Shown here: positions 1 to 64,000 of the stretch, piece after piece
Position numbering within the stretch: the stretch's first letter is position 1
Layout: every line of letters starts with the position of its first letter
Translations under genes and position numbers: made by a program
Notes under the pieces: model-generated
What the model saw: the letters and a program-made list of their open reading frames with translations, nothing else
Database searches by the model: none
What the model was told of the DNA's origin: nothing
NCBI RefSeq assembly: GCF_024978135.1
Contig: NZ_JANTEZ010000004.1
Span: 434,001 to 498,000 of the forward strand
Length of the DNA stretch: 64,000 bases
Direction: 5' to 3'
Source of the DNA: Herbiconiux gentiana
GTDB lineage: Bacteria > Actinomycetota > Actinomycetes > Actinomycetales > Microbacteriaceae

Positions 1-1
1 G

Positions 2-46
2 CACGTCACCGCCCTCCGACGGATCGCCGACGGCCTCGTCGACTGA
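2..46 (+). CDS. 3' end of an unidentified protein (partial)
   Basis: An open frame enters from the left edge and ends at a TGA at 44-46, giving the last 14 residues HVTALRRIADGLVD. The codons are GC-rich at third positions, as in the neighbouring genes, which is why I read it as the tail of a real gene. Nothing in 14 residues identifies a family. Confidence 0.35.
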   Translation, partial: HVTALRRIADGLVD

Positions 47-72
47 GATCCCGGCCTCACAGAGCGCCGACG

Positions 73-194
73 TCACAACGAGCCGGCGGCGCGGGATGAC
101 CCGGCGGGCCGCAGCGCGCACCCGCCGCCGCGCGCACGGCAGCGGCCGCGAGGTCGAGTGCCCGGGTGCGCAGCTGCCACTGCTGCCGGTACAG
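73..194 (-). pseudogene. Remnant copy of the lysG 3' end
   Basis: These 122 bases match 1734-1856, the last ~41 codons of the LysG-type gene plus its stop, in the same orientation, with eight mismatches and one 1-base length difference near 121-131. That indel breaks the frame, so the copy cannot encode the intact C-terminus. No other part of the gene is present here. It is therefore a truncated duplicate and, with the intact copy, forms a direct repeat flanking the NmrA/HxlR gene pair. Confidence 0.8.
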
Positions 195-282
195 TCGGCC
201 AGGCCTCCGTCGAGAACTCCCCCGAGTCGGTCTGCCTCAGGACGGTCGTGGCAGCCGCCGACGAGGACACCACCCGTCCGGG

Positions 283-1134
283 TCAGGTCGCGAGCGGCTC
301 GCGGATGTCTGTCGTGGAGGGGGGCGGCACGGCGTCGCCCAGAGCCCGGGCAGCCGCCGCGGCGATCGCGAGGGTGTCGCTGGGCTCGCGGCCCAACACA
401 CGCGTGAGGTCTGGCCCGGTGGTGTCGAGGAAACCGTGGCGGACGCCGGAGTAGATGGACATCAGCATCGCCGGCTGGAACGGTTTCAACCCAGCGCGCT
501 CGAGCGTCGACCGGCGTTCGTCGAGCGTGACCTCGTCCAGCGGAACGTTCAGGAGTTCGGCCACCTGCTTCGCCGTGATCGGCGGGCCGACCAGGTCATA
601 GGTGCGCCCTCGATGCGCGCGTGGCGCTTCGGCGACGATGGCAGCGGCTTCTGCCAGATCACCTCGGCTCACCGCGGCCAGCCCACCACCGCCGAATGCA
701 GACGTCAGCCGCGGGCCGGACCAGTCGAGAAGTGAACCGAACAGCTCGGCGTACAGACCGTTCCGCAGGATCGTCCAGGACAGCGCGCTCCGGCGCAGCC
801 GACGCTCTGTCCACCTGTGCGCGAGGGCGAAGCCTAGGTGGTCTCCCGCAGAGGTCAGACTCGTATACACCACGTGCTCGACGCCGTCGCGTTCAGCGGC
901 GGTGAGAACGGCATCGTGCCGAGCGATGACGACATCGTCCTCGGCCTCGCCTGCGGAGACCAGGACGAGCGTGTCGACGTCGACGAGCGAGATGGTCTCG
1001 GGATCGTCGAAGTCGAGTCGTCGTGTGCTTCCCTCACCACCGCGGCTGCTGCCGGTGGCCAGGACACCGCGATGCGAGAGAGCCGAGAGGATTGCGCTTC
1101 CGAGATGGCCCGAGGAGCCGGTGACGAGGATCAA
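283..1134 (-). CDS. NmrA-like NAD(P)-binding reductase (QOR2-like)
   Basis: The 283-residue protein opens with the dinucleotide-binding motif G6-S-S-G9-H-L-G12 right after a hydrophobic beta strand, the layout of atypical short-chain dehydrogenases of the NmrA/YtfG group. The segment VEHVVYTSLTSA near residue 90 matches the core strand of that group, and the usual catalytic YxxxK is not obvious. Members include redox-sensing proteins and quinone or azo reductases acting in the cytosol. It is transcribed divergently from an HxlR regulator, 80 bases away; NmrA/HxlR pairs often respond to electrophiles or quinones. The gene lies between two copies of the lysG 3' end, suggesting late arrival. Substrate unknown; the family is fairly sure. 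Confidence 0.85.
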   Translation of the reverse strand: MILVTGSSGHLGSAILSALSHRGVLATGSSRGGEGSTRRLDFDDPETISLVDVDTLVLVSAGEAEDDVVIARHDAVLTAAERDGVEHVVYTSLTSAGDHLGFALAHRWTERRLRRSALSWTILRNGLYAELFGSLLDWSGPRLTSAFGGGGLAAVSRGDLAEAAAIVAEAPRAHRGRTYDLVGPPITAKQVAELLNVPLDEVTLDERRSTLERAGLKPFQPAMLMSIYSGVRHGFLDTTGPDLTRVLGREPSDTLAIAAAAARALGDAVPPPSTTDIREPLAT

Positions 1135-1214
1135 CAGATCGCCTTTCGTGGTTCTGTTCAGTAACTAGGCTGATTCTGTTCCGGGCTCTCGGCCCGTCAC
1201 AAGGAGGCAGTCTC

Positions 1215-1628
1215 GTGTCACTGACGCACACAGAAGTAACCGCCGAGCTCGAGCCCTGCGGAAAGAACGAGCACCCGGATTGCGGCATCCGCGATGTCCT
1301 GGATCGGGTGGGCGACAAGTGGTCGGTGCTCGTCGTCGTGGAGCTCTCGACGGGAACGCGACGATTTCGGGAGTTGCAGCGCGCGATCGACGGGATCTCC
1401 CAGCGCATGCTGACGCTCACCCTCCGACGACTCGAGCGTGACGGTCTGGTCGAGCGAACGGTCTATCCGACGATCCCGCCGCAGGTCACCTACACCCTCA
1501 CGGGTTCGGGCAGCAGTCTCACTCATCTCGTCCGTGCCCTTGCGGACTGGGCGATCGAGCAACGCCCCGCCATCGCCGAGGCTCGGCGGAGCTACGACGA
1601 GGCCAATCCGGGTCACACCATCAGCTGA
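1215..1628 (+). CDS. HxlR-family transcriptional regulator
   Basis: This 137-residue winged-helix protein has the HxlR signature: a short N-terminal tail with cysteines (C17, C25), then DRVGDKWSVLVVVEL, FRELQRAIDGISQRMLTLTL as recognition helix region, and a wing ending in a YTLT strand. The GTG start at 1215 follows a strong AAGGAGG at 1201-1207. HxlR proteins with N-terminal cysteines can sense reactive carbonyls or quinones through thiol modification; that is family knowledge. It most likely controls the divergent NmrA-like reductase through the 80-base intergenic region, and itself. No clear operator could be read there. Confidence 0.88.
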   Translation: MSLTHTEVTAELEPCGKNEHPDCGIRDVLDRVGDKWSVLVVVELSTGTRRFRELQRAIDGISQRMLTLTLRRLERDGLVERTVYPTIPPQVTYTLTGSGSSLTHLVRALADWAIEQRPAIAEARRSYDEANPGHTIS

Positions 1629-1733
1629 CCGATACGACGTCTGGTCGCACTGACGCCTGCCGGGCACCGGACTCGACGGCATCGGCCGCGTTCCGACGCC
1701 TCGTCGAGGGCCCGGCATGTGATGTCGCCGGTG

Positions 1734-1856
1734 TCATGACGAGCCGGCGGCGCGGGATGACCCGGCCGGCCGCAGCGCGCGCCCAGCCGCGGCGCGCACG
1801 GCGGTGGCCGCGAGGTCGAGTGCCCGGGTGCGCAGCTGCCACTGCTGCCAGTACAG
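1734..1856 (+). repeat. Right copy of 123-base direct repeat (intact lysG 3' end)
   Basis: This segment is the source copy of the repeat at 73-194, in the same orientation on the + strand and about 1.66 kb away. The two copies bracket the NmrA-like and HxlR genes. The arrangement fits either a partial duplication followed by decay or integration of the gene pair by recombination near the lysG end. Confidence 0.8.
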
Positions 1857-2684
1857 CGGCACGTCGATGTACGCCCCCGGCGCCAGCTCGACGAGCCCCT
1901 GCGCCGGCCGCTGCAGCTCGGGGATCATCCCCCAGCCGAGCCCGAGCCGCACGGCCTCGACGAAGTCGGCCGACCCCGGCACGTAGTGTCGCGGCGGGTC
2001 GAGGCCGGCGCCGACGGGCAGCGAGCGCAGGAACCGGTGCTGCAGCTCGTCCCGGCGGTCGAAGACCACCACCGGGGCGCTCGAGAACCCTCGCGGTGCG
2101 TCGAGCGACCAGCGCGACACGAAGTCGGGTGTGGCGAGGGGCAGGTAGCGCATGACGCCGAGGAGCTCGGACGAGCATCCCTGCACCGGGGTCGCCGTCG
2201 CGCTCACCGCGGCCATCACGGCGCCGTCGCGCAACAGCGCGGCCGTGTGCGACTCGTCCTCCCGCACCAGCTCGAAGGCGATCGAGTCGGCCAGGGGCGC
2301 GAGAGCCGGCAGCAGCCAGGTCGAGAGCGAGTCGGCGTTGACGGCGAGCGGCAGGCGCGCGAGTGCCGGACGGATGTCACCCGAAGCCCCAAGAGGAGCA
2401 GCCGATGACGGTGACGACGCAGTACCGCCCTCACCGAGCTCGCCGGCGACGTCCGCCGAGAGCGCCGACACCTGCCGCGCCAAGCGCAGCACCGCCCGCC
2501 CCGACTCGGTCGCCGTGATCGGGCGACTGCGCCGCAGCAGCACACGCCCGGTCTCGTTCTCGAGCGCCTTGATCCGCTGGCTGACCGCCGACGGTGTCAC
2601 CGACAGGATGCGCGCGGCACCGTCGAACGAGCCCTCGTCGACGGCGGCTCGCAGTGCCGCCAGCTGGGCCGAGTCGAAGTCCAC
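1734..2684 (-). CDS. lysG: LysG/ArgP-type LysR regulator of the lysine/arginine exporter
   Basis: A 316-residue LysR-type regulator with an N-terminal winged helix (residues ~3-60, containing SVTPSAVSQRIKALE) and a periplasmic-binding-protein-like effector domain. The sequence SQRIKALENETGRVLL followed by R-x-R-P-I is characteristic of the ArgP/LysG subgroup. It is divergent from the LysE-type exporter gene 71 bases away, the classic lysG-lysE arrangement in actinobacteria, where LysG activates the exporter when basic amino acids accumulate. A palindrome fitting its operator lies between the two genes. The extreme C-terminus is alanine/serine/arginine-rich and is the part duplicated at 73-194. 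Confidence 0.92.
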   Translation of the reverse strand: MDFDSAQLAALRAAVDEGSFDGAARILSVTPSAVSQRIKALENETGRVLLRRSRPITATESGRAVLRLARQVSALSADVAGELGEGGTASSPSSAAPLGASGDIRPALARLPLAVNADSLSTWLLPALAPLADSIAFELVREDESHTAALLRDGAVMAAVSATATPVQGCSSELLGVMRYLPLATPDFVSRWSLDAPRGFSSAPVVVFDRRDELQHRFLRSLPVGAGLDPPRHYVPGSADFVEAVRLGLGWGMIPELQRPAQGLVELAPGAYIDVPLYWQQWQLRTRALDLAATAVRAAAGRALRPAGSSRAAGSS

Positions 2685-2693
2685 ATAAGCAAC

Positions 2694-2719
2694 GCTAATG
2701 CAGAACCAGAAACATTAGC
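2694..2719. promoter_or_regulatory. Candidate LysG operator between lysG and lysE
   Basis: GCTAATG at 2694-2700 and CATTAGC at 2713-2719 form a perfect 7-base inverted repeat separated by 12 bases, containing the T-N-A spacing typical of LysR-type sites. It stands out as AT-rich in a very GC-rich intergenic region of 71 bases between the divergent lysG and lysE starts. Confidence 0.75.
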
Positions 2720-2755
2720 TAGGCGCAGACCAAGAACAGCCCTACCGTCGACAGG

Positions 2756-3367
2756 GTGACCGACCTCCTCCCCGTGCTCGCCGGCCTCGGCTTCGGCCTC
2801 TCGCTCATCGTCGCCATCGGCGCCCAGAACGCCTTCGTGCTGCGTCAGGGGCTGCTGCGCCGGCACGTCCTGGCGGTCGTGGTGGTCTGCGCGCTCTCCG
2901 ACGCGGTGCTGATCGCGCTCGGCATCAGCGGCCTGGGCCTCGTGTTCGAGCGGCTGCCGGTGCTGATGGTGATCGCCCGGATCGCGGGGGCAGCGTTCCT
3001 GATCGTCTACGGGTTCCTCGCAGCCCGCCGGGCGCTTCGGCCGGCCGCGCTCGGCGAGGAGGGGCCGAGATCGTCCGCGGGGCTCGCCGCCACGATCACC
3101 ACCGCGCTGGCTCTGACCTGGCTGAACCCGCACGTCTATCTCGACACCGTGGTGCTGCTCGGCTCGGTCGCCAACTCGCGCGGCGACGCCCGCTGGCTGT
3201 TCGGGCTGGGCGCGATGGCGGGCAGCGTCATCTGGTTCACGGCGCTCGGCTTCGGCGCGCGACTGCTGCAACCGATCTTCGCCCGGCCGGGCGCGTGGCG
3301 GGTGCTCGACGGCATCATCGCTCTCGTCATGCTCACGATCGCGGCGTCGCTGCTGCTGGGGCTGTGA
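2756..3367 (+). CDS. lysE: LysE/ArgO-type basic amino acid exporter
   Basis: A 203-residue inner-membrane protein with about five to six hydrophobic segments and the LysE family hallmarks GFGLSLIVAIGAQNAFVLRQG near the N-terminus and NPHVYLDTVVLLG at mid-protein. The family exports L-lysine and L-arginine by proton antiport. The GTG at 2756 is the start that gives the normal family length. It is paired with the divergent lysG regulator. After its stop, 42 bases separate it from the convergent amidohydrolase gene; I saw no clear terminator hairpin there. Confidence 0.93.
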   Translation: MTDLLPVLAGLGFGLSLIVAIGAQNAFVLRQGLLRRHVLAVVVVCALSDAVLIALGISGLGLVFERLPVLMVIARIAGAAFLIVYGFLAARRALRPAALGEEGPRSSAGLAATITTALALTWLNPHVYLDTVVLLGSVANSRGDARWLFGLGAMAGSVIWFTALGFGARLLQPIFARPGAWRVLDGIIALVMLTIAASLLLGL

Positions 3368-3409
3368 TCGGCCCGAAACGGCACCATCACACGAACGGCG
3401 ACCCGACAG

Positions 3410-4801
3410 CTAACCCAGTAGCGCCGAAACGGCCCGAGACACCCCCCGCGCGACCTCCCCCGACGACACCCGCACCAGCTCCCCCTCCCGCACGACCTCC
3501 CGCCCGTTCACGAGCAGCAGCGCCAGGGGCGGCTGCGACCCCAACGTCAGCGCCGCCACCGGGTCCACGATCCCCGCGTGAGCCACCCCGTCCACCTTCC
3601 ACAGCGCGAGATCCGCGAGCTTTCCGACCTCGATCGACCCGATCTCCCCCGAGCGCCCGAGCACCCGCGCGCCGCCCATAGTCGCGATCCGCAACCCGTC
3701 GCGCCCGCTCATCGCCTGAGCTCCGCCGCGCAGCCGGTTGACGAGCACCGACATCCGGATCTCGGTGCCGAGCTCCCCCGACTCGTTCGAAGCCGACCCG
3801 TCGACCCCCAGGCCCACGGGCACTCCCGCCGCGAGCAGCTGCGGGATCGGCGCGATCCCGGCCGCCAGCCGCGCGTTCGACGAGGGGCAGTGCGCCACCC
3901 CGGTGCCCGTGGCCGCGAACCGGGCGATGGCGGGCTCGTCGAGATGCACGCAGTGCGCCATCCACACGTCGTCGCCGAGCCAGCCGAGGTCCTCGAGGTA
4001 CTGGGTGGGCGTGCGCCCGAAGCGTTCGAGGCAGAACGCGTCCTCCTCGACCGTCTCGCTGCCGTGCGTGTGCAGCCGCACCGACCCCGGCAGGCTGCGC
4101 GCGAGCACCGCCGCCTCGCGCAGCAGGTCCGAGGTCACCGAGAACGGCGAGCACGGGGCGATCGCGATGCGCACCATCGACGAGCGCGACGGGTCGTGGA
4201 AGTCGGCCACCGCATCCGCACACGCCTGCAGCGCCGCGGCGGTGGTCTCGACCGCGAAGTCGGGTGGCAGCCCGCCCTGCGACGCGCCGAGGTCCATCGA
4301 CCCGCGCGTCCCGTGCAGCCGCACGCCGAGGGTGGCGGCGGCGTCGACGATCGAGCCGAGGATGTCGCCGCCCCCGCGCGGGAACACGTAGTGGTGATCG
4401 GCCATCGTGCTGCAGCCCGAGAGCGCCCCCACGGCGAGCCCGCCGAGCGCCCCGGGCCCCACCGTGTCGGCGGTGATCCGCGCCCAGGTCGGGTAGAGCG
4501 CAGTCAGCCAGTCGAACAGGATGGCGTCCTGCGCGATCCCCCGGGTCAGCCACTGGTAGAGATGGTGGTGGGTGTTCACGAGCCCGGGTGTCAGCAGGTG
4601 CCCGCTCGCGTCGATGCGGGTGACGGATGCTCCCGCCGACCACGAGGCCGGCGCCGAGCCCGCCCCCACCGCCACGATATCGGTGCCCTCGACCACCACG
4701 TGGCCCGAGACGTGCTCGGTGCCGGCGGCGTCGACGGTCGCGACATAGGCGTTCTCGATGATCGTGCGAGCGGGCAGGATGGTGCGGTCAGGCTGGCTCA
4801 T
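3410..4801 (-). CDS. 8-oxoguanine-deaminase-like amidohydrolase (ATZ/TRZ family)
   Basis: The 463-residue cytosolic enzyme has the complete mononuclear metal site of the amidohydrolase superfamily: H78-x-H80 in NTHHHLYQW, H246 with catalytic E249 in LHTHGSE, H283 in MAHC and D334 in GVDGSASNE. Overall it resembles 8-oxoguanine deaminase, which converts 8-oxoguanine to urate plus ammonia; the ADHHYVFP segment at 135-141 supports that subgroup. Its start codon overlaps the stop of the XdhC gene by four bases, so the two are co-translated. The link to XdhC and the purine genes fits a purine base substrate. Another ring deaminase or chlorohydrolase remains possible. Confidence 0.82.
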   Translation of the reverse strand: MSQPDRTILPARTIIENAYVATVDAAGTEHVSGHVVVEGTDIVAVGAGSAPASWSAGASVTRIDASGHLLTPGLVNTHHHLYQWLTRGIAQDAILFDWLTALYPTWARITADTVGPGALGGLAVGALSGCSTMADHHYVFPRGGGDILGSIVDAAATLGVRLHGTRGSMDLGASQGGLPPDFAVETTAAALQACADAVADFHDPSRSSMVRIAIAPCSPFSVTSDLLREAAVLARSLPGSVRLHTHGSETVEEDAFCLERFGRTPTQYLEDLGWLGDDVWMAHCVHLDEPAIARFAATGTGVAHCPSSNARLAAGIAPIPQLLAAGVPVGLGVDGSASNESGELGTEIRMSVLVNRLRGGAQAMSGRDGLRIATMGGARVLGRSGEIGSIEVGKLADLALWKVDGVAHAGIVDPVAALTLGSQPPLALLLVNGREVVREGELVRVSSGEVARGVSRAVSALLG

Positions 4802-5886
4802 GAAGGTCTCCCGATCGGTTCGGTCGTCGACGCGGCGTGGATGGCGCCCCGCGTCTCGCGCAGCGGCACGCCCGACGCACGGCTGCGCGCGGCGATCACC
4901 TCCGCGAGGATCGACACGGCGGTCTCCTCGGGCGACGACGCCCCGAGGTCGAGGCCGATCGGCGAGTGCAGCCGCGTCAGCGCTTCGTCGGAGACCCCGT
5001 GCGACCGCAGCGCCGCGAGCCGCCGCTCGTGCGTCGCCCGCGACCCCATCGCCCCGACGTAGGCCACGTCGAGCGCCAGCGCGGCCTCGATCAGCGGCAC
5101 GTCGAATTTGTCGTCATGGGTCAGGATGCACAGCACCGCCCGCTCGTCGAGCTCGGTCTCGGCGAGGTAGTCGGTGGGCCAGCGGTTGACCACCTCGGCA
5201 GCGGGGAACCGCTCGGCCGTCGCGAACACCGGCCGGGCGTCGCAGACGGTCACGCGGTAGCCGAGCAGGGCGGCGGCGTTCGAGAGCGCGATCGAGAAGT
5301 CGACGGCGCCGAAGACGATCATCCGCGCGGGGGGTGCGCTGACGAGCAGCACCGTCTGCACGAGGTCGCCGTCGCAGTCGACGGGGCGCCGCACGGAGCG
5401 GCCCCGGTGCACGGCCGCGACAAGTTCTGAGCGGATGCGCTGCCGCCGCGCATCCGGAGCAGCACCCGAGGCGGTCAGCACCTCGACGGCGCCCCCGCCC
5501 GGCAGCACCAGCGCCAACCCGGCCGCCCGGCCATCGCGGGCCAGCCGGAGCTCGGCGAGCACGTCGTCGTCGGCCGTCGAGAGCGGACGCACCACCACGG
5601 TGAGCCGCCCCCCGCACGACAGCCCGACGGCGAAGGCGTCGTCGTCGGTGAAGCCGAAGGTGTGCACGGCGGTCGAGCCCGTGGCGAGCACGTCGCCGCA
5701 GGCGTCGTAGACCGCGCCCTCCACGCAGCCGCCCGAGATGCTGCCCATCACGCGGCCGAGATCGTCGACGGCCATCGAGGTGCCGAGCGCGCGCGGGGCG
5801 CTGCCGTCGACCTCGATCACGGTGGCGACGGCGAGGCGGCGGCCCGCGGCCAGTGCGTCGAGCAGCGCGGATGCCAGTTCGAGCAT
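4798..5886 (-). CDS. XdhC/CoxI-family molybdoenzyme maturation protein
   Basis: The 362-residue protein joins an N-terminal XdhC_CoxI domain, with PRALGTSMAVDDLGRVMGSI and the conserved SGGCVEGAVY, to a C-terminal Rossmann domain containing VFGAVDFSIALS and a final VGAMGSR motif. XdhC binds molybdenum cofactor and inserts its sulfurated form into xanthine dehydrogenase. The ATG at 5886 is preceded by GGAGGGGG at a 7-base spacing, which I prefer over in-frame starts further upstream. It is co-transcribed with the amidohydrolase downstream. No xanthine dehydrogenase subunits are in this window, so its client must be encoded elsewhere. Confidence 0.88.
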   Translation of the reverse strand: MLELASALLDALAAGRRLAVATVIEVDGSAPRALGTSMAVDDLGRVMGSISGGCVEGAVYDACGDVLATGSTAVHTFGFTDDDAFAVGLSCGGRLTVVVRPLSTADDDVLAELRLARDGRAAGLALVLPGGGAVEVLTASGAAPDARRQRIRSELVAAVHRGRSVRRPVDCDGDLVQTVLLVSAPPARMIVFGAVDFSIALSNAAALLGYRVTVCDARPVFATAERFPAAEVVNRWPTDYLAETELDERAVLCILTHDDKFDVPLIEAALALDVAYVGAMGSRATHERRLAALRSHGVSDEALTRLHSPIGLDLGASSPEETAVSILAEVIAARSRASGVPLRETRGAIHAASTTEPIGRPS

Positions 5887-5966
5887 CAGCCCACCCCCTC
5901 CGGAACCGCGGCACTCGAACCAGAGCGCGTCATCAGCCTGACACATGACTCTGTTAGACAATCCGC

Positions 5967-7355
5967 ATGCTGATCATCACCGACGCCACCCGCATCCTGG
6001 TCGACGCCACGACCGAGCTCGAGGGCGAGGCGGCCCGGCGCTTCGTGGTGGGCGAGACCGCGGGCGAGCCCGTGAGCGAGCCGGCACGCGAGACGCCGGG
6101 GTCGCCGACTGAGTCGGTGAACGGGATGCACGCCCCCACCACGGGCCCGGAGCCCGAGCACCTCGACGCCACCGGCTGCGTCATCACCCCCGGCCTCGTC
6201 AACGCCCACCATCACCTGCTGCAGACCGCGTTCCGCACCCTCCCCGGCACCCGCGGGGTGCCCATGCACGTCTGGCTCCCCACCATGGCCGCCGCGTATG
6301 CCGCCGTCGGCATAGACCCCGAGTCGGCCGATGTCGCGGCCCGCGCCGGCATCGCCGAGGGCCTCCTCAGCGGCGTCACGACCATCGCCGACCACCACCT
6401 GAACTGGCCGGCGGGCGCGAGCACCGACGACACCGTGGCCATCGCCCGGAGCGTCGCCGACGCCGCCCGCGCGCTCGGCGGCCGCCTCGCCTTCGTCCGC
6501 GGCTCGGCCCGCGACGACCCCGAGCAGGCCGCCGCCTCGGCCGACGCCATCGCGACGGCGCTGATCGAACCCGGCAGCCGCGGTGTCACCGCCGACGGCC
6601 TGCTGCAGCTCGCGGTCGGCCCCGCCGGTGTGCACAGCGACTCCGAGGCCACCTTCCGCCTGCTCGGCGAGGTCGCCGCCGCCCACGGCCTTCGCCGCCG
6701 CACCCAGGCGAACGAGCAGGTCGACGTCGCCATCGCGCTCGAGAAGTACGGCCGCCGGCCGATCACCCTGCTGGAGGAGTGGGGCTGGCTCGCCGACGAC
6801 GTCACCGTCGCCCACCTCTGCGCGGTCACCGACGACGAGATCGCCCTGCTCGCCGAGCGCGGCGTCACCGCGACGCACGCGCCGGGCTGCGACCTGCCGA
6901 TGGGCTGGGGCATCGCGCCGGTCGCGGCGCTCCGCGACGCGGGCATCACGGTCGGTCTCGGCACGAGCGGCGGCGGCAGCAACGACGCGGGTCACCTGCT
7001 GGCGGATGCGCGGCTCGCGATGCAGGTCGCACCCCTCGTCGGCCCCCCGCTCGACGCGCGCACCGTGCTGGGGATGGCCACCGAGGGCTCGGCCACCGGC
7101 CTCGGGCGCCCCGAACTGGGCCACCTGCGCCCCGGCGCCGCGGCGGATCTCTGCGTCTGGGACGTCTCGGGGGTCGCCGACGCGGGTGTGGCCGACCCGA
7201 TCGCGGGCCTGCTGTGGACGAACCCCGGCCGCCGCCCGCGCCACGTGGTGGTGGGAGGGCGCGTGGTCGTGCGGGACTACGAGCTGGTCGGCCATGACGA
7301 GCGGGAGCTGGCGGCCGACGTCGCCCGCCTGCTGACGGAGCGAAGGGCGCGGTAG
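5967..7355 (+). CDS. Amidohydrolase paralogue with missing metal ligands
   Basis: This 462-residue protein aligns along its length with the 8-oxoguanine-deaminase-like enzyme on the other side of XdhC. H81-x-H83, the ADHH segment, E250 and H283 are kept. However, the metal-ligand His of strand 5 is Gln247 (RTQANE where the paralogue has HTHGSE), and the strand-8 Asp is Ser334 (GTSGGGSND instead of GVDGSASNE). An extra hydrophilic stretch (about residues 20-62) interrupts the N-terminal beta domain. The frame is intact and codon use is normal, so the changes look selected rather than decayed. It may act with altered metal binding, or be a non-catalytic partner. It is divergent from xdhC. Confidence 0.75.
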   Translation: MLIITDATRILVDATTELEGEAARRFVVGETAGEPVSEPARETPGSPTESVNGMHAPTTGPEPEHLDATGCVITPGLVNAHHHLLQTAFRTLPGTRGVPMHVWLPTMAAAYAAVGIDPESADVAARAGIAEGLLSGVTTIADHHLNWPAGASTDDTVAIARSVADAARALGGRLAFVRGSARDDPEQAAASADAIATALIEPGSRGVTADGLLQLAVGPAGVHSDSEATFRLLGEVAAAHGLRRRTQANEQVDVAIALEKYGRRPITLLEEWGWLADDVTVAHLCAVTDDEIALLAERGVTATHAPGCDLPMGWGIAPVAALRDAGITVGLGTSGGGSNDAGHLLADARLAMQVAPLVGPPLDARTVLGMATEGSATGLGRPELGHLRPGAAADLCVWDVSGVADAGVADPIAGLLWTNPGRRPRHVVVGGRVVVRDYELVGHDERELAADVARLLTERRAR

Positions 7356-7391
7356 GAGCGGAAGGCGCTGACGGAGCGGACCTCGCGGTAG
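7331..7391 (+). repeat. Short tandem duplication of an amidohydrolase gene end
   Basis: Bases 7331-7355, which encode the last codons and TAG stop of the paralogous amidohydrolase, recur at 7367-7391 with four mismatches, again ending in TAG. The spacing is 36 bases. This is a small duplication of a gene 3' end, like that of lysG on a smaller scale. Confidence 0.65.
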
Positions 7392-7395
7392 CGCG

Positions 7396-8373
7396 TCACA
7401 GCTCCAGCACCAGGCGGGGGCAGGCGGCCCGGGACACACAGATCATCATGACCTCGTTGTCCTCCTGCTCGGCCGGGGTGAGCACCGAGTCGCGGTGATC
7501 GACCTCGCCCGAGACGACAGGGGTCTCACAGGTGCCGCAGGTGCCCTCCCGGCACGACGAGAGCACGAGCACGCCCGCCTCCTCCACGACGTCGAGGATG
7601 GAGCGGTCGGGCGGCACCTCGAGGGTCATCCCCGACAGCTCCAGCTCGACCTCGAACGACTCCCGGCGCACCGGCTCGGTCACCTCGCGGGCCTCGAACC
7701 GCTCGAGGTGCAGCGCGTCGGCGGGCCAGCCGGCGTCGAGGGCCACCTGCTCGAGCTCGGTGAGCATCCGCGACGGGCCGCAGCAGTACACGGCGACCGG
7801 CGCCGAGGGGGTGCCGCCGCTGAGGCTCGACAGGGCGAAGCGGTGCCCGAGCTCGGAGGTGTAGACGGTCACCCGGTCACCGTAGGCGTCGACGAGCTCG
7901 TCGACGAAGGGCATCCGCTCGAGCGAGCGCCCGGCGTAGGCCAGCGTGAACGGGATGCCCGCGGCGTCGGCCGCCCGCATCATGGGCAGCAGCGGGGTGA
8001 TGCCGATGCCGCCCGCGACGAACGCGTACGAGCCGCCGGGCGGCACCGCGTGCAGCCCGAAGTGGTTCAGCGGGCCGCGCACCCGCAGCGTGTCGCCCTC
8101 GTGCACGTGGGCGTGCAGGTGCTCCGATCCGCCGCGGCCGTCGGGCTCGCGCAGCACGGCCACCTGGTAGACGCTGCGGTCGGCGGGGTCTCCGCAGAGC
8201 GAGTACTGGCGCTCGACCCCGGGCTGCACCTCGACGTCGAGGTGGGCGCCCGGCTGCCACGGGGGCAGTGGGGCTCCGTCGGCGGCGCGCAGAGTCAGCA
8301 GCACGACGTCGGTGGCGACGGGCCGGGCGGAGGCCACCACGGCGTCGATCTCGGGCAGGGTCAGGGCGCTCAT
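7396..8373 (-). CDS. Phthalate-dioxygenase-reductase-type (PDR/VanB) oxidoreductase
   Basis: A 325-residue electron-transfer protein with the domain order flavin, NAD, [2Fe-2S]. RQYSLCGDP at 55-63 is the flavin motif, GGIGITPLLPMM near 121 binds NAD(P)H, and C274, C279, C282 and C312 ligate a plant-type 2Fe-2S cluster. Such reductases pass electrons to Rieske oxygenases or related demethylases. The start at 8373 overlaps the stop of the XRE-cupin regulator by four bases, giving a two-gene operon. No oxygenase component lies beside it, so its electron acceptor is either elsewhere or is one of the unusual enzymes of the divergent operon. Confidence 0.88.
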   Translation of the reverse strand: MSALTLPEIDAVVASARPVATDVVLLTLRAADGAPLPPWQPGAHLDVEVQPGVERQYSLCGDPADRSVYQVAVLREPDGRGGSEHLHAHVHEGDTLRVRGPLNHFGLHAVPPGGSYAFVAGGIGITPLLPMMRAADAAGIPFTLAYAGRSLERMPFVDELVDAYGDRVTVYTSELGHRFALSSLSGGTPSAPVAVYCCGPSRMLTELEQVALDAGWPADALHLERFEAREVTEPVRRESFEVELELSGMTLEVPPDRSILDVVEEAGVLVLSSCREGTCGTCETPVVSGEVDHRDSVLTPAEQEDNEVMMICVSRAACPRLVLEL

Positions 8374-9044
8374 CCGGCCCTCCGCTCTTTCACGATGAAC
8401 AGGTGGTACTCGGCCGAGACCGCCGAGCACCAGCGGTGCAGGGTGCCGCCGGCGTAGTGGATCGAGTCACCGGGGCCGAGCTCGAAGCTGCCCTCGTCGG
8501 CGAGGTCGACGAGCACGCGGCCGCTCACCACGTGCAGGAACTCGTCCTCCTCGTGGGTGTAGAACTCCCCCACCGAGACGTTGGAACCGCGGAACTCCAT
8601 CGGGACGAACGGCACGTCGCCGTGCACCAGGATGCGCGCCTCGCCCCCGCCGAACGGCCCCTGGGGGCCCTCCATCGACCGCACCAGCGAGACGCGCTGG
8701 GTGACGCCGCCCGGCACGAGGTCGTCGGTCGCCGCCGCGATCAGCTCGATCTGGCTCGAGCCGAGGGCCCGGGCGATGCGCTCCAGCGACAGCATCGACG
8801 GCCGCGCGTGCCCGCGCTCGAGCTGCGACAGGAAGGGGTGCGAGAGCTCGGCCAGCCGTGCCAGCTCCACCAGGGTCAGCCCGCGCGCCTGGCGGAACGA
8901 GCGGATGCGGGCGCCCAGGCGCTCGGTCTGCTCGTCGAGGGCGACGCTTCCGGTGGAGATGGCTGGTCCTTTCGTCGGGTGGTCACAGAGACAGTAACCA
9001 CTGACCGTCGCCGTAGCGAAATCGTGCGTGGGCCCAATTAACAT
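8370..9044 (-). CDS. XRE-family regulator with C-terminal cupin domain
   Basis: An N-terminal helix-turn-helix (RLGARIRSFRQARGLTLVELARL then LSHPFLSQLERG) is joined to a C-terminal cupin (YTHEEDEFLHVVSGRV, then FELGPGDSIHYAGGTLHRW), the PuuR-like architecture of ligand-sensing repressors. The only in-frame ATG gives 224 residues but has no ribosome site and an atypical leader. A well-placed AAAGGA sits six bases before an ATC codon at 8960, so translation may begin there without ATG or GTG; the start is unresolved. It probably controls the divergent operon starting at 9137, where a repeated DNA element overlaps the promoter region. Confidence 0.85.
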   Translation of the reverse strand: MLIGPTHDFATATVSGYCLCDHPTKGPAISTGSVALDEQTERLGARIRSFRQARGLTLVELARLAELSHPFLSQLERGHARPSMLSLERIARALGSSQIELIAAATDDLVPGGVTQRVSLVRSMEGPQGPFGGGEARILVHGDVPFVPMEFRGSNVSVGEFYTHEEDEFLHVVSGRVLVDLADEGSFELGPGDSIHYAGGTLHRWCSAVSAEYHLFIVKERRAG

Positions 9045-9117
9045 TCGGAAATGCTTGCGTTACGTGCCGGAAACGAGCCATCCGTAGCGTGGCCCCTGTT
9101 GAAGCCATCAACATTCG
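9011..9117. promoter_or_regulatory. Two copies of a putative regulator-binding element
   Basis: CCGTAGCG followed by TGGGCCC and AACATTCG at 9011-9047 is echoed by CCGTAGCG, TGGCCCC and AACATTCG at 9082-9117. Each copy spans about 36 bases, and they lie in the same orientation between the XRE-cupin regulator and the divergent amidohydrolase gene. This is a plausible tandem operator for that regulator; function is inferred from position only. Confidence 0.5.
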
Positions 9118-9136
9118 AACCGGAGAGGAGCACCCT

Positions 9137-10429
9137 ATGTCCGTGCTGCCCCGAACCCTCCGGTTGCTGCGATCGGCGACCCTCCCCGACGGCCGTCTGG
9201 TCGACGTCGAGCTCGACGGCGACACGGTCTCGGCCGTGCGCCCGGCCGGCAGCAGCGCGCGCTTCGACGACTCGACCGACGCCGAGAGCACCCTCGACCT
9301 CGACGGCTTCCTGCTGCTCCCCGCCCCCGCCGAGCCGCACGCGCACCTCGACAAGGCGCTCTCCTGGGACTTGATCGACCCGCCGATGGGCGACCTCGGC
9401 CTCGCGATCGAGTCGTGGAAGCGCTACGCCGCCACCATGACCACCGCGTCCATCGCCGACCGCGCCCGGCGCCAGGCCCTCGCGATGCTGCAGAACGGCA
9501 CGACCGCCATCCGCTGCCATGTCGACCTGCTGCACGACGACGGACCGGCCGCCGACTCGATGCGCGGCGTGCGCGCCCTGGTGCAGGTGCGGGAGGAGCT
9601 CGCCGGACTGGTCGACCTCGAACTCGTCGCCCTGGCGGGCCCGAATGCCAGTGACGCCCAGGTGCGCGAGGCGCTCGACCTCGGCGTCGACCTCGTGGGC
9701 GGAGCCCCGCACCTCGCCGACGAGCCCGACGCCGACCTGCGCCGCCTGCTCGCCATCGCCACGGAACGCGGCGTCGGCGTCGACATGCACACCGACGAGA
9801 GCCTCGGGGGGCCCGTCACGATGGGCACCCTGACGGAGGTCGTGCGCGACTGGCCGGCGAGCCGCCCGGCGACCGCGGGCCACTGCGTGCGTCTCGGCAC
9901 CCTCGAACCCGTCGAGCTCGATCGGCTGATCGAGGGCATCCTCGCCGCCGACCTCGGCATCGTGACCCTGCCGATCACCAACCTCTATCTGCAGGGCTGG
10001 CAGCATCCGGTCTCGACGCCCCGCGGGCTCACCGCCGTGCGAGCCCTGCTCGACGCGGGCGTGCGCCTCGGCGCCGGAGCCGACAACGTGCGCGACCCCT
10101 TCAACCCGGTGGGCCGGAGCGACGCGCTCGAGACCGCCTCCCTGCTCGTGACCGCCGGCCACCTCACTCTCGACGAGGCCTACGCCGCCGTCAGCACCGG
10201 GGCCCGCGACGTGATGCGCCTGCCGCGCGCCGGCGTCGAGGTGGGCGCGAAAGCCGAGCTGCTGGCCGTGCGCGCCGTGAACCTCTCGGATGCGGTCGCC
10301 AACGCCTCGGCCGACCGCTACGTCATGCACGCCGGCCGCCTGGTCGCCCAGAGCTCGGTGAGCCGCAGCATCGCTCCGCTCGCCGGATCCCCCGAACCAC
10401 TCCCCGAACTCCAGTACGAAACGAGGTGA
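9137..10429 (+). CDS. Cytosine-deaminase-like amidohydrolase
   Basis: The 430-residue protein has H68-A-H70-L-D-K, the hallmark of the CodA/isoguanine deaminase branch of amidohydrolases, with H218, E221, H249 and D316 completing the metal and catalytic site. The branch deaminates or hydrolyses cyclic C-N bonds in pyrimidines, purines and triazines. The ATG at 9137 follows GGAGAGGAG at a suitable distance and is preferred to an in-frame ATG at 9089 that lacks one. It is the first gene of a rightward operon including an ABC importer, so its substrate is probably an imported N-heterocycle. The precise substrate cannot be read from sequence. Confidence 0.82.
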   Translation: MSVLPRTLRLLRSATLPDGRLVDVELDGDTVSAVRPAGSSARFDDSTDAESTLDLDGFLLLPAPAEPHAHLDKALSWDLIDPPMGDLGLAIESWKRYAATMTTASIADRARRQALAMLQNGTTAIRCHVDLLHDDGPAADSMRGVRALVQVREELAGLVDLELVALAGPNASDAQVREALDLGVDLVGGAPHLADEPDADLRRLLAIATERGVGVDMHTDESLGGPVTMGTLTEVVRDWPASRPATAGHCVRLGTLEPVELDRLIEGILAADLGIVTLPITNLYLQGWQHPVSTPRGLTAVRALLDAGVRLGAGADNVRDPFNPVGRSDALETASLLVTAGHLTLDEAYAAVSTGARDVMRLPRAGVEVGAKAELLAVRAVNLSDAVANASADRYVMHAGRLVAQSSVSRSIAPLAGSPEPLPELQYETR

Positions 10430-10437
10430 GAAGCGCC

Positions 10438-11211
10438 ATGACCATCGCACCCCCCGAGGTCGCCCCCGCGACCACGACCGGTCAGCTGCTGCATTTCGAG
10501 GACGTCGCCATGACGTTCCCGAACGGCACGACCGCCCTGTCCGGCGTCGACCTGACCGTCAACCGCGGCGAGTTCGTCACGGTCGTCGGCCCCTCCGGCT
10601 GCGGCAAGTCGACGCTGCTGCGCATCGCCTCGGGCCTCACCCCGGCGACCGAGGGCGTGACCCAGGTCGACACGAGCCGCATCGGCTACGTGTTCCAGGA
10701 CGCGACCCTGCTGCCCTGGCGCGACGTGCAGTCGAACGTCGAGCTGCTCGCCGAGCTGAACGGGGTGCCGAAGGCGAAGCGCCGGGCGACCGCCAAGCAG
10801 GCCATCGACCTCGTCGGGCTCTCCGGCTTCGAGAAGCACCTGCCGCGCACCCTCTCGGGCGGCATGAAGATGCGCACGAGCCTCGCGCGCAGCCTCACGC
10901 TCGACCCCGAGCTGTTCCTGTTCGACGAGCCGTTCGGCGCGCTCGACGAAATCACCCGCGAGCGCCTGAACGACGAGCTGATCAAGCTCTTCACCGAGCA
11001 GCAGTTCGCCGGACTGTTCATCACCCACTCGGTCTCCGAGGCGGTCTACCTCTCGACCAAGGTCGTCGTGATGTCGGGGCGCCCCGGCAAGATCGTCGAC
11101 ACCTTCCCGGTCGAGTTCCCCCTTCCCCGTGACCCCGAGATCCGGTTCACCGCCGAGTTCGCCGAACTCTGCGGCAAGGTCTCCCACGCCCTCCGAGAAG
11201 GCCACCACTGA
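10438..11211 (+). CDS. ABC transporter ATP-binding protein (NitT/TauT type)
   Basis: A 257-residue ATPase with Walker A GPSGCGKST, Q-loop VFQDATLLPW, signature LSGGM, Walker B LFLFDEP with the D-loop GALD, and a switch His in FITHS. The sequence belongs to the SsuB/TauB/NrtD group that energises uptake of nitrate, sulfonates and aromatic or heterocyclic nitrogen compounds. ATG at 10438 follows an ACGAGGTGAG site; a GTG at 10426 is in frame but overlaps that site. Its stop overlaps the permease start in an ATGA junction. It works with the permease and lipoprotein encoded next. Confidence 0.92.
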   Translation: MTIAPPEVAPATTTGQLLHFEDVAMTFPNGTTALSGVDLTVNRGEFVTVVGPSGCGKSTLLRIASGLTPATEGVTQVDTSRIGYVFQDATLLPWRDVQSNVELLAELNGVPKAKRRATAKQAIDLVGLSGFEKHLPRTLSGGMKMRTSLARSLTLDPELFLFDEPFGALDEITRERLNDELIKLFTEQQFAGLFITHSVSEAVYLSTKVVVMSGRPGKIVDTFPVEFPLPRDPEIRFTAEFAELCGKVSHALREGHH

Positions 11212-12056
11212 TGACCACCACGCCTCCCGCCCCGCTGAAGAACCGCACGCTGATGCGGCCCGCCACGGTGAAGAAGTCCCGCTCGAAGACGATGACCTGG
11301 CTGCCGCCGATCCTCGTCTTCCTCGCGCTGATCGGCGTCTGGTACGCGATCACCTACCTCGTGCTCGACGAGAAGCGCCGCTTCCTGATGCCTCCGCCGC
11401 ACGAGGTCGTCGCGGCGTTCTTCGACCCCGACACCCTGAGCGAGATCCTGGTCGCCCTCGGCCGCACCACCGCGGTCGCCCTGGTGGGTCTCGCCATCGC
11501 CATCGTGATCGGCGTCGTCTGGGCCGTCGCGATGAGCCAGGCGAAGTGGGTGGAGCGCTCGCTCTACCCCTACGCCGTCGTGCTGCAGTGCATCCCGATC
11601 CTCGCCCTGGTGCCGCTGATCGGCTTCTGGTTCGGCTTCGAGTACCCCGCCCGCATCATCGTCTGCGTGATGATCGCGTTGTTCCCGATGGTCTCGAACA
11701 CCCTGTTCGGCCTGCAGTCGGTCGACCCGGGCCAGCGCGAGCTGTTCCAGCTGCAGCGCGCCAACCGCTGGACCGTGCTGACCAAGCTCGAGTTCCCGGC
11801 CGCCCTGCCCGCCATCTTCGCCGGCATGCGTATCTCGGCCGGCCTCGCGGTGGTCGGCGCCATCGTCGGCGACTTCTTCTTCCGTCGCGGCGAGCCCGGT
11901 CTCGGGTCGCTGCTCAGCACCTACACCGCCCGCCTGCGCTCGGCCGAGCTGTTCGCGACGATCTTCGTCGCGGCCCTGCTCGGCGTGGCGATCTTCGCCC
12001 TCTTCGGCTGGATCGGCAAGCGAGCGGTCGGCCGCTGGTACGACTTCTCGGCCTAG
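11211..12056 (+). CDS. ABC transporter permease (NitT/TauT type)
   Basis: A 281-residue inner-membrane protein with a basic cytosolic N-terminus (residues 1-25), about six hydrophobic helices, and the EAA-type cytoplasmic loop around residue 185 (FQLQRANRWTVLTKLEFPAALP) that docks onto the ATPase. The family moves nitrate, taurine or related small solutes inward. Translation is coupled to the upstream ATPase by an ATGA overlap. The 89 bases that follow carry only a short leader and the ribosome site for the binding protein. Confidence 0.92.
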   Translation: MTTTPPAPLKNRTLMRPATVKKSRSKTMTWLPPILVFLALIGVWYAITYLVLDEKRRFLMPPPHEVVAAFFDPDTLSEILVALGRTTAVALVGLAIAIVIGVVWAVAMSQAKWVERSLYPYAVVLQCIPILALVPLIGFWFGFEYPARIIVCVMIALFPMVSNTLFGLQSVDPGQRELFQLQRANRWTVLTKLEFPAALPAIFAGMRISAGLAVVGAIVGDFFFRRGEPGLGSLLSTYTARLRSAELFATIFVAALLGVAIFALFGWIGKRAVGRWYDFSA

Positions 12057-12145
12057 TTCCGGATGCCCGTACCGCCCCCTCGACCCATCCGACCCACCCT
12101 GCACCACAGCACCGTCACATTCCGCACCACCCCTAAGGAGATGTA

Positions 12146-13321
12146 ATGCGCAGAACCCGATCCCGGCTCGTGCTCACGGCCGGCCTCGTGGCCGCCACGG
12201 CCGTCGCCCTCACCGCCTGCTCGAGCGGAGCCTCCAGCAGCGAGTCCACCCCCGCCGCCGACGCCGAGATCGGCTCGGTCGACCTGGCCGCCGCCGGCTG
12301 CCCGGCGAACGTCGTGCTGCAGACCGACTGGAACCCCGAGGCCGAGCACGGCCACCTGTACGAACTGCTCGGCCCCGACCCCGAGATCGACGCGAGCAAC
12401 AAGAGCGTCAGCGGCCCGCTCTACAGCGGTGGCGAGTACACCGGCGTGAACGTCGAGATCCGCTCCGGCGGCCCGGCCATCGGCTTCCAGAGCGTGACCA
12501 GCATCATGTACCAGGACCCGGACATCATGCTCGGCTACGTCTCCACCGACGAGCAGATCGCCAACTCGGCCGACTTCCCCACCACGTCCGTCTTCGCGCC
12601 GCTCGAGAAGAGCCCGCTGATGATCATGTGGGACCCGGCGACCTACCCCGACGCCAAGACCATCAAGGACGTCACCAGCAAGGGTGCCGTCGTGCGCTAC
12701 TTCGCCGACTCCACCTACATGGAGTACCTGAAGGAGTCGGGCCAGGTTCCCGAGGCCCAGGCCGACGGCAGCTACGACGGCACGCCGGCGAACTTCGTCG
12801 CCGACCAGGGCAAGGCGGCCCAGCAGGGCTTCGCCTCGGCCGAGCCGTACATCTACGAGAACGAGGTCGAGGACTGGATGAAGCCCGTCGACTTCCAGCT
12901 CATCAACGACACCGGCTGGGACTACTACCAGTCGGTCATGGCCACCCGCACGGGTGACCTCGAGGCGAACTCCGACTGCCTCAAGGCCCTCGTGCCCGTG
13001 CTGCAGCAGGCCGAGGTCGACTACTTCGCCGACCCCGCGCCGGTGAACACGCTGATCCTCGACCTGGTGAAGCAGTTCGACACCGGCTGGGTCTACTCGC
13101 AGGGCGTCGCCGACTTCTCGGTGAAGCAGATGATCGACCTGGGCCTCGTGTCCAACGGCTCGAACGACGCGATCGGCGACCTCGACGAGGCCCGCATGAC
13201 CTCGTTCTTCGACAAGGCCGTGCCGATCCTCGAGAAGATCGGCTCCAAGCCGGCCGACGGCCTCACGGTCGACGACCTGTACACGAACGAGTACATCGAC
13301 ACCTCGATCGGCCTGAAGTAA
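12146..13321 (+). CDS. ABC transporter substrate-binding lipoprotein
   Basis: The 391-residue protein starts with a lipoprotein signal: positive residues, a hydrophobic core and the lipobox LTACSSG, so C25 should be lipidated and the protein anchored outside the membrane. The mature part is a periplasmic-binding-protein fold rich in aromatic residues, of the NMT1/SsuA type. A strong AAGGAG at 12135-12140 precedes the ATG. It delivers the unknown substrate to the permease encoded just upstream. The SDR gene follows two bases after its stop, so transport and catabolism share one transcript. Confidence 0.9.
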   Translation: MRRTRSRLVLTAGLVAATAVALTACSSGASSSESTPAADAEIGSVDLAAAGCPANVVLQTDWNPEAEHGHLYELLGPDPEIDASNKSVSGPLYSGGEYTGVNVEIRSGGPAIGFQSVTSIMYQDPDIMLGYVSTDEQIANSADFPTTSVFAPLEKSPLMIMWDPATYPDAKTIKDVTSKGAVVRYFADSTYMEYLKESGQVPEAQADGSYDGTPANFVADQGKAAQQGFASAEPYIYENEVEDWMKPVDFQLINDTGWDYYQSVMATRTGDLEANSDCLKALVPVLQQAEVDYFADPAPVNTLILDLVKQFDTGWVYSQGVADFSVKQMIDLGLVSNGSNDAIGDLDEARMTSFFDKAVPILEKIGSKPADGLTVDDLYTNEYIDTSIGLK

Positions 13322-13323
13322 CC

Positions 13324-14127
13324 ATGACGCACTCCCCCGTGACCACCGATCCGTCCCCCGCCGCCGTGGGCATCCCGAACCGCCTCGTCGGCAAGCGGAT
13401 CGTGGTCACGGGGGGTGCGCGCGGCATCGGCGCCTCCATCGCGCGGCGCGCCGCCGCCGAGGGCGCCGAGGTCGCCGTGCTCGACCGTCTCGTCGACGAG
13501 GGCACCGCCTTCGCCGACGAGACCGGGTGCCGCTTCTCCCCCGTCGACCTCACCGACCACGCCGGCACCGTCGAGGTGATGGATGCGGTGATCGCCGATC
13601 TCGGCGGCATCGACGTGCTGGTCAACAACGCCGGCATCCTGCGCTTCTCACCGCTGCTCGACATCTCGGTCGCGGAGTGGGAGACGACCTTCGCCATCAA
13701 CACCACCGCGATGCTCGTCACCACCCAGGTCGCGGCCAAGGCGATGATCGCCGGGCCCGACCCCGCGGGGCACCGCCGGGGCACGATCATCAACCTCGCC
13801 AGCATGGCCGGCAAGACGGGCGGCGCGGGCCAGGGGCACTACGCCGCCTCCAAGGCCGCCGTGATCGCCCTCACCCGGGTGACCGCCCTCGAGCTAGGGC
13901 CATCCGGCATCACCGCCAACTGCCTCTGCCCGGGCTACGTGCTCACCGAGATGGGCGCCGCCACCCGCACCGAGGAGGACGTGGCCCTCTGGTCGACGTA
14001 CTCGCCGCTCGGCCGGCTCGCCGACCCCGCCGACGTCGCGGGGGTCGCCACCTTCCTCGCCTCCGACGACGCCGCCTACATGACCGGTCAGGCGCTCAAC
14101 GTCACCGGCGGCATGATCATGCACTGA
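13324..14127 (+). CDS. Short-chain dehydrogenase/reductase
   Basis: A 267-residue classical SDR. The cofactor motif TGGARGIG lies near residue 30, NNAG near residue 101, the catalytic Ser in NLASMAGK, and the catalytic Y-x-x-x-K in HYAASKAAV; the C-terminal LCPGYVLTEM and LNVTGG motifs are normal. It oxidises or reduces an alcohol/carbonyl using NAD(P). An N-terminal extension of about 20 residues precedes the Rossmann fold. Its place between a transporter and an FAD oxidase suggests it acts on an imported compound or an intermediate. Confidence 0.9.
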   Translation: MTHSPVTTDPSPAAVGIPNRLVGKRIVVTGGARGIGASIARRAAAEGAEVAVLDRLVDEGTAFADETGCRFSPVDLTDHAGTVEVMDAVIADLGGIDVLVNNAGILRFSPLLDISVAEWETTFAINTTAMLVTTQVAAKAMIAGPDPAGHRRGTIINLASMAGKTGGAGQGHYAASKAAVIALTRVTALELGPSGITANCLCPGYVLTEMGAATRTEEDVALWSTYSPLGRLADPADVAGVATFLASDDAAYMTGQALNVTGGMIMH

Positions 14128-14254
14128 TCGGCGCCCCCGCCCTGAACGCACGCCCCCGCGCACCGCCTCGTACCGCACCGCACACCCGCACCGCACCGCA
14201 CCGCATGCCCGCACCGCACGCCCGCTCCACCTCGCACCGCACCGAAGGACCACC
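14128..14254 (+). repeat. Low-complexity CCGCA repeat spacer
   Basis: The 127 bases between the SDR and FAD oxidase genes contain many copies of CCGCA and CCGCAC between about 14159 and 14245, in an otherwise tightly packed operon. They encode no plausible protein in frame with the neighbours. AAGGA at 14245-14249 serves the next gene. The repeat may be slippage-prone DNA; a processing or attenuation role is possible but not shown. Confidence 0.6.
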
Positions 14255-15604
14255 ATGACCATCTCCCCCGCCCCCACCCCGACCGCCGGCGACATCGCCG
14301 GGCTGGCCAGCGAGCTGACCGCCCTGCTCGGCGAACGCGGGGTCACCACCGAGCTGCGCGGCCGGGAGAAGGCCTCGGTCGACGGCGCGAAGATGTCGCC
14401 CATCCTCGCCGCTCAGCTGCCCCTCGGGCTGGCCGACCTCGTCGCCTTCCCGACCACCGCCGAGCAGATCGCCGAGGTCGTCGCGGCCGCCGTGCGCCAC
14501 GGCGTCGGCGTCACCCCGCGTGGCAAGGGCACGGGCAACTACGGCCAGGCCATCCCGCTCGAGGGCGGGCTCGTGCTCGACGTGTCGAAGGCCCGCGCGG
14601 TCGTCTCGGTCGAGGAGGGCCGGCTGACTGCCGAGGCCGGCGCCACGATGGTCGCCATCGAGCAGGCGGCGCGCGAGACCGGCCAGCAGATCCTGATGTA
14701 CCCGTCCACGGCGCAGTCGACCATCGGCGGCTTCCTCTCCGGCGGCTCCGGCGGCACCGGCTCGATCAAGCACGGCTCCAACATGAGCGGCGACTACGTG
14801 CTCGCGCTCGACGTGGTGCACGCCTCGCCCGAGGCCAGCCTCGTGCACGTCGAAGGGGCGGATGCTCAGCCCTACGTGCACACCTACGGAACCGCCGGCA
14901 TCATCGCTCGCGCCACCATCGCGCTCGAGCCCATGCAGGAGTGGGTGGGCTTCTACGCCAGCTTCCCGACCTTCGAGCAGGCCACCTCGGTCATCCGCCA
15001 GATCGGCTGGCTCGAGCCGACGCCGCGCCTCGTCTCCGCCGACCTGCCTGAGGTCTCCGAGGCGCTGCCGGCCGACCCGGCCATCCCGCCGGGGCGCGCC
15101 TCGCTCCGCGCCATCCTCGACGTCGTCTCGCTCGACGCCGCCCGGGTGCTCGTCGAGGGCGCCGGCGGCACGGTCGAGGACGTGCGCGAGGGCCCGCAGG
15201 CCACCGTCAAGATCTCGATGCTCTCGTACAACCACCCGATCGAGTGGCTGCAGAAGTCCCGCGACGAGCCGTGGTTCCACGTCGAGGTCTCGGGCGCGGC
15301 GCTCGTCGAACGGCTCGACGAGGTGCACCAGGTCTACCCCGGCGGCATGCTGCACATCGAGGCGCAGCGCGATCACCCGATCGGGATGCTCGCCGCCCCC
15401 TACATCAGCCCCGAGGCCGTCTACGCGGGCTTCGACCGCCTGCTGGCGATCGACGTCGGTTACCACTCCCCGCACCAGTGGTACGTCGACCACAAGGTCG
15501 ACCGGGTGCGCGCCCTGGCCGCCAAAACCGACCCGGCCGGGCTGCTGAACCCCGGCAAGCTGCCGCCGGAGGGTGTCGTCACCGGTCCGGAGAAGCGCTC
15601 ATGA
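14255..15604 (+). CDS. FAD-binding oxidase (VAO/GlcD-type)
   Basis: The 449-residue protein has the PCMH-type FAD fold: LVAFPTTAEQIAEVVAAA, then GVTPRGKGTGNYGQAIP for the pyrophosphate, and TIGGFLSGGSGGTGSIKHG with the Ser/Gly-rich loop. The C-terminus closes with a DPAGLLNPGKL motif, typical of the glycolate oxidase GlcD and alkyl-DHAP synthase branch. Substrates are usually 2-hydroxy acids, but many relatives oxidise alcohols or amines. Its stop overlaps the start of the creatininase-family gene in an ATGA junction, so the two products are probably made in step. The absence of an obvious CxxC or iron-sulfur partner suggests it passes electrons to oxygen or a soluble acceptor. Confidence 0.85.
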   Translation: MTISPAPTPTAGDIAGLASELTALLGERGVTTELRGREKASVDGAKMSPILAAQLPLGLADLVAFPTTAEQIAEVVAAAVRHGVGVTPRGKGTGNYGQAIPLEGGLVLDVSKARAVVSVEEGRLTAEAGATMVAIEQAARETGQQILMYPSTAQSTIGGFLSGGSGGTGSIKHGSNMSGDYVLALDVVHASPEASLVHVEGADAQPYVHTYGTAGIIARATIALEPMQEWVGFYASFPTFEQATSVIRQIGWLEPTPRLVSADLPEVSEALPADPAIPPGRASLRAILDVVSLDAARVLVEGAGGTVEDVREGPQATVKISMLSYNHPIEWLQKSRDEPWFHVEVSGAALVERLDEVHQVYPGGMLHIEAQRDHPIGMLAAPYISPEAVYAGFDRLLAIDVGYHSPHQWYVDHKVDRVRALAAKTDPAGLLNPGKLPPEGVVTGPEKRS

Positions 15605-16440
15605 GCATCCGCACCCGCCGCCTCGTCGAGCTCTCGGGCACCGCGGCCGAGGCCGCCCTGTCGGAGGACTCGGTGATCGTGCTGCCGACCGGCGCGATCG
15701 AGTTCCACGGCCCGCACCTGCCCCTGATGACCGACTACCTGATCGCCGACGCCGTCGCGAACGCCTCCGTCGAGCGCGCCGCCGCCGAGGGTCAGGACGT
15801 CTGGATCCTGCCGACCCTCGCCTACACCAAGAGCGACGAGCACCACTGGGCGCCCGGCACGATGTGGATCAGCTGGGACACGCTGATGCAGACCGTCGTC
15901 GAGCTCGGCAACTCGATCGCCGCCACACCGGCCCGCAAGCTCGTCTTCTTCAACGGGCACGGCGGCAACCTGGCGCTGCTGCAGGTCGCGTGCCGGGAGC
16001 TCCGCCGCCGCTTCGGGCTGCAGACCTTCCTGATGGGCGCGACCGTGCCGGCCGGGGCGCACGACGGGCCCGAGGAGCTGGGGCTCGGCATCCACGCCGG
16101 GCACTCGGAGACCTCGCTCGTGCTGCACCTGCGGCCCGAGCTCGTCGACCTCTCGGTGGCCGAGCGCAGCGTGCCCGCGCACCTCGCCGACTACGAGCAC
16201 ATCGGCTTCAAGAAGCGGGTCACCTTCGGCTGGCTCTCGAACGACTTCTCGACCAACGGCACCCTGGGCGACCCGACCGGGGCGACCGCCGAGTACGGCA
16301 AGACGCTGTTCGACGCGGCCGTGACCGATTCGGTGGCGGCGTTCGCCGAGATCGCGCGGTTCGACGCGGCGGGGCCGTCGCCCTCGGTCGCCGGCTCGGT
16401 CTCGAGCGCGGGATCGTTCTCGGCCGTCTCCGCCTCGTGA
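15601..16440 (+). CDS. Creatininase-family amidohydrolase
   Basis: The 279-residue protein has the creatininase metal residues E34-x-H36 with GPHLP, D45, H120 in NGHGGN and E170 in GHSE, so it should bind two metals and hydrolyse a cyclic amide or C-N bond. The family covers creatininase, MftE peptidase, FAPy deformylase and inosose hydrolase, so true creatininase activity cannot be assumed. No creatinase or sarcosine oxidase is nearby. The C-terminal 25 residues are a low-complexity Ser/Ala/Val tail. The stop overlaps the next gene's GTG start by four bases. Confidence 0.85.
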   Translation: MSIRTRRLVELSGTAAEAALSEDSVIVLPTGAIEFHGPHLPLMTDYLIADAVANASVERAAAEGQDVWILPTLAYTKSDEHHWAPGTMWISWDTLMQTVVELGNSIAATPARKLVFFNGHGGNLALLQVACRELRRRFGLQTFLMGATVPAGAHDGPEELGLGIHAGHSETSLVLHLRPELVDLSVAERSVPAHLADYEHIGFKKRVTFGWLSNDFSTNGTLGDPTGATAEYGKTLFDAAVTDSVAAFAEIARFDAAGPSPSVAGSVSSAGSFSAVSAS

Positions 16441-17027
16441 CCGCGCTCGACCCGGTCGCCGCTCCCCCGGGCACGGCCGGCCCCGACGAGCTGCTCGCCT
16501 CCTGGCTGCCCTCGAACGACGACCCGGTGCGCCCGCTGATGACGCTCTCCACCGTGTCCTCCAGCGGGTATCCGGATGCCCGCACGGTGCTGCTCTCGGA
16601 GCACGACGCCACGGGGCTGTACTTCCACACCGACTCGCGCTCGCGCAAGGTGGCCGACATCGCCGCGAACCCGCACGTCGCGCTGACCCTGCTGTGGCCG
16701 GGGCGGCAGCTCGTGGTGCAGGGCTCCGCGACCGTGTCGTCCGCCGCGGAGCAGGCGTGGGCGTACGAGCACCGCTCGCGCTATCTGCAGCAGCTGTCGT
16801 GGCTGAACACGGCGGCGTTCGCGGCCCTCGACGGTGCGACGAGGCTGTCGACGTGGGCGGAGTTCGGGCACGAGCATCCGTCGCTCGACCCGCCGGCCAC
16901 CTGGACCGGCTTCGTGGTGCGACCCGTGCGGCTCACCTTCTGGGAGGGCGACCCCGACACGGCGAGCCGCCGCACCGAGTACCGGCGCGACGCCGCGGGC
17001 TGGACCGCCTCGCTGCTCGCCGGATAG
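16437..17027 (+). CDS. PdxH-like FMN-binding oxidase family protein
   Basis: A 196-residue split-barrel flavoprotein. PDARTVLLSEHDATGLYFHTDSRSRKVADIAANP (in part) matches the FMN-binding strands of pyridoxamine-phosphate oxidase, followed by ALTLLWPGRQL and a C-terminal RRTEYRRDAAGW that mimics the PdxH end. The GTG at 16437 overlaps the upstream stop (GTGA), making this the last gene of the operon. It could be an FMN oxidase working on the same pathway rather than in vitamin B6 metabolism. The next gene is convergent and begins its stop 18 bases away; no terminator hairpin was evident between them. Confidence 0.82.
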   Translation: MTALDPVAAPPGTAGPDELLASWLPSNDDPVRPLMTLSTVSSSGYPDARTVLLSEHDATGLYFHTDSRSRKVADIAANPHVALTLLWPGRQLVVQGSATVSSAAEQAWAYEHRSRYLQQLSWLNTAAFAALDGATRLSTWAEFGHEHPSLDPPATWTGFVVRPVRLTFWEGDPDTASRRTEYRRDAAGWTASLLAG

Positions 17028-17045
17028 GGCGCGGCGCCGGCACCG

Positions 17046-18800
17046 TCAGTCTCGCCGGGCTGCGTGCGCGATCGCCTCGGTGAGCACCGTGAGCAGCCGC
17101 GGCGAGTCCATCGCGGGCAGCACCACCTCGATCAGCACCGCCTTGTCGGTCGTCGCGTGCGCCAGCTCGAGCGCGAACGCGAGCTCGTCCTGCGTCGCGG
17201 CCTTCGCGGTCACCACCCGGTCGGCGGCGCCGAAGGCGGCGGGGATGAGCGTCCAGTCCCAGGGCGCGATGTCCTGGTAGACGGCTTCCGGGCTCTGGAT
17301 CTTTCGCTCGACCGTGTACCCGTCGTTGTTCAGCAGGAACACCACCGGCGTCGACCCGCGGTGCAGCACCGTCGACAGCTCCTGGATCGTCAGCTGCGCC
17401 GCCCCGTCGCCCACGAACAGCACCGAGCGCCGCCCGGGCAGCGCCACCGAGGCGCCGAGCGTGGCGGGGATCGTGTACCCGATCGACGACCACACCGGCT
17501 GCCCGAGCAGGTCGCTCTCGTCGGGCAGCACGAGGTCGAGTGCGCCGTAGAACGAGGTGCCGGCGTCGGCGATCACCGTGGTGCGGGGGCGCAGCCAGCC
17601 CTGCACGGCGGCCCAGAAGTGCTCCTGGTCGAGCGGGGCGCCCGGCACGGGGGCCGCGGCGTCGGCGATCGGCGGATGCCCGACCGCCGTCACCGCGGGC
17701 CGCGACGTGCGCGCGAGCACGCCGTGCAGGGCGCGCAGCGAGTCCTCGAGGCGCACCCCGTAGAACGTGGTGTCGGCGATGCGGGCCGCGGTGAGCCCGA
17801 GCTCGATCGCCCGGTCCTCGTCGAAGCGCTGGGTGAAGAAGCCGGACAGGAAGTCGCTCATCACCGTGCCCGCGAGCACGAGCAGCGGGGCGTCGTCGAC
17901 CGCGGCGCGCGCCTCGTCGACGCGGGTGAAGGCGCCCATGTACGTGCCGAGCGACGCGGGGTGCGATTCGTCGAGCACCGCCTTCGACATGTTCTGCGAG
18001 GCGACGTAGACGCCGTCGTGGTCGGCGATCTCGCGCACCAGCGGCTCGAGGCTGCGGCGGTGCACCTGGGGGCCCACGAGCATCGTCACCTGGGTGCTCG
18101 CGGCCACGGCCTCGGCGAGCGCCTCGATGAACCGGTCGAGCTCGCCGGCGTCGCTCGTCGCGGCGCGCAGCGGGGAGCGGAGGTTCGCCGCGTGCACGGG
18201 CGCGACCGCGACGTCGGCCGGGATGCCGAGGTAGACGGGCTTGGATTCGCGGAGCGCCGTCATCAGGGCGGCGTCGATGTCGCGGGTCGCGGTGGCCGCC
18301 CGCACGATCGTCGCGGAGGCGGTGACCTCGCGGTAGGCGCGGTAGAAGTGCTCGTAGTCGCCGTCGATCAGGGTGTGGTGCAGGTGCGCGCCGGCGGCCT
18401 TCTGCACGGTGGAGGGCATCCCGGTGATCTGCACGACCGGTACGTCCTCGGAGAAGCTGCCGGCGACGCCGTTGATGGCCGAGAGCTCGCCGACCCCGAA
18501 GGTGGTGACGAGCGCACCGAGGCCGCGGCGCAGTCGGGCGTAGCCGTCGGCGGCGTAGGCGGCGTTGAGCTCGTTCGTCGAGCCCACCCAGTGGAAGCCC
18601 TCGACGGTGACCATCTGGTCGAGGAGGCTGAGGTTGAAGTCGCCCGGGAGCCCGAAGACGTGGTCGGCGCCGAGCTGCACGAGGCGGGAGGCGAGGTACT
18701 GGCCCGCCGTGACGGTGGTGGGCGCTGCGGAGCCGGGCTGTGCCGTGGCGTGGGCGGTGGCGGGCGCGTCGGGATCAGTGACCGTAGGGAAGTCGCTCAT
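17046..18800 (-). CDS. Thiamine-diphosphate-dependent 2-oxoacid decarboxylase
   Basis: The 584-residue enzyme has the three-domain ThDP fold. The catalytic Glu lies in STNELNAAYAADGYAR, histidines HLHH follow in the PYR domain as in pyruvate/indolepyruvate decarboxylases, and the C-terminal domain has the GDGAAQLTIQEL start of the ThDP motif with the closing NN about 25 residues later. It should decarboxylate a 2-oxo acid to an aldehyde in the cytosol. The first ~30 residues are low-complexity. It follows the MetF-like gene by three bases, so both are in one operon, although a shared pathway is not obvious. Confidence 0.88.
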   Translation of the reverse strand: MSDFPTVTDPDAPATAHATAQPGSAAPTTVTAGQYLASRLVQLGADHVFGLPGDFNLSLLDQMVTVEGFHWVGSTNELNAAYAADGYARLRRGLGALVTTFGVGELSAINGVAGSFSEDVPVVQITGMPSTVQKAAGAHLHHTLIDGDYEHFYRAYREVTASATIVRAATATRDIDAALMTALRESKPVYLGIPADVAVAPVHAANLRSPLRAATSDAGELDRFIEALAEAVAASTQVTMLVGPQVHRRSLEPLVREIADHDGVYVASQNMSKAVLDESHPASLGTYMGAFTRVDEARAAVDDAPLLVLAGTVMSDFLSGFFTQRFDEDRAIELGLTAARIADTTFYGVRLEDSLRALHGVLARTSRPAVTAVGHPPIADAAAPVPGAPLDQEHFWAAVQGWLRPRTTVIADAGTSFYGALDLVLPDESDLLGQPVWSSIGYTIPATLGASVALPGRRSVLFVGDGAAQLTIQELSTVLHRGSTPVVFLLNNDGYTVERKIQSPEAVYQDIAPWDWTLIPAAFGAADRVVTAKAATQDELAFALELAHATTDKAVLIEVVLPAMDSPRLLTVLTEAIAHAARRD

Positions 18801-18803
18801 GCC

Positions 18804-19853
18804 TCATGATGACAGCCCGAGGCGCTCCGCGACGATCCCCATCGCGTCGGCGAACTCGACCTCCGCGCCGGCCGAGGCGCCGCCGGAGAGGTTCACGCCG
18901 GCCACACCGTCGAGGGCGAGCATCCGCTCAGCCAGCTCGGTGACGGCGTCGAGGCCCTCGCGGTAGGGGTCGGCGGCGTGCAGGATGCGGTCGAGGAAGC
19001 CCTCGGGCAGCACCAGCGTGGTGAACGAGCGCAGCAGGCCGGCGCTGCCCCGGTCGATCACCATCGGGATGCACGGGATGAACGCGGGCTCGGCCCCCGC
19101 CTCGCGGGTGGCCTCGATGAAGCGACGCACGGGCTCGACGCCGCCGGCGTGGTTGACGAAGCAGACGTCGGCGCCCGCGAGCACCTTCTCGCGGAGGCGC
19201 GCGGCGCGCTTCTCGACGGGCGGGGAGGTGGGGGCTTCGGCGACCGAGACGAGGTGCCCGGCCGCGGCGGCGAGCGAGGCGAGCTCGGTCGAGTCGAGGT
19301 CGAACACGGGCTGGGCGTCGGGGCGTCCGCCGGTCGCGGTGTGGTCGCCCGTGACGCAGTGCACCCCGGCGACGCCGACGGCGCGGAGGCCGGCGAGCTC
19401 GCCCTCGAGGGCGACACGGTTGCGGTCGCGGCAGTTGAGGCCGGTCCAGACGGCGACACCCTGCTGCTGGATCAAGTGGGCGCGGTAGCTCGGCGGGAAC
19501 TGGACCCGGCTGCGTCCGGAGTCGCCGGCGAGGGTGGCGTCGACCCGGCCGGCGAGGGCGGCGGCGCAGTCGGCGAGCGAGACGCGGTCGACCGAGCGGC
19601 CGGGGAAGTCGGCCACGACGACCTGACGGGTGGCGAGGAGGGCCCGCATGGCGGCGGCGCCGGGCTGCGGGGCGGGTGGGTCGGACTCGGTGGGGCGGTC
19701 ACGCGTGCCGTGCCAGCGCACGGTGGGAGTGTCGAGGAACACGCAGCGGAACTCCCCCACCTCGCAGGTGCCGTCGAAGTCGACACCGCCGCAGGGCCCG
19801 TACTCCATGTGCTTCGGGCAGGCCGCGCGCTGCTCCGGCGTCACGACGCTCAT
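18804..19853 (-). CDS. MetF-like protein with N-terminal cysteine domain
   Basis: The first ~45 residues contain C12, C21, C30 and C37 around the motif CPKHMEYGPCGG, the domain usually attached to the C-terminus of actinobacterial and archaeal methylenetetrahydrofolate reductases. Residues ~60-349 form a MetF-like TIM barrel (VHCVTGDH, FVNHAGGVEPV and FIPCIPMV). The likely role is one-carbon metabolism, reducing methylene-H4F or a related folate or amine-coupled reaction. The domain order, cysteine part first, is unusual. It shares an operon with the 2-oxoacid decarboxylase and is divergent from allantoinase, 62 bases away. Confidence 0.75.
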   Translation of the reverse strand: MSVVTPEQRAACPKHMEYGPCGGVDFDGTCEVGEFRCVFLDTPTVRWHGTRDRPTESDPPAPQPGAAAMRALLATRQVVVADFPGRSVDRVSLADCAAALAGRVDATLAGDSGRSRVQFPPSYRAHLIQQQGVAVWTGLNCRDRNRVALEGELAGLRAVGVAGVHCVTGDHTATGGRPDAQPVFDLDSTELASLAAAAGHLVSVAEAPTSPPVEKRAARLREKVLAGADVCFVNHAGGVEPVRRFIEATREAGAEPAFIPCIPMVIDRGSAGLLRSFTTLVLPEGFLDRILHAADPYREGLDAVTELAERMLALDGVAGVNLSGGASAGAEVEFADAMGIVAERLGLSS

Positions 19854-19915
19854 GCCGCCAATGCTAGCCGTCTAGGCTTGTGCCACTTCCCCCGCCCGAG
19901 CACCGAGGAGCCCCC

Positions 19916-21394
19916 ATGACCGCGCCCTACGACCTCGTCGTCCGCTCCCGTTCCGTGCTCGTCGACGGGGAGTGGCGGGAGGCCGCCGTCGCCGTGCGCG
20001 ACGGCGTGATCGCCGCGATCGCGGAGTACGACGAGGAGCTCCCGGCGCAGGAGACCGTCACGCTCCCCGAGGGGCAGGTGCTCGTGCCCGGTGTCGTCGA
20101 CACCCACGTGCACGTGAACGAGCCCGGGCGCACCGAGTGGGAGGGCTTCACCACCGCGACCCGCGCCGCCGCCGCCGGAGGCGTGACGACGATCGTCGAC
20201 ATGCCGCTGAACAGCATCCCGCCGACCACCACCGTCGAGGGCCTGGCCGTCAAGCGCGAGGCGGCCGCGCCGCAGGCGAGTGTCGACGTGGGGTTCTGGG
20301 GCGGGGCCATCCCGTCGAGCCTCGGGTCGCTCGAGGCGCTCTGGAACGCCGGCGTCTTCGGCTTCAAGGCCTTCCTCGCGCCGTCGGGCGTCGACGAGTT
20401 CCCGCACCTGTCGACGCCCCAGCTGCGACAGGCCCTCGAGGAGATCGCCGGCTTCGGCGGGCTGCTGATCGTGCACGCCGAAGACCCGGATGCGCTCGAC
20501 ACCGCCGCGGCGACGGCCGCCCCCGCGGCATCCGCTGATCCTGCCCGCACCGAGGCCGGGTCCGGGGCCGCTGCCGGGGCCGGGGCCGCTGCCGGGGCCT
20601 CCACCGCTTCAGCCCCCGACGGCCGCGACTACGACGCCTTCGTCGCCTCCCGCCCCGACGCCGCCGAGCAGCACGCGATCGCCCACGTCATCGACGGCGT
20701 GCGCGCCACCGGCGCCCGCGCCCACATCCTGCACCTCTCCAGCGCCCGCGCCCTCGACGCCATCCGCGCCGCCAAGGCCGAGGGCCTGCCGCTGACGGTC
20801 GAGACCTGCCCGCACTACCTCGCCTTCTCCTCCGAGGAGATCCCGGCCGGCGGTACGCAGTTCAAGTGCTGCCCGCCCATCCGCGACGAAGCGAACCGCG
20901 ACCTGCTCTGGGAGGCCCTGCTCGACGGCACGATCGACCTGATCGCGAGCGACCACTCCCCCTCGACGGCCGAGCTGAAGTTCGCGGGCGACGGCGACTT
21001 CCAGGAGGCCTGGGGCGGCATCTCGGGGCTGCAGCTGTCGTTCCCGGCGGTCTGGACGGCGGCGCGCGAACGCGGCATCCCGCTCGAGCGCGTGCTCGGC
21101 TGGATGAGCGGAAACACCGCCGCCTTCGTCGGCCTCGACCAGAAGGGGGCCATCGAGGCGGGCCGCGACGCCGACCTCGTCGCCTTCGCCCCCGAGGAGG
21201 AGTTCGCGGTCGACGCGCGGGCGCTCGCGCACAAGAACCCGGTGTCGGCCTACGACGGGCGGAGCCTCCGGGGCGTGGTCGCGACCACGTGGCTGCGCGG
21301 CCGGATCGTGCACGGCGGGGCCGGCGAGCTGCTCGACGAGGGCACCCGCACGCCGCTCGGCGAGCTGCTCGCGCGACGGGGTTCCACCCGCTGA
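19916..21394 (+). CDS. allB: Allantoinase
   Basis: This 492-residue dinuclear amidohydrolase opens allantoin to allantoate. HVHVNEPGR carries the first metal histidines and the family Asn-Glu-Pro, FGFKAFL the carboxylated Lys, LIVHAED and HILHLSSA the later histidines, and SDHSP the catalytic Asp. ATG at 19916 follows GAGGAG and gives the family N-terminus. Between VHAED and [10 protein letters not shown] there is an unusual Ala/Gly-rich insertion of about 40 residues, partly encoded by two 18-base repeats (20563-20598). It lies directly upstream of uricase on the same strand, 125 bases apart. Confidence 0.95.
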
Positions 21395-21402
21395 ACCGCC
21401 TT

Positions 21403-21488
21403 GTAAATTAGACGTAAATTCCGCGTCCCGGCCACCGCATCCGTCATCTGCCCCGTCGGCCTGCCGACAGACTGGACAGGCGCGGAAT
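21403..21488 (+). promoter_or_regulatory. Candidate control region upstream of uricase
   Basis: GTAAATT occurs at 21403-21409 and again at 21414-21420, one helical turn apart, and is strikingly AT-rich for this DNA. GTCGGC at 21455-21460 pairs with GCCGAC at 21463-21468, and ATTCCGCG (21418-21425) is matched by CGCGGAAT (21481-21488). These suggest operator sites in the 125-base gap between allantoinase and uricase. The regulator is unknown. Confidence 0.45.
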
Positions 21489-21519
21489 CGAGCGTCCTCC
21501 GCGCAGTGAGTAGGAGACC

Positions 21520-22443
21520 ATGGCCATCGTCCTCGGAGAGCACCAGTACGGCAAAGCCGAGAACCGCATCGTGCGCATCTACCGCGACAGCCCGCGGCAC
21601 GAGATCCACGACGTCAACGTCTCCACCGCCCTGCGCGGCGCCTTCGACCCCGCCCACCTCACGGGCGACCAGGGCGCGGTGCTGCCGACCGACACGCAGA
21701 AGCAGACCGCCTACTCCTACGCCAAGGAGAAGGGCCTGACCTCGATCGAGCCCTACGGCCTCACGCTCGCCGCCCACTTCGTCGACGACGTCGAGCCCGT
21801 CACCGGCGCCCGCATCGAGATCGAGGAGTACGAGTGGGAGCGGGCCGTCGTCGACGGCGCCGACCACGACCACACCTTCGTGCGCAAGGGCCAGGAGGTG
21901 CGCACCGCCGCCATCACGGTCGAAGGGGTCGGCTCCTCCCAGACCTCGCACGTCATCGGCGGCTTCAAGGACCTCGTTCTGCTGAAGACCACCGGCTCGG
22001 AGTTCCACGGCTTCCTGGAGGACTCCTACACGGTGCTCGAGCCGACGAGCGACCGCATCATGGCGACCTCGCTGGTGGCCAAGTGGCGCTTCGTGATGGA
22101 CGAGGTCGGCGACCCCGCCGCCTTCGACTGGGAGGGCGTGTACCTCGGCATCAAGCGCACGATGGTCGGCGTCTTCGCGTCGCTGCACTCGCTCGCGCTG
22201 CAGCAGACCCTCTACGAGATGGGCAAGGCGGTGCTCGAGCAGTACCCGTTCCTGGCCGAGATCCGCATGTCGGCACCGAACAAGCACCACTTCCTCTACG
22301 ACCTCTCGCCGTTCGGCCTCACGAACGAGAACGAGGTCTTCAACGCGGATGACCGTCCCTACGGCCTCATCCAGGCCTCCGTCGTGCGCGACGACGCCTC
22401 CGCGGCCGGCTCGGCCTGGACGATCGCGGGCGGCTTCGCCTGA
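21520..22443 (+). CDS. uox: Urate oxidase (uricase)
   Basis: The 307-residue cofactor-free enzyme oxidises urate to 5-hydroxyisourate. The catalytic Lys (K12 in YGKAENR) and Thr (T57 in LPTDTQKQT) sit where fungal and bacterial uricases place them, and the two T-fold domains give the family length. The sequence continues with SIEPYGLTLAAHF and ends in a region containing PNKHHFLYDL, the conserved urate-binding part. AGTAGGAG before the ATG is a good ribosome site. It is convergent with the HIU hydrolase gene, with a strong hairpin between their stops. Confidence 0.96.
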   Translation: MAIVLGEHQYGKAENRIVRIYRDSPRHEIHDVNVSTALRGAFDPAHLTGDQGAVLPTDTQKQTAYSYAKEKGLTSIEPYGLTLAAHFVDDVEPVTGARIEIEEYEWERAVVDGADHDHTFVRKGQEVRTAAITVEGVGSSQTSHVIGGFKDLVLLKTTGSEFHGFLEDSYTVLEPTSDRIMATSLVAKWRFVMDEVGDPAAFDWEGVYLGIKRTMVGVFASLHSLALQQTLYEMGKAVLEQYPFLAEIRMSAPNKHHFLYDLSPFGLTNENEVFNADDRPYGLIQASVVRDDASAAGSAWTIAGGFA

Positions 22444-22486
22444 GTTGTTCTGCGCGCCGGTCCCCGCCCGGCGTGCGCCGGCGTGA

Positions 22487-22513
22487 CCGGCGCCGCCATC
22501 GTGTCGGCGCCGG
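22487..22513. terminator. Hairpin between the uricase and HIU hydrolase genes
   Basis: CCGGCGCCG at 22487-22495 and CGGCGCCGG at 22505-22513 form a perfect 9-base stem with a 9-base loop in the 73-base gap between the two convergent stops. There is no U tract on either side, so it would be a GC-rich bidirectional terminator or transcript end. Confidence 0.6.
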
Positions 22514-22516
22514 GGC

Positions 22517-22861
22517 TCAGCTGCCGCGGTAGGTGGAGAAGGCGAAGGGGCTGAGCAGCAGGGGCACGTGGTAGTGCGCCGCGGCGTCGGCGAGCTCGAA
22601 GGTGATCTGCACCTCGGGGTAGAACGCCTTCACCTCCTGCTCGGCGAAGTACGTCGCCGTGTCGAACCCCACGCGGTACCGACCGGGCTCGAGCGCCACC
22701 GGCCCCAGGCTGTTCACCCGCCCGTCCTCGTCCGTGCTCGCCGACCCGATCGTCACCCACGCCGCGCCGTCGTGGTGCTCGAGCACGACGGGCACCCCCG
22801 CGGCGGGTCGCCCGATCACGGAGTCGAGCACATGGGTGGTGACGTGGCTGCGGTCGGTCAT
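22517..22861 (-). CDS. uraH: 5-hydroxyisourate hydrolase (transthyretin-like)
   Basis: The 114-residue protein hydrolyses the uricase product to OHCU. It has the transthyretin fold signatures: THVLD near the start with H10, the central EDGRVNSL, and the terminal YRGS (111-114), which separates the enzymes from true transthyretins. The ATG follows GAGGAGCAGC. It is 46 bases downstream of the decarboxylase gene that catalyses the next step, so both are made from one leftward transcript. Confidence 0.95.
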   Translation of the reverse strand: MTDRSHVTTHVLDSVIGRPAAGVPVVLEHHDGAAWVTIGSASTDEDGRVNSLGPVALEPGRYRVGFDTATYFAEQEVKAFYPEVQITFELADAAAHYHVPLLLSPFAFSTYRGS

Positions 22862-22907
22862 GCTGCTCCTCGGGTGGTGATGGTGGGATCGACGGGCACG
22901 GTGGCGC

Positions 22908-23417
22908 TCAGTCGGCGGCCGGGTCGGGCGGGTACAGGCTCGCGAGCCGCAGCATGGTGATGTCGAGCAGCTCCCCCGCGACCGTGGCGGCCTCGGCCGC
23001 GTCGTCGAGCAGCAGCCTCCGCCGAAGCTCCTGCAGGATCTCAGCCCGCCCCCGCCCCGCTGCCCGGATGAGGAACACCCGATCGAACCGCGCCTCGTAC
23101 TCCCGGTTCCCCCGGGCGATCTCCTCGGCGAGCGCCGCGTCCGACGCCTCGGCCGCCGACTGCTCCGTGAGGCTGAACCGCTGCGCCTGCCCGTCGCCGG
23201 TCGCCCGCTCCCCGATCCGCGGATGATGCGCGAGCGCCGCCTCCACCTCCCCGGCCGTCAACGACGACGCGACCCGGTCGGCCACCGCGAGCAGCTGATC
23301 GTGCGACCCGAACGGCGCCGCCCCCGCGACCTCCTCGACGAACCGCTCCACCCCGAGACACGAGCGCAGCGCCTCCCGCAGCTCGATGCCGTCGACGACC
23401 GCCAACGCGTTCTCCAT
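22908..23417 (-). CDS. uraD: OHCU decarboxylase
   Basis: A 169-residue all-helical enzyme converting 2-oxo-4-hydroxy-4-carboxy-5-ureidoimidazoline to S-allantoin. The HPRIGE motif at 65-70, containing the catalytic His, and the later FIRAAGRGRAEIL-like helix (seen as FLIRAAGRGRAEIL) are diagnostic. It is the first gene of the leftward uraD-uraH unit and is divergent from the MocA-like gene only 32 bases away. Confidence 0.93.
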   Translation of the reverse strand: MENALAVVDGIELREALRSCLGVERFVEEVAGAAPFGSHDQLLAVADRVASSLTAGEVEAALAHHPRIGERATGDGQAQRFSLTEQSAAEASDAALAEEIARGNREYEARFDRVFLIRAAGRGRAEILQELRRRLLLDDAAEAATVAGELLDITMLRLASLYPPDPAAD

Positions 23418-23449
23418 CCCCCCAGCTTACGATGAGGGGCATGTCTCCC

Positions 23450-24061
23450 ATGCGCTCGGTCGGTGTGCTCCTCGCCGCCGGCGCGGGCCGTCGGATGGGC
23501 CGCCCGAAGGCCCTGGTCGAGGCCGCCGACGGCGAACCGTGGGCGGCGCGAGGCCTCCGCGTGCTGCTCGACGGCGGCTGCGACGAGGTGCTCCTCGTGC
23601 TCGGCGCCCGGGCCGCCGAGGCCCGCACCCTCCTGGCCGGCCCGCTCTCCGATCCCCGGGTGAGGGCGACGGATGCCCGTGACTGGGCCGAGGGCCTCTC
23701 CGCCTCCCTGGCGCACGGCCTCGCGGCGGCGCTCGAGGCCGACGCCGACGTCATCGTGGTGACGCTCGTCGACCTGCCCCACCTCCGCCCGGAGGCCGTG
23801 CAGCGCCTGCTCGCCGGCGCCCACCGCGGCACCCTCGCGCAGGCGTTCTACGACGCCCGTCCCGGGCATCCGGTGATCATCGGAGCCGACCACGCCCCGG
23901 CGCTGATCGACGCCCTCGGGGCCTCGCACGCCGATCGCGGCGCCCGGGCGTTCCTGGCGGTGAACGGGGCCGCGGAGGTCGACTGCAGCGACCTCGGCGG
24001 GGGTGACGACGTCGACAATGCGGTGCGAGCATCCGGGGCACCTGCTGGGAGCGGGGAATGA
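23450..24061 (+). CDS. MocA-like nucleotidyltransferase
   Basis: The ~203-residue protein starts with the nucleotidyltransferase signature LLAAGAGRRMGRPKAL and has the LVDLPHLRPEAV metal-binding motif, as in molybdenum cofactor cytidylyltransferase MocA. MocA makes the dinucleotide cofactor for xanthine-oxidase-type enzymes. GAGGGG at 23434-23439 is best spaced for the third in-frame ATG, 23450; starts at 23432 and 23441 are possible. With XdhC in the same window, it points to a molybdenum hydroxylase, probably xanthine dehydrogenase, encoded elsewhere. Related enzymes act on other nucleotides, so the exact product is not certain. Confidence 0.75.
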   Translation: MRSVGVLLAAGAGRRMGRPKALVEAADGEPWAARGLRVLLDGGCDEVLLVLGARAAEARTLLAGPLSDPRVRATDARDWAEGLSASLAHGLAAALEADADVIVVTLVDLPHLRPEAVQRLLAGAHRGTLAQAFYDARPGHPVIIGADHAPALIDALGASHADRGARAFLAVNGAAEVDCSDLGGGDDVDNAVRASGAPAGSGE

Positions 24062-24089
24062 ACGCGCACCGAGCGGGTTGACTCTCGGT

Positions 24090-24746
24090 ATGACTGCAAC
24101 AGGACTCACCACCATCGGTTTCATCGGCGCCGGCAACATCGGCGGGCAGCTCGCGCGACTCGCCGTCGCCCACGGCTACAGCGTCGTGATCAGCAATTCT
24201 CGGGGGCCCGAGACGCTCGAGGCGCTCGTCGCCGAGCTCGGACCGCAGGCCCGGGCGGCCACCCCGGCCGAGGCCGCGAAGGCGGGCGAGCTCGTGGTCG
24301 TCACCGTGCCGCTGAAGGCGTACGAGGCGGTTCCGGTCGAGCCGCTCGCGGGCAAGACGGTGATCGACACGAACAACTACTACTTCGAGCGCGACGGGCG
24401 CATCCCGGCGCTCGACGAGGGTCGCACGACCGTGTCGCAGATGCTGCAGGAGCACCTGCCGACCTCGACCGTCGTCAAGGCGTTCAACAACATCATGGCG
24501 GCCGACCTCACCACCGACGGAGCCCCGGCCGGCACCGCCGACCGTCGCGCGCTCCCCATCGCGGGCGACGACGCGGCCGCGAAGGCGCTCGTCACCACCC
24601 TGCTCGACGAGTTCGGCTTCGACGCCGTCGACGCGGGCCCGCTCGCCGACTCCTGGCGCTTCGAGCGCGACCGCCCGGCCTACGTCGTCCGCATGACCGC
24701 CGCCGACATCCCGGCCAAACTCGCTGCAGCGGGCACCCGCCCCTGA
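24090..24746 (+). CDS. NADPH-dependent F420 reductase-like NAD(P)-binding protein
   Basis: The 218-residue Rossmann protein opens with TTIGFIGAGNIGGQLARL (GxGxxG), then ISNSRGPE for the adenosine phosphate, and contains AFNNIMAADLT, typical of the F420-dependent NADP reductase/ProC-like family. Such proteins shuttle hydride between F420 and NADP, but most actinobacterial relatives lack assigned substrates. The ATG at 24090 has only a weak ribosome site. It lies 28 bases after the MocA-like gene. The presence of F420 synthesis genes in this window makes an F420 link reasonable but not proven. Confidence 0.75.
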   Translation: MTATGLTTIGFIGAGNIGGQLARLAVAHGYSVVISNSRGPETLEALVAELGPQARAATPAEAAKAGELVVVTVPLKAYEAVPVEPLAGKTVIDTNNYYFERDGRIPALDEGRTTVSQMLQEHLPTSTVVKAFNNIMAADLTTDGAPAGTADRRALPIAGDDAAAKALVTTLLDEFGFDAVDAGPLADSWRFERDRPAYVVRMTAADIPAKLAAAGTRP

Positions 24747-24766
24747 CCCGCCCGCTCGCCACCCTG

Positions 24767-24838
24767 GCGAGCGGCCCCTCCGCACCCCCGCGCTACCCGT
24801 TCGCGAGCGGCCCCTCTGCGCCCCCGCGCTACCCGTTC
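24767..24838 (+). repeat. Two tandem copies of a 36-base repeat
   Basis: The unit begins GCGAGCGGCCCCTC and ends CTACCCGTTC; copies lie at 24767-24802 and 24803-24838 with two base differences, and decayed partial copies flank them (about 24754-24766 and 24839-24870). It fills the 3' flank of the F420-reductase-like gene. No protein or RNA function can be read from it. Confidence 0.75.
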
Positions 24839-24885
24839 GCGAGCGCCACCCGCTCCGCACCCCTCGCGAGCCCCGTCCTCCCCAC

Positions 24886-24941
24886 CGAGTGGCCACTTTC
24901 CGCCCAAAACACGCCCTTTTAGGGCGGAAAGTGACCACTCG
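24886..24941. repeat. Long intergenic palindrome with 20-base arms
   Basis: CGAGTGGCCACTTTCCGCCC at 24886-24905 and GGGCGGAAAGTGACCACTCG at 24922-24941 pair with one mismatch around a 16-base loop. The loop contains GCCCTTTTA followed by GGGC of the right arm, so an alternative inner hairpin exists. It stands alone between a catabolic-type gene and the small exported pair. It may be a terminator, a REP-like element or a protein-binding site. Confidence 0.7.
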
Positions 24942-25035
24942 CCTGGAGGAGAGGCGGCTGACTCGGAGAAGCTCGTCGCACTGAGTAACGATTGCTCAGG
25001 TCACGGGCCGGGCATGCGGACGTAGTTTCGAGCCC

Positions 25036-25386
25036 ATGAACTCCATCTCGAAACGAATCGTGTCCATGTCGGTCGGGACGATCGGTCTGACCGCACTGCT
25101 GGTCGGCGGCGTCGGCCTCGCCGCTCACGCGGAGATGACCGACCCGCCGGCCCAGGCCAACGTCGACTGGATCCCGGAAGGCCCCGTCGGGTTCAACACG
25201 ATCGGTGGCGTGCCGAACGACATGGTCGGCCTCTGGCAAATGGTCGGGATGTGGGACAGCACCTTCCACTACTCTCCGGTGAACCCCACGTCGGTGGCGA
25301 CCGGTGGAGCACTCAACCGGCTCAGCGAGTACAAAGACGGCGGATGCGCGATCACCTCGTCCCGCGTGATCACCTGCGATCGGTGA
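25036..25386 (+). CDS. Small exported protein, first of a tandem pair
   Basis: A 116-residue protein with a Sec-type signal (KR near the start, hydrophobic core TIGLTALLVGGVGLAA, probable cleavage at AHA-EM). The mature ~85 residues begin with EMTDPPAQANVDWIPE and end with two cysteines around SSRVITC. I do not recognise the family. The downstream gene encodes a paralogue with the same layout, overlapping by four bases (GTGA). Both are followed by an RpiR regulator gene on the opposite strand. A secreted peptide, inhibitor or signalling protein is possible; nothing in the sequence shows which. Confidence 0.7.
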   Translation: MNSISKRIVSMSVGTIGLTALLVGGVGLAAHAEMTDPPAQANVDWIPEGPVGFNTIGGVPNDMVGLWQMVGMWDSTFHYSPVNPTSVATGGALNRLSEYKDGGCAITSSRVITCDR

Positions 25387-25784
25387 GTAGCGGAGGCCGT
25401 CGCGGTGCGGGCTCCCGAGGAAGGGTTCCGGTCCGCCGAACGGCGTCGGGCCTCCGCCGCTGGTCGATTCTGGCGAGCGCGGCGTTCGTCGGCGTCTGCG
25501 GTGTACTCGGTCTGCCCCAGGCAGCGCAGGCCGAGATGGTCGACCCGCCCGTCCAGGCGAATGTCGACTGGATTCCCGAACCGCAGCTGAGCTTCAACAT
25601 CATCGGCGGCGTCCCGAGCTCCCTTCAGGGCAGCTGGCAGCTCGACCGCATCGACGACTCCGGGTTCTCCTACGCGCCGGTCAGCCCGAGTGGATGGGTC
25701 ACGCCGGGCCCGGTCGAGAGGTTCAACGACTACAAGGGCGGCGGGTGCTACGCCTCGGGCTTCGTGATCCGCTGTCAGAACTGA
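25383..25784 (+). CDS. Small exported protein, second of a tandem pair
   Basis: The 133-residue protein starts at a GTG at 25383 overlapping the stop of its paralogue. A long Arg/Gly-rich leader precedes a hydrophobic segment (WSILASAAFVGVCGVLG) and a probable AQA-EM cleavage site. The mature part repeats the neighbour's pattern: EMVDPPVQANVDWIPE, then NIIGGVPSS, a W-containing stretch, SYAPVSPS, DYKGGGC and a terminal RCQN with a second cysteine. The shared cysteines probably form one disulfide. Family unknown. Confidence 0.7.
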   Translation: MSSGGRRGAGSRGRVPVRRTASGLRRWSILASAAFVGVCGVLGLPQAAQAEMVDPPVQANVDWIPEPQLSFNIIGGVPSSLQGSWQLDRIDDSGFSYAPVSPSGWVTPGPVERFNDYKGGGCYASGFVIRCQN

Positions 25785-25809
25785 TTCCGGCCGCGCGGGC
25801 CAGCCCGGG

Positions 25810-26655
25810 CTAGGGCTGCTCGAGTTCGCCGAAGGCGTCGTAGAGGGTGTTGATCGCCGCGATGCGCGTGCGGCTGTCGCGGGCGTGCGCCGCGAGCGTG
25901 TTCGACGCCAGCACGTTCGCCAAGCTCATCGCGCTGGCGTAGCTGTCCAGCGGCGAGACGCTGTCGATCGGGCATTCGATCCACACGCTCGCGAACTCGG
26001 CGTAGCGGCGGGCCGACGGGTCACCGATCAGGATGACCGGCACACCCCGCGCGGCGATGCCCGCGATCATCCGCCCGAACCCCGCCGGCCGCCGACGGAA
26101 GCCCAGCACCACGGCGGTGTCACGCGCATCCTTCTCGGCGAACTCCTCGGCGAGCGTCTGGCCCGGCAGCGGGGCGAGCAGCACCGAGTCGCGTGCCTGG
26201 GCGAGCTGCTCGCGCAGGTGCACGGCGACGGGATAGCTGTTGCGGAGGCCGACCACGGTGACCGTGCGGCCGCGCACCAGCAGCGAGGTCGCCTGCTCGA
26301 GCCGCTCGGGCCCGAGCGAGTCGAGGCAGCGCCGCAGGTTCTCGACCTCGCGCACGAGATGAGCGGACAGGTCAGCCGTCGCACCGGGCGTCGCACCGCC
26401 GACGGGAACCCCCGAGGAGCGGAGCGAGCGCGCTTGCTCCCGCACCTCCTGCGCGTTCTCGAAGCCGAGACGCCGGAACAGCCGCGACACCGTCGCCTTC
26501 GAGACCCCGCTGCGCTGCGCCAGCTCGGTGCCCGAGTACACGGCCAGGTCGCTGAGGTGGTCGAGGATGAAGTCGGCCGCCCGCTGCTCCTGCGGCGAGA
26601 GCTCGCCGTAGCTGCGGTCGATCCGCTGGCCGATGTTCATCGTCTGCACGCTCAT
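25810..26655 (-). CDS. MurR/RpiR-family transcriptional regulator
   Basis: The 281-residue regulator has the RpiR N-terminal helix-turn-helix (SGTELAQRSGVSKATVSRLFRRLGF) and a C-terminal SIS domain that usually binds phosphosugars, here with TVTVVGLRNSYPVA and a later VILIGD strand. It is the last gene of the leftward unit pucG-allC-rpiR, 11 bases after allC. Relatives in purine-using actinobacteria regulate allantoin and urate genes. Evenly spaced GAAAC/GTTTC boxes upstream of pucG and of the acetamidase gene are candidate sites for it. Confidence 0.88.
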   Translation of the reverse strand: MSVQTMNIGQRIDRSYGELSPQEQRAADFILDHLSDLAVYSGTELAQRSGVSKATVSRLFRRLGFENAQEVREQARSLRSSGVPVGGATPGATADLSAHLVREVENLRRCLDSLGPERLEQATSLLVRGRTVTVVGLRNSYPVAVHLREQLAQARDSVLLAPLPGQTLAEEFAEKDARDTAVVLGFRRRPAGFGRMIAGIAARGVPVILIGDPSARRYAEFASVWIECPIDSVSPLDSYASAMSLANVLASNTLAAHARDSRTRIAAINTLYDAFGELEQP

Positions 26656-26666
26656 CGCTCGCCCGC

Positions 26667-28028
26667 TCAGACGCCCGAGCCCGAGGAGCCCGACGACCCC
26701 GACGACTCACCCGAGAACGACGCAGCCACCGCCAGCACCGCCGCCTCGAACGCATCGATCGTCGCCGCCACGTCGGCCTCGGTCACGTGCTCGGCCGGAT
26801 TGTGGCTCACCCCGCCCTCGCAGCGCACGAAGAGCATCCCGATCTCGGTGATCGCCGCGATCGCCATCGCGTCGTGCCCCGCCTTCGAGAACAGCGACAT
26901 CGGCCGCCGGTCGCCGGTCGAGCGGATGCCCTCCCCCACCGCCGCCCGCAACCGCGCACTGCACTCCGCGGCCGGCGCCGAGTGCGTCTCGATGCTTTCC
27001 CACGACAGCCGCCGCTGCCGGCAGATGTCGGTCAGCATGTCCTGGATGACCGTCCAGATCCGGTCCCGCTCGCTGTCGTATTCGCCCCGCAGGTCGAGGC
27101 TGAACTCCACCTCGCCCGGGATGACGTTGACCGCCCCCGGCGACACCTGCAGGTGCCCGACGGTGGCGATGAGCTGCGCCGAGCGGGCGATCCGCTCGAT
27201 CGCGAGGATCGCGTCCGCCGCCCCCGCGAGCGCGTCGCGCCGCCGCTCGTAGGGGGTGCCCGAGTGCCCGGCCCGCCCGGTGATGGTGATCAGGAACCGC
27301 CGCGCCCCGGCGATCGACGACACGATCCCGAGCGCCTTGCCCTCGTCTTCGAGGTAGGGCCCCTGCTCGATGTGAGCTTCGAGGTACCCCACGAAGTCCT
27401 CGGGGCGCCGTGCGGCATCCTGAACCCGCGCCGGGTCGAGCCCGAAGTCGAGGAACGCCTGGTGCAGGCTCACCCCGTGCTCGTCGAGCAGCTCCCACCA
27501 CGCGGGGTCGAAGGTGCCGGCGTAGGCGCGCGAGCCGATCAGAGCCCGCCCGAACCGGGTGCCCTCCTCGTCGGCGAACGCCACCACCTCGAGGGCGAAC
27601 GGCAGCCGCCGACCAGACGAGCGGATGCGCTGCACCACCGCGATGGCCGTCAGCACCCCGAGGATGCCGTCGTACTTCCCCGCCCGCGGCACCGTGTCGA
27701 GGTGCGAACCGAGCAGCAGCGCCGGGAGCCCCGGCTCGGCACCCTCGAGGCGGCCGCATTGGTTGCCGGCGGCGTCCTGCCAGGTGGTCATGCCGGCGTC
27801 CTGCATCCAGGTGGCGGCGAGGGCGTTGACGGCGGCGTGCCCGGGCGAGAGGTTGACGCGCTGGATCAGGCCGCCCGGCAGCGACGAGTGCGTCGCGAGC
27901 AGGTCGCAGCGCTCGAGCACGACGGAGGCCGTGGTGTCGGCCGGCACCTCGCGCGCTGCGCCGGCGCCGGGTCCGGCAGCACCCGGCGAGCGGCCGGCAC
28001 CGTCACCCGGTGCACCGACCCCCGTCAC
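26667..28028 (-). CDS. allC: Allantoate amidohydrolase (M20 family)
   Basis: The 453-residue enzyme has the M20 dimetal site: H109-x-D111 in GSHLDTV, D120, E154 and E155 in FADEEGTRF, with the later HIEQGP and GHSG motifs. It should hydrolyse allantoate to ureidoglycine, CO2 and ammonia; the family also includes N-carbamoyl-amino-acid hydrolases. Its position after PucG aminotransferase, which uses ureidoglycine, strongly favours allantoate. The first ~30 residues are a Gly/Ala/Pro-rich extension. Its start overlaps the pucG stop by four bases. Confidence 0.9.
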   Translation of the reverse strand: MTGVGAPGDGAGRSPGAAGPGAGAAREVPADTTASVVLERCDLLATHSSLPGGLIQRVNLSPGHAAVNALAATWMQDAGMTTWQDAAGNQCGRLEGAEPGLPALLLGSHLDTVPRAGKYDGILGVLTAIAVVQRIRSSGRRLPFALEVVAFADEEGTRFGRALIGSRAYAGTFDPAWWELLDEHGVSLHQAFLDFGLDPARVQDAARRPEDFVGYLEAHIEQGPYLEDEGKALGIVSSIAGARRFLITITGRAGHSGTPYERRRDALAGAADAILAIERIARSAQLIATVGHLQVSPGAVNVIPGEVEFSLDLRGEYDSERDRIWTVIQDMLTDICRQRRLSWESIETHSAPAAECSARLRAAVGEGIRSTGDRRPMSLFSKAGHDAMAIAAITEIGMLFVRCEGGVSHNPAEHVTEADVAATIDAFEAAVLAVAASFSGESSGSSGSSGSGV

Positions 28029-29263
28029 GCCCCTGCCCCCTCGTACACGCCGTACGCCGCCTCGACGGCCGCCCCCGGCGTGCCCGCCGCCCCGTGCCGC
28101 CGCAGCACCTGCTCCAGCGCGGCGAGCGTCGTCAGCACCGCATCCTTCCGCGCGTTGTACCCCATCGTCCCGATGCGCCAGACCTTGCCGTGCAGCGGCC
28201 CGAACGAGGTGCCGATCTCGATCCCGAAGTCCTCGAGCATCTCGCCGCGCACCGCGTCTCCGACGACCCCGTCGGGGATCCGCACCGCGACCACGTTGTT
28301 CATCTTCGCCGCGGGGTCACCGAACACCGTCAGCCCGAGACCCTGCACGCCGGCGAGCATGGCGGCCCCGTGCATCCGGTGCCTCTCGATCGTGGCGTCG
28401 AGCCCCTCTTCGACGATGATGCGGGCGCACTCGCGCGCCCCGTAGAGCATCGTGGTGGCCTCGGTGTGGTGGTTCAGGCGCTTCTCTCCCCAGTAGTCGA
28501 AGATCATGGCGAGGTCGAAATAGTTCGAGCGGATGCGCGACTCACGGATCTCGTCGCTCGACCCCGCGATGCCGGCCTCGATGCTCTTGCGCGACTCGAT
28601 GCGCTCGACGGCCTTCGCCGAGAACGTCGCCGGCGCCGACCCGGACGGCCCCCCGAGGCACTTCTGCAGCCCCGCCGTCACGGCGTCGAGGCCGAGGGCG
28701 TCCGCGTCGAAGGGGTTGCCCGCGAGCGACGCGGTGACGTCGGTGTAGAAGAGCACGCCGTGCTTGGCGCAGAGCTCGCCGAGACCCTCGAGCGGCTGGG
28801 CGAGCGTGGTGCTGGTGTCGCCGTGCACGACGGCGAGGAGGGCGGGCTTGACGCGCACGATCGCGCTCTCGATCTCGCTCTCGGTGAAGACCGTACCCCA
28901 CTCGCGCTCGATCACGTGCACCTCGGCGCCGGCGCGCTCGGCGATCTCGCGCAGCAGATGCCCGAAGCGGCCGAACACCGGCACGAGCACGCGGTCGCCG
29001 GGGGCGACGAGCGACAGGATGGCCGCCTCGATGCCCGCGCGCGAGGTGCCGTCGATCAGCAGCGTCTGCTCGTTGGCCGTGCGGAAGACCTGCCGGTACA
29101 GCCCCATGGTCTCGGTCATGTACGCCGTCATCGCGGGATCGTACTGGCCGACGAGCTGCGCCGACATGGCGCGCAGCACGCGCGGGTCGGCGTTGATCGG
29201 GCCGGGGCCCATGAGCAGGCGCGGGGGCGGGTTGATCGGCAGCAGGGCGGGCGGCGTGCTCAT
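28025..29263 (-). CDS. pucG: Ureidoglycine-glyoxylate aminotransferase
   Basis: The 412-residue class V aminotransferase carries D175 (YTDVTAS) and the PLP-binding K201 (GLQKCLGG), and opens with the family motif LLMGPGPIN. In this setting, between allantoate hydrolysis and purine regulation, it should transfer the amino group of ureidoglycine to glyoxylate, giving oxalurate and glycine. The ATG at 29263 follows GAGGAG, and an upstream in-frame ATG at 29320 falls in the control region and is rejected. It starts the pucG-allC-rpiR unit. Confidence 0.9.
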   Translation of the reverse strand: MSTPPALLPINPPPRLLMGPGPINADPRVLRAMSAQLVGQYDPAMTAYMTETMGLYRQVFRTANEQTLLIDGTSRAGIEAAILSLVAPGDRVLVPVFGRFGHLLREIAERAGAEVHVIEREWGTVFTESEIESAIVRVKPALLAVVHGDTSTTLAQPLEGLGELCAKHGVLFYTDVTASLAGNPFDADALGLDAVTAGLQKCLGGPSGSAPATFSAKAVERIESRKSIEAGIAGSSDEIRESRIRSNYFDLAMIFDYWGEKRLNHHTEATTMLYGARECARIIVEEGLDATIERHRMHGAAMLAGVQGLGLTVFGDPAAKMNNVVAVRIPDGVVGDAVRGEMLEDFGIEIGTSFGPLHGKVWRIGTMGYNARKDAVLTTLAALEQVLRRHGAAGTPGAAVEAAYGVYEGAGA

Positions 29264-29282
29264 CGGTCTCCTCGAAAAGTCT

Positions 29283-29329
29283 GTTTCGTCACCTCCCATC
29301 CTACGAAACGCGTGTTTCACCCGTGTTTC
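29283..29329. promoter_or_regulatory. GAAAC/GTTTC boxes upstream of pucG
   Basis: GTTTC or its complement occurs at 29283-29287, 29305-29309, 29314-29318 and 29325-29329, with offsets of 22, 9 and 11 bases. The middle two form an inverted GAAACGCGTGTTTC. They sit in the 88-base gap upstream of pucG. Similar boxes occur upstream of the acetamidase gene. The RpiR protein encoded in this unit is the likeliest binder. Confidence 0.6.
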
Positions 29330-29351
29330 GGGGGACGTGCCCAGCGCCGTT

Positions 29352-31082
29352 CTACGCGAGGTCGGACGCCAGGTCGATCAGGGCGAGGTCGGAGCCGCGC
29401 GGGCCGACGAGGCAGAGGCCGAGCGGGGCGGTGCCGCCGGGGGCGGGCACGTGCAGCAGCGGCGCCGAGAGCGCGGGGTAGCCGCCGGTGCCGGCGACGG
29501 CGGTCATCCGCAGGGTGGCGGCGCGCACGGCCGCGATGGTCTCGGCCGAGGCGTCGAGCGGGGGCGCCGCCGACGAGGCCGACGGCAGCAGCAGCACCCG
29601 CCCGTCGAGCGCCGCGTCGAACCGCTGCCGCGCCTGCCGCAGCACCTCGCGGGCGTCGAGCTCCTGGCCGGGGGTGATCGCGGCGGCGACCTCGAAGCGC
29701 TCGGCGACGTCGGCGCCCACGGCTCCCGGATGCGCGGCCACCCACGCCCCGTCCGCCCGCCACGCCTCGGCGCCCTGCACCGTGCGGAACGCGGCGAACA
29801 CCTCGTCGAGCCCCCCGAGCTCCACCTCGACGACCGCTCCCCCGAGCCCTGCCACGAACGCCCGGAACGCGTCCGCAACCTCGGGCGCGCACCCCTCGAG
29901 CAGCTCGGGCGCCGCGACGAGCCCCGCCCGCAGCGCGGTAGCCGCGCCCTCGGTTGCGGGGAGCGTCGCCGCGGCGGCCGCGCGGAGCGTGGGCGCGTCG
30001 CGCGTCAGCCAGCCGACCGTGTCGAACGAGGGTGCGAGCGGCAGCAGGCCCCGCGTGCTCACGGCGCCGTGCGTGGTGCGCAGCCCCCACAGCCCCTGGT
30101 ACGAAGCGGGCACGCGGATCGACCCGGCCGTGTCCGTCGCCAGGCCGATGCTCGCCTGGCCGAGCGCCACCGCGGCGGCCGGCCCGCTCGACGACCCCCC
30201 GGGGATCGCCCCGGGCACCGCCGGGTTCGGCGGCGTCCCGTAGTGCGTGTTCCGCCCCGCGATGCTGTACGCGAACTCGTCGGTCTGCGCGATGCCCTGC
30301 ACGGCCGCGCCGGCGGCCCGCAGCGCGGCCACCGCGTCGGCGTCGACGGATGCCCGCCCCGCCTCCGCGAGGAACACCGGGTTGCCCGCCCCCACCGCGT
30401 ACCCCGCGACGTCGAACAGGTCCTTCACCGCCACCGTCATCCCGTCGAGCGGCCGCGCGCCGAACGAGCCGACCAGCGGCCCCGCGCCCGACGCACCGAC
30501 CAGCGAACCCGCGCCCGATGCAGCGGCCAACGAACCCGCGCCCGACGCACCGGCCAGCGGCCCCGAGTCGGACACGGCGGCCGAGCTGCCGGTGGCGGCC
30601 GGAACCGGCGCCGGCGGCACGAGCGGCGCCCCCGCCACCCGCCAGACCGAGCGGTTGAGCGCGGGCGGGGCGCCGGTGACGTGGGCGGCTCCGATCGTCC
30701 AGGTGCCGTCGGGCGAGCGCTGCCAGAGCTGCGTCTGCAGCCCCGTCCCGCCGGCGTCGAAGGCGCTGACGGACACGATCAGTGCCGCATCCGGAGCCAC
30801 CACCCGCACGTGCAGCTCGACGATGCGCCGCGGCGCCACCCCGCCCCGCAGCCCGCGGAACGCCGCGATGCGCTCGTGCCCCACGAGCAGCCCGTTCGCA
30901 TCGCCCCGCAGCGTGGCGCCGCCCGGCGCGAACGACCCGTCGAGCGCCTCGAGGTCATTCGTCATCAACGCCGCCTCGTATGCCCGGAACGCCCCCACCA
31001 GCGCCTCGAGCTCGCCCGCGGGCAGCACCCCCACCATCGACGTGACGTCAGCGGGAAGCCCCGCACCCACCGGCTCAGCCAC
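29352..31082 (-). CDS. AtzH-like domain fused to amidase
   Basis: The 576-residue protein begins with a nuclear-transport-factor-2-like AtzH domain (LEALVGAFRAYEAALMTNDLEAL to about residue 135) and continues with an amidase-signature enzyme. The catalytic triad is visible: Lys in VAVKDLFD, Ser in GGSSSGPAAA, and the nucleophile Ser in TDTAGSIRVPA. A linker of 9-residue GASGAGSLV-type repeats joins the halves, encoded by 27-base DNA repeats at 30471-30571. In cyanuric acid degradation, AtzH and AtzE are separate proteins, so this fusion suggests breakdown of a biuret, urea or carboxylated amide. Start GTG at 31082 overlaps the acetamidase stop by eight bases. Confidence 0.83.
   Translation of the reverse strand: MAEPVGAGLPADVTSMVGVLPAGELEALVGAFRAYEAALMTNDLEALDGSFAPGGATLRGDANGLLVGHERIAAFRGLRGGVAPRRIVELHVRVVAPDAALIVSVSAFDAGGTGLQTQLWQRSPDGTWTIGAAHVTGAPPALNRSVWRVAGAPLVPPAPVPAATGSSAAVSDSGPLAGASGAGSLAAASGAGSLVGASGAGPLVGSFGARPLDGMTVAVKDLFDVAGYAVGAGNPVFLAEAGRASVDADAVAALRAAGAAVQGIAQTDEFAYSIAGRNTHYGTPPNPAVPGAIPGGSSSGPAAAVALGQASIGLATDTAGSIRVPASYQGLWGLRTTHGAVSTRGLLPLAPSFDTVGWLTRDAPTLRAAAAATLPATEGAATALRAGLVAAPELLEGCAPEVADAFRAFVAGLGGAVVEVELGGLDEVFAAFRTVQGAEAWRADGAWVAAHPGAVGADVAERFEVAAAITPGQELDAREVLRQARQRFDAALDGRVLLLPSASSAAPPLDASAETIAAVRAATLRMTAVAGTGGYPALSAPLLHVPAPGGTAPLGLCLVGPRGSDLALIDLASDLA
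30471..30571 (-). repeat. 27-base in-frame tandem repeat in the amidase linker
   Basis: Three near-copies of a 27-base unit (30471-30497, 30498-30524, 30525-30551), plus a partial fourth, encode GASGAGSLV-like nonapeptides. Being a multiple of three, copy-number change would alter linker length without breaking the frame. Confidence 0.8.
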
Positions 31083-32178
31083 GGCGCACCCCCGCGAAGT
31101 CCGCGACGCGGATGCGCGCGTGCACACCCTTCACGATGTCGACCACCTGCGAGATGTCGAAGTCGGTGGCGGCGCTGAGGTAGGCGTAGGCGAGCGCGCG
31201 GTCCATGCCGTACCGCGCCTCCAGCAGCCCGAGCGCAGCGCGCACGCAGTTCTGCACAGCGACGTCGAGGTCCTCGTCGAGGCCCGTCGGCACCAGGAAC
31301 TCCGAGGTCTCGGCCAGCGGCCCGGCCAGCGCCCCGAACGACTCCACGGCGACCGCCTGCGGAACCACCTCGAACCGCACCGTCACCCGCAGCGACGCCT
31401 CCATCGCGGTCAGCGCCACCTCGCCGTCACCCTGCGCGAAGTGCGGATCGCCCACGTACGCCAGCGCCCCCGGCACCTGCACCGGCAGGTACAGCGACGA
31501 GCCGACGGTGAGCAGGTTGATGTCGATGTTGCCGCCGTGGGCCCCGGGCGGCACCGAGTGCGGCCTCGACGAGCCCGCCACCGCGACCCCCATGATGCCG
31601 AGGAACGGCCGAAGCGGGAACCGCACCGAGCGCTCCCCGCCCGGCACGAGCGGCAGCGTGCCCCACTCTGCGCCGTCGAGCCCGTCCGCGACCTCGGCGA
31701 ACACGCTCACCGAGCCCTGCGACTCCGGCATCTCCCCGACCAGGGCACCCTTGCCGTGCCGGTTCGAGATCACGCCGTAGGGCACGCGCGGGGTCGTCTC
31801 GAGCACGGTCATCTTCAGCAGGTCGCCCGGCTGCGCCCCGCGCACCGCGACGGGCCCGGTGACGACGTGGGGGCCGTCGGCCGTCGAGCGCGGGTACGCG
31901 GAGGCCGCCAGCGCCACAGCGTCGTCGAGCACGAACGAGCGGTCGACCCCGTTCGCGGCGAAGAAGGCGACCGGGTCGCGACCCTGGTCCTCCAGGATGC
32001 CCTCGTGGCTCAGCGTGTCGATCGTCACGTCGGTGCCCGAGTCGATCGTCAGCACGGGCTGGTCGGTCGCGCAGGGCAACCGCCCCCAGAGCACGTGCGA
32101 GAGGCTCGCGGCCAGGTACTCGGTGGCGCGGATCTCGCCCGCGCCGGGCTGCAGGGCCGCCGTCATCGACATGCGCAT
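31075..32178 (-). CDS. Acetamidase/formamidase family protein
   Basis: The 367-residue protein matches FmdA/AmdA: LTIDSGTDVTIDTLSHEG, then VTGPVAVRGAQPGDLLKM, and the conserved glycine/proline-rich HSVPPGAHGGNIDINLL with the HFAQGDGEV motif. These enzymes release ammonia from short amides such as formamide or acetamide. It is translationally coupled to the AtzH-amidase fusion (8-base overlap), so the two likely act in sequence on one amide compound. The first gene of its transcript, it is divergent from a DUF1275 membrane protein. Confidence 0.88.
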   Translation of the reverse strand: MRMSMTAALQPGAGEIRATEYLAASLSHVLWGRLPCATDQPVLTIDSGTDVTIDTLSHEGILEDQGRDPVAFFAANGVDRSFVLDDAVALAASAYPRSTADGPHVVTGPVAVRGAQPGDLLKMTVLETTPRVPYGVISNRHGKGALVGEMPESQGSVSVFAEVADGLDGAEWGTLPLVPGGERSVRFPLRPFLGIMGVAVAGSSRPHSVPPGAHGGNIDINLLTVGSSLYLPVQVPGALAYVGDPHFAQGDGEVALTAMEASLRVTVRFEVVPQAVAVESFGALAGPLAETSEFLVPTGLDEDLDVAVQNCVRAALGLLEARYGMDRALAYAYLSAATDFDISQVVDIVKGVHARIRVADFAGVRRG

Positions 32179-32306
32179 CCGTTCTCGTGCCCGGTCGGGT
32201 GGAGCTGGCGGCGGGCCCCGGGGCGGCCGCCGACCCCCCGAGGCTATCGCCGTTTGCGGCCCGCTTCCCCGAGCGGATAGCGTTCAGGAGCACTGTTTGC
32301 ACGGCC

Positions 32307-32354
32307 GAAACCGGCTTTTACACCCGCGAAACATGCACCCCCTCGGCGTGAAAC
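32307..32354. promoter_or_regulatory. Three phased GAAAC boxes upstream of the acetamidase gene
   Basis: GAAAC occurs at 32307-32311, 32328-32332 and 32350-32354, at 21- and 22-base intervals, that is two helical turns apart on one face of the DNA. They lie in the 229-base divergent region between the acetamidase and DUF1275 genes, which has no other readable gene. The motif matches that upstream of pucG. Confidence 0.55.
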
Positions 32355-32407
32355 AGCGCCGCGCCGACCCCACCACCCGACCGCCCCACCGACCGACGGG
32401 ACCAACC

Positions 32408-33148
32408 GTGCTCACGAGACTCCGCGCCAACAGCGGCACCCTGCACCTCGCGCTGATGCTCGCGCTGACGTTCTCGACCGGCGTCGTCGACGCCATCGGC
32501 TATCTCGGCCTCGACAAGGTGTTCGCGGGCAACATGACGGGCAACGTGGTCATCCTCGGCATGGCGCTCGCGGGCGCCCCGGGGCTGCCCTGGCTCGGCC
32601 CGCTGATCGCCCTGTTCGCCTTCATGGCGGGCGCGGTCGTCGGCGGCCGGGTGCTCCGCCCGATCAAGGCCGGATGGACGACCCGCACCACCTGGCTGAT
32701 CACCGTCGTGGGGCTGATGCTGACGGCGCTGGCGATCACGCTCTTCGTGCTCGACGGGGCTCCGCCGCAGCCGTGGGAGTACCTGATCACCACGTTCCTC
32801 GCCATGGCGATGGGGCTTCAGGCCGCGACCGCCCGGCACATCGGTGTCAAGGACGTGACGACCGTCGTGGTCACCTCGACCATCACCGGTTTCGCGGCCG
32901 ACTCGCGCCTCGCCGGCGGCAAGGGCCAGCCGTGGTTCCGTCGCGCGGCGGCGATCGTGCTGATCGCGGCCGGGGCCGGCGTGGGCGCGCTGCTGCTCCT
33001 GCTGCACATCGGCTGGGGGCTGGCGGCGGCCGCGCTGGTGACGGTGGTCGTGGCGGTGATCGGCCACGTCACGGCCCACGTGAAGCACGCCGAGCGGGCC
33101 GAGGCGGCCTCAGCGGAAGCCGCCCCGGCCACCCCTGCGAAGAGCTAG
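32408..33148 (+). CDS. DUF1275 (YoaK-type) membrane protein
   Basis: About six hydrophobic helices and the family motifs STGVVDAIGYLGL, FAGNMTGNVV and MGLQAATARHIGVKDVTTVVVT identify a DUF1275 inner-membrane protein of 246 residues. Function in the family is unknown; some members have been suggested as transporters. I chose the GTG at 32408, which puts the first helix near the N-terminus. The C-terminus is Ala/Glu-rich and charged. Its TAG stop overlaps the mutM stop through a shared CTAG, so the genes are convergent with no spacer. Confidence 0.88.
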   Translation: MLTRLRANSGTLHLALMLALTFSTGVVDAIGYLGLDKVFAGNMTGNVVILGMALAGAPGLPWLGPLIALFAFMAGAVVGGRVLRPIKAGWTTRTTWLITVVGLMLTALAITLFVLDGAPPQPWEYLITTFLAMAMGLQAATARHIGVKDVTTVVVTSTITGFAADSRLAGGKGQPWFRRAAAIVLIAAGAGVGALLLLLHIGWGLAAAALVTVVVAVIGHVTAHVKHAERAEAASAEAAPATPAKS

Positions 33149-34161
33149 GCGGCGACCCGCGCCACCCGCGCCCGGAACGGCCGCTGGCACCGCGGGCACA
33201 GGTGCGACGACCGGTTCATGAACGCCTCCCGCACGATCGGCGTGCCGCACCGCGGGCACGGCTTCCCCTGCTGCCCGTAGGCGTTCAGGCTGTGCGAGAA
33301 GTACCCCGACGCCCCGTTCACGTTCACGTACTGCGCGTCGAAGCTCGTGCCGCCCTCGGCGAGGGCCTTCTCGAGCACCACCCGCACCTCGGCGAGCAGC
33401 TCACGCGCCCGGGCCCGCGGCAGGCGGTCGGCCGGATGCTCGTAGTGCACCCGCGCGGCCCACAGCGACTCGTCGGCGTAGATGTTGCCGATGCCCGAGA
33501 CGAGTGTCTGATCGAGCAGGGCCCGCTTGATCCCGGTGCGCTTGCGCCCGAGCGCCGCGAGGAACGTCGCCTCGTCGAACGCGGGGTCGAGCGGGTCGCG
33601 GGCGATGTGCGCCACCTGGCCGGGCACGAGCGCGAGCGTGTCGCCGAGCATCCGCCCGCTGTCGAAGCCCGAGTACCCGCCGGCGGCACCGTCGGCCGTG
33701 GGCACGAGGCGGTCGACCGCCATCGAGCCGAAGATGCGCTGGTCGACGAAGTTCACCCAGAACTCGCCGTGCTCCGGATGCTCGATCTGCAGCCGGATGC
33801 GCAGCAGCCCCTCCTCGCCGGTACCCGGCGTGCGCAGCAGCACCTGCCCGCTCATGCCGAGGTGCGCGACCAGCGCCTGCGGCCCTGAGGCCGCGGCTGT
33901 CGCGGGCGCGGCACCACCCGCGCCGCCCTCCCCCGTCGGCGCCGCCGCCGCCCCCGCCGACAGCGGGAACCACAGGAACTTCCCCCGCCGGACGGCGGCG
34001 AGCATCCGTCGCCCCTCGAGCAGCGACTCGAACCGCCCCTCGAGCGGGCTGTGCCGCTTCAGCGACCGGGTGTCGAACACCTCGACCCCGGTGATCAGCG
34101 CACCCGAGACGGCGGGCTCGAGGCCCGCGCGCACGACCTCGACCTCGGGGAGCTCCGGCAC
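33145..34161 (-). CDS. mutM: Formamidopyrimidine-DNA glycosylase
   Basis: This 338-residue base-excision repair enzyme removes 8-oxoguanine and FaPy lesions. MPELPEVE supplies the catalytic P2 and E3, the helix-two-turn-helix lies around KTGIKRALLDQTLVSGIGNIY, and a C-terminal zinc finger has four cysteines (CPRC and CPRC around HL). It is longer than usual because an Ala/Gly-rich insertion of about 25 residues (GEGGAGGAAPAT region) interrupts the N-terminal beta domain. It lies three bases after rnc, in the usual rpmF-rnc-mutM order of actinobacteria. Confidence 0.95.
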   Translation of the reverse strand: MPELPEVEVVRAGLEPAVSGALITGVEVFDTRSLKRHSPLEGRFESLLEGRRMLAAVRRGKFLWFPLSAGAAAAPTGEGGAGGAAPATAAASGPQALVAHLGMSGQVLLRTPGTGEEGLLRIRLQIEHPEHGEFWVNFVDQRIFGSMAVDRLVPTADGAAGGYSGFDSGRMLGDTLALVPGQVAHIARDPLDPAFDEATFLAALGRKRTGIKRALLDQTLVSGIGNIYADESLWAARVHYEHPADRLPRARARELLAEVRVVLEKALAEGGTSFDAQYVNVNGASGYFSHSLNAYGQQGKPCPRCGTPIVREAFMNRSSHLCPRCQRPFRARVARVAA

Positions 34162-34164
34162 GGG

Positions 34165-34881
34165 CTAGGCCTTCGGGGCCGGCCCGAGCTCGGCGAACGC
34201 GGCCGCGGCCGCCACCGACTCGGCTTGCTTCTTGCTCGACCCGGTGCCCGATGCGCTGATCGCCCGCCGCTTGCCCGACGCCGGGAGCGTCACCGTGGCG
34301 GTGAACTCCTTGCGGTGGTCGGGGCCCGACTCCTCGATGGCGTAGACGGGGGCCTCGTAGCCGTGCTGCGCTGCACGCTCCTGGAGACTCGTCTTCGGAT
34401 CCATCGAGATGCCGAAGCGCCCGGGGTCGTTCGCGAGGGGCATGACGAGGCGCAGCACGAGTGCCGTCGCCACATCGGGCCCCTGGTCGAGGTAGGTCGC
34501 CCCGATCACCGCCTCGACGGTGTCGGCGAGGATGGACGCCTTGTCGCGCCCGCCCGTGAGCTCCTCGCCCCGGCCGAGCTTGATCACCTCGCCGAGCCCG
34601 ATCGTGCGGGCGATCTCGGCGAGCGCGACCGTGCTGACCAGCGAGGCCCGCCGCTTGGCGAGCTCGCCCTCGGTGAGCTCGGTGAAGGTGGTGTAGAGCA
34701 TCACCGTCACGGCCTGGCCGAGGATGGAGTCGCCGAGGAACTCGAGCCGCTCGTTCGTGGGGATGCCGCCGTGCTCGTAGGAGTATGAGCGGTGGGTCAG
34801 CGCCAGGTCGAGCAGCGCGGGGTCGAGTTCGATCCCGAGGCGCGCCAAAAGGTGCGACCGGGCATCTTTTTCGTCAGACAC
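34165..34881 (-). CDS. rnc: Ribonuclease III
   Basis: The 238-residue enzyme cleaves double-stranded RNA in rRNA maturation. NERLEFLGDSILG is the signature with the metal-binding Glu and Asp, DTVEAVIGATYLDQG the second acidic site, and the C-terminal dsRNA-binding domain ends in GSSKKQAESVAA. The GTG at 34881 follows GAGAGGTG and is preferred to reading through from the rpmF region. It lies between rpmF (24 bases upstream) and mutM. Confidence 0.96.
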   Translation of the reverse strand: MSDEKDARSHLLARLGIELDPALLDLALTHRSYSYEHGGIPTNERLEFLGDSILGQAVTVMLYTTFTELTEGELAKRRASLVSTVALAEIARTIGLGEVIKLGRGEELTGGRDKASILADTVEAVIGATYLDQGPDVATALVLRLVMPLANDPGRFGISMDPKTSLQERAAQHGYEAPVYAIEESGPDHRKEFTATVTLPASGKRRAISASGTGSSKKQAESVAAAAAFAELGPAPKA

Positions 34882-34904
34882 CGGTCGCACCTCTCGAAGA
34901 ACGA

Positions 34905-35108
34905 TTAAACGTCGGCGACCTTGCGGCCCTTGTACTCCAGGAACAGGGCGGTGCCTGCGGAGTCCTCGACGACCTTGGCGCGGTGCGGCAGGCTGTACGT
35001 GGTCTTGCCGTTCTCGATGGTCTTGACCAGCGTGGGGATCTCGGCCTTCCACTGCGAACGACGCGCGTGGGTGTTGGAACGTGACTTCTTCCGCTTCGGA
35101 ACAGCCAT
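34905..35108 (-). CDS. rpmF: 50S ribosomal protein L32
   Basis: The 67-residue basic protein begins with [20 protein letters not shown], the unmistakable L32 N-terminus. It lacks the zinc-ligand cysteines, so this is the non-zinc type. It is in the conserved order DUF177-rpmF-rnc-mutM on the leftward strand, with GAGAGAC (AAGAAGAGAGA region) as ribosome site. Confidence 0.97.
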
Positions 35109-35176
35109 GGTTGTCTCTCTTCTTCTCGGTCGGCGTGCGTTCGTGGGGCGCGCGCCGGCGGTTTAGAACCCCGTGC

Positions 35177-35737
35177 CTAGGTGGCGTCGGTGTCTGTGTC
35201 TTCGGAAGCCGTCGAGCCCTGAGGGCTGCTCAGACCGGCCAGTGCCGACCATCTCGGGTCGATCACGTCGGGTGCGGGTTGTGCCGGATGGTCGGCCAGA
35301 CGCTCGCCCGTCACCGGGTCGAGTCCTGGGCAGTCCGGCGTGCACACCGGCTGGAACGGAAGTGCCAGCACAACCGCATCCCTGATCAGAGGTTCGAGAT
35401 CGACATGGTCGTCATGAACCTCGTAATCGAAAGCTTCGTCAGAAGAATACGCGAAAAGCTCCTGGAATTCGACTTCGACGGTCTGGGCGATGTCGCGGAG
35501 GCATCGGCTGCACTCCCCGACGGCCTCGGCCGAGACGTCGGCGGAGACCAGGATGCCCTCGTGCACGGACTCCAGACGGAGGTCGACGTGCAGTTCTTCG
35601 CCGGCCGGAACGGCCAGCAGGCCCTCACCGAGCTTCTCGCCGGTGGGGATGTCGAAGCGGTGCTCGCGCATCTCGCCGGGCTTGTGGAGGATGTCGCGCA
35701 CGTTGACCGTGTAAGGGGTCTTCTTGAATGTGCTCAC
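35177..35737 (-). CDS. DUF177/YceD-family rRNA accumulation protein
   Basis: The 186-residue acidic protein has the YceD features ADVSAEAVGECSRCLRDI, whose two cysteines pair with the later CTPDCPG pair. YceD homologues support 23S rRNA accumulation and are almost always upstream of rpmF, as here (68 bases). The C-terminal 30 residues are acidic and low-complexity. Confidence 0.92.
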   Translation of the reverse strand: MSTFKKTPYTVNVRDILHKPGEMREHRFDIPTGEKLGEGLLAVPAGEELHVDLRLESVHEGILVSADVSAEAVGECSRCLRDIAQTVEVEFQELFAYSSDEAFDYEVHDDHVDLEPLIRDAVVLALPFQPVCTPDCPGLDPVTGERLADHPAQPAPDVIDPRWSALAGLSSPQGSTASEDTDTDAT

Positions 35738-35814
35738 CGAGAGATTCTACCGGCTCCACGGGTGGGTGCGGTCAGGCCGGCGGGCGCGGCCGGGCAGGCG
35801 GCCCGCCCGCACGG

Positions 35815-36759
35815 TCAGGCCGCGGGCCGCGGCGGGTTGCGGTGCGCGTTCGCCGCCACCACCGCGTCGGCCTCCGCCCGCAGGGCGTCGACCACGGTGC
35901 GAACCGCGAGCCGTTCCGCCCGGTCGGGCCGCATCAGCGCGAAGATGTGCCGCTCGGCGACGACCCCGCGCAGGTTCTTCAGCACGATCTCGCTGCGGTA
36001 CGCCCCGCCCGCGGTGTAGCAGGGCAGGATGGCGACCCCGAGCCCGGCCGCGACGAACGCCTCGGTCACGCGCGTGTCGCCGAAGCGCTGCACCACGTTC
36101 ATGGGAGTGCCCGCCGCCGAGGAGATGTCGAGGATGGTGCGCTCGAACGGGTAGCCCCACGGCACCCCGATCCAGCGTTCGCCGATCAGGTCCTCGGGGT
36201 CGAGCAGCTCCTTCTCGGCGAGCGGATGCCCGGGCGGCAGCGCGATGTCGAGCGGCTCGGTCATCAGCTTCACGGCCGCGAGCTCGGTGGAGGGCCAGTT
36301 GGTGGCCGCCGAGGAGGCCGTGTGCGCCAGCACGATGTCGAAGTCGGCGGTCAGCGCCGGGAAGTCGTCGCTCTCGGGGTCGCGGTCGCTGCAGTGCAGC
36401 GTCAGCCCGCCCACCTCGTCGAGGCGGCGCACGACACCCGGCAGCAGCATCTGCCCTCCGGTCGGGAAGGTCGCGAGCGACACCTCCCCCGTCGGGTCGT
36501 TGCGGAACTCGTCCCAGAGCGCGTTGGCGTGCTCGATGGCCACGGCCACGTCGGTGGCGCTGCGGGCGAGCGCCCGCCCCGCATCCGTCAGCACGATGCC
36601 GCGGCCGGCCTTCTCGGTCAGCGGAAGCCCGGCCTCGCGCTCGAGCACCCGCAGCTGCTGCGAGACGGCAGATGGCGTGCGGTGCGTGGCGCGCGCGACC
36701 TCGGTGATGCTGCCGCGCTCGGCGAGCTCGCGGAGCAGTTCGAGGCGCCGGACGTCCAT
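35815..36759 (-). CDS. LysR-family transcriptional regulator
   Basis: A 314-residue regulator with the winged helix at residues 1-60 (RGSITEVARATHRTPSAVSQQLRVLE) and an effector domain resembling periplasmic binding proteins. It is the last gene of the long leftward pyrimidine-type operon, 70 bases after the aminotransferase. It may sense a pathway intermediate, adding to the divergent MocR regulator at the other end. Its target is not visible from sequence; it could also act on genes outside the window. Confidence 0.88.
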   Translation of the reverse strand: MDVRRLELLRELAERGSITEVARATHRTPSAVSQQLRVLEREAGLPLTEKAGRGIVLTDAGRALARSATDVAVAIEHANALWDEFRNDPTGEVSLATFPTGGQMLLPGVVRRLDEVGGLTLHCSDRDPESDDFPALTADFDIVLAHTASSAATNWPSTELAAVKLMTEPLDIALPPGHPLAEKELLDPEDLIGERWIGVPWGYPFERTILDISSAAGTPMNVVQRFGDTRVTEAFVAAGLGVAILPCYTAGGAYRSEIVLKNLRGVVAERHIFALMRPDRAERLAVRTVVDALRAEADAVVAANAHRNPPRPAA

Positions 36760-36829
36760 GAAGCGACTCTACAGCGCCGGCGCGGGGCACCCCGCCGAAG
36801 CTAAACGATCGACGGGTGCCCCGCGACGA

Positions 36830-38167
36830 TCAGGCGAGGTCGGGCAGCTCGCTGAAGGCCTGGTCGTAGATCGCCAGGGCCCGCTCCGCCTCGGCGTCGG
36901 TGACGACGCACGGCGGCACCACGTGCAGGCGGTTGTCTGCCGTGAACGGCAGCAGGCCGAGCGAGAGCAGCTTCCCCTTCAGCGCCGCGACGCCGGCCGC
37001 GGAGAGCGGTGTCCGCGCATCCGCGTCGCTGACCAGGTCGAGCGCCCAGAACACGCCGAGCCCGCGCACCTCGCCGATCACGGCGTGCTTCTCGGCCAGC
37101 GCCTCGAGGCCCGGGCCGAGGATGTCGCGCCCGATGTGCGCGGCGTTGTCGACGATGCCCTCCGACTCCATCGCGTCGATGGCCCCCACGATGGCGGCCA
37201 TGGCGAGCGGATGCCCGGAGTACGTCAGCCCGCCCGGGAACACGGCGTCGTCGAAGATCTCGGCGATGGCGGGGCTGATGATCACACCGCCGGCGGGCAC
37301 GTAGCCGGAGTTCACGCCCTTGGCGAAGGTGATCAGGTCGGGCTCGACGAACGAGCCGTCCTCGGCGGTGAGGCTCTGGAAGGCGAACCACGACCCGGTG
37401 CGACCGAAGCCGGCCATCACCTCGTCGAAGATCAGCACGATGCCGTGCTTGTCGGCCAGCGCCCGCACGCCTTCGAGGTAGCCGGGCGGCGGCACCAGCA
37501 CGCCGGCGGTGCCGGGCACCGTCTCCAGCAGGATGGCGGCGATCGAGGCGGCGCCCTCCGACACGATCACGCGCTCGAGGTGCTGCAGCGCGCGGGCCGA
37601 CTCCTCTTCCGGGCTCGTCGACCAGAAGTCGGAGCGGTAGGCGAAGGGGCCGAAGAAGTGGGCGTGCCCGCGGGAGTACTCGTTCGGCACGCGGCGCCAG
37701 TCGCCGGTGGCGACCACCGCGGCTCCGGTGTTGCCGTGGTAGCTGCGGTAGGTCGAGAGCACCTTGTCCCGGCCGGTGAACAGGCGGGCCATCCGGATGG
37801 CGTTCTCGTTCGCATCCGCACCGCCGTTGGTGAAGAAGACCTTGCTGTAGCTGCTGCCCGCCTTGTCGAGGATGCGCTGGGCGGCCTTGCCTCGCGTGAG
37901 GTTGGCGGCGGCCGGGGCGACCGTGGTGAGCACGTCGGCCTGCTCCTTGATGGCGGCGACGACGGCGGGGTGCTGGTGGCCGATGTTCGTGTTCACCAGC
38001 TGCGAGGAGAAGTCGAGGTACTCGGTGCCCTCGTAGTCCCAGACCGTGGAGCCGAGCCCGCCGGCGATGACCATCGGCTTGAGCGAGGCCTGGGCCGACC
38101 AGGAGTGGAACACGTGGGCGCGGTCGAGCTCGAGGGCGAGCTGCTGGTCGGCGGGGTCGAGATCCAT
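36830..38167 (-). CDS. Omega-amino acid aminotransferase (beta-alanine type)
   Basis: The 445-residue class III PLP enzyme has FDEVMAGFGRTG for the PLP-binding Asp and FAKGVNSGYVPAGGV for the PLP Lys; FFTNGGADANENAIRMAR is the phosphate-binding part. Class III enzymes transfer distal amino groups. Ending an operon with dihydropyrimidinase and ureidopropionase, it fits beta-alanine or 3-aminoisobutyrate transamination to malonic or methylmalonic semialdehyde. Other omega-amines remain possible. The binding-protein gene lies 75 bases upstream. Confidence 0.85.
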   Translation of the reverse strand: MDLDPADQQLALELDRAHVFHSWSAQASLKPMVIAGGLGSTVWDYEGTEYLDFSSQLVNTNIGHQHPAVVAAIKEQADVLTTVAPAAANLTRGKAAQRILDKAGSSYSKVFFTNGGADANENAIRMARLFTGRDKVLSTYRSYHGNTGAAVVATGDWRRVPNEYSRGHAHFFGPFAYRSDFWSTSPEEESARALQHLERVIVSEGAASIAAILLETVPGTAGVLVPPPGYLEGVRALADKHGIVLIFDEVMAGFGRTGSWFAFQSLTAEDGSFVEPDLITFAKGVNSGYVPAGGVIISPAIAEIFDDAVFPGGLTYSGHPLAMAAIVGAIDAMESEGIVDNAAHIGRDILGPGLEALAEKHAVIGEVRGLGVFWALDLVSDADARTPLSAAGVAALKGKLLSLGLLPFTADNRLHVVPPCVVTDAEAERALAIYDQAFSELPDLA

Positions 38168-38242
38168 GGTGCGTTCTTTCTGTGTGTGGTGCGGGTGGTG
38201 AGGGAGGGTGACGCTGCCGCCACCCTCCCTTGTGACGAGTGG

Positions 38243-39406
38243 CTACTCGCCGCCCTCCTTGAGGGTGACGTCGATGGGCGTGAAGCCCTCGCCCATCACG
38301 TCGACGCCCTCGTCCTTGAGCTCGGAGAGCGCCTTCTCCACGTACTCGTTCGAGAACGCGGTGGCCGGCGGCTCCTCCGAGATGACGGTCGCGCCGGTCT
38401 CGTTGGGGGTGTCCATGGCGATCTTCACCGTCTGGTCCCACTGGTCCTGGTTGATCGTGCCGACACCCGAGGTGGAGGGCCAGATCAGCTTGTTGACCTC
38501 GTTGGTCATCCAGAGCTGGTGGCTCTCACCGAGCTGCGAGCCCGAGGCGGTGACGATCTTCGCGGCGTCCTCGGCGTTGTCGCGGGCGTAGGCCCAGCCC
38601 TTGATCGACGCCTTGATGAACTTCACCGTGGTGTCGGCATAGGCCGAGTCGTCGGCGAGGCGGTCGGAGTCGGCCCAGATGGCGTCCTGGAGCATCGCGG
38701 TGCCCTCGGTGTTCCAGTCGATGACGTTCAGCTCGTCGGGGGTGAAGAGCTTGCCGGTGGACGGGTTCTTCGTCTCCAGCACCTGCGCGTACTCGTTGTA
38801 CGTCATGGCCTGGGCCGCGTCGATGTCGCCGGCGAGGAAGCCGTTCATGTCGAACGCCTGTGCGACCAGTGAGATGTCGTCGAGCTTCACGCCGGCCTTG
38901 TTCATCCCGGCGAACAGCTCCCACTCGTTGCCGTAGCCCCAGCTGCCGACCGTCTTGCCCTTGAGGTCGGCGGCCGAGGTGATGTTCTTGTCCTTCATCG
39001 AGATCTGCGTGGTGCCGGAGCGCTCGAAGATCTGCGCGACGTCGGTCACGGCCGCGCCCTGCTCGATCGAGCCGAGCACCTTCGGCACCCACGAGATCGC
39101 GTAGTCGGCGTCGCCGCCCGTGAGCACGTCGATCGGCACGATGTCGGTCGCGCCCTCGAGGATGGTGACGTCGAGTCCCTCGTCCTCGTAGAAGCCCTGG
39201 TCGAGGGCCGCGTAGTAGCCGGCGAACTGGGCCTGCGAGAACCACTGCAGCTGCAGCGAGACGGGGGTGAGGTCGCCTGAGGCCGCCGAGTCGGTGGAGT
39301 CGGACGAACCGCCGCTCGAGCATCCGGTGAGCACGATCGCGGTGGCGGCCAGGGCGCCGATGCCGCCGATGACACGGGAGCGGGTGAGACGTGTGCTGTG
39401 TTTCAT
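38243..39406 (-). CDS. NMT1/THI5-like ABC substrate-binding lipoprotein
   Basis: The 387-residue lipoprotein has an N-terminal signal ending in a LTGCSSGG lipobox. The mature part begins LQLQWFSQAQFAGYYAALDQGFYEDEGLDV (in pieces), the classic opening of NMT1/THI5-type proteins such as ThiY, which bind pyrimidines of thiamine breakdown. That family and the operon context support a pyrimidine or hydantoin ligand. It serves the two permeases and ATPase encoded just upstream in the same operon. Confidence 0.88.
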   Translation of the reverse strand: MKHSTRLTRSRVIGGIGALAATAIVLTGCSSGGSSDSTDSAASGDLTPVSLQLQWFSQAQFAGYYAALDQGFYEDEGLDVTILEGATDIVPIDVLTGGDADYAISWVPKVLGSIEQGAAVTDVAQIFERSGTTQISMKDKNITSAADLKGKTVGSWGYGNEWELFAGMNKAGVKLDDISLVAQAFDMNGFLAGDIDAAQAMTYNEYAQVLETKNPSTGKLFTPDELNVIDWNTEGTAMLQDAIWADSDRLADDSAYADTTVKFIKASIKGWAYARDNAEDAAKIVTASGSQLGESHQLWMTNEVNKLIWPSTSGVGTINQDQWDQTVKIAMDTPNETGATVISEEPPATAFSNEYVEKALSELKDEGVDVMGEGFTPIDVTLKEGGE

Positions 39407-39491
39407 GTCGTTCCTCCTCTGGTGGTGCGCGGGGTGGTGCGGGTGGGTGGTGCGGGTGGTGCAGCTCGGGGGCCGGCGTCGACGGCGCGGC

Positions 39492-40261
39492 TCAGGTGCG
39501 CGGCTTGTAGTGCCGCGTCGCGAAGGTCTCGATCGCGAGGGTGACGCAGTAGAACACGAGACCGACGATGATGGCGCCGAGCACGTAGGCCCAGGCGAGG
39601 TTGTAGTTCGACGACGACGCCGCCGAGGTGATCGACTTGCCGAGCCCGCCGACCGGCCCGCCGAAGTACTCCGCGATCAGGGCCGAGATCACGGCGAGGC
39701 TCGAGGCGATCCGCAGCCCGGTGAAGATGAACGGCAGCGCTCCGGGCACGGTCACCGTGCGGGTCGTCTGCCAGGCGGATGCCGCGTAGACGTGCATCAG
39801 GTCGCGATGCACCGGGCGCACCTGCCGCAGACCCCGCAGCGTGTTGATGTAGACCGGGATGAACACCGCGAGCGCCGCCACCAGCTGCCGCGCGGTCTCC
39901 GCACCGGCCCCGAACATCGTGTACAGCACGGGCGCCAGCGCCACGATCGGCACGACGGCGAGGGCCGCGACCAGGCCGGCGGTGAGCTCGTCGACCACCC
40001 GCGCCAGGGCGGCGAGCACGGCGAACAGGATGCCCACGACCCCGCCGATGACGAGCCCCACGAGGGCGTTGCCTCCGGTGACCAGTGCGCCCGCCACCAC
40101 GGAGGAGATGTTGTCGCCGAACTCGGTGCCGATCGCCAAGGGCCCGGGTACGATGAACGGCTTGATGTCGAACGCGACCACGAGCAGCTGCCAGAGGGCG
40201 AGCGCCACGACGCCGAGGATCACCGGCGCGAGCACGGTGCGCAGGGAGCCGGCGGAGGCCC

Positions 40262-40265
<4 letters not shown>
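39492..40265 (-). CDS. ABC transporter permease (second permease)
   Basis: A 257-residue membrane protein with about six helices and the ATPase-docking loop around YAASAWQTTRTVTVPGALP. With the other permease of 308 residues it should form a heterodimeric channel. The start overlaps the ATPase stop by four bases. The binding-protein gene follows 85 bases downstream, a longer gap than elsewhere in this operon. Confidence 0.88.
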
Positions 40266-41094
<829 letters not shown>

Positions 41095-41098
<4 letters not shown>

Positions 41099-42021
41099 GC
41101 GGGCACCTCCCCTCTGCGGAAGCGCCGGAGCAGGACTCCGAGCAGGGCGATGAAGCCGGCGGCCACGAGGCCGACGGCGATGGCGCCGAAGATCGGCGCC
41201 CAGGTCTTGGCCGGGTCGCCCGAAGCCTGCTGGGCGAACTCGATGATCATCCGGCCGATGCCGCCGCGGAGGCCGATCGAGACCTCGGCGACCACGGTGC
41301 CGATCACGGCGTTAGCGGCCGCTAGCCGGAGGGCCGGCAGCAGGTACGGCACGCTCGCCGGCAGGCGCAGCGTGAACAGCGTCTTCCACCAGCCGACGCC
41401 GTAGCTGCGGAACAGCTCCACGTGGATGGCATCGGGCGAGTTGAGGCCGCGGAGCGCGCCGATCGACACCGGGAAGAAGGCGAGGTACGACGCGATGATC
41501 GCGACCGACATCCAGCTCTCCCAGGTGAAGTCGCCGAACTCGAGCTGGGCGCCCCAGCGCCGCACGAGCGGGGCGATCGCGATCAGCGGCACGGTCTGGC
41601 TCAGCACGATCCAGGGCAGCACGGCCGACTCGGCGGTGCGGAAGCGCTGCATCAGGATCGCTAGCAGCATGCCCACCACGACGCCGACGACCCAGCCGAC
41701 CGCGGCCACGCCGAGTGTGAAGACGGCCGCCTGGGCGACGGCGAGCCAGACGGGCTGGGCGTTCCGCCCGTTGCCCGACTGCTCGAACAGTCGCCCGATC
41801 ATGTCCCAGACGTGGGGCATCGCCAGGTCGGTCGTTCGCGGCAGCACGGTGAGGTCGCCGATCATCACACCGGTGGCCGGACCGATCGCCTTGTAGAGCT
41901 CCCAGGCGACCACGACGAGCAGCACCCCGCCCGCGCCGAACGCGACCCGCGTCGCGGTCGTGCCCGAACGCCGCGCGCCGCGCCGGCGCTCGGGGGTGCC
42001 CGTCGGGGAGGTTCCGGTCAT
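41095..42021 (-). CDS. ABC transporter permease (first permease)
   Basis: A 308-residue permease: basic N-terminal segment, about six hydrophobic helices, and an EAA-like loop near ELFRSYGVGWWKTLFTLRLPASVP. It pairs with the 257-residue permease of the same operon. It is longer than its partner mainly because of an extra periplasmic part after the first helix. Start and stop overlap neighbours by four bases each. Confidence 0.9.
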
Positions 42022-43034
42022 GCCTTGGCCGTGATGTGGTCGCGAAGGGCCGGCATCACGGTCTCGCCGTACACGCGGAGGGTCTCCTCCTTGTTGTCGT
42101 GCTGCAGGTAGCCCGCGAACTGCGTCACGCCGATCTCGGCGTACTGCTTCAGCTTCTCGATGTGCTGCTCGGCGGTGCCGAGCACGCAGAAGCGGTCGAC
42201 GATGTCGTCGGGCACGAAGCTCGTGTGGCTGTTGCCCGCGCGGCCGTGCTCGTTGTAGTCGTAGCCTTCACGATCCTTGATGTAGGAGGTGAGCGCCTCG
42301 GGCACGTCGCTGCTCTCGCCGTACTTCGCCACGATGTCGGCCACATGGTTGCCCACCATGCCGCCGAACCAGCGGCACTGGTCGCGCATGTGCTCCCAGT
42401 CGTCGCCGATGTACATCGGGGCGGCCACGCAGAACGCGATCTCGTCGGGGTCGCGCCCGACGTTCTCGGCCGCCTTCCGCACCGTGGCGATCATCCACTT
42501 GGCGATGTCGATGTCGCCGCACTGCAGGATGAAGCCGTCGCCGACCTCTCCCGTGAGCTTGAGGGCGAGCGGGCCGTACGCCGCCACCCACAGGTCGAGC
42601 GACGAGCCCTTGCTCCAGGGGAACTGCAGCGTGGCGCCGTTGTACTCGACCGAGCGCGAGTTCGCGAGCTCCCGGATGACGTGGATCGACTCGCGGAGGG
42701 TCTTCAGCGTCGTGGGGGCGCCGTTGGTGACCCGCACCGCCGAGTCGCCGCGGCCGATGCCGCAGATGGTGCGGTTGCCGTACATCTCGTTGAGGGTCGC
42801 GTAGACCGAGGCCGTGACCGTCCAGTCCCGGGTGGCCGGGTTGGTGACCATGGGGCCGACCTTGATCTTGTTCGTCTCGGCCAGGATCTGGCTGTAGATG
42901 ACGTACGGCTCCTGCCAGAGCAGGTGCGAGTCGAAGGTCCAGAAGTAGTCGAAGCCGTACTGCTCGCTGAGCTTGGCGAGCCCGACGGTGCGGGCTGCCG
43001 GGGGGTTGGTCTGAACGACCGCGCCGAAATCCAT
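42018..43034 (-). CDS. F420-dependent LLM-class oxidoreductase (CPS_4043-type)
   Basis: The 338-residue luciferase-like TIM-barrel protein opens with DFGAVVQTNPPAARTVGLA and continues with FDYFWTFDSHLLWQEPY, and has the GRGDSAVRVTNGAP and GDGFILQCGD segments, features of the F420-dependent LLM branch named CPS_4043 (TIGR03842). The branch uses F420H2 or F420 for hydride transfer; substrates are unknown. It lies between the dihydropyrimidinase and the importer in a coupled operon, so it likely handles the pyrimidine or hydantoin itself. It could take the place of the missing dihydropyrimidine dehydrogenase, reducing uracil or thymine. Assignment of family is firm, of reaction not. Confidence 0.85.
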   Translation of the reverse strand: MDFGAVVQTNPPAARTVGLAKLSEQYGFDYFWTFDSHLLWQEPYVIYSQILAETNKIKVGPMVTNPATRDWTVTASVYATLNEMYGNRTICGIGRGDSAVRVTNGAPTTLKTLRESIHVIRELANSRSVEYNGATLQFPWSKGSSLDLWVAAYGPLALKLTGEVGDGFILQCGDIDIAKWMIATVRKAAENVGRDPDEIAFCVAAPMYIGDDWEHMRDQCRWFGGMVGNHVADIVAKYGESSDVPEALTSYIKDREGYDYNEHGRAGNSHTSFVPDDIVDRFCVLGTAEQHIEKLKQYAEIGVTQFAGYLQHDNKEETLRVYGETVMPALRDHITAKA

Positions 43035-43052
43035 GTGGTGTCCTGTCGTTCG

Positions 43053-44486
43053 TCAGATCAAGTACTGGCTGAGGCCGCGCTTGAAGTACGCGCCGTCGCC
43101 CTTGCGGCCGAGGTAGCTGTCGTCGTCGACGATCATCCGCCCGCGGGAGAACACGGTGTCGACGTGGCCGTCGATCTCGTAGCCCTCCCACGCCGAGTAG
43201 TCCATGTTCATGTGGTGCGTCTTGCCCACGCCGATCGAGGTGTGCCCGTTCGGGTCGTAGATCACCACGTCGCCGTCGGCCCCGGGCTGGATGACGCCCT
43301 TCTTGCCGTAGATGCCGAACATCCGCGCCGGCGTGGTGCTCGTCAGCTCGACCCAGCGGGGCAGGCTGATCTCGCCCATCACGACACCCTGGTAGATCAG
43401 GTCCATCCGGTGCTCGACCGAGCCGATGCCGTTCGGGATCTTCGAGAAGTCCGCCAGCCCCATGTCCTTCTGGCCCTTCATGCAGAAGGGGCAGTGGTCG
43501 GTCGAGATGACCTGCAGGTCGTTGGTGCGAAGGCCCTGCCACATGTGGTGCTGGTGACCCTCGTGCTTCGAGCGCAGCGGGGTCGAGCAGACCCACTTCG
43601 CGCCCTCGAAGTCGCCCCATTCGGGGCTGGATGCTCCGAGCTGGTCCTCGAGCGAGAGGTAGAGGTACTGCGGGCAGGTCTCCGCGAACACGTTCTGGCC
43701 GTTGTCGCGGGCCGCGGCGATCTGCTCGACCGCCTGCTTGGCGCTGACGTGGACGATGTAGAGCGGCGCCCCCGTCAGGTTCGCGAGCATGATCGCGCGA
43801 TGCGTCGCCTCCTCCTCGGCCTGCCACGGGCGCGAGACGCCGTGGTAGTAGGGGGTGGTCTCGCCGCGCTCGAGGTGCTGCTTCACCAGCAGGTCGATGA
43901 CCGAGCCGTTCTCGGCGTGCATCATGATCAGCGAGCCGTTGTCGGAGGCCCGCTGCATCGCCTTGACGATCTGGCCGTCGTCGCTGAGGAACACGCCCTT
44001 GTAGGCCATGAACAGCTTGAACGACGTGACACCCTCGTTGATCAGCTCGTCCATCGCGGTGAGCGAGGAGTCCTGCACGTCGGACAGGATCTGGTGGAAG
44101 CCGTAGTCGACCGCGCACTGCCCGGCCGCCTTTCCCTGCCAGAGGTTGTACTGGTCGAGGATGTTCTCTCCGGCGTACTGCACGACGAAGTCGATGATCG
44201 ACGTGGTGCCGCCATGGGCGGCCGCGCGGGTGCCGGTCTCGAAGGTGTCGCTCGCCTCGGTGCCGCCGAACGGCATCTGCATGTGCGTGTGCGCGTCGAT
44301 GCCGCCCGGTATGACGTACTTGCCGGTCGCGTCGACGACCTGGTCGACGTTCCGCTCGATGTCGAAGCCGAGCAGGGTGCTGCCCGGGGCGAGCACCGCG
44401 GCGATGGTCTCGCCGTCGATCAGCACGTCGGCCGTGGCAGTGCCGGTGGCGTTGACGACCGTGCCGCCCTTGATGAGGGTCTTCAT
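43053..44486 (-). CDS. hydA: Dihydropyrimidinase (hydantoinase family)
   Basis: The 477-residue dinuclear amidohydrolase opens dihydrouracil, dihydrothymine or 5-substituted hydantoins. H66-T-H68 in DAHTHMQMPFGG, the carboxylated K157 in SFKLFMAYKG, later histidines in VHVSAK and the Asp in STDHCPF are all present. ATG at 44486 gives the usual start MKTLIKGGTVV. It lies 18 bases downstream of the ureidopropionase-like gene in the same transcript. Stereochemistry or a hydantoin preference cannot be told from sequence. Confidence 0.93.
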   Translation of the reverse strand: MKTLIKGGTVVNATGTATADVLIDGETIAAVLAPGSTLLGFDIERNVDQVVDATGKYVIPGGIDAHTHMQMPFGGTEASDTFETGTRAAAHGGTTSIIDFVVQYAGENILDQYNLWQGKAAGQCAVDYGFHQILSDVQDSSLTAMDELINEGVTSFKLFMAYKGVFLSDDGQIVKAMQRASDNGSLIMMHAENGSVIDLLVKQHLERGETTPYYHGVSRPWQAEEEATHRAIMLANLTGAPLYIVHVSAKQAVEQIAAARDNGQNVFAETCPQYLYLSLEDQLGASSPEWGDFEGAKWVCSTPLRSKHEGHQHHMWQGLRTNDLQVISTDHCPFCMKGQKDMGLADFSKIPNGIGSVEHRMDLIYQGVVMGEISLPRWVELTSTTPARMFGIYGKKGVIQPGADGDVVIYDPNGHTSIGVGKTHHMNMDYSAWEGYEIDGHVDTVFSRGRMIVDDDSYLGRKGDGAYFKRGLSQYLI

Positions 44487-44505
44487 GACTGCCTCTCCCC
44501 CGGGC

Positions 44506-45354
44506 CTACGGTGCGACGATCTCGCCGTAGGCGTCGGGGCGACGGTCGCGGTAGAACTGCCAGTCGTCGCGGGTGTCGCGGATGGCGTCGAGGTCGAGGT
44601 CGCGCACGAGCAGCTCCTCGTGCTCGCTCGATCCGAGCTCGCCGACGTAGTTGCCGCGCGGGTCGACCACGTAGCTGGTGCCGTAGAAGTCGACGGCGAG
44701 GTCGCCGTATTCGTTGTCCTCCTTGCCGACGCGGTTCGGCACGAGCACGAAGTACTGGTTCGCACCGGCCGCCGCGGGGCCCTCGAGCTCCCAGAGGCGG
44801 TTCGACAGACCGGGCTTGGAGGCGTTGGGGTTGAAGACGATCTGGGCGCCGTTCAGGCCGAGCTCGCGCCAGCCCTCGGGGAAGTGGCGGTCGTAGCAGA
44901 TGTGCACACCCACCTTGCCGACGGCGGTGTCGAAGACGGGGTAGCCGAGGTTGCCGGGGCGGAAGTAGAACTTCTCGTAGAAGCTCTCGAGGTGCGGGAT
45001 GTGATGCTTGCGGTACTTGCCCACGACCGTGCCGTCGGCGTCGACGACCACGGCGGTGTTGTAGTAGACGCCGGTCTGCTCCTCCTCGTAGATCGGGAGG
45101 ATCGTGACCATGTTGAGCTCCTTGGCCAGGGCGGCGAAGCGCTGCACGATCGGGCCGTCGGCCGGCTCGGCGTAGCGGTAGTACTTCTTGTCCTGGGTGA
45201 TGCCGAAGTAGGGCCCGTAGAACAGCTCCTGGAAGCAGATCACCTGCGCGCCCTGGGCGGCCGCGTCGCGCATGAACTGCTCGTGCTTGTCGAGCATCGA
45301 CTCCTTGTCGCCCGTCCAGGTGGTCTGGGATATCGCCGCGCGGATCGTCGTCAT
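44506..45354 (-). CDS. Nitrilase-superfamily hydrolase (beta-ureidopropionase type)
   Basis: The 282-residue carbon-nitrogen hydrolase has the triad E43 (FQELFYGPYF), K116 (YRKHHIP) and C153 (HICYDRHFPEG). The FRPG and NLGYPVFDT segments match beta-ureidopropionases and N-carbamoylputrescine hydrolases. With dihydropyrimidinase next to it, the likely reaction is N-carbamoyl-beta-alanine to beta-alanine, CO2 and ammonia. It is the first gene of the nine-gene leftward operon, and its start faces the MocR regulator across 95 bases. Confidence 0.88.
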   Translation of the reverse strand: MTTIRAAISQTTWTGDKESMLDKHEQFMRDAAAQGAQVICFQELFYGPYFGITQDKKYYRYAEPADGPIVQRFAALAKELNMVTILPIYEEEQTGVYYNTAVVVDADGTVVGKYRKHHIPHLESFYEKFYFRPGNLGYPVFDTAVGKVGVHICYDRHFPEGWRELGLNGAQIVFNPNASKPGLSNRLWELEGPAAAGANQYFVLVPNRVGKEDNEYGDLAVDFYGTSYVVDPRGNYVGELGSSEHEELLVRDLDLDAIRDTRDDWQFYRDRRPDAYGEIVAP

Positions 45355-45449
45355 CGGTGGTTCCTTTCGAAGCGTGCTGTGCAGCCGGTTTTGTTATTAT
45401 TCGGCGTGAACATTTCTCGTGTGTTTCAGAGTGTGACGCGAGAGTAAAT
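45355..45449. promoter_or_regulatory. Divergent promoter region, pyrimidine-type operon and MocR
   Basis: The 95-base gap contains the AT-rich stretch TTTTGTTATTATTCG around 45390-45404, rare in this DNA and fit for -10/-35 elements in either direction, and GTTTC at 45423-45427. It separates the leftward catabolic operon from the rightward MocR gene, so one MocR site probably controls both. Confidence 0.6.
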
Positions 45450-46856
45450 ATGTCAAGACTCCCGGGCACCCCCGTCCGGGCCGACGCACCAAGAAGCCGG
45501 GGCAGCATGCTCGAACGGATCGTCGACGCGGTGGAGCACCGCACCCCCGACGGCATCGCCGCCGCCATCTCCCGGCTGATCCGCTCGGGCTCGCTCAGCG
45601 CCGGCGAGCGCCTTCCCACGGTGCGCGACGTCGCCTCGACGCTCGGCGTCAGCCCGGCCACGGTCAGCACGGCCTGGCAGGCGCTCTCGGGGGTCGGCCT
45701 GATCACCTCGCGCGGCCGCGCCGGCAGCTACGTGCTCCAGGCCGCCACCCCGTGGATGCCGCCGCACTTCGGCGAGCTGGCCGGCTCGCACGTCACCGCG
45801 CGGCTCGACCTCTCGACCGGCACACCCGACCCGTCCCTGCTGCCCGACCTCTCGCTCGCGCTCACCAAGGTGCCCACCCGGGCCGACACCGCCAGCTACC
45901 TCAGCTCCCCGGTGCTTCCCGGGCTCGAGAAGCACCTGCGCGCATCCTGGCCCTACCCCGTCGCGGCGCTGACGATCGTCGACGGCGCCCTCGACGCCAT
46001 CTCGCGCTCGCTCGAGTCGCTCGTGCGCTTCGGCGACCGGGTGGTGGTCGAGAACCCGACGTTCCCGCCGTTCCTCGACCTGCTCGAGACGCTCGGGGCC
46101 GAGCGGCTGCCGGTCGACGTCGACGACGAGGGGATGCTCCCGGCACGCCTCGCGGACGCCCTCGCCCTGGGGCCGGTCGCGATCATCCTGCAGCCCCGGG
46201 CGCACAACCCCACGGGCATGTCGATGAGCGCGGGGCGGGCGCGGGAGCTGTCGCGGGTGCTGCGCGCGCACGACCACGTCTGCGACCCCGTGGTGATCGA
46301 GGACGACCACTCGGGCGAGATCTCGTCGAGCCCGGCGCACAGCCTCGGCAGCTGGCTGCCGAACCGCACCCTGCACGTGCGCAGCTTCGCGAAGTCGCAC
46401 GGCCCCGACCTCCGCATCGCGGCGCTCGGCGGGCCCGAGGCGCTGATCGACCGCATCGTGGCGCGGCGGCTGCTCGGGCCCGGCTGGACGTCGCGCATGC
46501 TGCAGACGATCCTCTACGAACTGCTCACCGCTCCCGCCTCGGTCGACACCGTGCACGACGCGCGGCGCATCTATCAGGCGCGGCAGCGGCTGCTCTCCGA
46601 GGCGCTGGTCGAGCAGGGGCTGCCGCACGCGCCCTCCGACGGCATCAACACCTGGCTGCCGGTGGCCGACGAGAAGGCGGCCATCCTCACCCTGGCCGCG
46701 AGCGGCATCCGGGTGGCGGCGGGTGCGTCGTTCGTGGCTGCGCCGCCGGTTCCGGATGCGCGGCCGCCCCAGTTCCTCCGCGTGACCGCGGGCCGTGTCG
46801 CCGCCGACTTCGACGAGGTCGCCGCCCTCCTGGCGGTCGCCGCCCGCGCCGAGTAG
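45450..46856 (+). CDS. MocR-type GntR/aminotransferase regulator
   Basis: The 468-residue protein joins an N-terminal GntR winged helix (GSLSAGERLPTVRDVASTLGVSPATVSTAW) to a class I aminotransferase fold. The PLP-binding Lys lies in RSFAKSHGPDLR and the Asp in VIEDDHSGE, so PLP binding is likely. MocR regulators sense amino compounds, as with GabR and beta-alanine-responsive members. Divergent from the catabolic operon, it probably responds to beta-alanine or a related product. ATG 45450 gives a short leader; a later ATG at 45507 is possible. Confidence 0.85.
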   Translation: MSRLPGTPVRADAPRSRGSMLERIVDAVEHRTPDGIAAAISRLIRSGSLSAGERLPTVRDVASTLGVSPATVSTAWQALSGVGLITSRGRAGSYVLQAATPWMPPHFGELAGSHVTARLDLSTGTPDPSLLPDLSLALTKVPTRADTASYLSSPVLPGLEKHLRASWPYPVAALTIVDGALDAISRSLESLVRFGDRVVVENPTFPPFLDLLETLGAERLPVDVDDEGMLPARLADALALGPVAIILQPRAHNPTGMSMSAGRARELSRVLRAHDHVCDPVVIEDDHSGEISSSPAHSLGSWLPNRTLHVRSFAKSHGPDLRIAALGGPEALIDRIVARRLLGPGWTSRMLQTILYELLTAPASVDTVHDARRIYQARQRLLSEALVEQGLPHAPSDGINTWLPVADEKAAILTLAASGIRVAAGASFVAAPPVPDARPPQFLRVTAGRVAADFDEVAALLAVAARAE

Positions 46857-46917
46857 CCGCCCGATATCGACAGATCCTCATCACGCTGCTAGCATTGACA
46901 GCAGGGAGGTGGGCGGC

Positions 46918-47175
46918 ATGGCGACCATCACGGTTCGAGACCTCGAAGACGGCACCCGCTATCGGCTGCGGGTGCGGGCCGCGCGCAACGGGCGGTCGAT
47001 GGAGGCCGAGGCGCGGCACATCCTCATGGCAGCGGTCGCCAGCGAGCCGGCCGACACCGCCGGCATCGGAAGTCGCATCCGCTCGATGTTCGCCGACGTC
47101 GGGTACGCCGACGACCTCGCCGACCTGCTGCCAGAGCGCTCGGCCCCGGTCGACCGGGCCGACTTCGATCGATGA
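46918..47175 (+). CDS. FitA-type ribbon-helix-helix antitoxin
   Basis: The 85-residue protein begins with MATITVRDLEDGTRYRLRVRA and ...SMEAEARHIL, the ribbon-helix-helix pattern of FitA/VapB antitoxins, and ends with a flexible acidic tail that would cover the toxin. GGAGGT at 46905-46910 is an ideal ribosome site. It overlaps the toxin gene by four bases and should repress the pair's own promoter. Confidence 0.88.
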   Translation: MATITVRDLEDGTRYRLRVRAARNGRSMEAEARHILMAAVASEPADTAGIGSRIRSMFADVGYADDLADLLPERSAPVDRADFDR

Positions 47176-47591
47176 TCCTGCTCGACACGAACGTGGTCTC
47201 GGAGCTCCTGAGAGCCCGGGCATCCCCCGCGGTCGTCGACTGGGTCGATCAGCAGCCCGCCGACGATCTCTGCCTCTCGGCCGTCACCCTCGCCGAACTG
47301 CTCCAGGGTGTCGCGCTGCTGCGCGCCGGAACGCGGCGGCGCGAGCTCGGACGACGGGTCGCCCACCTGGTTGCCCACGAGTTCGACCGGCGCATCCTGC
47401 CTCTCGACGCCGAGTGCGCGGTCGAGTTCGCCGACGTCGTCTCCTCACGCCGCCGCCTCGGCCGCCCCATCACCCCGTTCGACGCCCAGATCGCGGCGAC
47501 TGCCCGCGTGCACGGCGCCCTCCTCGCCACGCGCAACGAGCGCGACTTCGATCACACCGGCCTCCCGATCGTGAACCCCTGGCTCGGCTGA
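47172..47591 (+). CDS. VapC/FitB-type PIN-domain toxin
   Basis: A 139-residue PIN ribonuclease: ILLDTNVVSELLR contains the first Asp and its TN, VTLAELLQGV the Glu, and PITPFDAQIAATARVHGALLATRNERDF the later acidic residues. It likely cuts tRNA or other RNA when freed from the antitoxin encoded just upstream (ATGA overlap). The pair sits between the pyrimidine-type regulator and cofD, a typical chromosomal addiction-module site. Confidence 0.92.
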   Translation: MILLDTNVVSELLRARASPAVVDWVDQQPADDLCLSAVTLAELLQGVALLRAGTRRRELGRRVAHLVAHEFDRRILPLDAECAVEFADVVSSRRRLGRPITPFDAQIAATARVHGALLATRNERDFDHTGLPIVNPWLG

Positions 47592-47626
47592 GGTCGGCGA
47601 GGGTACGGTCGGCGGGGAGGGCGGGC

Positions 47627-48634
47627 ATGGGATTGAATGGGGGCGTGAAGGTCACGGTGCTCGCAGGCGGTGTCGGAGGTGCACGGTTCCTGAGGGGGCT
47701 GCGCACCCAGCTGAGGAAGGCGTACCCGAACGGCGACGGCGGCTCGACCGCCGAGGTCACCGCGGTCGTGAACACGGGTGACGACATGTGGCTCACGGGC
47801 CTGCGGGTCTGCCCCGACCTCGACTCGATCATGTACACGCTCGGCGGCGCCAACGACGACGAGCGTGGCTGGGGCCGCAAGGGCGAGAGCGAGCGCGTCA
47901 GCGCCGAGCTCACGGCCTACGGCGTGGGCTGGCCGTGGTTCACCCTCGGCGACCTCGACCTCGGCACCCACATCGCCCGCTCGAGCTTCCTGCGCGACGG
48001 CCTCACACTCACCGAGGCCACCGCCCGGCTCGCCGAGCGCTGGAACCTCGGTGTGAAGCTCCTGCCGATGAGCGACGAGCCGGTCGAGACGCACGTCGAG
48101 ATCATCCTCGACGGCAAGCGCCGCATCGTGCACTTCGAGGAGTGGTGGGTGAAGCACCGGGCGGGCGTGCCGGCGCAGCGCTTCATCCAGGTGGGGGCGG
48201 ATGCGGCGAAGCCGACCCCGTCCGTGCGGCGGGCGATCGAGCAGGCCGACGTGATCCTGGTCGCTCCCTCGAACCCGGTGGTGTCGATCGGCACCATCCT
48301 CGGAGTGCCGGGCCTCCGTTCGGCCCTCCGCGAGGCCCGCGCGCCGATCGTCGGGGTCTCCCCCATCATCTCGGGTGCCGCCGTTCGCGGCATGGCCGAC
48401 GCCTGCCTCACCGCGATCGGCGTCGAGACGACGGCCGCCGCGGTGGCGAAGCACTACGGCTCCCGCTCGCGCGGCGGCCTGCTCGACGCGTGGCTGATCG
48501 ACGAGAGCGACGCGGCGAGCGCCCCGGTCATCGAGTCGGCGGGCATCCGCATCTCGGTGGTGCCGCTCTGGATGCGCGACCCCGCCACGAGCACCCAGCT
48601 CGCCGCCGACGCCCTGGCCGCCGCCGCCCGCTAG
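47627..48634 (+). CDS. cofD: 2-phospho-lactate transferase (F420-0 synthesis)
   Basis: The 335-residue enzyme (FbiA in actinobacteria) joins the lactate- or enolpyruvate-phosphate part to deazaflavin FO. G14-G-V-G-G-A-R opens the fold, GDDMWLTGLRVCPDLDSIMYTLGG is the metal/phosphate region, and SNPVVSIGTILGVPG follows. The ATG at 47627 has GGGGAGG at six bases; GTG at 47645 is an alternative. No fbiB follows directly, unlike in mycobacteria; the ligase gene is 13 kb away in this window. Confidence 0.93.
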   Translation: MGLNGGVKVTVLAGGVGGARFLRGLRTQLRKAYPNGDGGSTAEVTAVVNTGDDMWLTGLRVCPDLDSIMYTLGGANDDERGWGRKGESERVSAELTAYGVGWPWFTLGDLDLGTHIARSSFLRDGLTLTEATARLAERWNLGVKLLPMSDEPVETHVEIILDGKRRIVHFEEWWVKHRAGVPAQRFIQVGADAAKPTPSVRRAIEQADVILVAPSNPVVSIGTILGVPGLRSALREARAPIVGVSPIISGAAVRGMADACLTAIGVETTAAAVAKHYGSRSRGGLLDAWLIDESDAASAPVIESAGIRISVVPLWMRDPATSTQLAADALAAAAR

Positions 48635-48666
48635 ACCGCAGCGGGCACGATGGCCGCGGCAGCCCG

Positions 48667-49659
48667 CTAGCCCGCCGGGCGCAGGCTGATCAGCCAGGCG
48701 TACAGCGCCATCGACAGGATGTACACCAGCACGACGAGCGCGTACCCCAGCACGTGTGTCTTCACGGGGATGCCCCGCTTCACCCACCAGCCGAACAGCT
48801 TGAACGCCCACGGCACGAAGAACCAGCCGAGAAGCTGAGTCGACACCACGTTCCCGATGAACAGCGACAGCCAGAACGGCACTCCGTGGCTGTCGAACAG
48901 AGGGTCGGCGATGAAGTAGCCCCAGAGGAACACGATGGGGTACAGCATGAGCAGCACCAGGAGGTTGCTCTTGAACACCGGGTCGGGCAGAGCATCCGGA
49001 GCCTTGCGACCCGACCAGAAGCCGAAGCCGTAGCTCGAGCGCGTGAGCTTCAGCTGCTCGTTGTAGTCGGCGCCCTCGGCCAGCAGCGCCGAGCGCTCGG
49101 GCGAGTCGAGCCAGGCGTTCAGGTGCTTCTCGCTGTCGAAGCTGAGCACGACCACCCAGTCGTCCTGCACCCCGGGGATGGGCCGCTCGACCTTGTGGCC
49201 GACGAAGCCCTCGAAGCGCGACTCGACGGCCGAGATCTCGCGCTGCCACTCGAGGAAGCGGGCCTCGTCCTGCGGTGCGACCTTGCTCGAGATGAGCACG
49301 GACGACGCCTCGGAGGGGTGCTTGACCTCCTCGGTGAACAGGTGCACCTCGTCGTTGCCGATGAAGCGGTCGCCGATCTCGTCGACGAGGTTCTTGCGCT
49401 CGGCGCTCTGCAGCCAGCCGCGGGCCGAGGAGGCGTCGCGGAAGTGCTGCACGGTGACCCAGTCGACCGAGTGCGGCGGGTTCGGCCGGATCAGCTCCCG
49501 CTCGATGAAGCCCGGCCAGCGCGAGACGCGCTCGGCGACCTTCTTCTGCCAGGCCTCGTAGTCGGCGTAGTCCTTCTCGGCGAGCCGACGGTGCACGACC
49601 AGCGTGACTGTTCCACCAGTGGAGGTCGTGGCACCGTCGGGCAGCGCCGTGTCGGTCAT
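48667..49659 (-). CDS. Two-ABM-domain membrane protein
   Basis: The 330-residue protein has two ABM-like domains (residues ~18-105 and ~115-210; each with a FxxWQ-type start and FxGFxxxE core such as RWPGFIERELI and RFEGFVGHKVE). A C-terminal membrane part with about three hydrophobic helices follows. ABM domains are small monooxygenase or haem-handling folds, often in quinone chemistry. Similar ABM-plus-membrane proteins are found in actinobacteria without known function. It lies two bases downstream of the guanine deaminase gene, so translation may be coupled. An electron-transfer or detoxifying role is only inferred. Confidence 0.75.
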   Translation of the reverse strand: MTDTALPDGATTSTGGTVTLVVHRRLAEKDYADYEAWQKKVAERVSRWPGFIERELIRPNPPHSVDWVTVQHFRDASSARGWLQSAERKNLVDEIGDRFIGNDEVHLFTEEVKHPSEASSVLISSKVAPQDEARFLEWQREISAVESRFEGFVGHKVERPIPGVQDDWVVVLSFDSEKHLNAWLDSPERSALLAEGADYNEQLKLTRSSYGFGFWSGRKAPDALPDPVFKSNLLVLLMLYPIVFLWGYFIADPLFDSHGVPFWLSLFIGNVVSTQLLGWFFVPWAFKLFGWWVKRGIPVKTHVLGYALVVLVYILSMALYAWLISLRPAG

Positions 49660-49661
49660 GC

Positions 49662-51056
49662 TCAGGCCTTCTGGTAGGCGAGCTCGCCCGCGATCCAGGT
49701 CTGGTCGACAGCGCGCTCGTCGCCGACCATCATCACGCCGAAGAGCAGGTCGGAGACGGTCTCGAGCGTCAGCGGGCCGTCGCTGTAGGACAGGCTCTGG
49801 TGCCAGGCGGTCGCGGGCGGACCGGCGGTCCAGTCGAGGGCGACGAAGTCGGCCTCCTTGCCGATGTCGAACGAGCCGACGAGGTCGTCGATGTAGAGCG
49901 CCTCGGCTCCGCCCTTGGTGATGGAGTAGAACGCGCGCAGCGGCGAGAGCTTGTTGCGCTCGGATTCGGCGAGGTCCTGCTCGCTCGGCAGGATGCTGCC
50001 GTCGAGGATGGTGTTGTTCAGCATGCCGACCTTGTAGCCGTCCTCGAGGCTGTTCAGCAGGCTGAAGCGGTTTCCGCCGCCCATGTCGGTGCCGTACGAG
50101 ACGAGCACACGGTGCTCGGGGTCGAGCGCCCGGCCGAGGCGGAACAGGCCCGATCCGAGATAGAGGTTCGACGACGGGCAGAAGGCCACCGAGGCGCCCG
50201 CCTCCGAGAAGCGGCGGAACTCGCTGTTGGACAGCCAGACTCCGTGGCCGCCCGTGAACTTCGGGCCGACCAGTCCGAACTTCTCGTAGACGCCGAGGTA
50301 GTCGTGGCAGTCGTCGTGCAGCGCCAGCACGCCGTGCACCTCGGCGGGGTTCTCGGAGATGTGGGTGTTGATCCACAGGTCGGGGAACTCCTCTTTGAGC
50401 TTCTGGCAGGCCGCCAGTAGCTCGTTGGAGGCGCCGAAGCCGAAGCGCGGGGTGATCGCGTAGAGGTTGCGGCCCTTGCCGTGCCACTTCTCGATCAGCG
50501 TGCGGCTGTCGTCGTAGAACTGCTCGGGGGTGTTCGCGAAGTAGTCGGGCACGTGCCGGTCGATGCCGGTGAGGCCGGCGATCATGCGCATGTTGCGGCG
50601 GCTGGCCTCCTCGAAGAAGACCTCGTTGCAGGTGAGGTTGCCGGTGGTGAACGTCTGCGCCGTGGTGGTGCCCGAGGCGAGCAGGTTGTCGAAGAAGTGC
50701 TTCGTGCCCTCCTCGGCGTACTCGCGCTCGGAGTACTTGTGCTCCTCCGGGAAGACCCACTTCTGCAGCCACGGCAGCAGCTGCTCGCCGTAGGCGCCGA
50801 GAACGCGGGTCTGCGGCAGGTGGATGTGCCCGTCGATGAAGCCGGGGAGGATGATCCGGTCGCGGATCTCGGTGATCTCGACCCCCGAGTGCGTCGACGC
50901 GATGTCGTCGTAGGCGCCGAAGTCGACGATCACGCCGTCCTCGACGACCAGCAGGCCGTCGGCCTGGAACCGGGCGGCCGCTTCCTCGTTGCCGACGTGC
51001 TTGTAGGGGTCGTCGACGAAGTCCAGGAAGGTTCCGCGCACAGCTGTCTTGGCCAA
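49662..51056 (-). CDS. guaD: Guanine deaminase
   Basis: The 464-residue amidohydrolase turns guanine into xanthine and ammonia. The family signature [32 protein letters not shown] (in part) carries the two first metal His, THISEN and GHGVWLS supply the later His and Glu, and GTDMGGG the Asp. The TTG at 51056 follows GGGGA at six bases and gives a normal N-terminus; a GTG at 51095 in frame lacks a site. It is transcribed leftward with the ABM membrane protein. Purine supply to the urate pathway is its likely role. Confidence 0.93.
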
Positions 51057-51125
51057 GATGTTCCCCGATTCGTAGTGGTGACGCCATCGTGGCACACGGG
51101 GTGCGCGCGATGCCCCTCCCCATCA

Positions 51126-51179
51126 GGGGGAGGCCGGGCCAGGGGGGAGGCCGGGCCAGGGGGAGGCCGGGCCAGGGGG
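51126..51179 (+). repeat. Three tandem 16-17-base GC repeats
   Basis: Three copies of GGGGGAGGCCGGGCCA (51126-51141, 51142-51158 with one extra G, 51159-51174), then a fading GGGGGT. They lie in the 206-base region between the divergent guaD and fbiC genes, where nothing else is readable apart from leader sequences. Confidence 0.8.
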
Positions 51180-51262
51180 TAGGCTGGCGGCAATCAGGTT
51201 ATGGGTCTGGCTTTGGGCCCCTTCTTCTCTCATCTTCACTTCGAGACTCCAGAGGTTCCCCC

Positions 51263-53932
51263 ATGCCCGAAGATCTTCCGTTCCCCACGAGCACCGGTGT
51301 GCGCCCGACCGGTCGCAGCACCCCGGCCGCGGTCGAGCAGGGCTTCGTCCCGAACGCCTCCGCCATCCGCCGGGCCCTGAAGCGCGCCGAGACCGGTGTC
51401 GCCCTCGACGCGACCGAGGCCGAGACCCTCCTGCACGCCCGCGGCGACGACCTCGAGCGCCTGCTCACCGCCGCGTCCCGGGTGCGCGACGCCGGGCTCG
51501 AGATCGCGGGGCGCCCCGGCGTCATCACGTACTCGCGCAAGGTGTTCATCCCCCTCACCCACCTCTGCCGCGACCGCTGCCACTACTGCACCTTCGTCGA
51601 GACCCCCGGCGGGCTGGCGAAGCAGGGCAAGGCGCCGTTCCTCTCGCCCGACGAGGTGCTCGCGATCGCCCGCGAGGGCGCGGCCCTCGGCTGCAAGGAG
51701 GCGCTGTTCACCCTCGGCGACCGCCCCGAGGATCGCTGGCCCGTGGCCCGCGAGTGGCTCGAGGCCCGGGGCTACGACTCCACCATCGCCTACCTCCGCT
51801 CCGTCGCGATCCTCGTGCTCGAGGAGACCGGCCTCCTCCCCCACCTGAACCCCGGCGTCATGACGTGGGAGGAGATCCAGCGCCTGAAGCCGGTCGCCCC
51901 GTCGATGGGCATGATGCTCGAGACCACCGCCGACCGGCTCTGGTCACAGAAGGGCGGGCCGCACTACGGCTCCCCCGACAAGGACCCGGTGCTGCGCCTG
52001 CGCGTGCTCGAGGACGCGGGCCGCTCGAACGTTCCCTTCACCACCGGCCTCCTGCTCGGCATCGGCGAGAACTACGCCGAGCGGGTCGACGGGATGTTCT
52101 CCATCCGCTCGGCCGCACGCCGGCACGGTCACGTGCAGGAGGTGATCATCCAGAACTTCCGCGCGAAGCCCGCCACCGCCATGATGGCGGCCGACGACCT
52201 GGAGACCCAGGAGTACGTCGCCGCGGTCGCCGTGGCGCGGCTCGTGCTCGGCCCGAAGGCGCGGGTGCAGGCTCCGCCGAATCTGACGGATGCGCGGGAG
52301 CTGTCGCTCCTCGTGCGCGCCGGCATCGACGACTGGGGCGGCGTGTCGCCCCTCACCCCCGACCACGTCAACCCCGAGCGCCCTTGGCCGCACATCGACG
52401 ACCTCGCCCGGCTCACCGCCGAGGCGGGCTTCGAGCTGCGGGAGCGCCTCACCGCGCATCCGCACTTCGTGCGGGCCGAGGAGCCGTGGATCGACCCCCG
52501 GGTGCTCCCCCACGTGCGCGCGCTGGCCGGGCCGGACGGCCTCGCCATCGAGGGCCGGATCCCCGCCGGGCTGCCCTGGCAGGAGCCCGACTGGGGCTCG
52601 AGCTCGAGCGGACGCACCGAGCTGCACACCGAGATCGACACCGTCGGCCGCACGGGCGACCGCCGCAGCGACTTCGAGGACGTGTACGGCGACTGGGCCG
52701 AGCTGCGCGAGCACGTCGGGGCGAACGCCGGAACGGCGCCGCGCGCATCCGGAGACCCCGCCGTGCGCAGCGCCCTGGCCCGCGCCGCGGAGGACCCGGC
52801 CGGGCTGAGCGACGCCGACTACCTCACCCTGCTCGGCGCCGACGGCCCCGACCTCGAGGCTCTGGCCGCCCTCGCCGACGACGTGCGCCGCGCGACCGTG
52901 GGCGACGAGGTCGGCTACGTGGTGAACCGCAACATCAACTTCACGAACGTCTGCTACACCGGCTGCCGCTTCTGCGCCTTCGCCCAGCGGCGCACCGACG
53001 CCGACGCCTACACGCTGTCGATGGAGCAGGTCGGCGACCGCGTCGACGAGGCGTGGATGATCGGGGCCACCGAGATCTGCATGCAGGGCGGCATCCACCC
53101 CGACCTGCCCGGCACGGCCTATTTCGACCTCGCGCGCACGGTCAAGGCGCGGCAGCCCGACATCCACCTGCACGCGTTCAGCCCGATGGAGATCGTGAAC
53201 GGAGCGTCGCGCACCGGGCTGTCGTACCGCGAGTTCCTGCAGGAGGCGAAGGCCGCGGGGCTCGACTCGATCCCGGGCACCGCCGCCGAGATCCTCGACG
53301 ACGACGTGCGCTGGGTGCTCACCAAGGGCAAGCTGCCGGCCGCCGCGTGGATCGAGATCGTCTCGACCGCGCACGACGTGGGGCTGCGTTCGTCGTCGAC
53401 CATGATGTACGGCCACGTCGACAACCCCTCGCACTGGGTGGGGCACCTGCGCACCCTCGCACGGGTGCAGGACGAGACCGGCGGGTTCACCGAGTTCGTG
53501 CTGCTGCCGTTCATCCACATGAACGCGCCCGTGTACCTCGCCGGCGTCGCCCGGCCGGGGCCGACGAGGCAGGAGAACCGGGCCATCCACGCCGTGTCGC
53601 GGCTGATGCTGCACGGGCGCATCGACCACGTGCAGACCTCGTGGGTGAAGCTCGGCAACGCGGGCACGCAGCAGATGCTCGAGGGCGGCGCCGACGACCT
53701 CGGCGGCACCCTGATGGAGGAGACGATCAGCCGCATGGCGGGAGCCGACAACGGCTCCGAGAAGACGGTCGACGAGCTCGAGCGGATGATCGGCGAGATC
53801 GGTCGCGTGCCGGTGCAGCGCACCACGACCTACGGCCGCCCCTCGGCCGAGCGCGTCGCGGTCGCCCGCGAGTTCGCCTCCCAGGGCTTCGCGGCGACGG
53901 GCCGCACCCTCCGCACGAACCTCCTGGCCTGA
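51263..53932 (+). CDS. fbiC: Bifunctional FO synthase
   Basis: The 889-residue fused CofG-CofH enzyme makes the FO deazaflavin from a pyrimidine and tyrosine. Two radical SAM clusters are visible: C102, C106 and C109 in CRDRCHYC (CofG half), and C564, C568 and C571 in CYTGCRFC (CofH half). The second half continues with [16 protein letters not shown] at 51263 gives the usual length. It is transcribed rightward, with a strong hairpin after its stop toward the convergent glpK. Fusion order is the common actinobacterial one. Confidence 0.97.
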
Positions 53933-53941
53933 CGGACGGGA

Positions 53942-53974
53942 ACGGCCCGCCCCTCACGTGGAGGGACGGGCCGT
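53942..53974. terminator. Bidirectional hairpin between fbiC and glpK
   Basis: Bases 53942-53955 pair with 53961-53974 in a 14-base stem with one mismatch and a 5-base loop (ACGTG), immediately after fbiC and before the convergent glpK stop. A second small hairpin (GCCGAGGC 53983-53990 with GCCTCGGC 53994-54001) follows. There is no U tract, as in many actinobacterial terminators. Confidence 0.75.
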
Positions 53975-54016
53975 CGTGTCGAGCCGAGGCTACGCCTCGG
54001 CGTCTGGTACGGAGGC

Positions 54017-55540
54017 TTACGCCTCGGTGTCGCCGTCGACCCAGTCGAGGGTCTTCGTGACGGCCTTCTTCCAGTTGCGCAGCTGGCGCTCGCGCTCGGC
54101 GTCGTCCATCTTGGGCTCCCAGCGGGAGTCCTCCTGCCAGTTGGCGCGCAGCTCGTCGAGGTTCGCCCAGAAGCCGACCGCGAGGCCGGCGGCGTACGCG
54201 GCACCGAGCGCGGTGGTCTCGGCGACCACCGGGCGGATGACCGGCACGCCGAGGATGTCGGCCTGGAACTGCATGAGCGTGTTGTTCGCGATCATGCCGC
54301 CGTCGACCTTCAGCTCGGTGAGGTCGACACCGGAGTCGGCGTTGACCGCGTCGAGCACCTCGCGGGTCTGGAAGGCCGTGGCCTCCAGCGCCGCGCGGGC
54401 GATGTGACCCTTGTTGACGTAGCGGGTGAGGCCCACGAGGGCACCACGCGCATCCGACCGCCAGTACGGCGCGAACAGGCCCGAGAACGCGGGCACGAAG
54501 TACGCGCCGCCGTTGTCCTCGACCGTATTGGCGAGCTCCTCGACCTCGGGGGCCGACGAGATCAGGCCGAGGTTGTCGCGAAGCCACTGGATCAGCGACC
54601 CGGTCACCGCGATCGACCCCTCGAGCGCGTAGTGCGCCGGCTGGTCGCCCAGCTTGTAGCCGAGGGTGGTGAGCAGCCCGTTCTTGGAGTGCACGATCTC
54701 GGTGTCGGTGTTGAAGATCAGGAAGTTTCCGGTGCCGTAGGTGTTCTTCGACTCACCGGCGTCGAACGCCGCCTGGCCGAAGGTCGCGGCCTGCTGGTCG
54801 CCCAGGATGCCCGCGACGGGGACCTCGCGCAGCAGGTTCGACGACTCGACGGTGCCGTAGACCTCGGAGGACGACTTGATCTCGGGCAGCATCGACTTCG
54901 GCACGCCGAACGCCTCGAGGATGTCGTCGCGCCACTGGAGCGTCTCGAGGTCCATGAAGAGGGTGCGCGAGGCGTTCGTGACGTCGGTGGAGTGCACGCC
55001 GCCCTCGGTGCCGCCGGTGAGGTTCCAGAGCACCCAGGTGTCGGTGGTGCCGAACATCAGCTCGCCGGCCTCGGCCTTCTCGCGGGCGCCCTCGACGTTC
55101 TCGAGGATCCAGACGATCTTCGTGCCCGAGAAGTAGGTCGCGAGCGGCAGGCCCACGATCGACTTGAAGCGCTCGGTGCCCTCGTCTCCCGCCAGGCGAT
55201 CGACGATCGGCTGGGTGCGGGTGTCCTGCCAGACGATGGCGTTGTAGACGGGCTTGCCGGTGTTCTTGTCCCACACCACGGCGGTCTCGCGCTGGTTGGT
55301 GATGCCCACGGCGGCGATGTCGTGGCGCGTCAGGTCGGCCTTCGAGAGCGCCTGACCGATGACCTCGCGCACGTTCGCCCAGATCTCCATCGGGTCGTGC
55401 TCGACCCAGCCGGCCTTGGGGAAGATCTGCTCGTGCTCCTTCTGACCGGTCGACACGATGGTGCCCTTGTGGTCGAAGATGATCGCGCGCGAGCTGGTCG
55501 TGCCCTGGTCGATGGCCAGGACGTACTTCTGTTCAGACAT
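54017..55540 (-). CDS. glpK: Glycerol kinase
   Basis: The 507-residue FGGY kinase phosphorylates glycerol to glycerol-3-phosphate. [16 protein letters not shown] is the N-terminal ATP-phosphate motif, WQDTRT and [20 protein letters not shown] follow, and the C-terminal [20 protein letters not shown] matches the FGGY signature. It is last in a leftward glpD-glpF-glpK set (50 bases after glpF). Confidence 0.97.
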
Positions 55541-55590
55541 GTCTAACTCCTTTGTCGGTACTGAATGGTGAAGCGGATGCGCCGATGCGC

Positions 55591-56361
55591 TCAGGTGAGG
55601 ATCGGGAGCAGCGGGATGGCGAGGAGTCCGGCGAGCACGCCGCCGATGATCGGGCCGACGACCGGCACCCAGGAGTAGGACCAGTCGGAGGTGCCCTTGC
55701 CCTTGATCGGGAGGATCGCGTGAGCGATGCGCGGGCCGAGGTCACGAGCCGGGTTGATCGCGTAGCCGGTCGGGCCACCGAGCGAGGCGCCGATGCCGAT
55801 CACGAGCAGCGCCACCGGAAGGGCACCGAGCGCGGCCAGGCCGCCCTCGCCCTGACGACCGCCGCCGAAGCCGATCACGACGAACACCAGCACGAAGGTG
55901 CCGACGATCTCGGTCACCAGGTTCCAGCCGTACGAGCGGATCGCCGGGCCGGTCGAGAACACGCCGAGCTTGTTCGCCGCCTCGGGCTCCTCGTCGAAGT
56001 GCTGCTTGTACGCCAGCCACACGAACACCGCACCGATGATCGCACCGATCAGCTGCGCACCGATGTACGCGATGACGGAGAGGGCGTTGACGTCGACCGG
56101 AGTGGCCGCCGAGCCGAAGGTCTTCGCGCCGTTGGCGAGAAGTCCCAGGGTGACCGCCGGGTTGAGGTGCGCTCCGGAGGCGTACGACACGATCACACCG
56201 GCGAAGACCGCGAGGCCCCAGCCGATGTTGACCATGAGCGTGCCGCCGTTGAAGCCCTTGGTGCGCACGAGCGCCACGTTGGCGACCACACCGCAGCCGA
56301 GGAGCACCAGGAGGGCGGTGCCCACCAGCTCCGACACGAAGTCGATACCGAGATTGTCCAC
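55591..56361 (-). CDS. glpF: Glycerol uptake facilitator (aquaglyceroporin)
   Basis: A 256-residue channel of about six helices and two NPA half-loops, [10 protein letters not shown] and [12 protein letters not shown]; the Asp after the second NPA and the Arg of the filter are those of glycerol-type GlpF. It lets glycerol enter for the kinase encoded downstream. Located between glpD and glpK, with 41 bases to glpD. Confidence 0.95.
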
Positions 56362-56402
56362 GTTGACCTTTCTTCTCTCGGACGGCTCTCACGCCGTCCG
56401 AC

Positions 56403-58145
56403 TCAGTTGGCGGCTGCTGCCGCCGTGTTCGCCGCTTCCAGCACGATGCCGTGGAAGAAGCGGAGGTTGTCTACCGCCAGGCGGCGCTCGTCGGCGAGGG
56501 TCTCGTCCGACCAGCCCTTCGAGCGCTGAGCCAGGGTGCTCAGCTCATCGAACACCTCCTGGGTCAGCCCGCCCACGAAGGCGATGATGCTGCGGCGCAG
56601 CACCAGGTCGCTCAGGTGCACGGTGTGCTCGCCCATCAGGAAGTCGATCTCGCCGGTGCTGTAGCCGGGCAGGGTCGCTAGCGGCGCATCCGTCGCCTCG
56701 CTCGCGTTCAGCGCGGCGATGTGGTCGATGACCTTCGCGGCGTTGCTGCCGTAGCGGGCGAGCAGGGCGCGGGTGCGCTCCTGGCCGAGGTCGGCGCCGT
56801 GCGCCTTGATCCAGGATGCGGTGGCCGCCGGGGTGGTCGGGAAGCCCGCGCCGCCGCCGATCGCGAGGTCGGTGGTGCTGACCGTGCGGGTGCGGCCGAG
56901 CAGGGCCAGCGTGTCGTTCGTCAGGTGCTCGGCGAGGGCGCGGAAGGTGGTCCACTTGCCGCCGACGAGGCTCAGCTGCTTGGTCGTGGTGCTCGACCCG
57001 AACGCGGTCTGCTCGATGCGGTAGTCGCGCGAGACGAAGCCGGGGGCGGTGTCGCCGTGGCCGGGCAGCGGGCGGATGCCCGAGTAGCGGTAGACGATCT
57101 GCGGCCGGTCGACCGTGATGGTCGGGAAGACGTGCTTGACCAGCTTGAAGAAGTAGTCGACCTCCTCCTCGGTGCAGACGCTCGGCTCGGTGATGTCGGC
57201 CTCGAGGTCGGTGGTGCCGACGAGCACGCGACCGTTCAGCGGGTAGATCAGCACGATGCGGCCGTCGTTGTTCTCGAAGAAGACCTCGCCGCCGGCGCAG
57301 GCGTCGTAGAGCTCCTTGTTGTCGAGCACGATGTGCGAGCCCTTGGTGCCGCCCATCCACTGGGTGGCCTCGCCGAGGGCGGCGTTGGTCAGGTCGGTCC
57401 AGGGGCCCGAGGTGTTGACGACCACGTCGGCCGCGACCTCGAAGGTCTCCCCGCTGACGAGGTCGCGCAGCACCACTGCGTCGCCGTTCGAGCCGACGGC
57501 CTCCAGGTAGTTGGCGGTGCGGGCGTGGGAACCGGTGGCCAGGGCATCCTGCACCAGGTCGAGCGCGAGCCGCTCGGGGTTCTCGACCGCGGCGTCGTAG
57601 TAGGTGGCGGTGTACTTCACGTCGCCGCGGAGCTTGGGCAGCTTGGCGAGCGACTTCTTGCGGCCGACGAACTTGTGGCGGGGCACGTTGCCGCCGTCGC
57701 GCGAGAACGAGTCGTAGCCGAGCAGGCCGACCTTGATCAGCAGCGCGCCGCGCTCCTTGGCCTTGCCCTGCTTGTGGGTGAGGAAGCGCAGCGGCGCGCT
57801 CAGGATGCCCGAGAAGGTCGAGAAGATCGGGATGGTCGTGGGCAGCGGCTTGACGTAGTGGGGCGCCAGGCGGAGGAGGCGGTTGCGCTCCTGCACGCTC
57901 TCGCGCACGAGCCGGAACTCGCCGTTCTCGAGGTAGCGCACGCCACCGTGGATCATGTGGCTCGACGCGGCCGAGGCGCCGGAGGCGTAGTCGCCCCGCT
58001 CGACGAGCACGACGTCGACACCCTGGAGCGCGAGGTCACGGAACGTGCCGATGCCGTTGATGCCTCCACCGACGATCAGCACCTGGGTCTTCGGGTTGCT
58101 GCGGATGGCTTCGACGCTGCTGCGGACATCGTTGGTGCTGGTCAC
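56403..58145 (-). CDS. glpD: Glycerol-3-phosphate dehydrogenase
   Basis: The 580-residue flavoprotein oxidises glycerol-3-phosphate to dihydroxyacetone phosphate, passing electrons to the quinone pool. GGGINGIGTFRDLALQGVDVVLVERGDYASG (in part) is the FAD-binding GxGxxG with the family's SASS-like segment; later YRYSGIRPLPGHGD and VGGKWTTFRALAEH are typical. First gene of the leftward glp unit, it faces the SorC-type regulator across 104 bases, where operators were seen. Confidence 0.95.
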   Translation of the reverse strand: MTSTNDVRSSVEAIRSNPKTQVLIVGGGINGIGTFRDLALQGVDVVLVERGDYASGASAASSHMIHGGVRYLENGEFRLVRESVQERNRLLRLAPHYVKPLPTTIPIFSTFSGILSAPLRFLTHKQGKAKERGALLIKVGLLGYDSFSRDGGNVPRHKFVGRKKSLAKLPKLRGDVKYTATYYDAAVENPERLALDLVQDALATGSHARTANYLEAVGSNGDAVVLRDLVSGETFEVAADVVVNTSGPWTDLTNAALGEATQWMGGTKGSHIVLDNKELYDACAGGEVFFENNDGRIVLIYPLNGRVLVGTTDLEADITEPSVCTEEEVDYFFKLVKHVFPTITVDRPQIVYRYSGIRPLPGHGDTAPGFVSRDYRIEQTAFGSSTTTKQLSLVGGKWTTFRALAEHLTNDTLALLGRTRTVSTTDLAIGGGAGFPTTPAATASWIKAHGADLGQERTRALLARYGSNAAKVIDHIAALNASEATDAPLATLPGYSTGEIDFLMGEHTVHLSDLVLRRSIIAFVGGLTQEVFDELSTLAQRSKGWSDETLADERRLAVDNLRFFHGIVLEAANTAAAAAN

Positions 58146-58195
58146 TGTTCACTCGCCTTCGTGCTGGGTTGACTGTCCAGTTCTACGACCGTTTT

Positions 58196-58228
58196 CACAT
58201 ATGATCAAGCTCGTTGCACATATGTGCA
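58196..58228. promoter_or_regulatory. Candidate SorC-family operators between glpD and its regulator
   Basis: CACATATG occurs at 58196-58203 and 58217-58224, 21 bases apart (two helical turns). The second lies in the perfect palindrome TGCACATATGTGCA (58215-58228). These AT-rich sites are between the divergent glpD and regulator starts and are likely where the regulator binds. Confidence 0.75.
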
Positions 58229-58249
58229 GACGAAAGGATGCGAGGACGC

Positions 58250-59212
58250 ATGGCCGACACCGCTGGCGCCGAGAAGGAGCGCGACGCGCTCCGCGCCGCC
58301 CACCTCTACTACCTCCAGGATCTGACGATGGAGGCCATCGCGACCGAGCTGCACACCTCACGATCATCCGTCTCCCGGCTGCTCGGCTACGCGCGCGACA
58401 CGGGGCTCGTCGAGATCCAGGTGAAGTCGCCGCTGGATCGGCTGTCGAGCCTGCAGGAGCGCATCCGCGTGAAGCACGGGGTCACCGCCCACGTCGTACC
58501 CGTGCCCGATTCGACCGCCGAGGTCGACCGGCTGGAACGCGTCGCCATGAGCGCTGCACGGATTCTCGGGCCCTTCTTCGACTCGAACATGACCATGGGC
58601 ATCGCCTGGGGCTCGACCCTGTCGGCCGTCTCCCGGCACCTGCAGGAGAAGGTCACCCACAACTCGCAGATCGTGCAGCTGAACGGCGCCTCGAACGCGC
58701 GCACGACGGGCATCGGCTACGCCAGCGAGATCATGAGCCGCTTCGGCACGGCGTTCGGGGCCTACGTGCAGCAGTTCCCGGTGCCGGCCTTCTTCGACGA
58801 CCCGCGCACCAAGGAGGTGCTCTGGCGCGAGCGGAGCATCCGCCGCGTGCTCGAGATCCAGAAGCACATGGACATCGCGCTGTTCGGCCTCGGCTCGGCC
58901 TACGCCGACGTGCCCTCCCACGTGTACGTCGGCGGCTATCTCGACGACGACGACTTCCAGCAGCTCGGCCGCTCGCAGGTGGTCGGCGACGTGGCGACGG
59001 TGTTCTACCGCGCCGACGGCTCGAGCGAGGACATCCCGATGAACGCCCGCTCCTCGGGGCCGTCGCTGGAGTGGCTGCGCAAGGTGTCGCGCCGGGTCTG
59101 CGTGGTGTCGGGCCGTTCGAAGCTGCCGGCCCTGCGCGGGGCGCTGGCCGCCGGGGTGATGACCGACCTGATCATCGACGAGACGACGGCGCACTCGCTG
59201 CTGGAGGACTGA
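58250..59212 (+). CDS. SorC/DeoR-type sugar-binding transcriptional regulator
   Basis: The 320-residue protein has an N-terminal helix-turn-helix (LTMEAIATELHTSRSSVSRLLGYARD) and a SorC-type sugar-phosphate-binding domain with MGIAWGSTLSAV and the later FGLGSAYAD. It probably senses glycerol-3-phosphate or a related metabolite and controls glpD-glpF-glpK. ATG 58250 is near GAGGA. Its 3' end overlaps the convergent cofC gene by 41 bases. Confidence 0.87.
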   Translation: MADTAGAEKERDALRAAHLYYLQDLTMEAIATELHTSRSSVSRLLGYARDTGLVEIQVKSPLDRLSSLQERIRVKHGVTAHVVPVPDSTAEVDRLERVAMSAARILGPFFDSNMTMGIAWGSTLSAVSRHLQEKVTHNSQIVQLNGASNARTTGIGYASEIMSRFGTAFGAYVQQFPVPAFFDDPRTKEVLWRERSIRRVLEIQKHMDIALFGLGSAYADVPSHVYVGGYLDDDDFQQLGRSQVVGDVATVFYRADGSSEDIPMNARSSGPSLEWLRKVSRRVCVVSGRSKLPALRGALAAGVMTDLIIDETTAHSLLED

Positions 59213-59828
59213 GGCTCTCCAGCACGCGGGCGGTCGCCGGCCCGACGCCGCGGTGCCGGGCCCGCTGCAGCTCGGCCTCGGTGTCGACGTCGTGGCGCAT
59301 CGTCGACCCGTTCCCCAGGGTCAGCCGGGTGTGGCCCGCCGTCTCGTGCCGCTCGGCCGATTCCGCCCCGAAGCGCGGCACGAGCACAGCGCCGGTCGCG
59401 GTGATCAGGGTCGTGCCCGAGCCCTCGGCGTCGGGCACGAAGGCGAGTGGATGCTCGGCCGCGGCGTCGAGCGCCTCGTCGACGTCGCCCGGCCGGAGGG
59501 TCGGCAGGTCGCCGAGCATCGCCGCGGTCGGGCCGTCGCCGGCGGCCGCGATCCCCAGCGCCACCGCGGCGTTCAGCCCGCGACCCGGGTCGGCGAGCAC
59601 CTCGATGCCGGGCTCCGCCTCCCGGAGGCGGGCGGCGACCGGCGATCCGGCATCCGTCACCACGATCACGCGGCCGACGCTGCGGGCCTCGCGGAGGGCC
59701 GCCACCGCGTCGAGGGTGAAGGCCTCGGCGAGCCGCAGCCGCTCCTCGGCGGAGCGCTCGGGCATCAGGCGGCTCTTGCCGTCGGCGGTCCCCTTGACGG
59801 GCACGACGACTGTCCACTGGGTGCTCAT
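59172..59828 (-). CDS. cofC: 2-phospho-lactate (or phosphoenolpyruvate) guanylyltransferase
   Basis: The 218-residue enzyme (FbiD) activates phosphoenolpyruvate or 2-phospholactate with GTP for F420 synthesis. VVVPVKGTADGKSRL holds the nucleotide-binding K12/K18 region, LADPGRGLNAAVALGI follows, and MLGDLPTLRPGDV is the metal-binding part. The stop lies within the regulator gene on the other strand, an overlap of 41 bases. The C-terminal ~25 residues, which occupy the overlap, are Ala/Ser-rich and less conserved-looking. Confidence 0.92.
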   Translation of the reverse strand: MSTQWTVVVPVKGTADGKSRLMPERSAEERLRLAEAFTLDAVAALREARSVGRVIVVTDAGSPVAARLREAEPGIEVLADPGRGLNAAVALGIAAAGDGPTAAMLGDLPTLRPGDVDEALDAAAEHPLAFVPDAEGSGTTLITATGAVLVPRFGAESAERHETAGHTRLTLGNGSTMRHDVDTEAELQRARHRGVGPATARVLESLSPPAASAPSSRR

Positions 59829-59914
59829 TGCTCCGATTATCCCGCACTCGGCGAAGACAGAACGATCGGTACTGTTCCGGGAATGATGTCGGGGGGTCGC
59901 AGGTTGTATACAAC

Positions 59915-60334
59915 GTGAGCAGAACGTTTCTAGAGATCGAGGGCGAGCGCGGAGTCGTGACGCGGTATCGCCGCCACCCCAATGGAAAGGGATACGTCGC
60001 GGTCGGATCGGAGGTCGACCCGTCGGCCTATGTCGACCCGACGAGCTACGTCGAGGCCGGCGCCCGTGTCGGCGCGAAGGCCTGGATCGGATCCGGCAGC
60101 TGGATCGAGCACGACGCGGTCCTCGGAGCCGGGGTATTCATCGGCGCGAACGTGCACGTCGGGCCTTCGGCCGTGATCGGCCGCTCGTCGAAGATCGGCA
60201 GTCACTCGCGCATCGGCGAGAAGGCCGCGATCGCGGATGCGACGCTGATCGACAACGACACGACGATCGCGCCGGGCGCGGTGCTGCGGCGCGACGCGTC
60301 CGCGGGCACCGCGGACTACGTGCGCGCGGCGTAG
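59915..60334 (+). CDS. Left-handed beta-helix (hexapeptide repeat) protein
   Basis: The ~139-residue protein has tandem hexapeptide repeats from SYVEAGARVGAKAWIGSG through FIGANVHVGPSAVIGRSSKIG, the left-handed beta-helix of gamma-carbonic-anhydrase and acyltransferase folds. The active-site histidines of carbonic anhydrase are not seen in order. The GTG start at 59915 is uncertain, since no good ribosome site precedes it. It is divergent from cofC. Function unknown; a transferase or scaffold is possible. Confidence 0.65.
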   Translation: MSRTFLEIEGERGVVTRYRRHPNGKGYVAVGSEVDPSAYVDPTSYVEAGARVGAKAWIGSGSWIEHDAVLGAGVFIGANVHVGPSAVIGRSSKIGSHSRIGEKAAIADATLIDNDTTIAPGAVLRRDASAGTADYVRAA

Positions 60335-60390
60335 CCCGTCTCGCGCCGCCGGGTCGCGCAAACGCACCTCCAGCCCGCGCCGACGGTGCT

Positions 60391-61503
60391 TCAGCGCGAC
60401 CCAGCTCGGCCCTCCAGCTCGAAGTCGGCCCGCGGCGAGAGCGTGCCGTTCGCCTGGACCGTGAGGAAATGCAGGCCCGGGTAGTACGTGCGCGTGGTGA
60501 TGGGGCGGAACGAGTGCGTCTTGGCGACGCGAATGCTCTCCCCCGGGGCCAGGCGGCGCGACGTGAGCTTGAACGTCTTCGGGCTTACCGCGCCGTTCGC
60601 CCGCACGAACCCGATCGAGTAGTCGATCGCGACGGTCGCGTCGGTGTCGCCGTCGTTCGTCACCATCGCCGTGAAGCCGAGCTCGCCACCCTGCGGGACG
60701 GTGGAGGTCGACAGCTCTGGCCGGTCGACGCGGAGGCCGTCGCCGGCGTAGCCGAGCAGGGCCAGCGCCTGCGGGTCGGCCTTCTTGATCAGGGTGCGGA
60801 GCCCGTGCCGGACGACCCACGGCGTGTTCTCGTCGGGTTCACCCTGCCAGCCGCCCGCGACCTCGGTGACCAGCCGCGGGTCGACCCGGCTGAGGTCGTT
60901 GAGGTGGTTCGCGACCGAGCGGCGCACGTACTCCTCGGGGTCGCGGTAGAGCCGGTCGATGATCCCCCGGGTGGCGTCCGGATGCGCGATCAGCCACGGG
61001 ACGCGCTTCGCCCACGGGAGGTACGACCGTGATCCCTCGCTCGCGAGGCGTCGCACGTGTTCGTCGGGGTGGCCGGTCCAGCCGCGCATCGTGTAGACGG
61101 CGCGTTCCGGATGCGCGTTCAGCATGTCGCGCACCGCGAACTCGCTGCTCAGCATCGACGTGAGCACCGCCAGCAGGTCCATCCCGGCGTCGAACGCCGA
61201 CGGCGAGCCGTCGTCGATGGCTCGCGCGGCCACGAACTCGGTCACCGGCCAGACCATCCAGCCGGAGAACCCCGGCGTCGCGATGACGTCCTGCACCGTC
61301 CTCTCCGCGGCCGGGAAGCCGGGCGGGACATCGCCGAGCAGCGCCTCGCGGACGAGGTCGACGCGGTCGCGCAGCCGTCGCCCCGCGACCGTGCGCTCGG
61401 CCTCGTGCAGGCCGGTGAGCTCGAGGCCCGGGGCGACCGCCTCGAGCGAGTCGCGCAGACGCACGACGACGTGCGGGCTGATGAGCTCGTCCATGGCTCC
61501 CAT
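60391..61503 (-). CDS. AlkD-like DNA alkylation repair protein
   Basis: The ~370-residue protein has alpha-helical HEAT-like repeats (MRGWTGHPDEHVRRLASEGSR, PEEYVRRSVANHLNDLSRVD) as in AlkC/AlkD DNA glycosylases that remove positively charged alkylbases. The final ~110 residues, starting after GLRVDRPELSTST, form a beta-rich domain (GELGFTAMVTNDGD) found in AlkC relatives. Start at 61503 or 61494 is uncertain. Its convergent neighbour is the hexapeptide protein. Confidence 0.8.
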   Translation of the reverse strand: MGAMDELISPHVVVRLRDSLEAVAPGLELTGLHEAERTVAGRRLRDRVDLVREALLGDVPPGFPAAERTVQDVIATPGFSGWMVWPVTEFVAARAIDDGSPSAFDAGMDLLAVLTSMLSSEFAVRDMLNAHPERAVYTMRGWTGHPDEHVRRLASEGSRSYLPWAKRVPWLIAHPDATRGIIDRLYRDPEEYVRRSVANHLNDLSRVDPRLVTEVAGGWQGEPDENTPWVVRHGLRTLIKKADPQALALLGYAGDGLRVDRPELSTSTVPQGGELGFTAMVTNDGDTDATVAIDYSIGFVRANGAVSPKTFKLTSRRLAPGESIRVAKTHSFRPITTRTYYPGLHFLTVQANGTLSPRADFELEGRAGSR

Positions 61504-61555
61504 GATCGGACCGACCTTTCTGCTGTCGGATACTGCCCCCACGGACAGAGTCCCC

Positions 61556-62452
61556 TTAGTTGAAGCGGGCACGCAGGGCGGCGAGCTCCTCCTCGAGCCG
61601 GGCGATCGTGGCGGCGGCCTCGGCGCGGCCCTCCGCGAGGCCGGCGGCGCGGCCCTCCGCGCGGCCCTCCGCGCGGCCCTCCGCGAGACCGGCGGCGCGG
61701 CCCTCCGCGAGCGCCTCGTCGGTGCCGAGCCGGAACATGTCCCCCGGCCCCGTGCGCGACAGCGCCCGCGCGGGGGTGTCGAGGGAGGCTGTGACCGCGT
61801 GCCCGGCTCCGCGCACGAGGGCCACGGGCATCCCGCTCGCCTTGCCCTTCACCAGGTCGCCGGCCGACGCCAGCTCGTCGGCCAGCGCGGCCTGCGTGAC
61901 GGCGAGCTCGTGCCCGAAGCTGTCGCGCGAGCCGCGCAGGTCGTCGAGCACGCGCACACCGGCCGCGCCGATCGCCTGGTCGATCTGGCCCTCGCGCCAG
62001 GCGCGGCCGAGCGTGTCGGAGAGCACGACGCCGAGCTCGACGCCGAACCGCGCCCGCAGCCCGGCGGCGAGCCCGCGTGCCGAGGCGTCGGGGTCGACCG
62101 GCAGCAGCAGCACGGTGCCCGACGGGGTGTTGCTCGCGTCGACCCCGGCCGCGGCCTGCACGATGCCCTGCCGGTTCTCGACGATGCGCGTCACCCCGCC
62201 CGGATGCGCCCGGCTCGCCACGACACGCACGGTCTCGGCGGTGATCGCGTCCTCGCGGTCGGCCGCGGCGATGCGCCGCCCCTCGGCCTTCGACACGATC
62301 TTCGACGTCACGACGAGGACGTCCCCGTCGAGAGGCACCAGCCCCGCCCCCTCGAGCGCGTCACCGATCAGGGCGACCAGGTCGGCGCCCTCCTCGATCT
62401 CGGGCAGGCCGCCGAACGCGACCACCCGCAGCTCCCTCGTCTCCACGCTCAC
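61556..62452 (-). CDS. cofE: Coenzyme F420 gamma-glutamyl ligase (CofE)
   Basis: The 298-residue protein adds glutamate to F420-0. [16 protein letters not shown] opens the family motif, [14 protein letters not shown] and [15 protein letters not shown] bind GTP/metal, and [10 protein letters not shown] follows. It resembles the N-terminal half of actinobacterial FbiB but lacks the C-terminal FMN (nitroreductase) domain that reduces dehydro-F420-0. Instead there is an [11 protein letters not shown] repeat and a short coiled helix ([14 protein letters not shown]). GTG 62452 overlaps the upstream oxidoreductase stop by four bases. Confidence 0.9.
61621..61710 (-). repeat. 12-base in-frame repeat in cofE
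   Basis: Multiple near-copies of GCGCGGCCCTCC (EGRA when read in the gene's frame), some extended by GLA codons, occur in the 3' part of cofE. Their 12-base unit keeps the frame when copy number changes. Confidence 0.75.
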
Positions 62453-63534
62453 CGCCTCAGCTTCGGCAGCACGTCGCGGGCGAAGACGTCGATCCACTCG
62501 CGCTGATTGCGGCCCACGTTGTGCAGGTAGATGCGGTCGAAGCCGAGGTCGGCGTAGCGCTGCAGGTGGGCGAGGTGGGCGTCCGGGTCGGACGAGACGA
62601 TCATCCGGCCCTCGAAATCGCCGGGGCGCACCATCTTCGCGATCTGCTCGAACTCGAACGGCGAGCGGATGTCGGCCTTCGGGAAGCGCATGCCCCCGTT
62701 CGGCCACTCAGTGAGCGCGTTCGTCATGGCCTCCTCGTCGGTCGCGGCCCACGACAGGTGCAGCTGCAGGATGCGCGGCATCCGCGACGGGTCTTTGCCG
62801 GCCTCTCTGGCGCCCTCGTCGAACCGGGCGAACAGGCCGGCGATCTTCTCGAGCGGGGCGCCGACCGTGATCAGGCCGTCGGCGGTGCGGCCGGCGCGTC
62901 TGGCCGTGACCGGGCCGGCGGTCGCGACGTAGATGGGCGGAGGGGTCGGGGGCATCGTCCAGAGGCGGGTCGACTCGAGCTTGAAGAAGGTGCCGGAGTG
63001 CTTGACGTCGCGGCCCGCGGCCGACGCGGTGAACAGCTTCGAGATGACGTCGATGGCCTCGAACATGCGGTTGATGCGCTCGGGGGCCTCGGGCCAGTAG
63101 CCGCCCACGATGTGCTCGTCGAGGGCCTCTCCGGCGCCGATGCCGAGCCAGTGGCGTCCCGGGTACATCGCTTCGAGGGTCGCGGACGCCTGGGCGACCA
63201 CGGCGGGGTGATAGCGGTAGCTCGGCGCGGTGACGCCGGGGCCGAGGTCGCCGCGGGTGCGTTCGCCGAGCGCGGCGAGCACGTTCCAGACGAACGACGA
63301 CTGGCCCTGGCGGGGCACGTAGGGCTGGAAGTGGTCGGCCGCCATCACGCCCTGGAAGCCGCGGGCCTCGGCGTGCACCGCGTGGTCGATCGCGTCGCGG
63401 GGGTGGAACTGCTCGAGCTCGGCGGCGTAGCCGACGGGCACGGTCGGCGGCACGGCCGGCGGCACCGTCACGCTCGGCGCCGCGGGCACGCCCGGCACCA
63501 CCGGCACGCCGGGCTCGCCCGGCACGGCGGTCAC
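62449..63534 (-). CDS. F420-dependent LLM-class oxidoreductase (G6PDH-like)
   Basis: The ~361-residue LLM protein has [26 protein letters not shown] and [15 protein letters not shown], the motifs of the F420-dependent glucose-6-phosphate dehydrogenase-like branch (TIGR03557). It uses F420 as hydride acceptor, giving F420H2. The GTG at 63534 gives a Pro/Val-rich N-terminal extension of about 35 residues not typical of the family; an internal GTG in PTVPVGY is also possible. It is co-translated with cofE (GTGA overlap), tying use and synthesis of the cofactor. Confidence 0.88.
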
Positions 63535-63574
63535 GGCCGCACCCCGCGGTCGAGGCGCTTGGAACGCGGCCCCA

Positions 63575-64000
63575 TCAGTCGGCGGTGCGCTCGAGGAACC
63601 GCGCCACCACACCCGGCACGTACGGCGCCACGTCTCCCCCGAGCGCCGACACCTGCCGCACGAGCGAGCTCGACACGTGCGCGTGCGCCGGGTCGGGCAG
63701 CAGGAAGATCGTCTCGACCCCCGCGAGATCGCGGTTCACGATCGCCATCGGCGTCTCGTACGCCACGTCGACCTGCGAACGGATGCCCTTCACGATCGCC
63801 GTCGCCCCCACGTCGGTGCAGTAGTCGACGAGCAGCCCCATCGCCCACGAGGTCACGGTCACGTTCGCGCCGCCGAGCCCGCGCTCCTCGAGCGACTTCT
63901 CGATCAGCGACACCCGGTGCGCGATCGGGATCAGCGCCTGCTTGTCGGGGTTGTGCACGACCACGACATGCACCTCGTCGAAGATCGACGCGGCACGCTC
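63575..64000 (-). CDS. coaD: Phosphopantetheine adenylyltransferase (5' end missing)
   Basis: 142 codons of the gene are visible; the start lies beyond the right edge. [35 protein letters not shown] and the terminal [20 protein letters not shown] are the conserved CoaD motifs, which form dephospho-CoA from ATP and 4'-phosphopantetheine. About 20 N-terminal residues, including the TxGH motif, are expected off the window. The gene precedes the F420-type oxidoreductase gene by 40 bases. Confidence 0.95.

What the first reader, a model, noticed from the sequence alone, without database searches (positions are those of the whole stretch)
36830..45354. Reductive pyrimidine operon with an F420-type enzyme in place of dihydropyrimidine dehydrogenase
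Genes for dihydropyrimidinase, beta-ureidopropionase and an omega-aminotransferase sit in one transcript with a THI5-like importer, but no PydA-type dehydrogenase is present. The only redox enzyme is an LLM-class protein of the F420-dependent CPS_4043 branch, and F420 biosynthesis genes lie just downstream. The inference is that F420H2 may reduce uracil or thymine, or a hydantoin-type ring, in the first step. RutA is also LLM-class and acts on pyrimidines, so the fold can accept such rings.
Basis: partly seen in the sequence, partly recalled or inferred. Interest (0 to 1): 0.85.

Follow-up and report, generated by a model that had tools for sequence, protein, structure and literature searches.

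The report
F420-driven uracil breakdown gene cluster
An actinobacterium appears to break down the RNA/DNA bases uracil and thymine with an enzyme run by the unusual cofactor F420 instead of the textbook enzyme, and many of its relatives that seem unable to make F420 from scratch carry a likely importer for the cofactor near the same genes.

Summary
Observation confirmed. An eight-gene minus-strand operon (45354-36830) encodes a beta-ureidopropionase-like amidase, dihydropyrimidinase, an LLM enzyme (TIGR03842, 579 bits, cutoff 295), a THI5-like ABC importer and a class-III aminotransferase. The 99.84%-complete genome has one PF01180 protein, a PyrD, so no PydA/PreA was found.

Comparison makes the LLM the likely uracil/thymine reductase. 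In 296 Actinomycetota genomes, 59 of 62 with it carry dihydropyrimidinase (28 of 234 without it) and none of the 62 carries PreA. The 80 best named relatives all have dihydropyrimidinase within 9.5 kb. On Leisingera (alphaproteobacterial) plasmids a 42% identical homologue sits with F420 synthesis genes, an NADPH:F420 reductase, Pyd-type genes, an NCS1 symporter and a RutR-like regulator. The closest solved structures are F420-dependent Mer, but Mer's catalytic Glu6 is absent.

Unexpected: in Microbacteriaceae, 28 of 33 genomes with the LLM and CofD but no detected FO synthase carry a FecCD-type importer within 10 kb of CofD; 0 of 29 examined genomes with CofD and FO synthase do. This is a candidate deazaflavin importer.

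Caveats: no biochemistry; 20 of 92 family genomes with the LLM have neither CofD nor CofG.

The parts
44506..45354 (-). CN-hydrolase, beta-ureidopropionase-like amidase (PydC role), first gene of operon
   Evidence: PF00795 220 bits; PDB matches N-carbamoylputrescine amidohydrolase 192 bits, beta-ureidopropionase 174 bits
43053..44486 (-). dihydropyrimidinase (PydB role)
   Evidence: TIGR02033 543 bits, cutoff 393; PDB dihydropyrimidinase 3sfw 466 bits
42018..43034 (-). LLM oxidoreductase TIGR03842, proposed F420H2-dependent uracil/thymine reductase (in place of PydA)
   Evidence: 579 bits, cutoff 295; nearest solved structures F420-dependent Mer
41095..42021 (-). ABC importer permease
   Evidence: PF00528 77 bits
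40262..41098 (-). ABC importer ATPase
   Evidence: PF00005 116 bits
39492..40265 (-). ABC importer permease
   Evidence: PF00528 77 bits
38243..39406 (-). NMT1/THI5-like substrate-binding protein, proposed pyrimidine importer
   Evidence: PF09084 123 bits; PDB 4nmy 74 bits and FAMP-binding 3ix1 51 bits
36830..38167 (-). class-III aminotransferase, proposed beta-alanine/beta-aminoisobutyrate transaminase
   Evidence: PF00202 283 bits; NF004718 715 bits, cutoff 472, named hypothetical protein
45357..46856 (+). MocR-like regulator, divergent; these are ORF limits, true start uncertain
   Evidence: GntR + Aminotran_1_2; a relative near 48 of 80 named LLM loci
47618..48634 (+). CofD, 2-phospho-L-lactate transferase (start approximate)
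   Evidence: TIGR01819 349 bits, cutoff 257
51089..53932 (+). bifunctional FO synthase CofGH/FbiC
   Evidence: NF006687 1464 bits, cutoff 1018
61559..62707 (-). CofE, F420-0:glutamate ligase
   Evidence: TIGR01916 218 bits, cutoff 181

Best explanation
The operon is a reductive pyrimidine degradation pathway whose first step is done by an F420H2-dependent LLM enzyme. Pyrimidine bases enter by the THI5-like ABC importer (an NCS1 symporter in other lineages). The TIGR03842 enzyme passes a hydride from F420H2 to the C5=C6 bond of uracil or thymine, giving the dihydropyrimidine. Dihydropyrimidinase opens the ring, the amidase releases ammonia and CO2, and the aminotransferase turns beta-alanine or beta-aminoisobutyrate into a semialdehyde. 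Shown: gene content, no PydA found, co-occurrence and co-localisation, family membership. Inferred: substrate, direction, cofactor use, and each catalytic step.
For: No PydA in own genome. LLM with dihydropyrimidinase in 59 of 62 genomes, within 10 kb in 47. PreA in 2 of 296 genomes, neither with the LLM, and in one of them (L139) PreA lies with dihydropyrimidinase and an M20 amidase in a cluster without the LLM. Of 39 fetched LLM regions (39 of the 62 genomes, chosen by me), 36 have dihydropyrimidinase, 38 an amidase (26 CN-hydrolase, 13 M20), 28 a pyrimidine-type transporter (15 SBP, 13 NCS1), 8 methylmalonate-semialdehyde dehydrogenase, 0 PreA. Leisingera plasmids: cofGHDCE-npdG-LLM-RutR-like next to pntAB-aminotransferase-M20-hydA-NCS1. 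Paracoccus alcaliphilus plasmid: cofGHDCE-npdG-LLM. Closest structures are F420-dependent Mer; the Val of the F420 cis-peptide loop is present in 208 of 209 homologue ORFs, the other lacking the pattern (some genomes represented more than once; role from passages of PMC11094777). CofD within 20 kb of the LLM in 62 of 71 family genomes with both. In print: a putative F420/FMN oxidoreductase is needed for reduction of the uracil C5=C6 bond of mureidomycin (PMC10714638, passages).
Against: No assay. 20 of 92 Microbacteriaceae LLM genomes have neither CofD nor CofG although the amidase-dihydropyrimidinase-LLM core is present in 18 of the 18 fetched, so F420 would have to be acquired or another cofactor used. 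10 of 62 LLM genomes in the phylum sample lack CofG by model; 7 of these 10 have CofD. 27 of 87 dihydropyrimidinase genomes have neither LLM nor PreA. Mer's catalytic Glu6 is absent, so the proton donor is unknown. The amidase is below the cutoff of its best NCBIfam model (253 vs 410). In the Paracoccus plasmid no dihydropyrimidinase lies in the 25 kb shown.
Confidence: 0.8

Rival explanations
1. The LLM reduces a different ring or C=C/C=N bond (for example a modified or thiamine-type pyrimidine, or an unsaturated hydantoin) whose product is then opened by the dihydropyrimidinase/hydantoinase.
For: The SBP is nearest to 4nmy and the thiamine-pyrimidine binding protein 3ix1; dihydropyrimidinases and D-hydantoinases score alike against the window enzyme (466 and 465 bits).
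Against: NCS1 nucleobase symporters and a RutR-like regulator in other clusters; methylmalonate-semialdehyde dehydrogenase in 8 of 39 regions and 29 of 80 named loci fits thymine and uracil.
Confidence: 0.1
2. The LLM uses FMN, not F420, and acts like RutA or as another flavin monooxygenase.
For: Same superfamily; 20 of 92 family genomes with it lack CofD and CofG.
Against: No RutA-model hit at E 0.001; nearest relatives are F420 enzymes; F420 synthesis is linked in two phyla; ring-opening oxygenation would make a dihydropyrimidinase unnecessary (inference).
Confidence: 0.05
3. The LLM acts elsewhere (for example on a semialdehyde or for redox balance) and the first step is done by an unrecognised enzyme elsewhere.
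For: 27 of 87 dihydropyrimidinase genomes have neither LLM nor PreA, so another solution may exist.
Against: Of the genes I tracked, LLM and dihydropyrimidinase stay while amidase, transporter and dehydrogenase vary; PreA is found in an LLM-less cluster in L139.
Confidence: 0.05

Closest known systems
Reductive pyrimidine degradation (PydA/PreTA, PydB, PydC, PydD)
   Same: PydB, PydC-like and PydD-like steps, transporter, and MMSDH in some relatives
   Different: PydA/PreA (PF01180, FMN/Fe-S) was not found; a non-homologous F420-type LLM sits there
F420-dependent methylenetetrahydromethanopterin reductase (Mer)
   Same: Closest solved structures (135 bits; Foldseek E 5.5e-21); F420-loop Val and active-site Asp retained
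   Different: Catalytic Glu6 of jMer is Val/Thr/Cys here; genomic context is pyrimidine catabolism
Putative F420-dependent yanthine reductase of Chloroflexota uricolytic clusters (PMC12507026, passages)
   Same: PF00296 protein proposed in place of YgfK or the PF01180 reductase UacX for reducing a purine-derived ring
   Different: Purine pathway, other phylum; sequence relation to TIGR03842 not tested here
SSGG-03002/NpsU of mureidomycin/napsamycin (PMC10714638, passages)
   Same: Putative F420/FMN enzyme reducing uracil C5=C6, by genetics and NMR
   Different: Antibiotic tailoring; the in-vitro assay failed in that paper; family relation not tested here
RutA (oxidative uracil ring opening)
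   Same: LLM superfamily, pyrimidine substrate
   Different: FMN/O2 enzyme (recalled); the window LLM gives no TIGR03612 hit; two sub-threshold RutA-like proteins are elsewhere in the genome

Membership tests
TIGR03842 (F420_CPS_4043) | score above curated cutoff 295.45 bits | tested here: met
   579 bits; Leisingera homologue 507 bits
F420-dependent LLM enzymes | non-prolyl cis-peptide loop as F420 backstop | tested here: inconclusive
   Val of the loop in 208 of 209 ORFs, but model confidence next to the loop is low (residues 65-68 under 50) and no coordinates were inspected
F420-dependent LLM enzymes | binding and use of F420 | not testable with these tools
   needs protein
Mer | catalytic Glu at position 6 | tested here: not met
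   V in the window (alignment); V/T/C in the 13 of 14 representatives with a residue there; loss of activity in Glu6Gln from passages of PMC11094777
RutA (TIGR03612) | match to the RutA model | tested here: not met
   absent from the 24 NCBIfam families at E<=0.001
PydA/PreA | PF01180 FMN domain / NF006183 in the genome | tested here: not met
   one PF01180 protein in the genome, read as PyrD; no NF006183 at E 1e-60
Pyd pathway | dihydropyrimidinase (PydB) | tested here: met
   TIGR02033 543 bits, cutoff 393
Pyd pathway | beta-ureidopropionase (PydC) | tested here: inconclusive
   CN-hydrolase near both N-carbamoylputrescine amidohydrolase (192 bits) and beta-ureidopropionase (174 bits)
Pyd pathway | beta-alanine transaminase (PydD) | tested here: inconclusive
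   class-III aminotransferase, NF004718 subfamily of unknown function
FecCD/BtuFCD-type importers (the CofD-linked transporter) | Peripla_BP_2, FecCD and ABC ATPase subunits together | tested here: met
   L168: PF01497 94, PF01032 299, PF00005 116 bits
FecCD/BtuFCD-type importers (the CofD-linked transporter) | transport of FO or F420 | not testable with these tools
   inferred from linkage and co-occurrence only

The most novel reading that the evidence does not exclude
TIGR03842 is an F420H2-dependent dihydropyrimidine dehydrogenase, a non-homologous replacement of PydA in Actinomycetota and Rhodobacterales. In many Microbacteriaceae that lack FO synthase, a FecCD-type ABC importer encoded with CofD takes up the deazaflavin FO (or F420) made by neighbours, so uracil breakdown there depends on a shared cofactor. 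This would be a deazaflavin importer, linked to F420-based nucleobase catabolism.
Probability: 0.55. Interest if true: 0.92.

Novelty: new variant of a known kind. Interest (0 to 1): 0.84.

Why it matters
It would fill the missing first step of pyrimidine catabolism in actinobacteria that lack PydA (2 of 296 sampled genomes have PreA, 62 have TIGR03842), give a function to a family that NCBI types only as a hypothetical equivalog, and give F420 a plain catabolic role in aerobic bacteria. The importer linked to CofD makes deazaflavin sharing between bacteria directly testable. Among the papers listed by full-text searches of the held open-access library (three of these lists were cut: 20 of 174, 20 of 22 and 10 of 40 shown) I saw none stating either; subscription papers and preprints were not searchable.

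Tried and rejected
PydA elsewhere in the genome: none found. RutA pathway: two RutA-like LLMs (378 and 233 bits against a cutoff of 498) lie on other contigs. For the first, three neighbouring ORFs were scanned: one NtaA/DmoA-type monooxygenase and two without an NCBIfam hit at E 1e-30; for the second no neighbour was scanned. I did not exclude that they act on pyrimidines. 'The F420 name is a mislabel because proteobacteria lack F420': rejected by the Leisingera and Paracoccus clusters. Caballeronia plasmid pSBC2-6 holds only a fragment of the LLM near a Zn hydrolase and a short transhydrogenase gene; not used as evidence. M. smegmatis GlnR paper: its hydA passages did not bear on the LLM. 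S. coelicolor paper: only a table entry for SCO6415. F420 uptake: no relevant paper among those listed; review PMC12855090, 12 of 33 passages shown, none on F420 import. Docking to the model was not possible.
Full report
What is there. The eight genes at 45354-36830 (minus strand) are, in order of transcription, a CN-hydrolase amidase, dihydropyrimidinase, a TIGR03842 LLM enzyme, permease, ATPase, permease, an NMT1/THI5-like binding protein and a class-III aminotransferase. Gaps are 19, 18, -4, -4, -4, 85 and 75 nt, so one transcript is plausible. A MocR-like regulator is divergent from 45357. CofD (47618-48634, +), bifunctional FO synthase (51089-53932, +) and CofE (61559-62707, -) follow on that side. 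The named relatives nearest to the window LLM are Herbiconiux (94% identity for the best).

No PydA found. The genome (3.85 Mb, 99.84% complete) has one PF01180 protein, which I read as a class-2 PyrD from its sequence (that reading is from knowledge of PyrD). PreA (NF006183) gave no match at E 1e-60. RutA is not found above cutoff; two sub-threshold RutA-like LLMs exist on other contigs.

Co-occurrence. In 296 Actinomycetota genomes drawn by the tool, TIGR03842 is above cutoff in 62, dihydropyrimidinase TIGR02033 in 87, CofG in 148, PreA in 2. 59 of 62 LLM genomes have dihydropyrimidinase against 28 of 234 others (Fisher p 1e-36, not corrected for relatedness), and in 47 of 62 the two lie within 10 kb (15 family codes, counted by hand). 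52 of 62 have CofG against 96 of 234. Neither PreA genome has the LLM. In one of them (L139) PreA sits with dihydropyrimidinase and an M20 amidase. Counter-results: 27 of 87 dihydropyrimidinase genomes have neither LLM nor PreA; of the 10 LLM genomes without CofG, 7 have CofD, one of these 7 (G280) has a CofH hit above cutoff and another (G290) one just below it.

Anatomy of relatives. Of 80 named loci fetched with an LLM alignment (the best 80 of 558 confirmed; mostly Microbacteriaceae), 80 have dihydropyrimidinase within 9.5 kb, 77 the CN-hydrolase, 58 the aminotransferase, 56 the THI5-like SBP, 0 PreA, and 29 a methylmalonate-semialdehyde dehydrogenase in the locus (that gene was identified). 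In 39 regions (39 of the 62 LLM genomes, chosen by me), 36 have dihydropyrimidinase, 38 an amidase (26 CN-hydrolase, 13 M20-type), 28 a transporter (15 SBP, 13 NCS1), 24 a class-III aminotransferase at a loose threshold, 8 the dehydrogenase, 0 PreA. Transporter and amidase are thus swapped by unrelated proteins while LLM and dihydropyrimidinase stay.

Another phylum. On plasmids of Leisingera aquaemixtae and L. caerulea (Alphaproteobacteria) a 42% identical LLM (507 bits to TIGR03842) is the last gene of cofG-cofH-cofD-cofC-cofE-npdG-LLM. It is followed by a TetR-type regulator nearest to RutR (198 bits, below the RutR cutoff of 368; PF08362 147 bits), and on the other side, on the opposite strand, lie pntA-pntB-aminotransferase-M20 hydrolase-hydA-NCS1 symporter. 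Ten Leisingera records hold the LLM; I read the genes around it in two. No PydA is annotated in the two stretches shown; I did not search the Leisingera chromosomes. Paracoccus alcaliphilus has cofGHDCE-npdG-LLM with an ABC transporter, without dihydropyrimidinase in the 25 kb shown.

The enzyme. Nearest solved structures by sequence are F420-dependent Mer (135 bits). Foldseek of the AlphaFold model (mean pLDDT 83.6) also ranks Mer first. The alignment to jMer places window V63 at the Val of the F420 cis-peptide loop and D97 at the active-site Asp; both are invariant in 14 diverse homologues. V6 takes the place of the catalytic Glu6, and the position is V, T or C in the 13 of 14 with a residue there (jMer roles from passages of PMC11094777). 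So it looks like an F420 enzyme but is not a Mer.

F420 supply in the family, and the unexpected part. In 199 Microbacteriaceae genomes, LLM occurs in 92, CofD in 88 (87 above cutoff), CofG in 46. LLM and CofD coincide in 71, with CofD within 20 kb of the LLM in 62. 33 genomes have LLM and CofD but no CofG at E 1e-60; 20 have LLM but neither; 17 have CofD without LLM. Fetching the CofD regions showed a FecCD-type importer (binding protein, FecCD permease, ATPase; Pfam) within 10 kb of CofD in 28 of the 33, and in 6 of 10 genomes with CofD but neither LLM nor CofG. It was in 0 of 29 examined genomes with both CofD and CofG (29 of 45), where FO synthase itself was in the region in 15 (Fisher p 7e-13 for 28/33 vs 0/29, relatedness not corrected; 18 of 21 genus codes). 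In the 34 cases the four genes share one strand, in 24 as SBP-permease-ATPase-CofD. Two genus codes, g206 and g235, hold both types among the examined genomes: in g235 the genome without CofG has the importer, in g206 none was in the region. Of the 20 genomes with neither CofD nor CofG, 18 were fetched (two incomplete ones not): the amidase-dihydropyrimidinase-LLM core is in 18 of 18, SBP and aminotransferase in 16 of 18 each; 10 of 18 have importer parts in the region and four have a CofE above cutoff. I read this as uptake of FO where CofD is kept, and perhaps of F420 where it is not; for the 8 of 18 without importer parts in the region I have no explanation. The importer was not looked for outside these regions. 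In the 80 named loci its permease occurs in 24, 11 of them with CofD. The nearest solved structure of its binding protein is 4mlz (300 bits), whose ligand I did not examine.

Mechanism, shown and inferred. Shown: gene content, linkage, no PydA found, family membership. Inferred: import of pyrimidine bases, hydride transfer from F420H2 to C6 with protonation at C5, ring opening, amide hydrolysis, transamination, and oxidation of the semialdehyde where the dehydrogenase is present. Uracil and thymine are preferred over hydantoins because of NCS1 symporters, the RutR-like regulator and methylmalonate-semialdehyde dehydrogenase.

What is in print. Searches for CPS_4043, TIGR03842, and F420 with pyrimidine terms listed nothing on this pathway (the lists of 25 and 55 were cut at 20). 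Two precedents were seen as passages: a putative F420-dependent PF00296 yanthine reductase in Chloroflexota in place of YgfK/UacX (PMC12507026), and a putative F420/FMN oxidoreductase needed for reducing the uracil C5=C6 bond of mureidomycin (PMC10714638; its in-vitro assay failed). PydA definitions come from part 1 of 4 of PMC7332683. Searches on F420 salvage or uptake listed no relevant paper (the latter cut at 10 of 40).

Verdict.

Noticed in passing
L168 2846-5717; CofD regions L185, L187-L190, L194-L226, L228: FecCD-type ABC importer within 10 kb of CofD in Microbacteriaceae without detected FO synthase (34 of 43 CofD+/CofG- regions; 0 of 29 CofD+/CofG+), candidate FO/F420 importer.
   Followed up: partly
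L168 820-1722, L169 17906-18901, L171 14410-15231, L172 55-1836: CofE above cutoff near the uracil operon in genomes with neither CofD nor CofG, hinting at salvage of F420 itself.
   Followed up: partly
L142 (G225) about 14492-15477: LLM lies in two overlapping frames (model 1-66 and 64-329) in one genome, a possible frameshift, with the neighbouring operon genes present.
   Followed up: no
window 46795-47591: Two short adjacent plus-strand ORFs between the MocR-like gene and CofD that read to me like an antitoxin and a PIN-domain toxin (recalled resemblance; not scanned).
   Followed up: no
window 49665-51095: Guanine deaminase gene (549 bits) between CofD and FO synthase, minus strand.
   Followed up: no
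G000:C10:672076-673110 (L161) and C1:493941-494963 (L162): Two RutA-like LLM proteins below the RutA cutoff (378 and 233 of 498 bits) elsewhere in the genome.
   Followed up: partly
L120 15001-18991 (Caballeronia sp. SBC2 plasmid): Fragment of a TIGR03842-like gene (75% identity to Leisingera over 128 residues) near a Zn hydrolase and a short transhydrogenase gene: a possible remnant in Betaproteobacteria.
   Followed up: no
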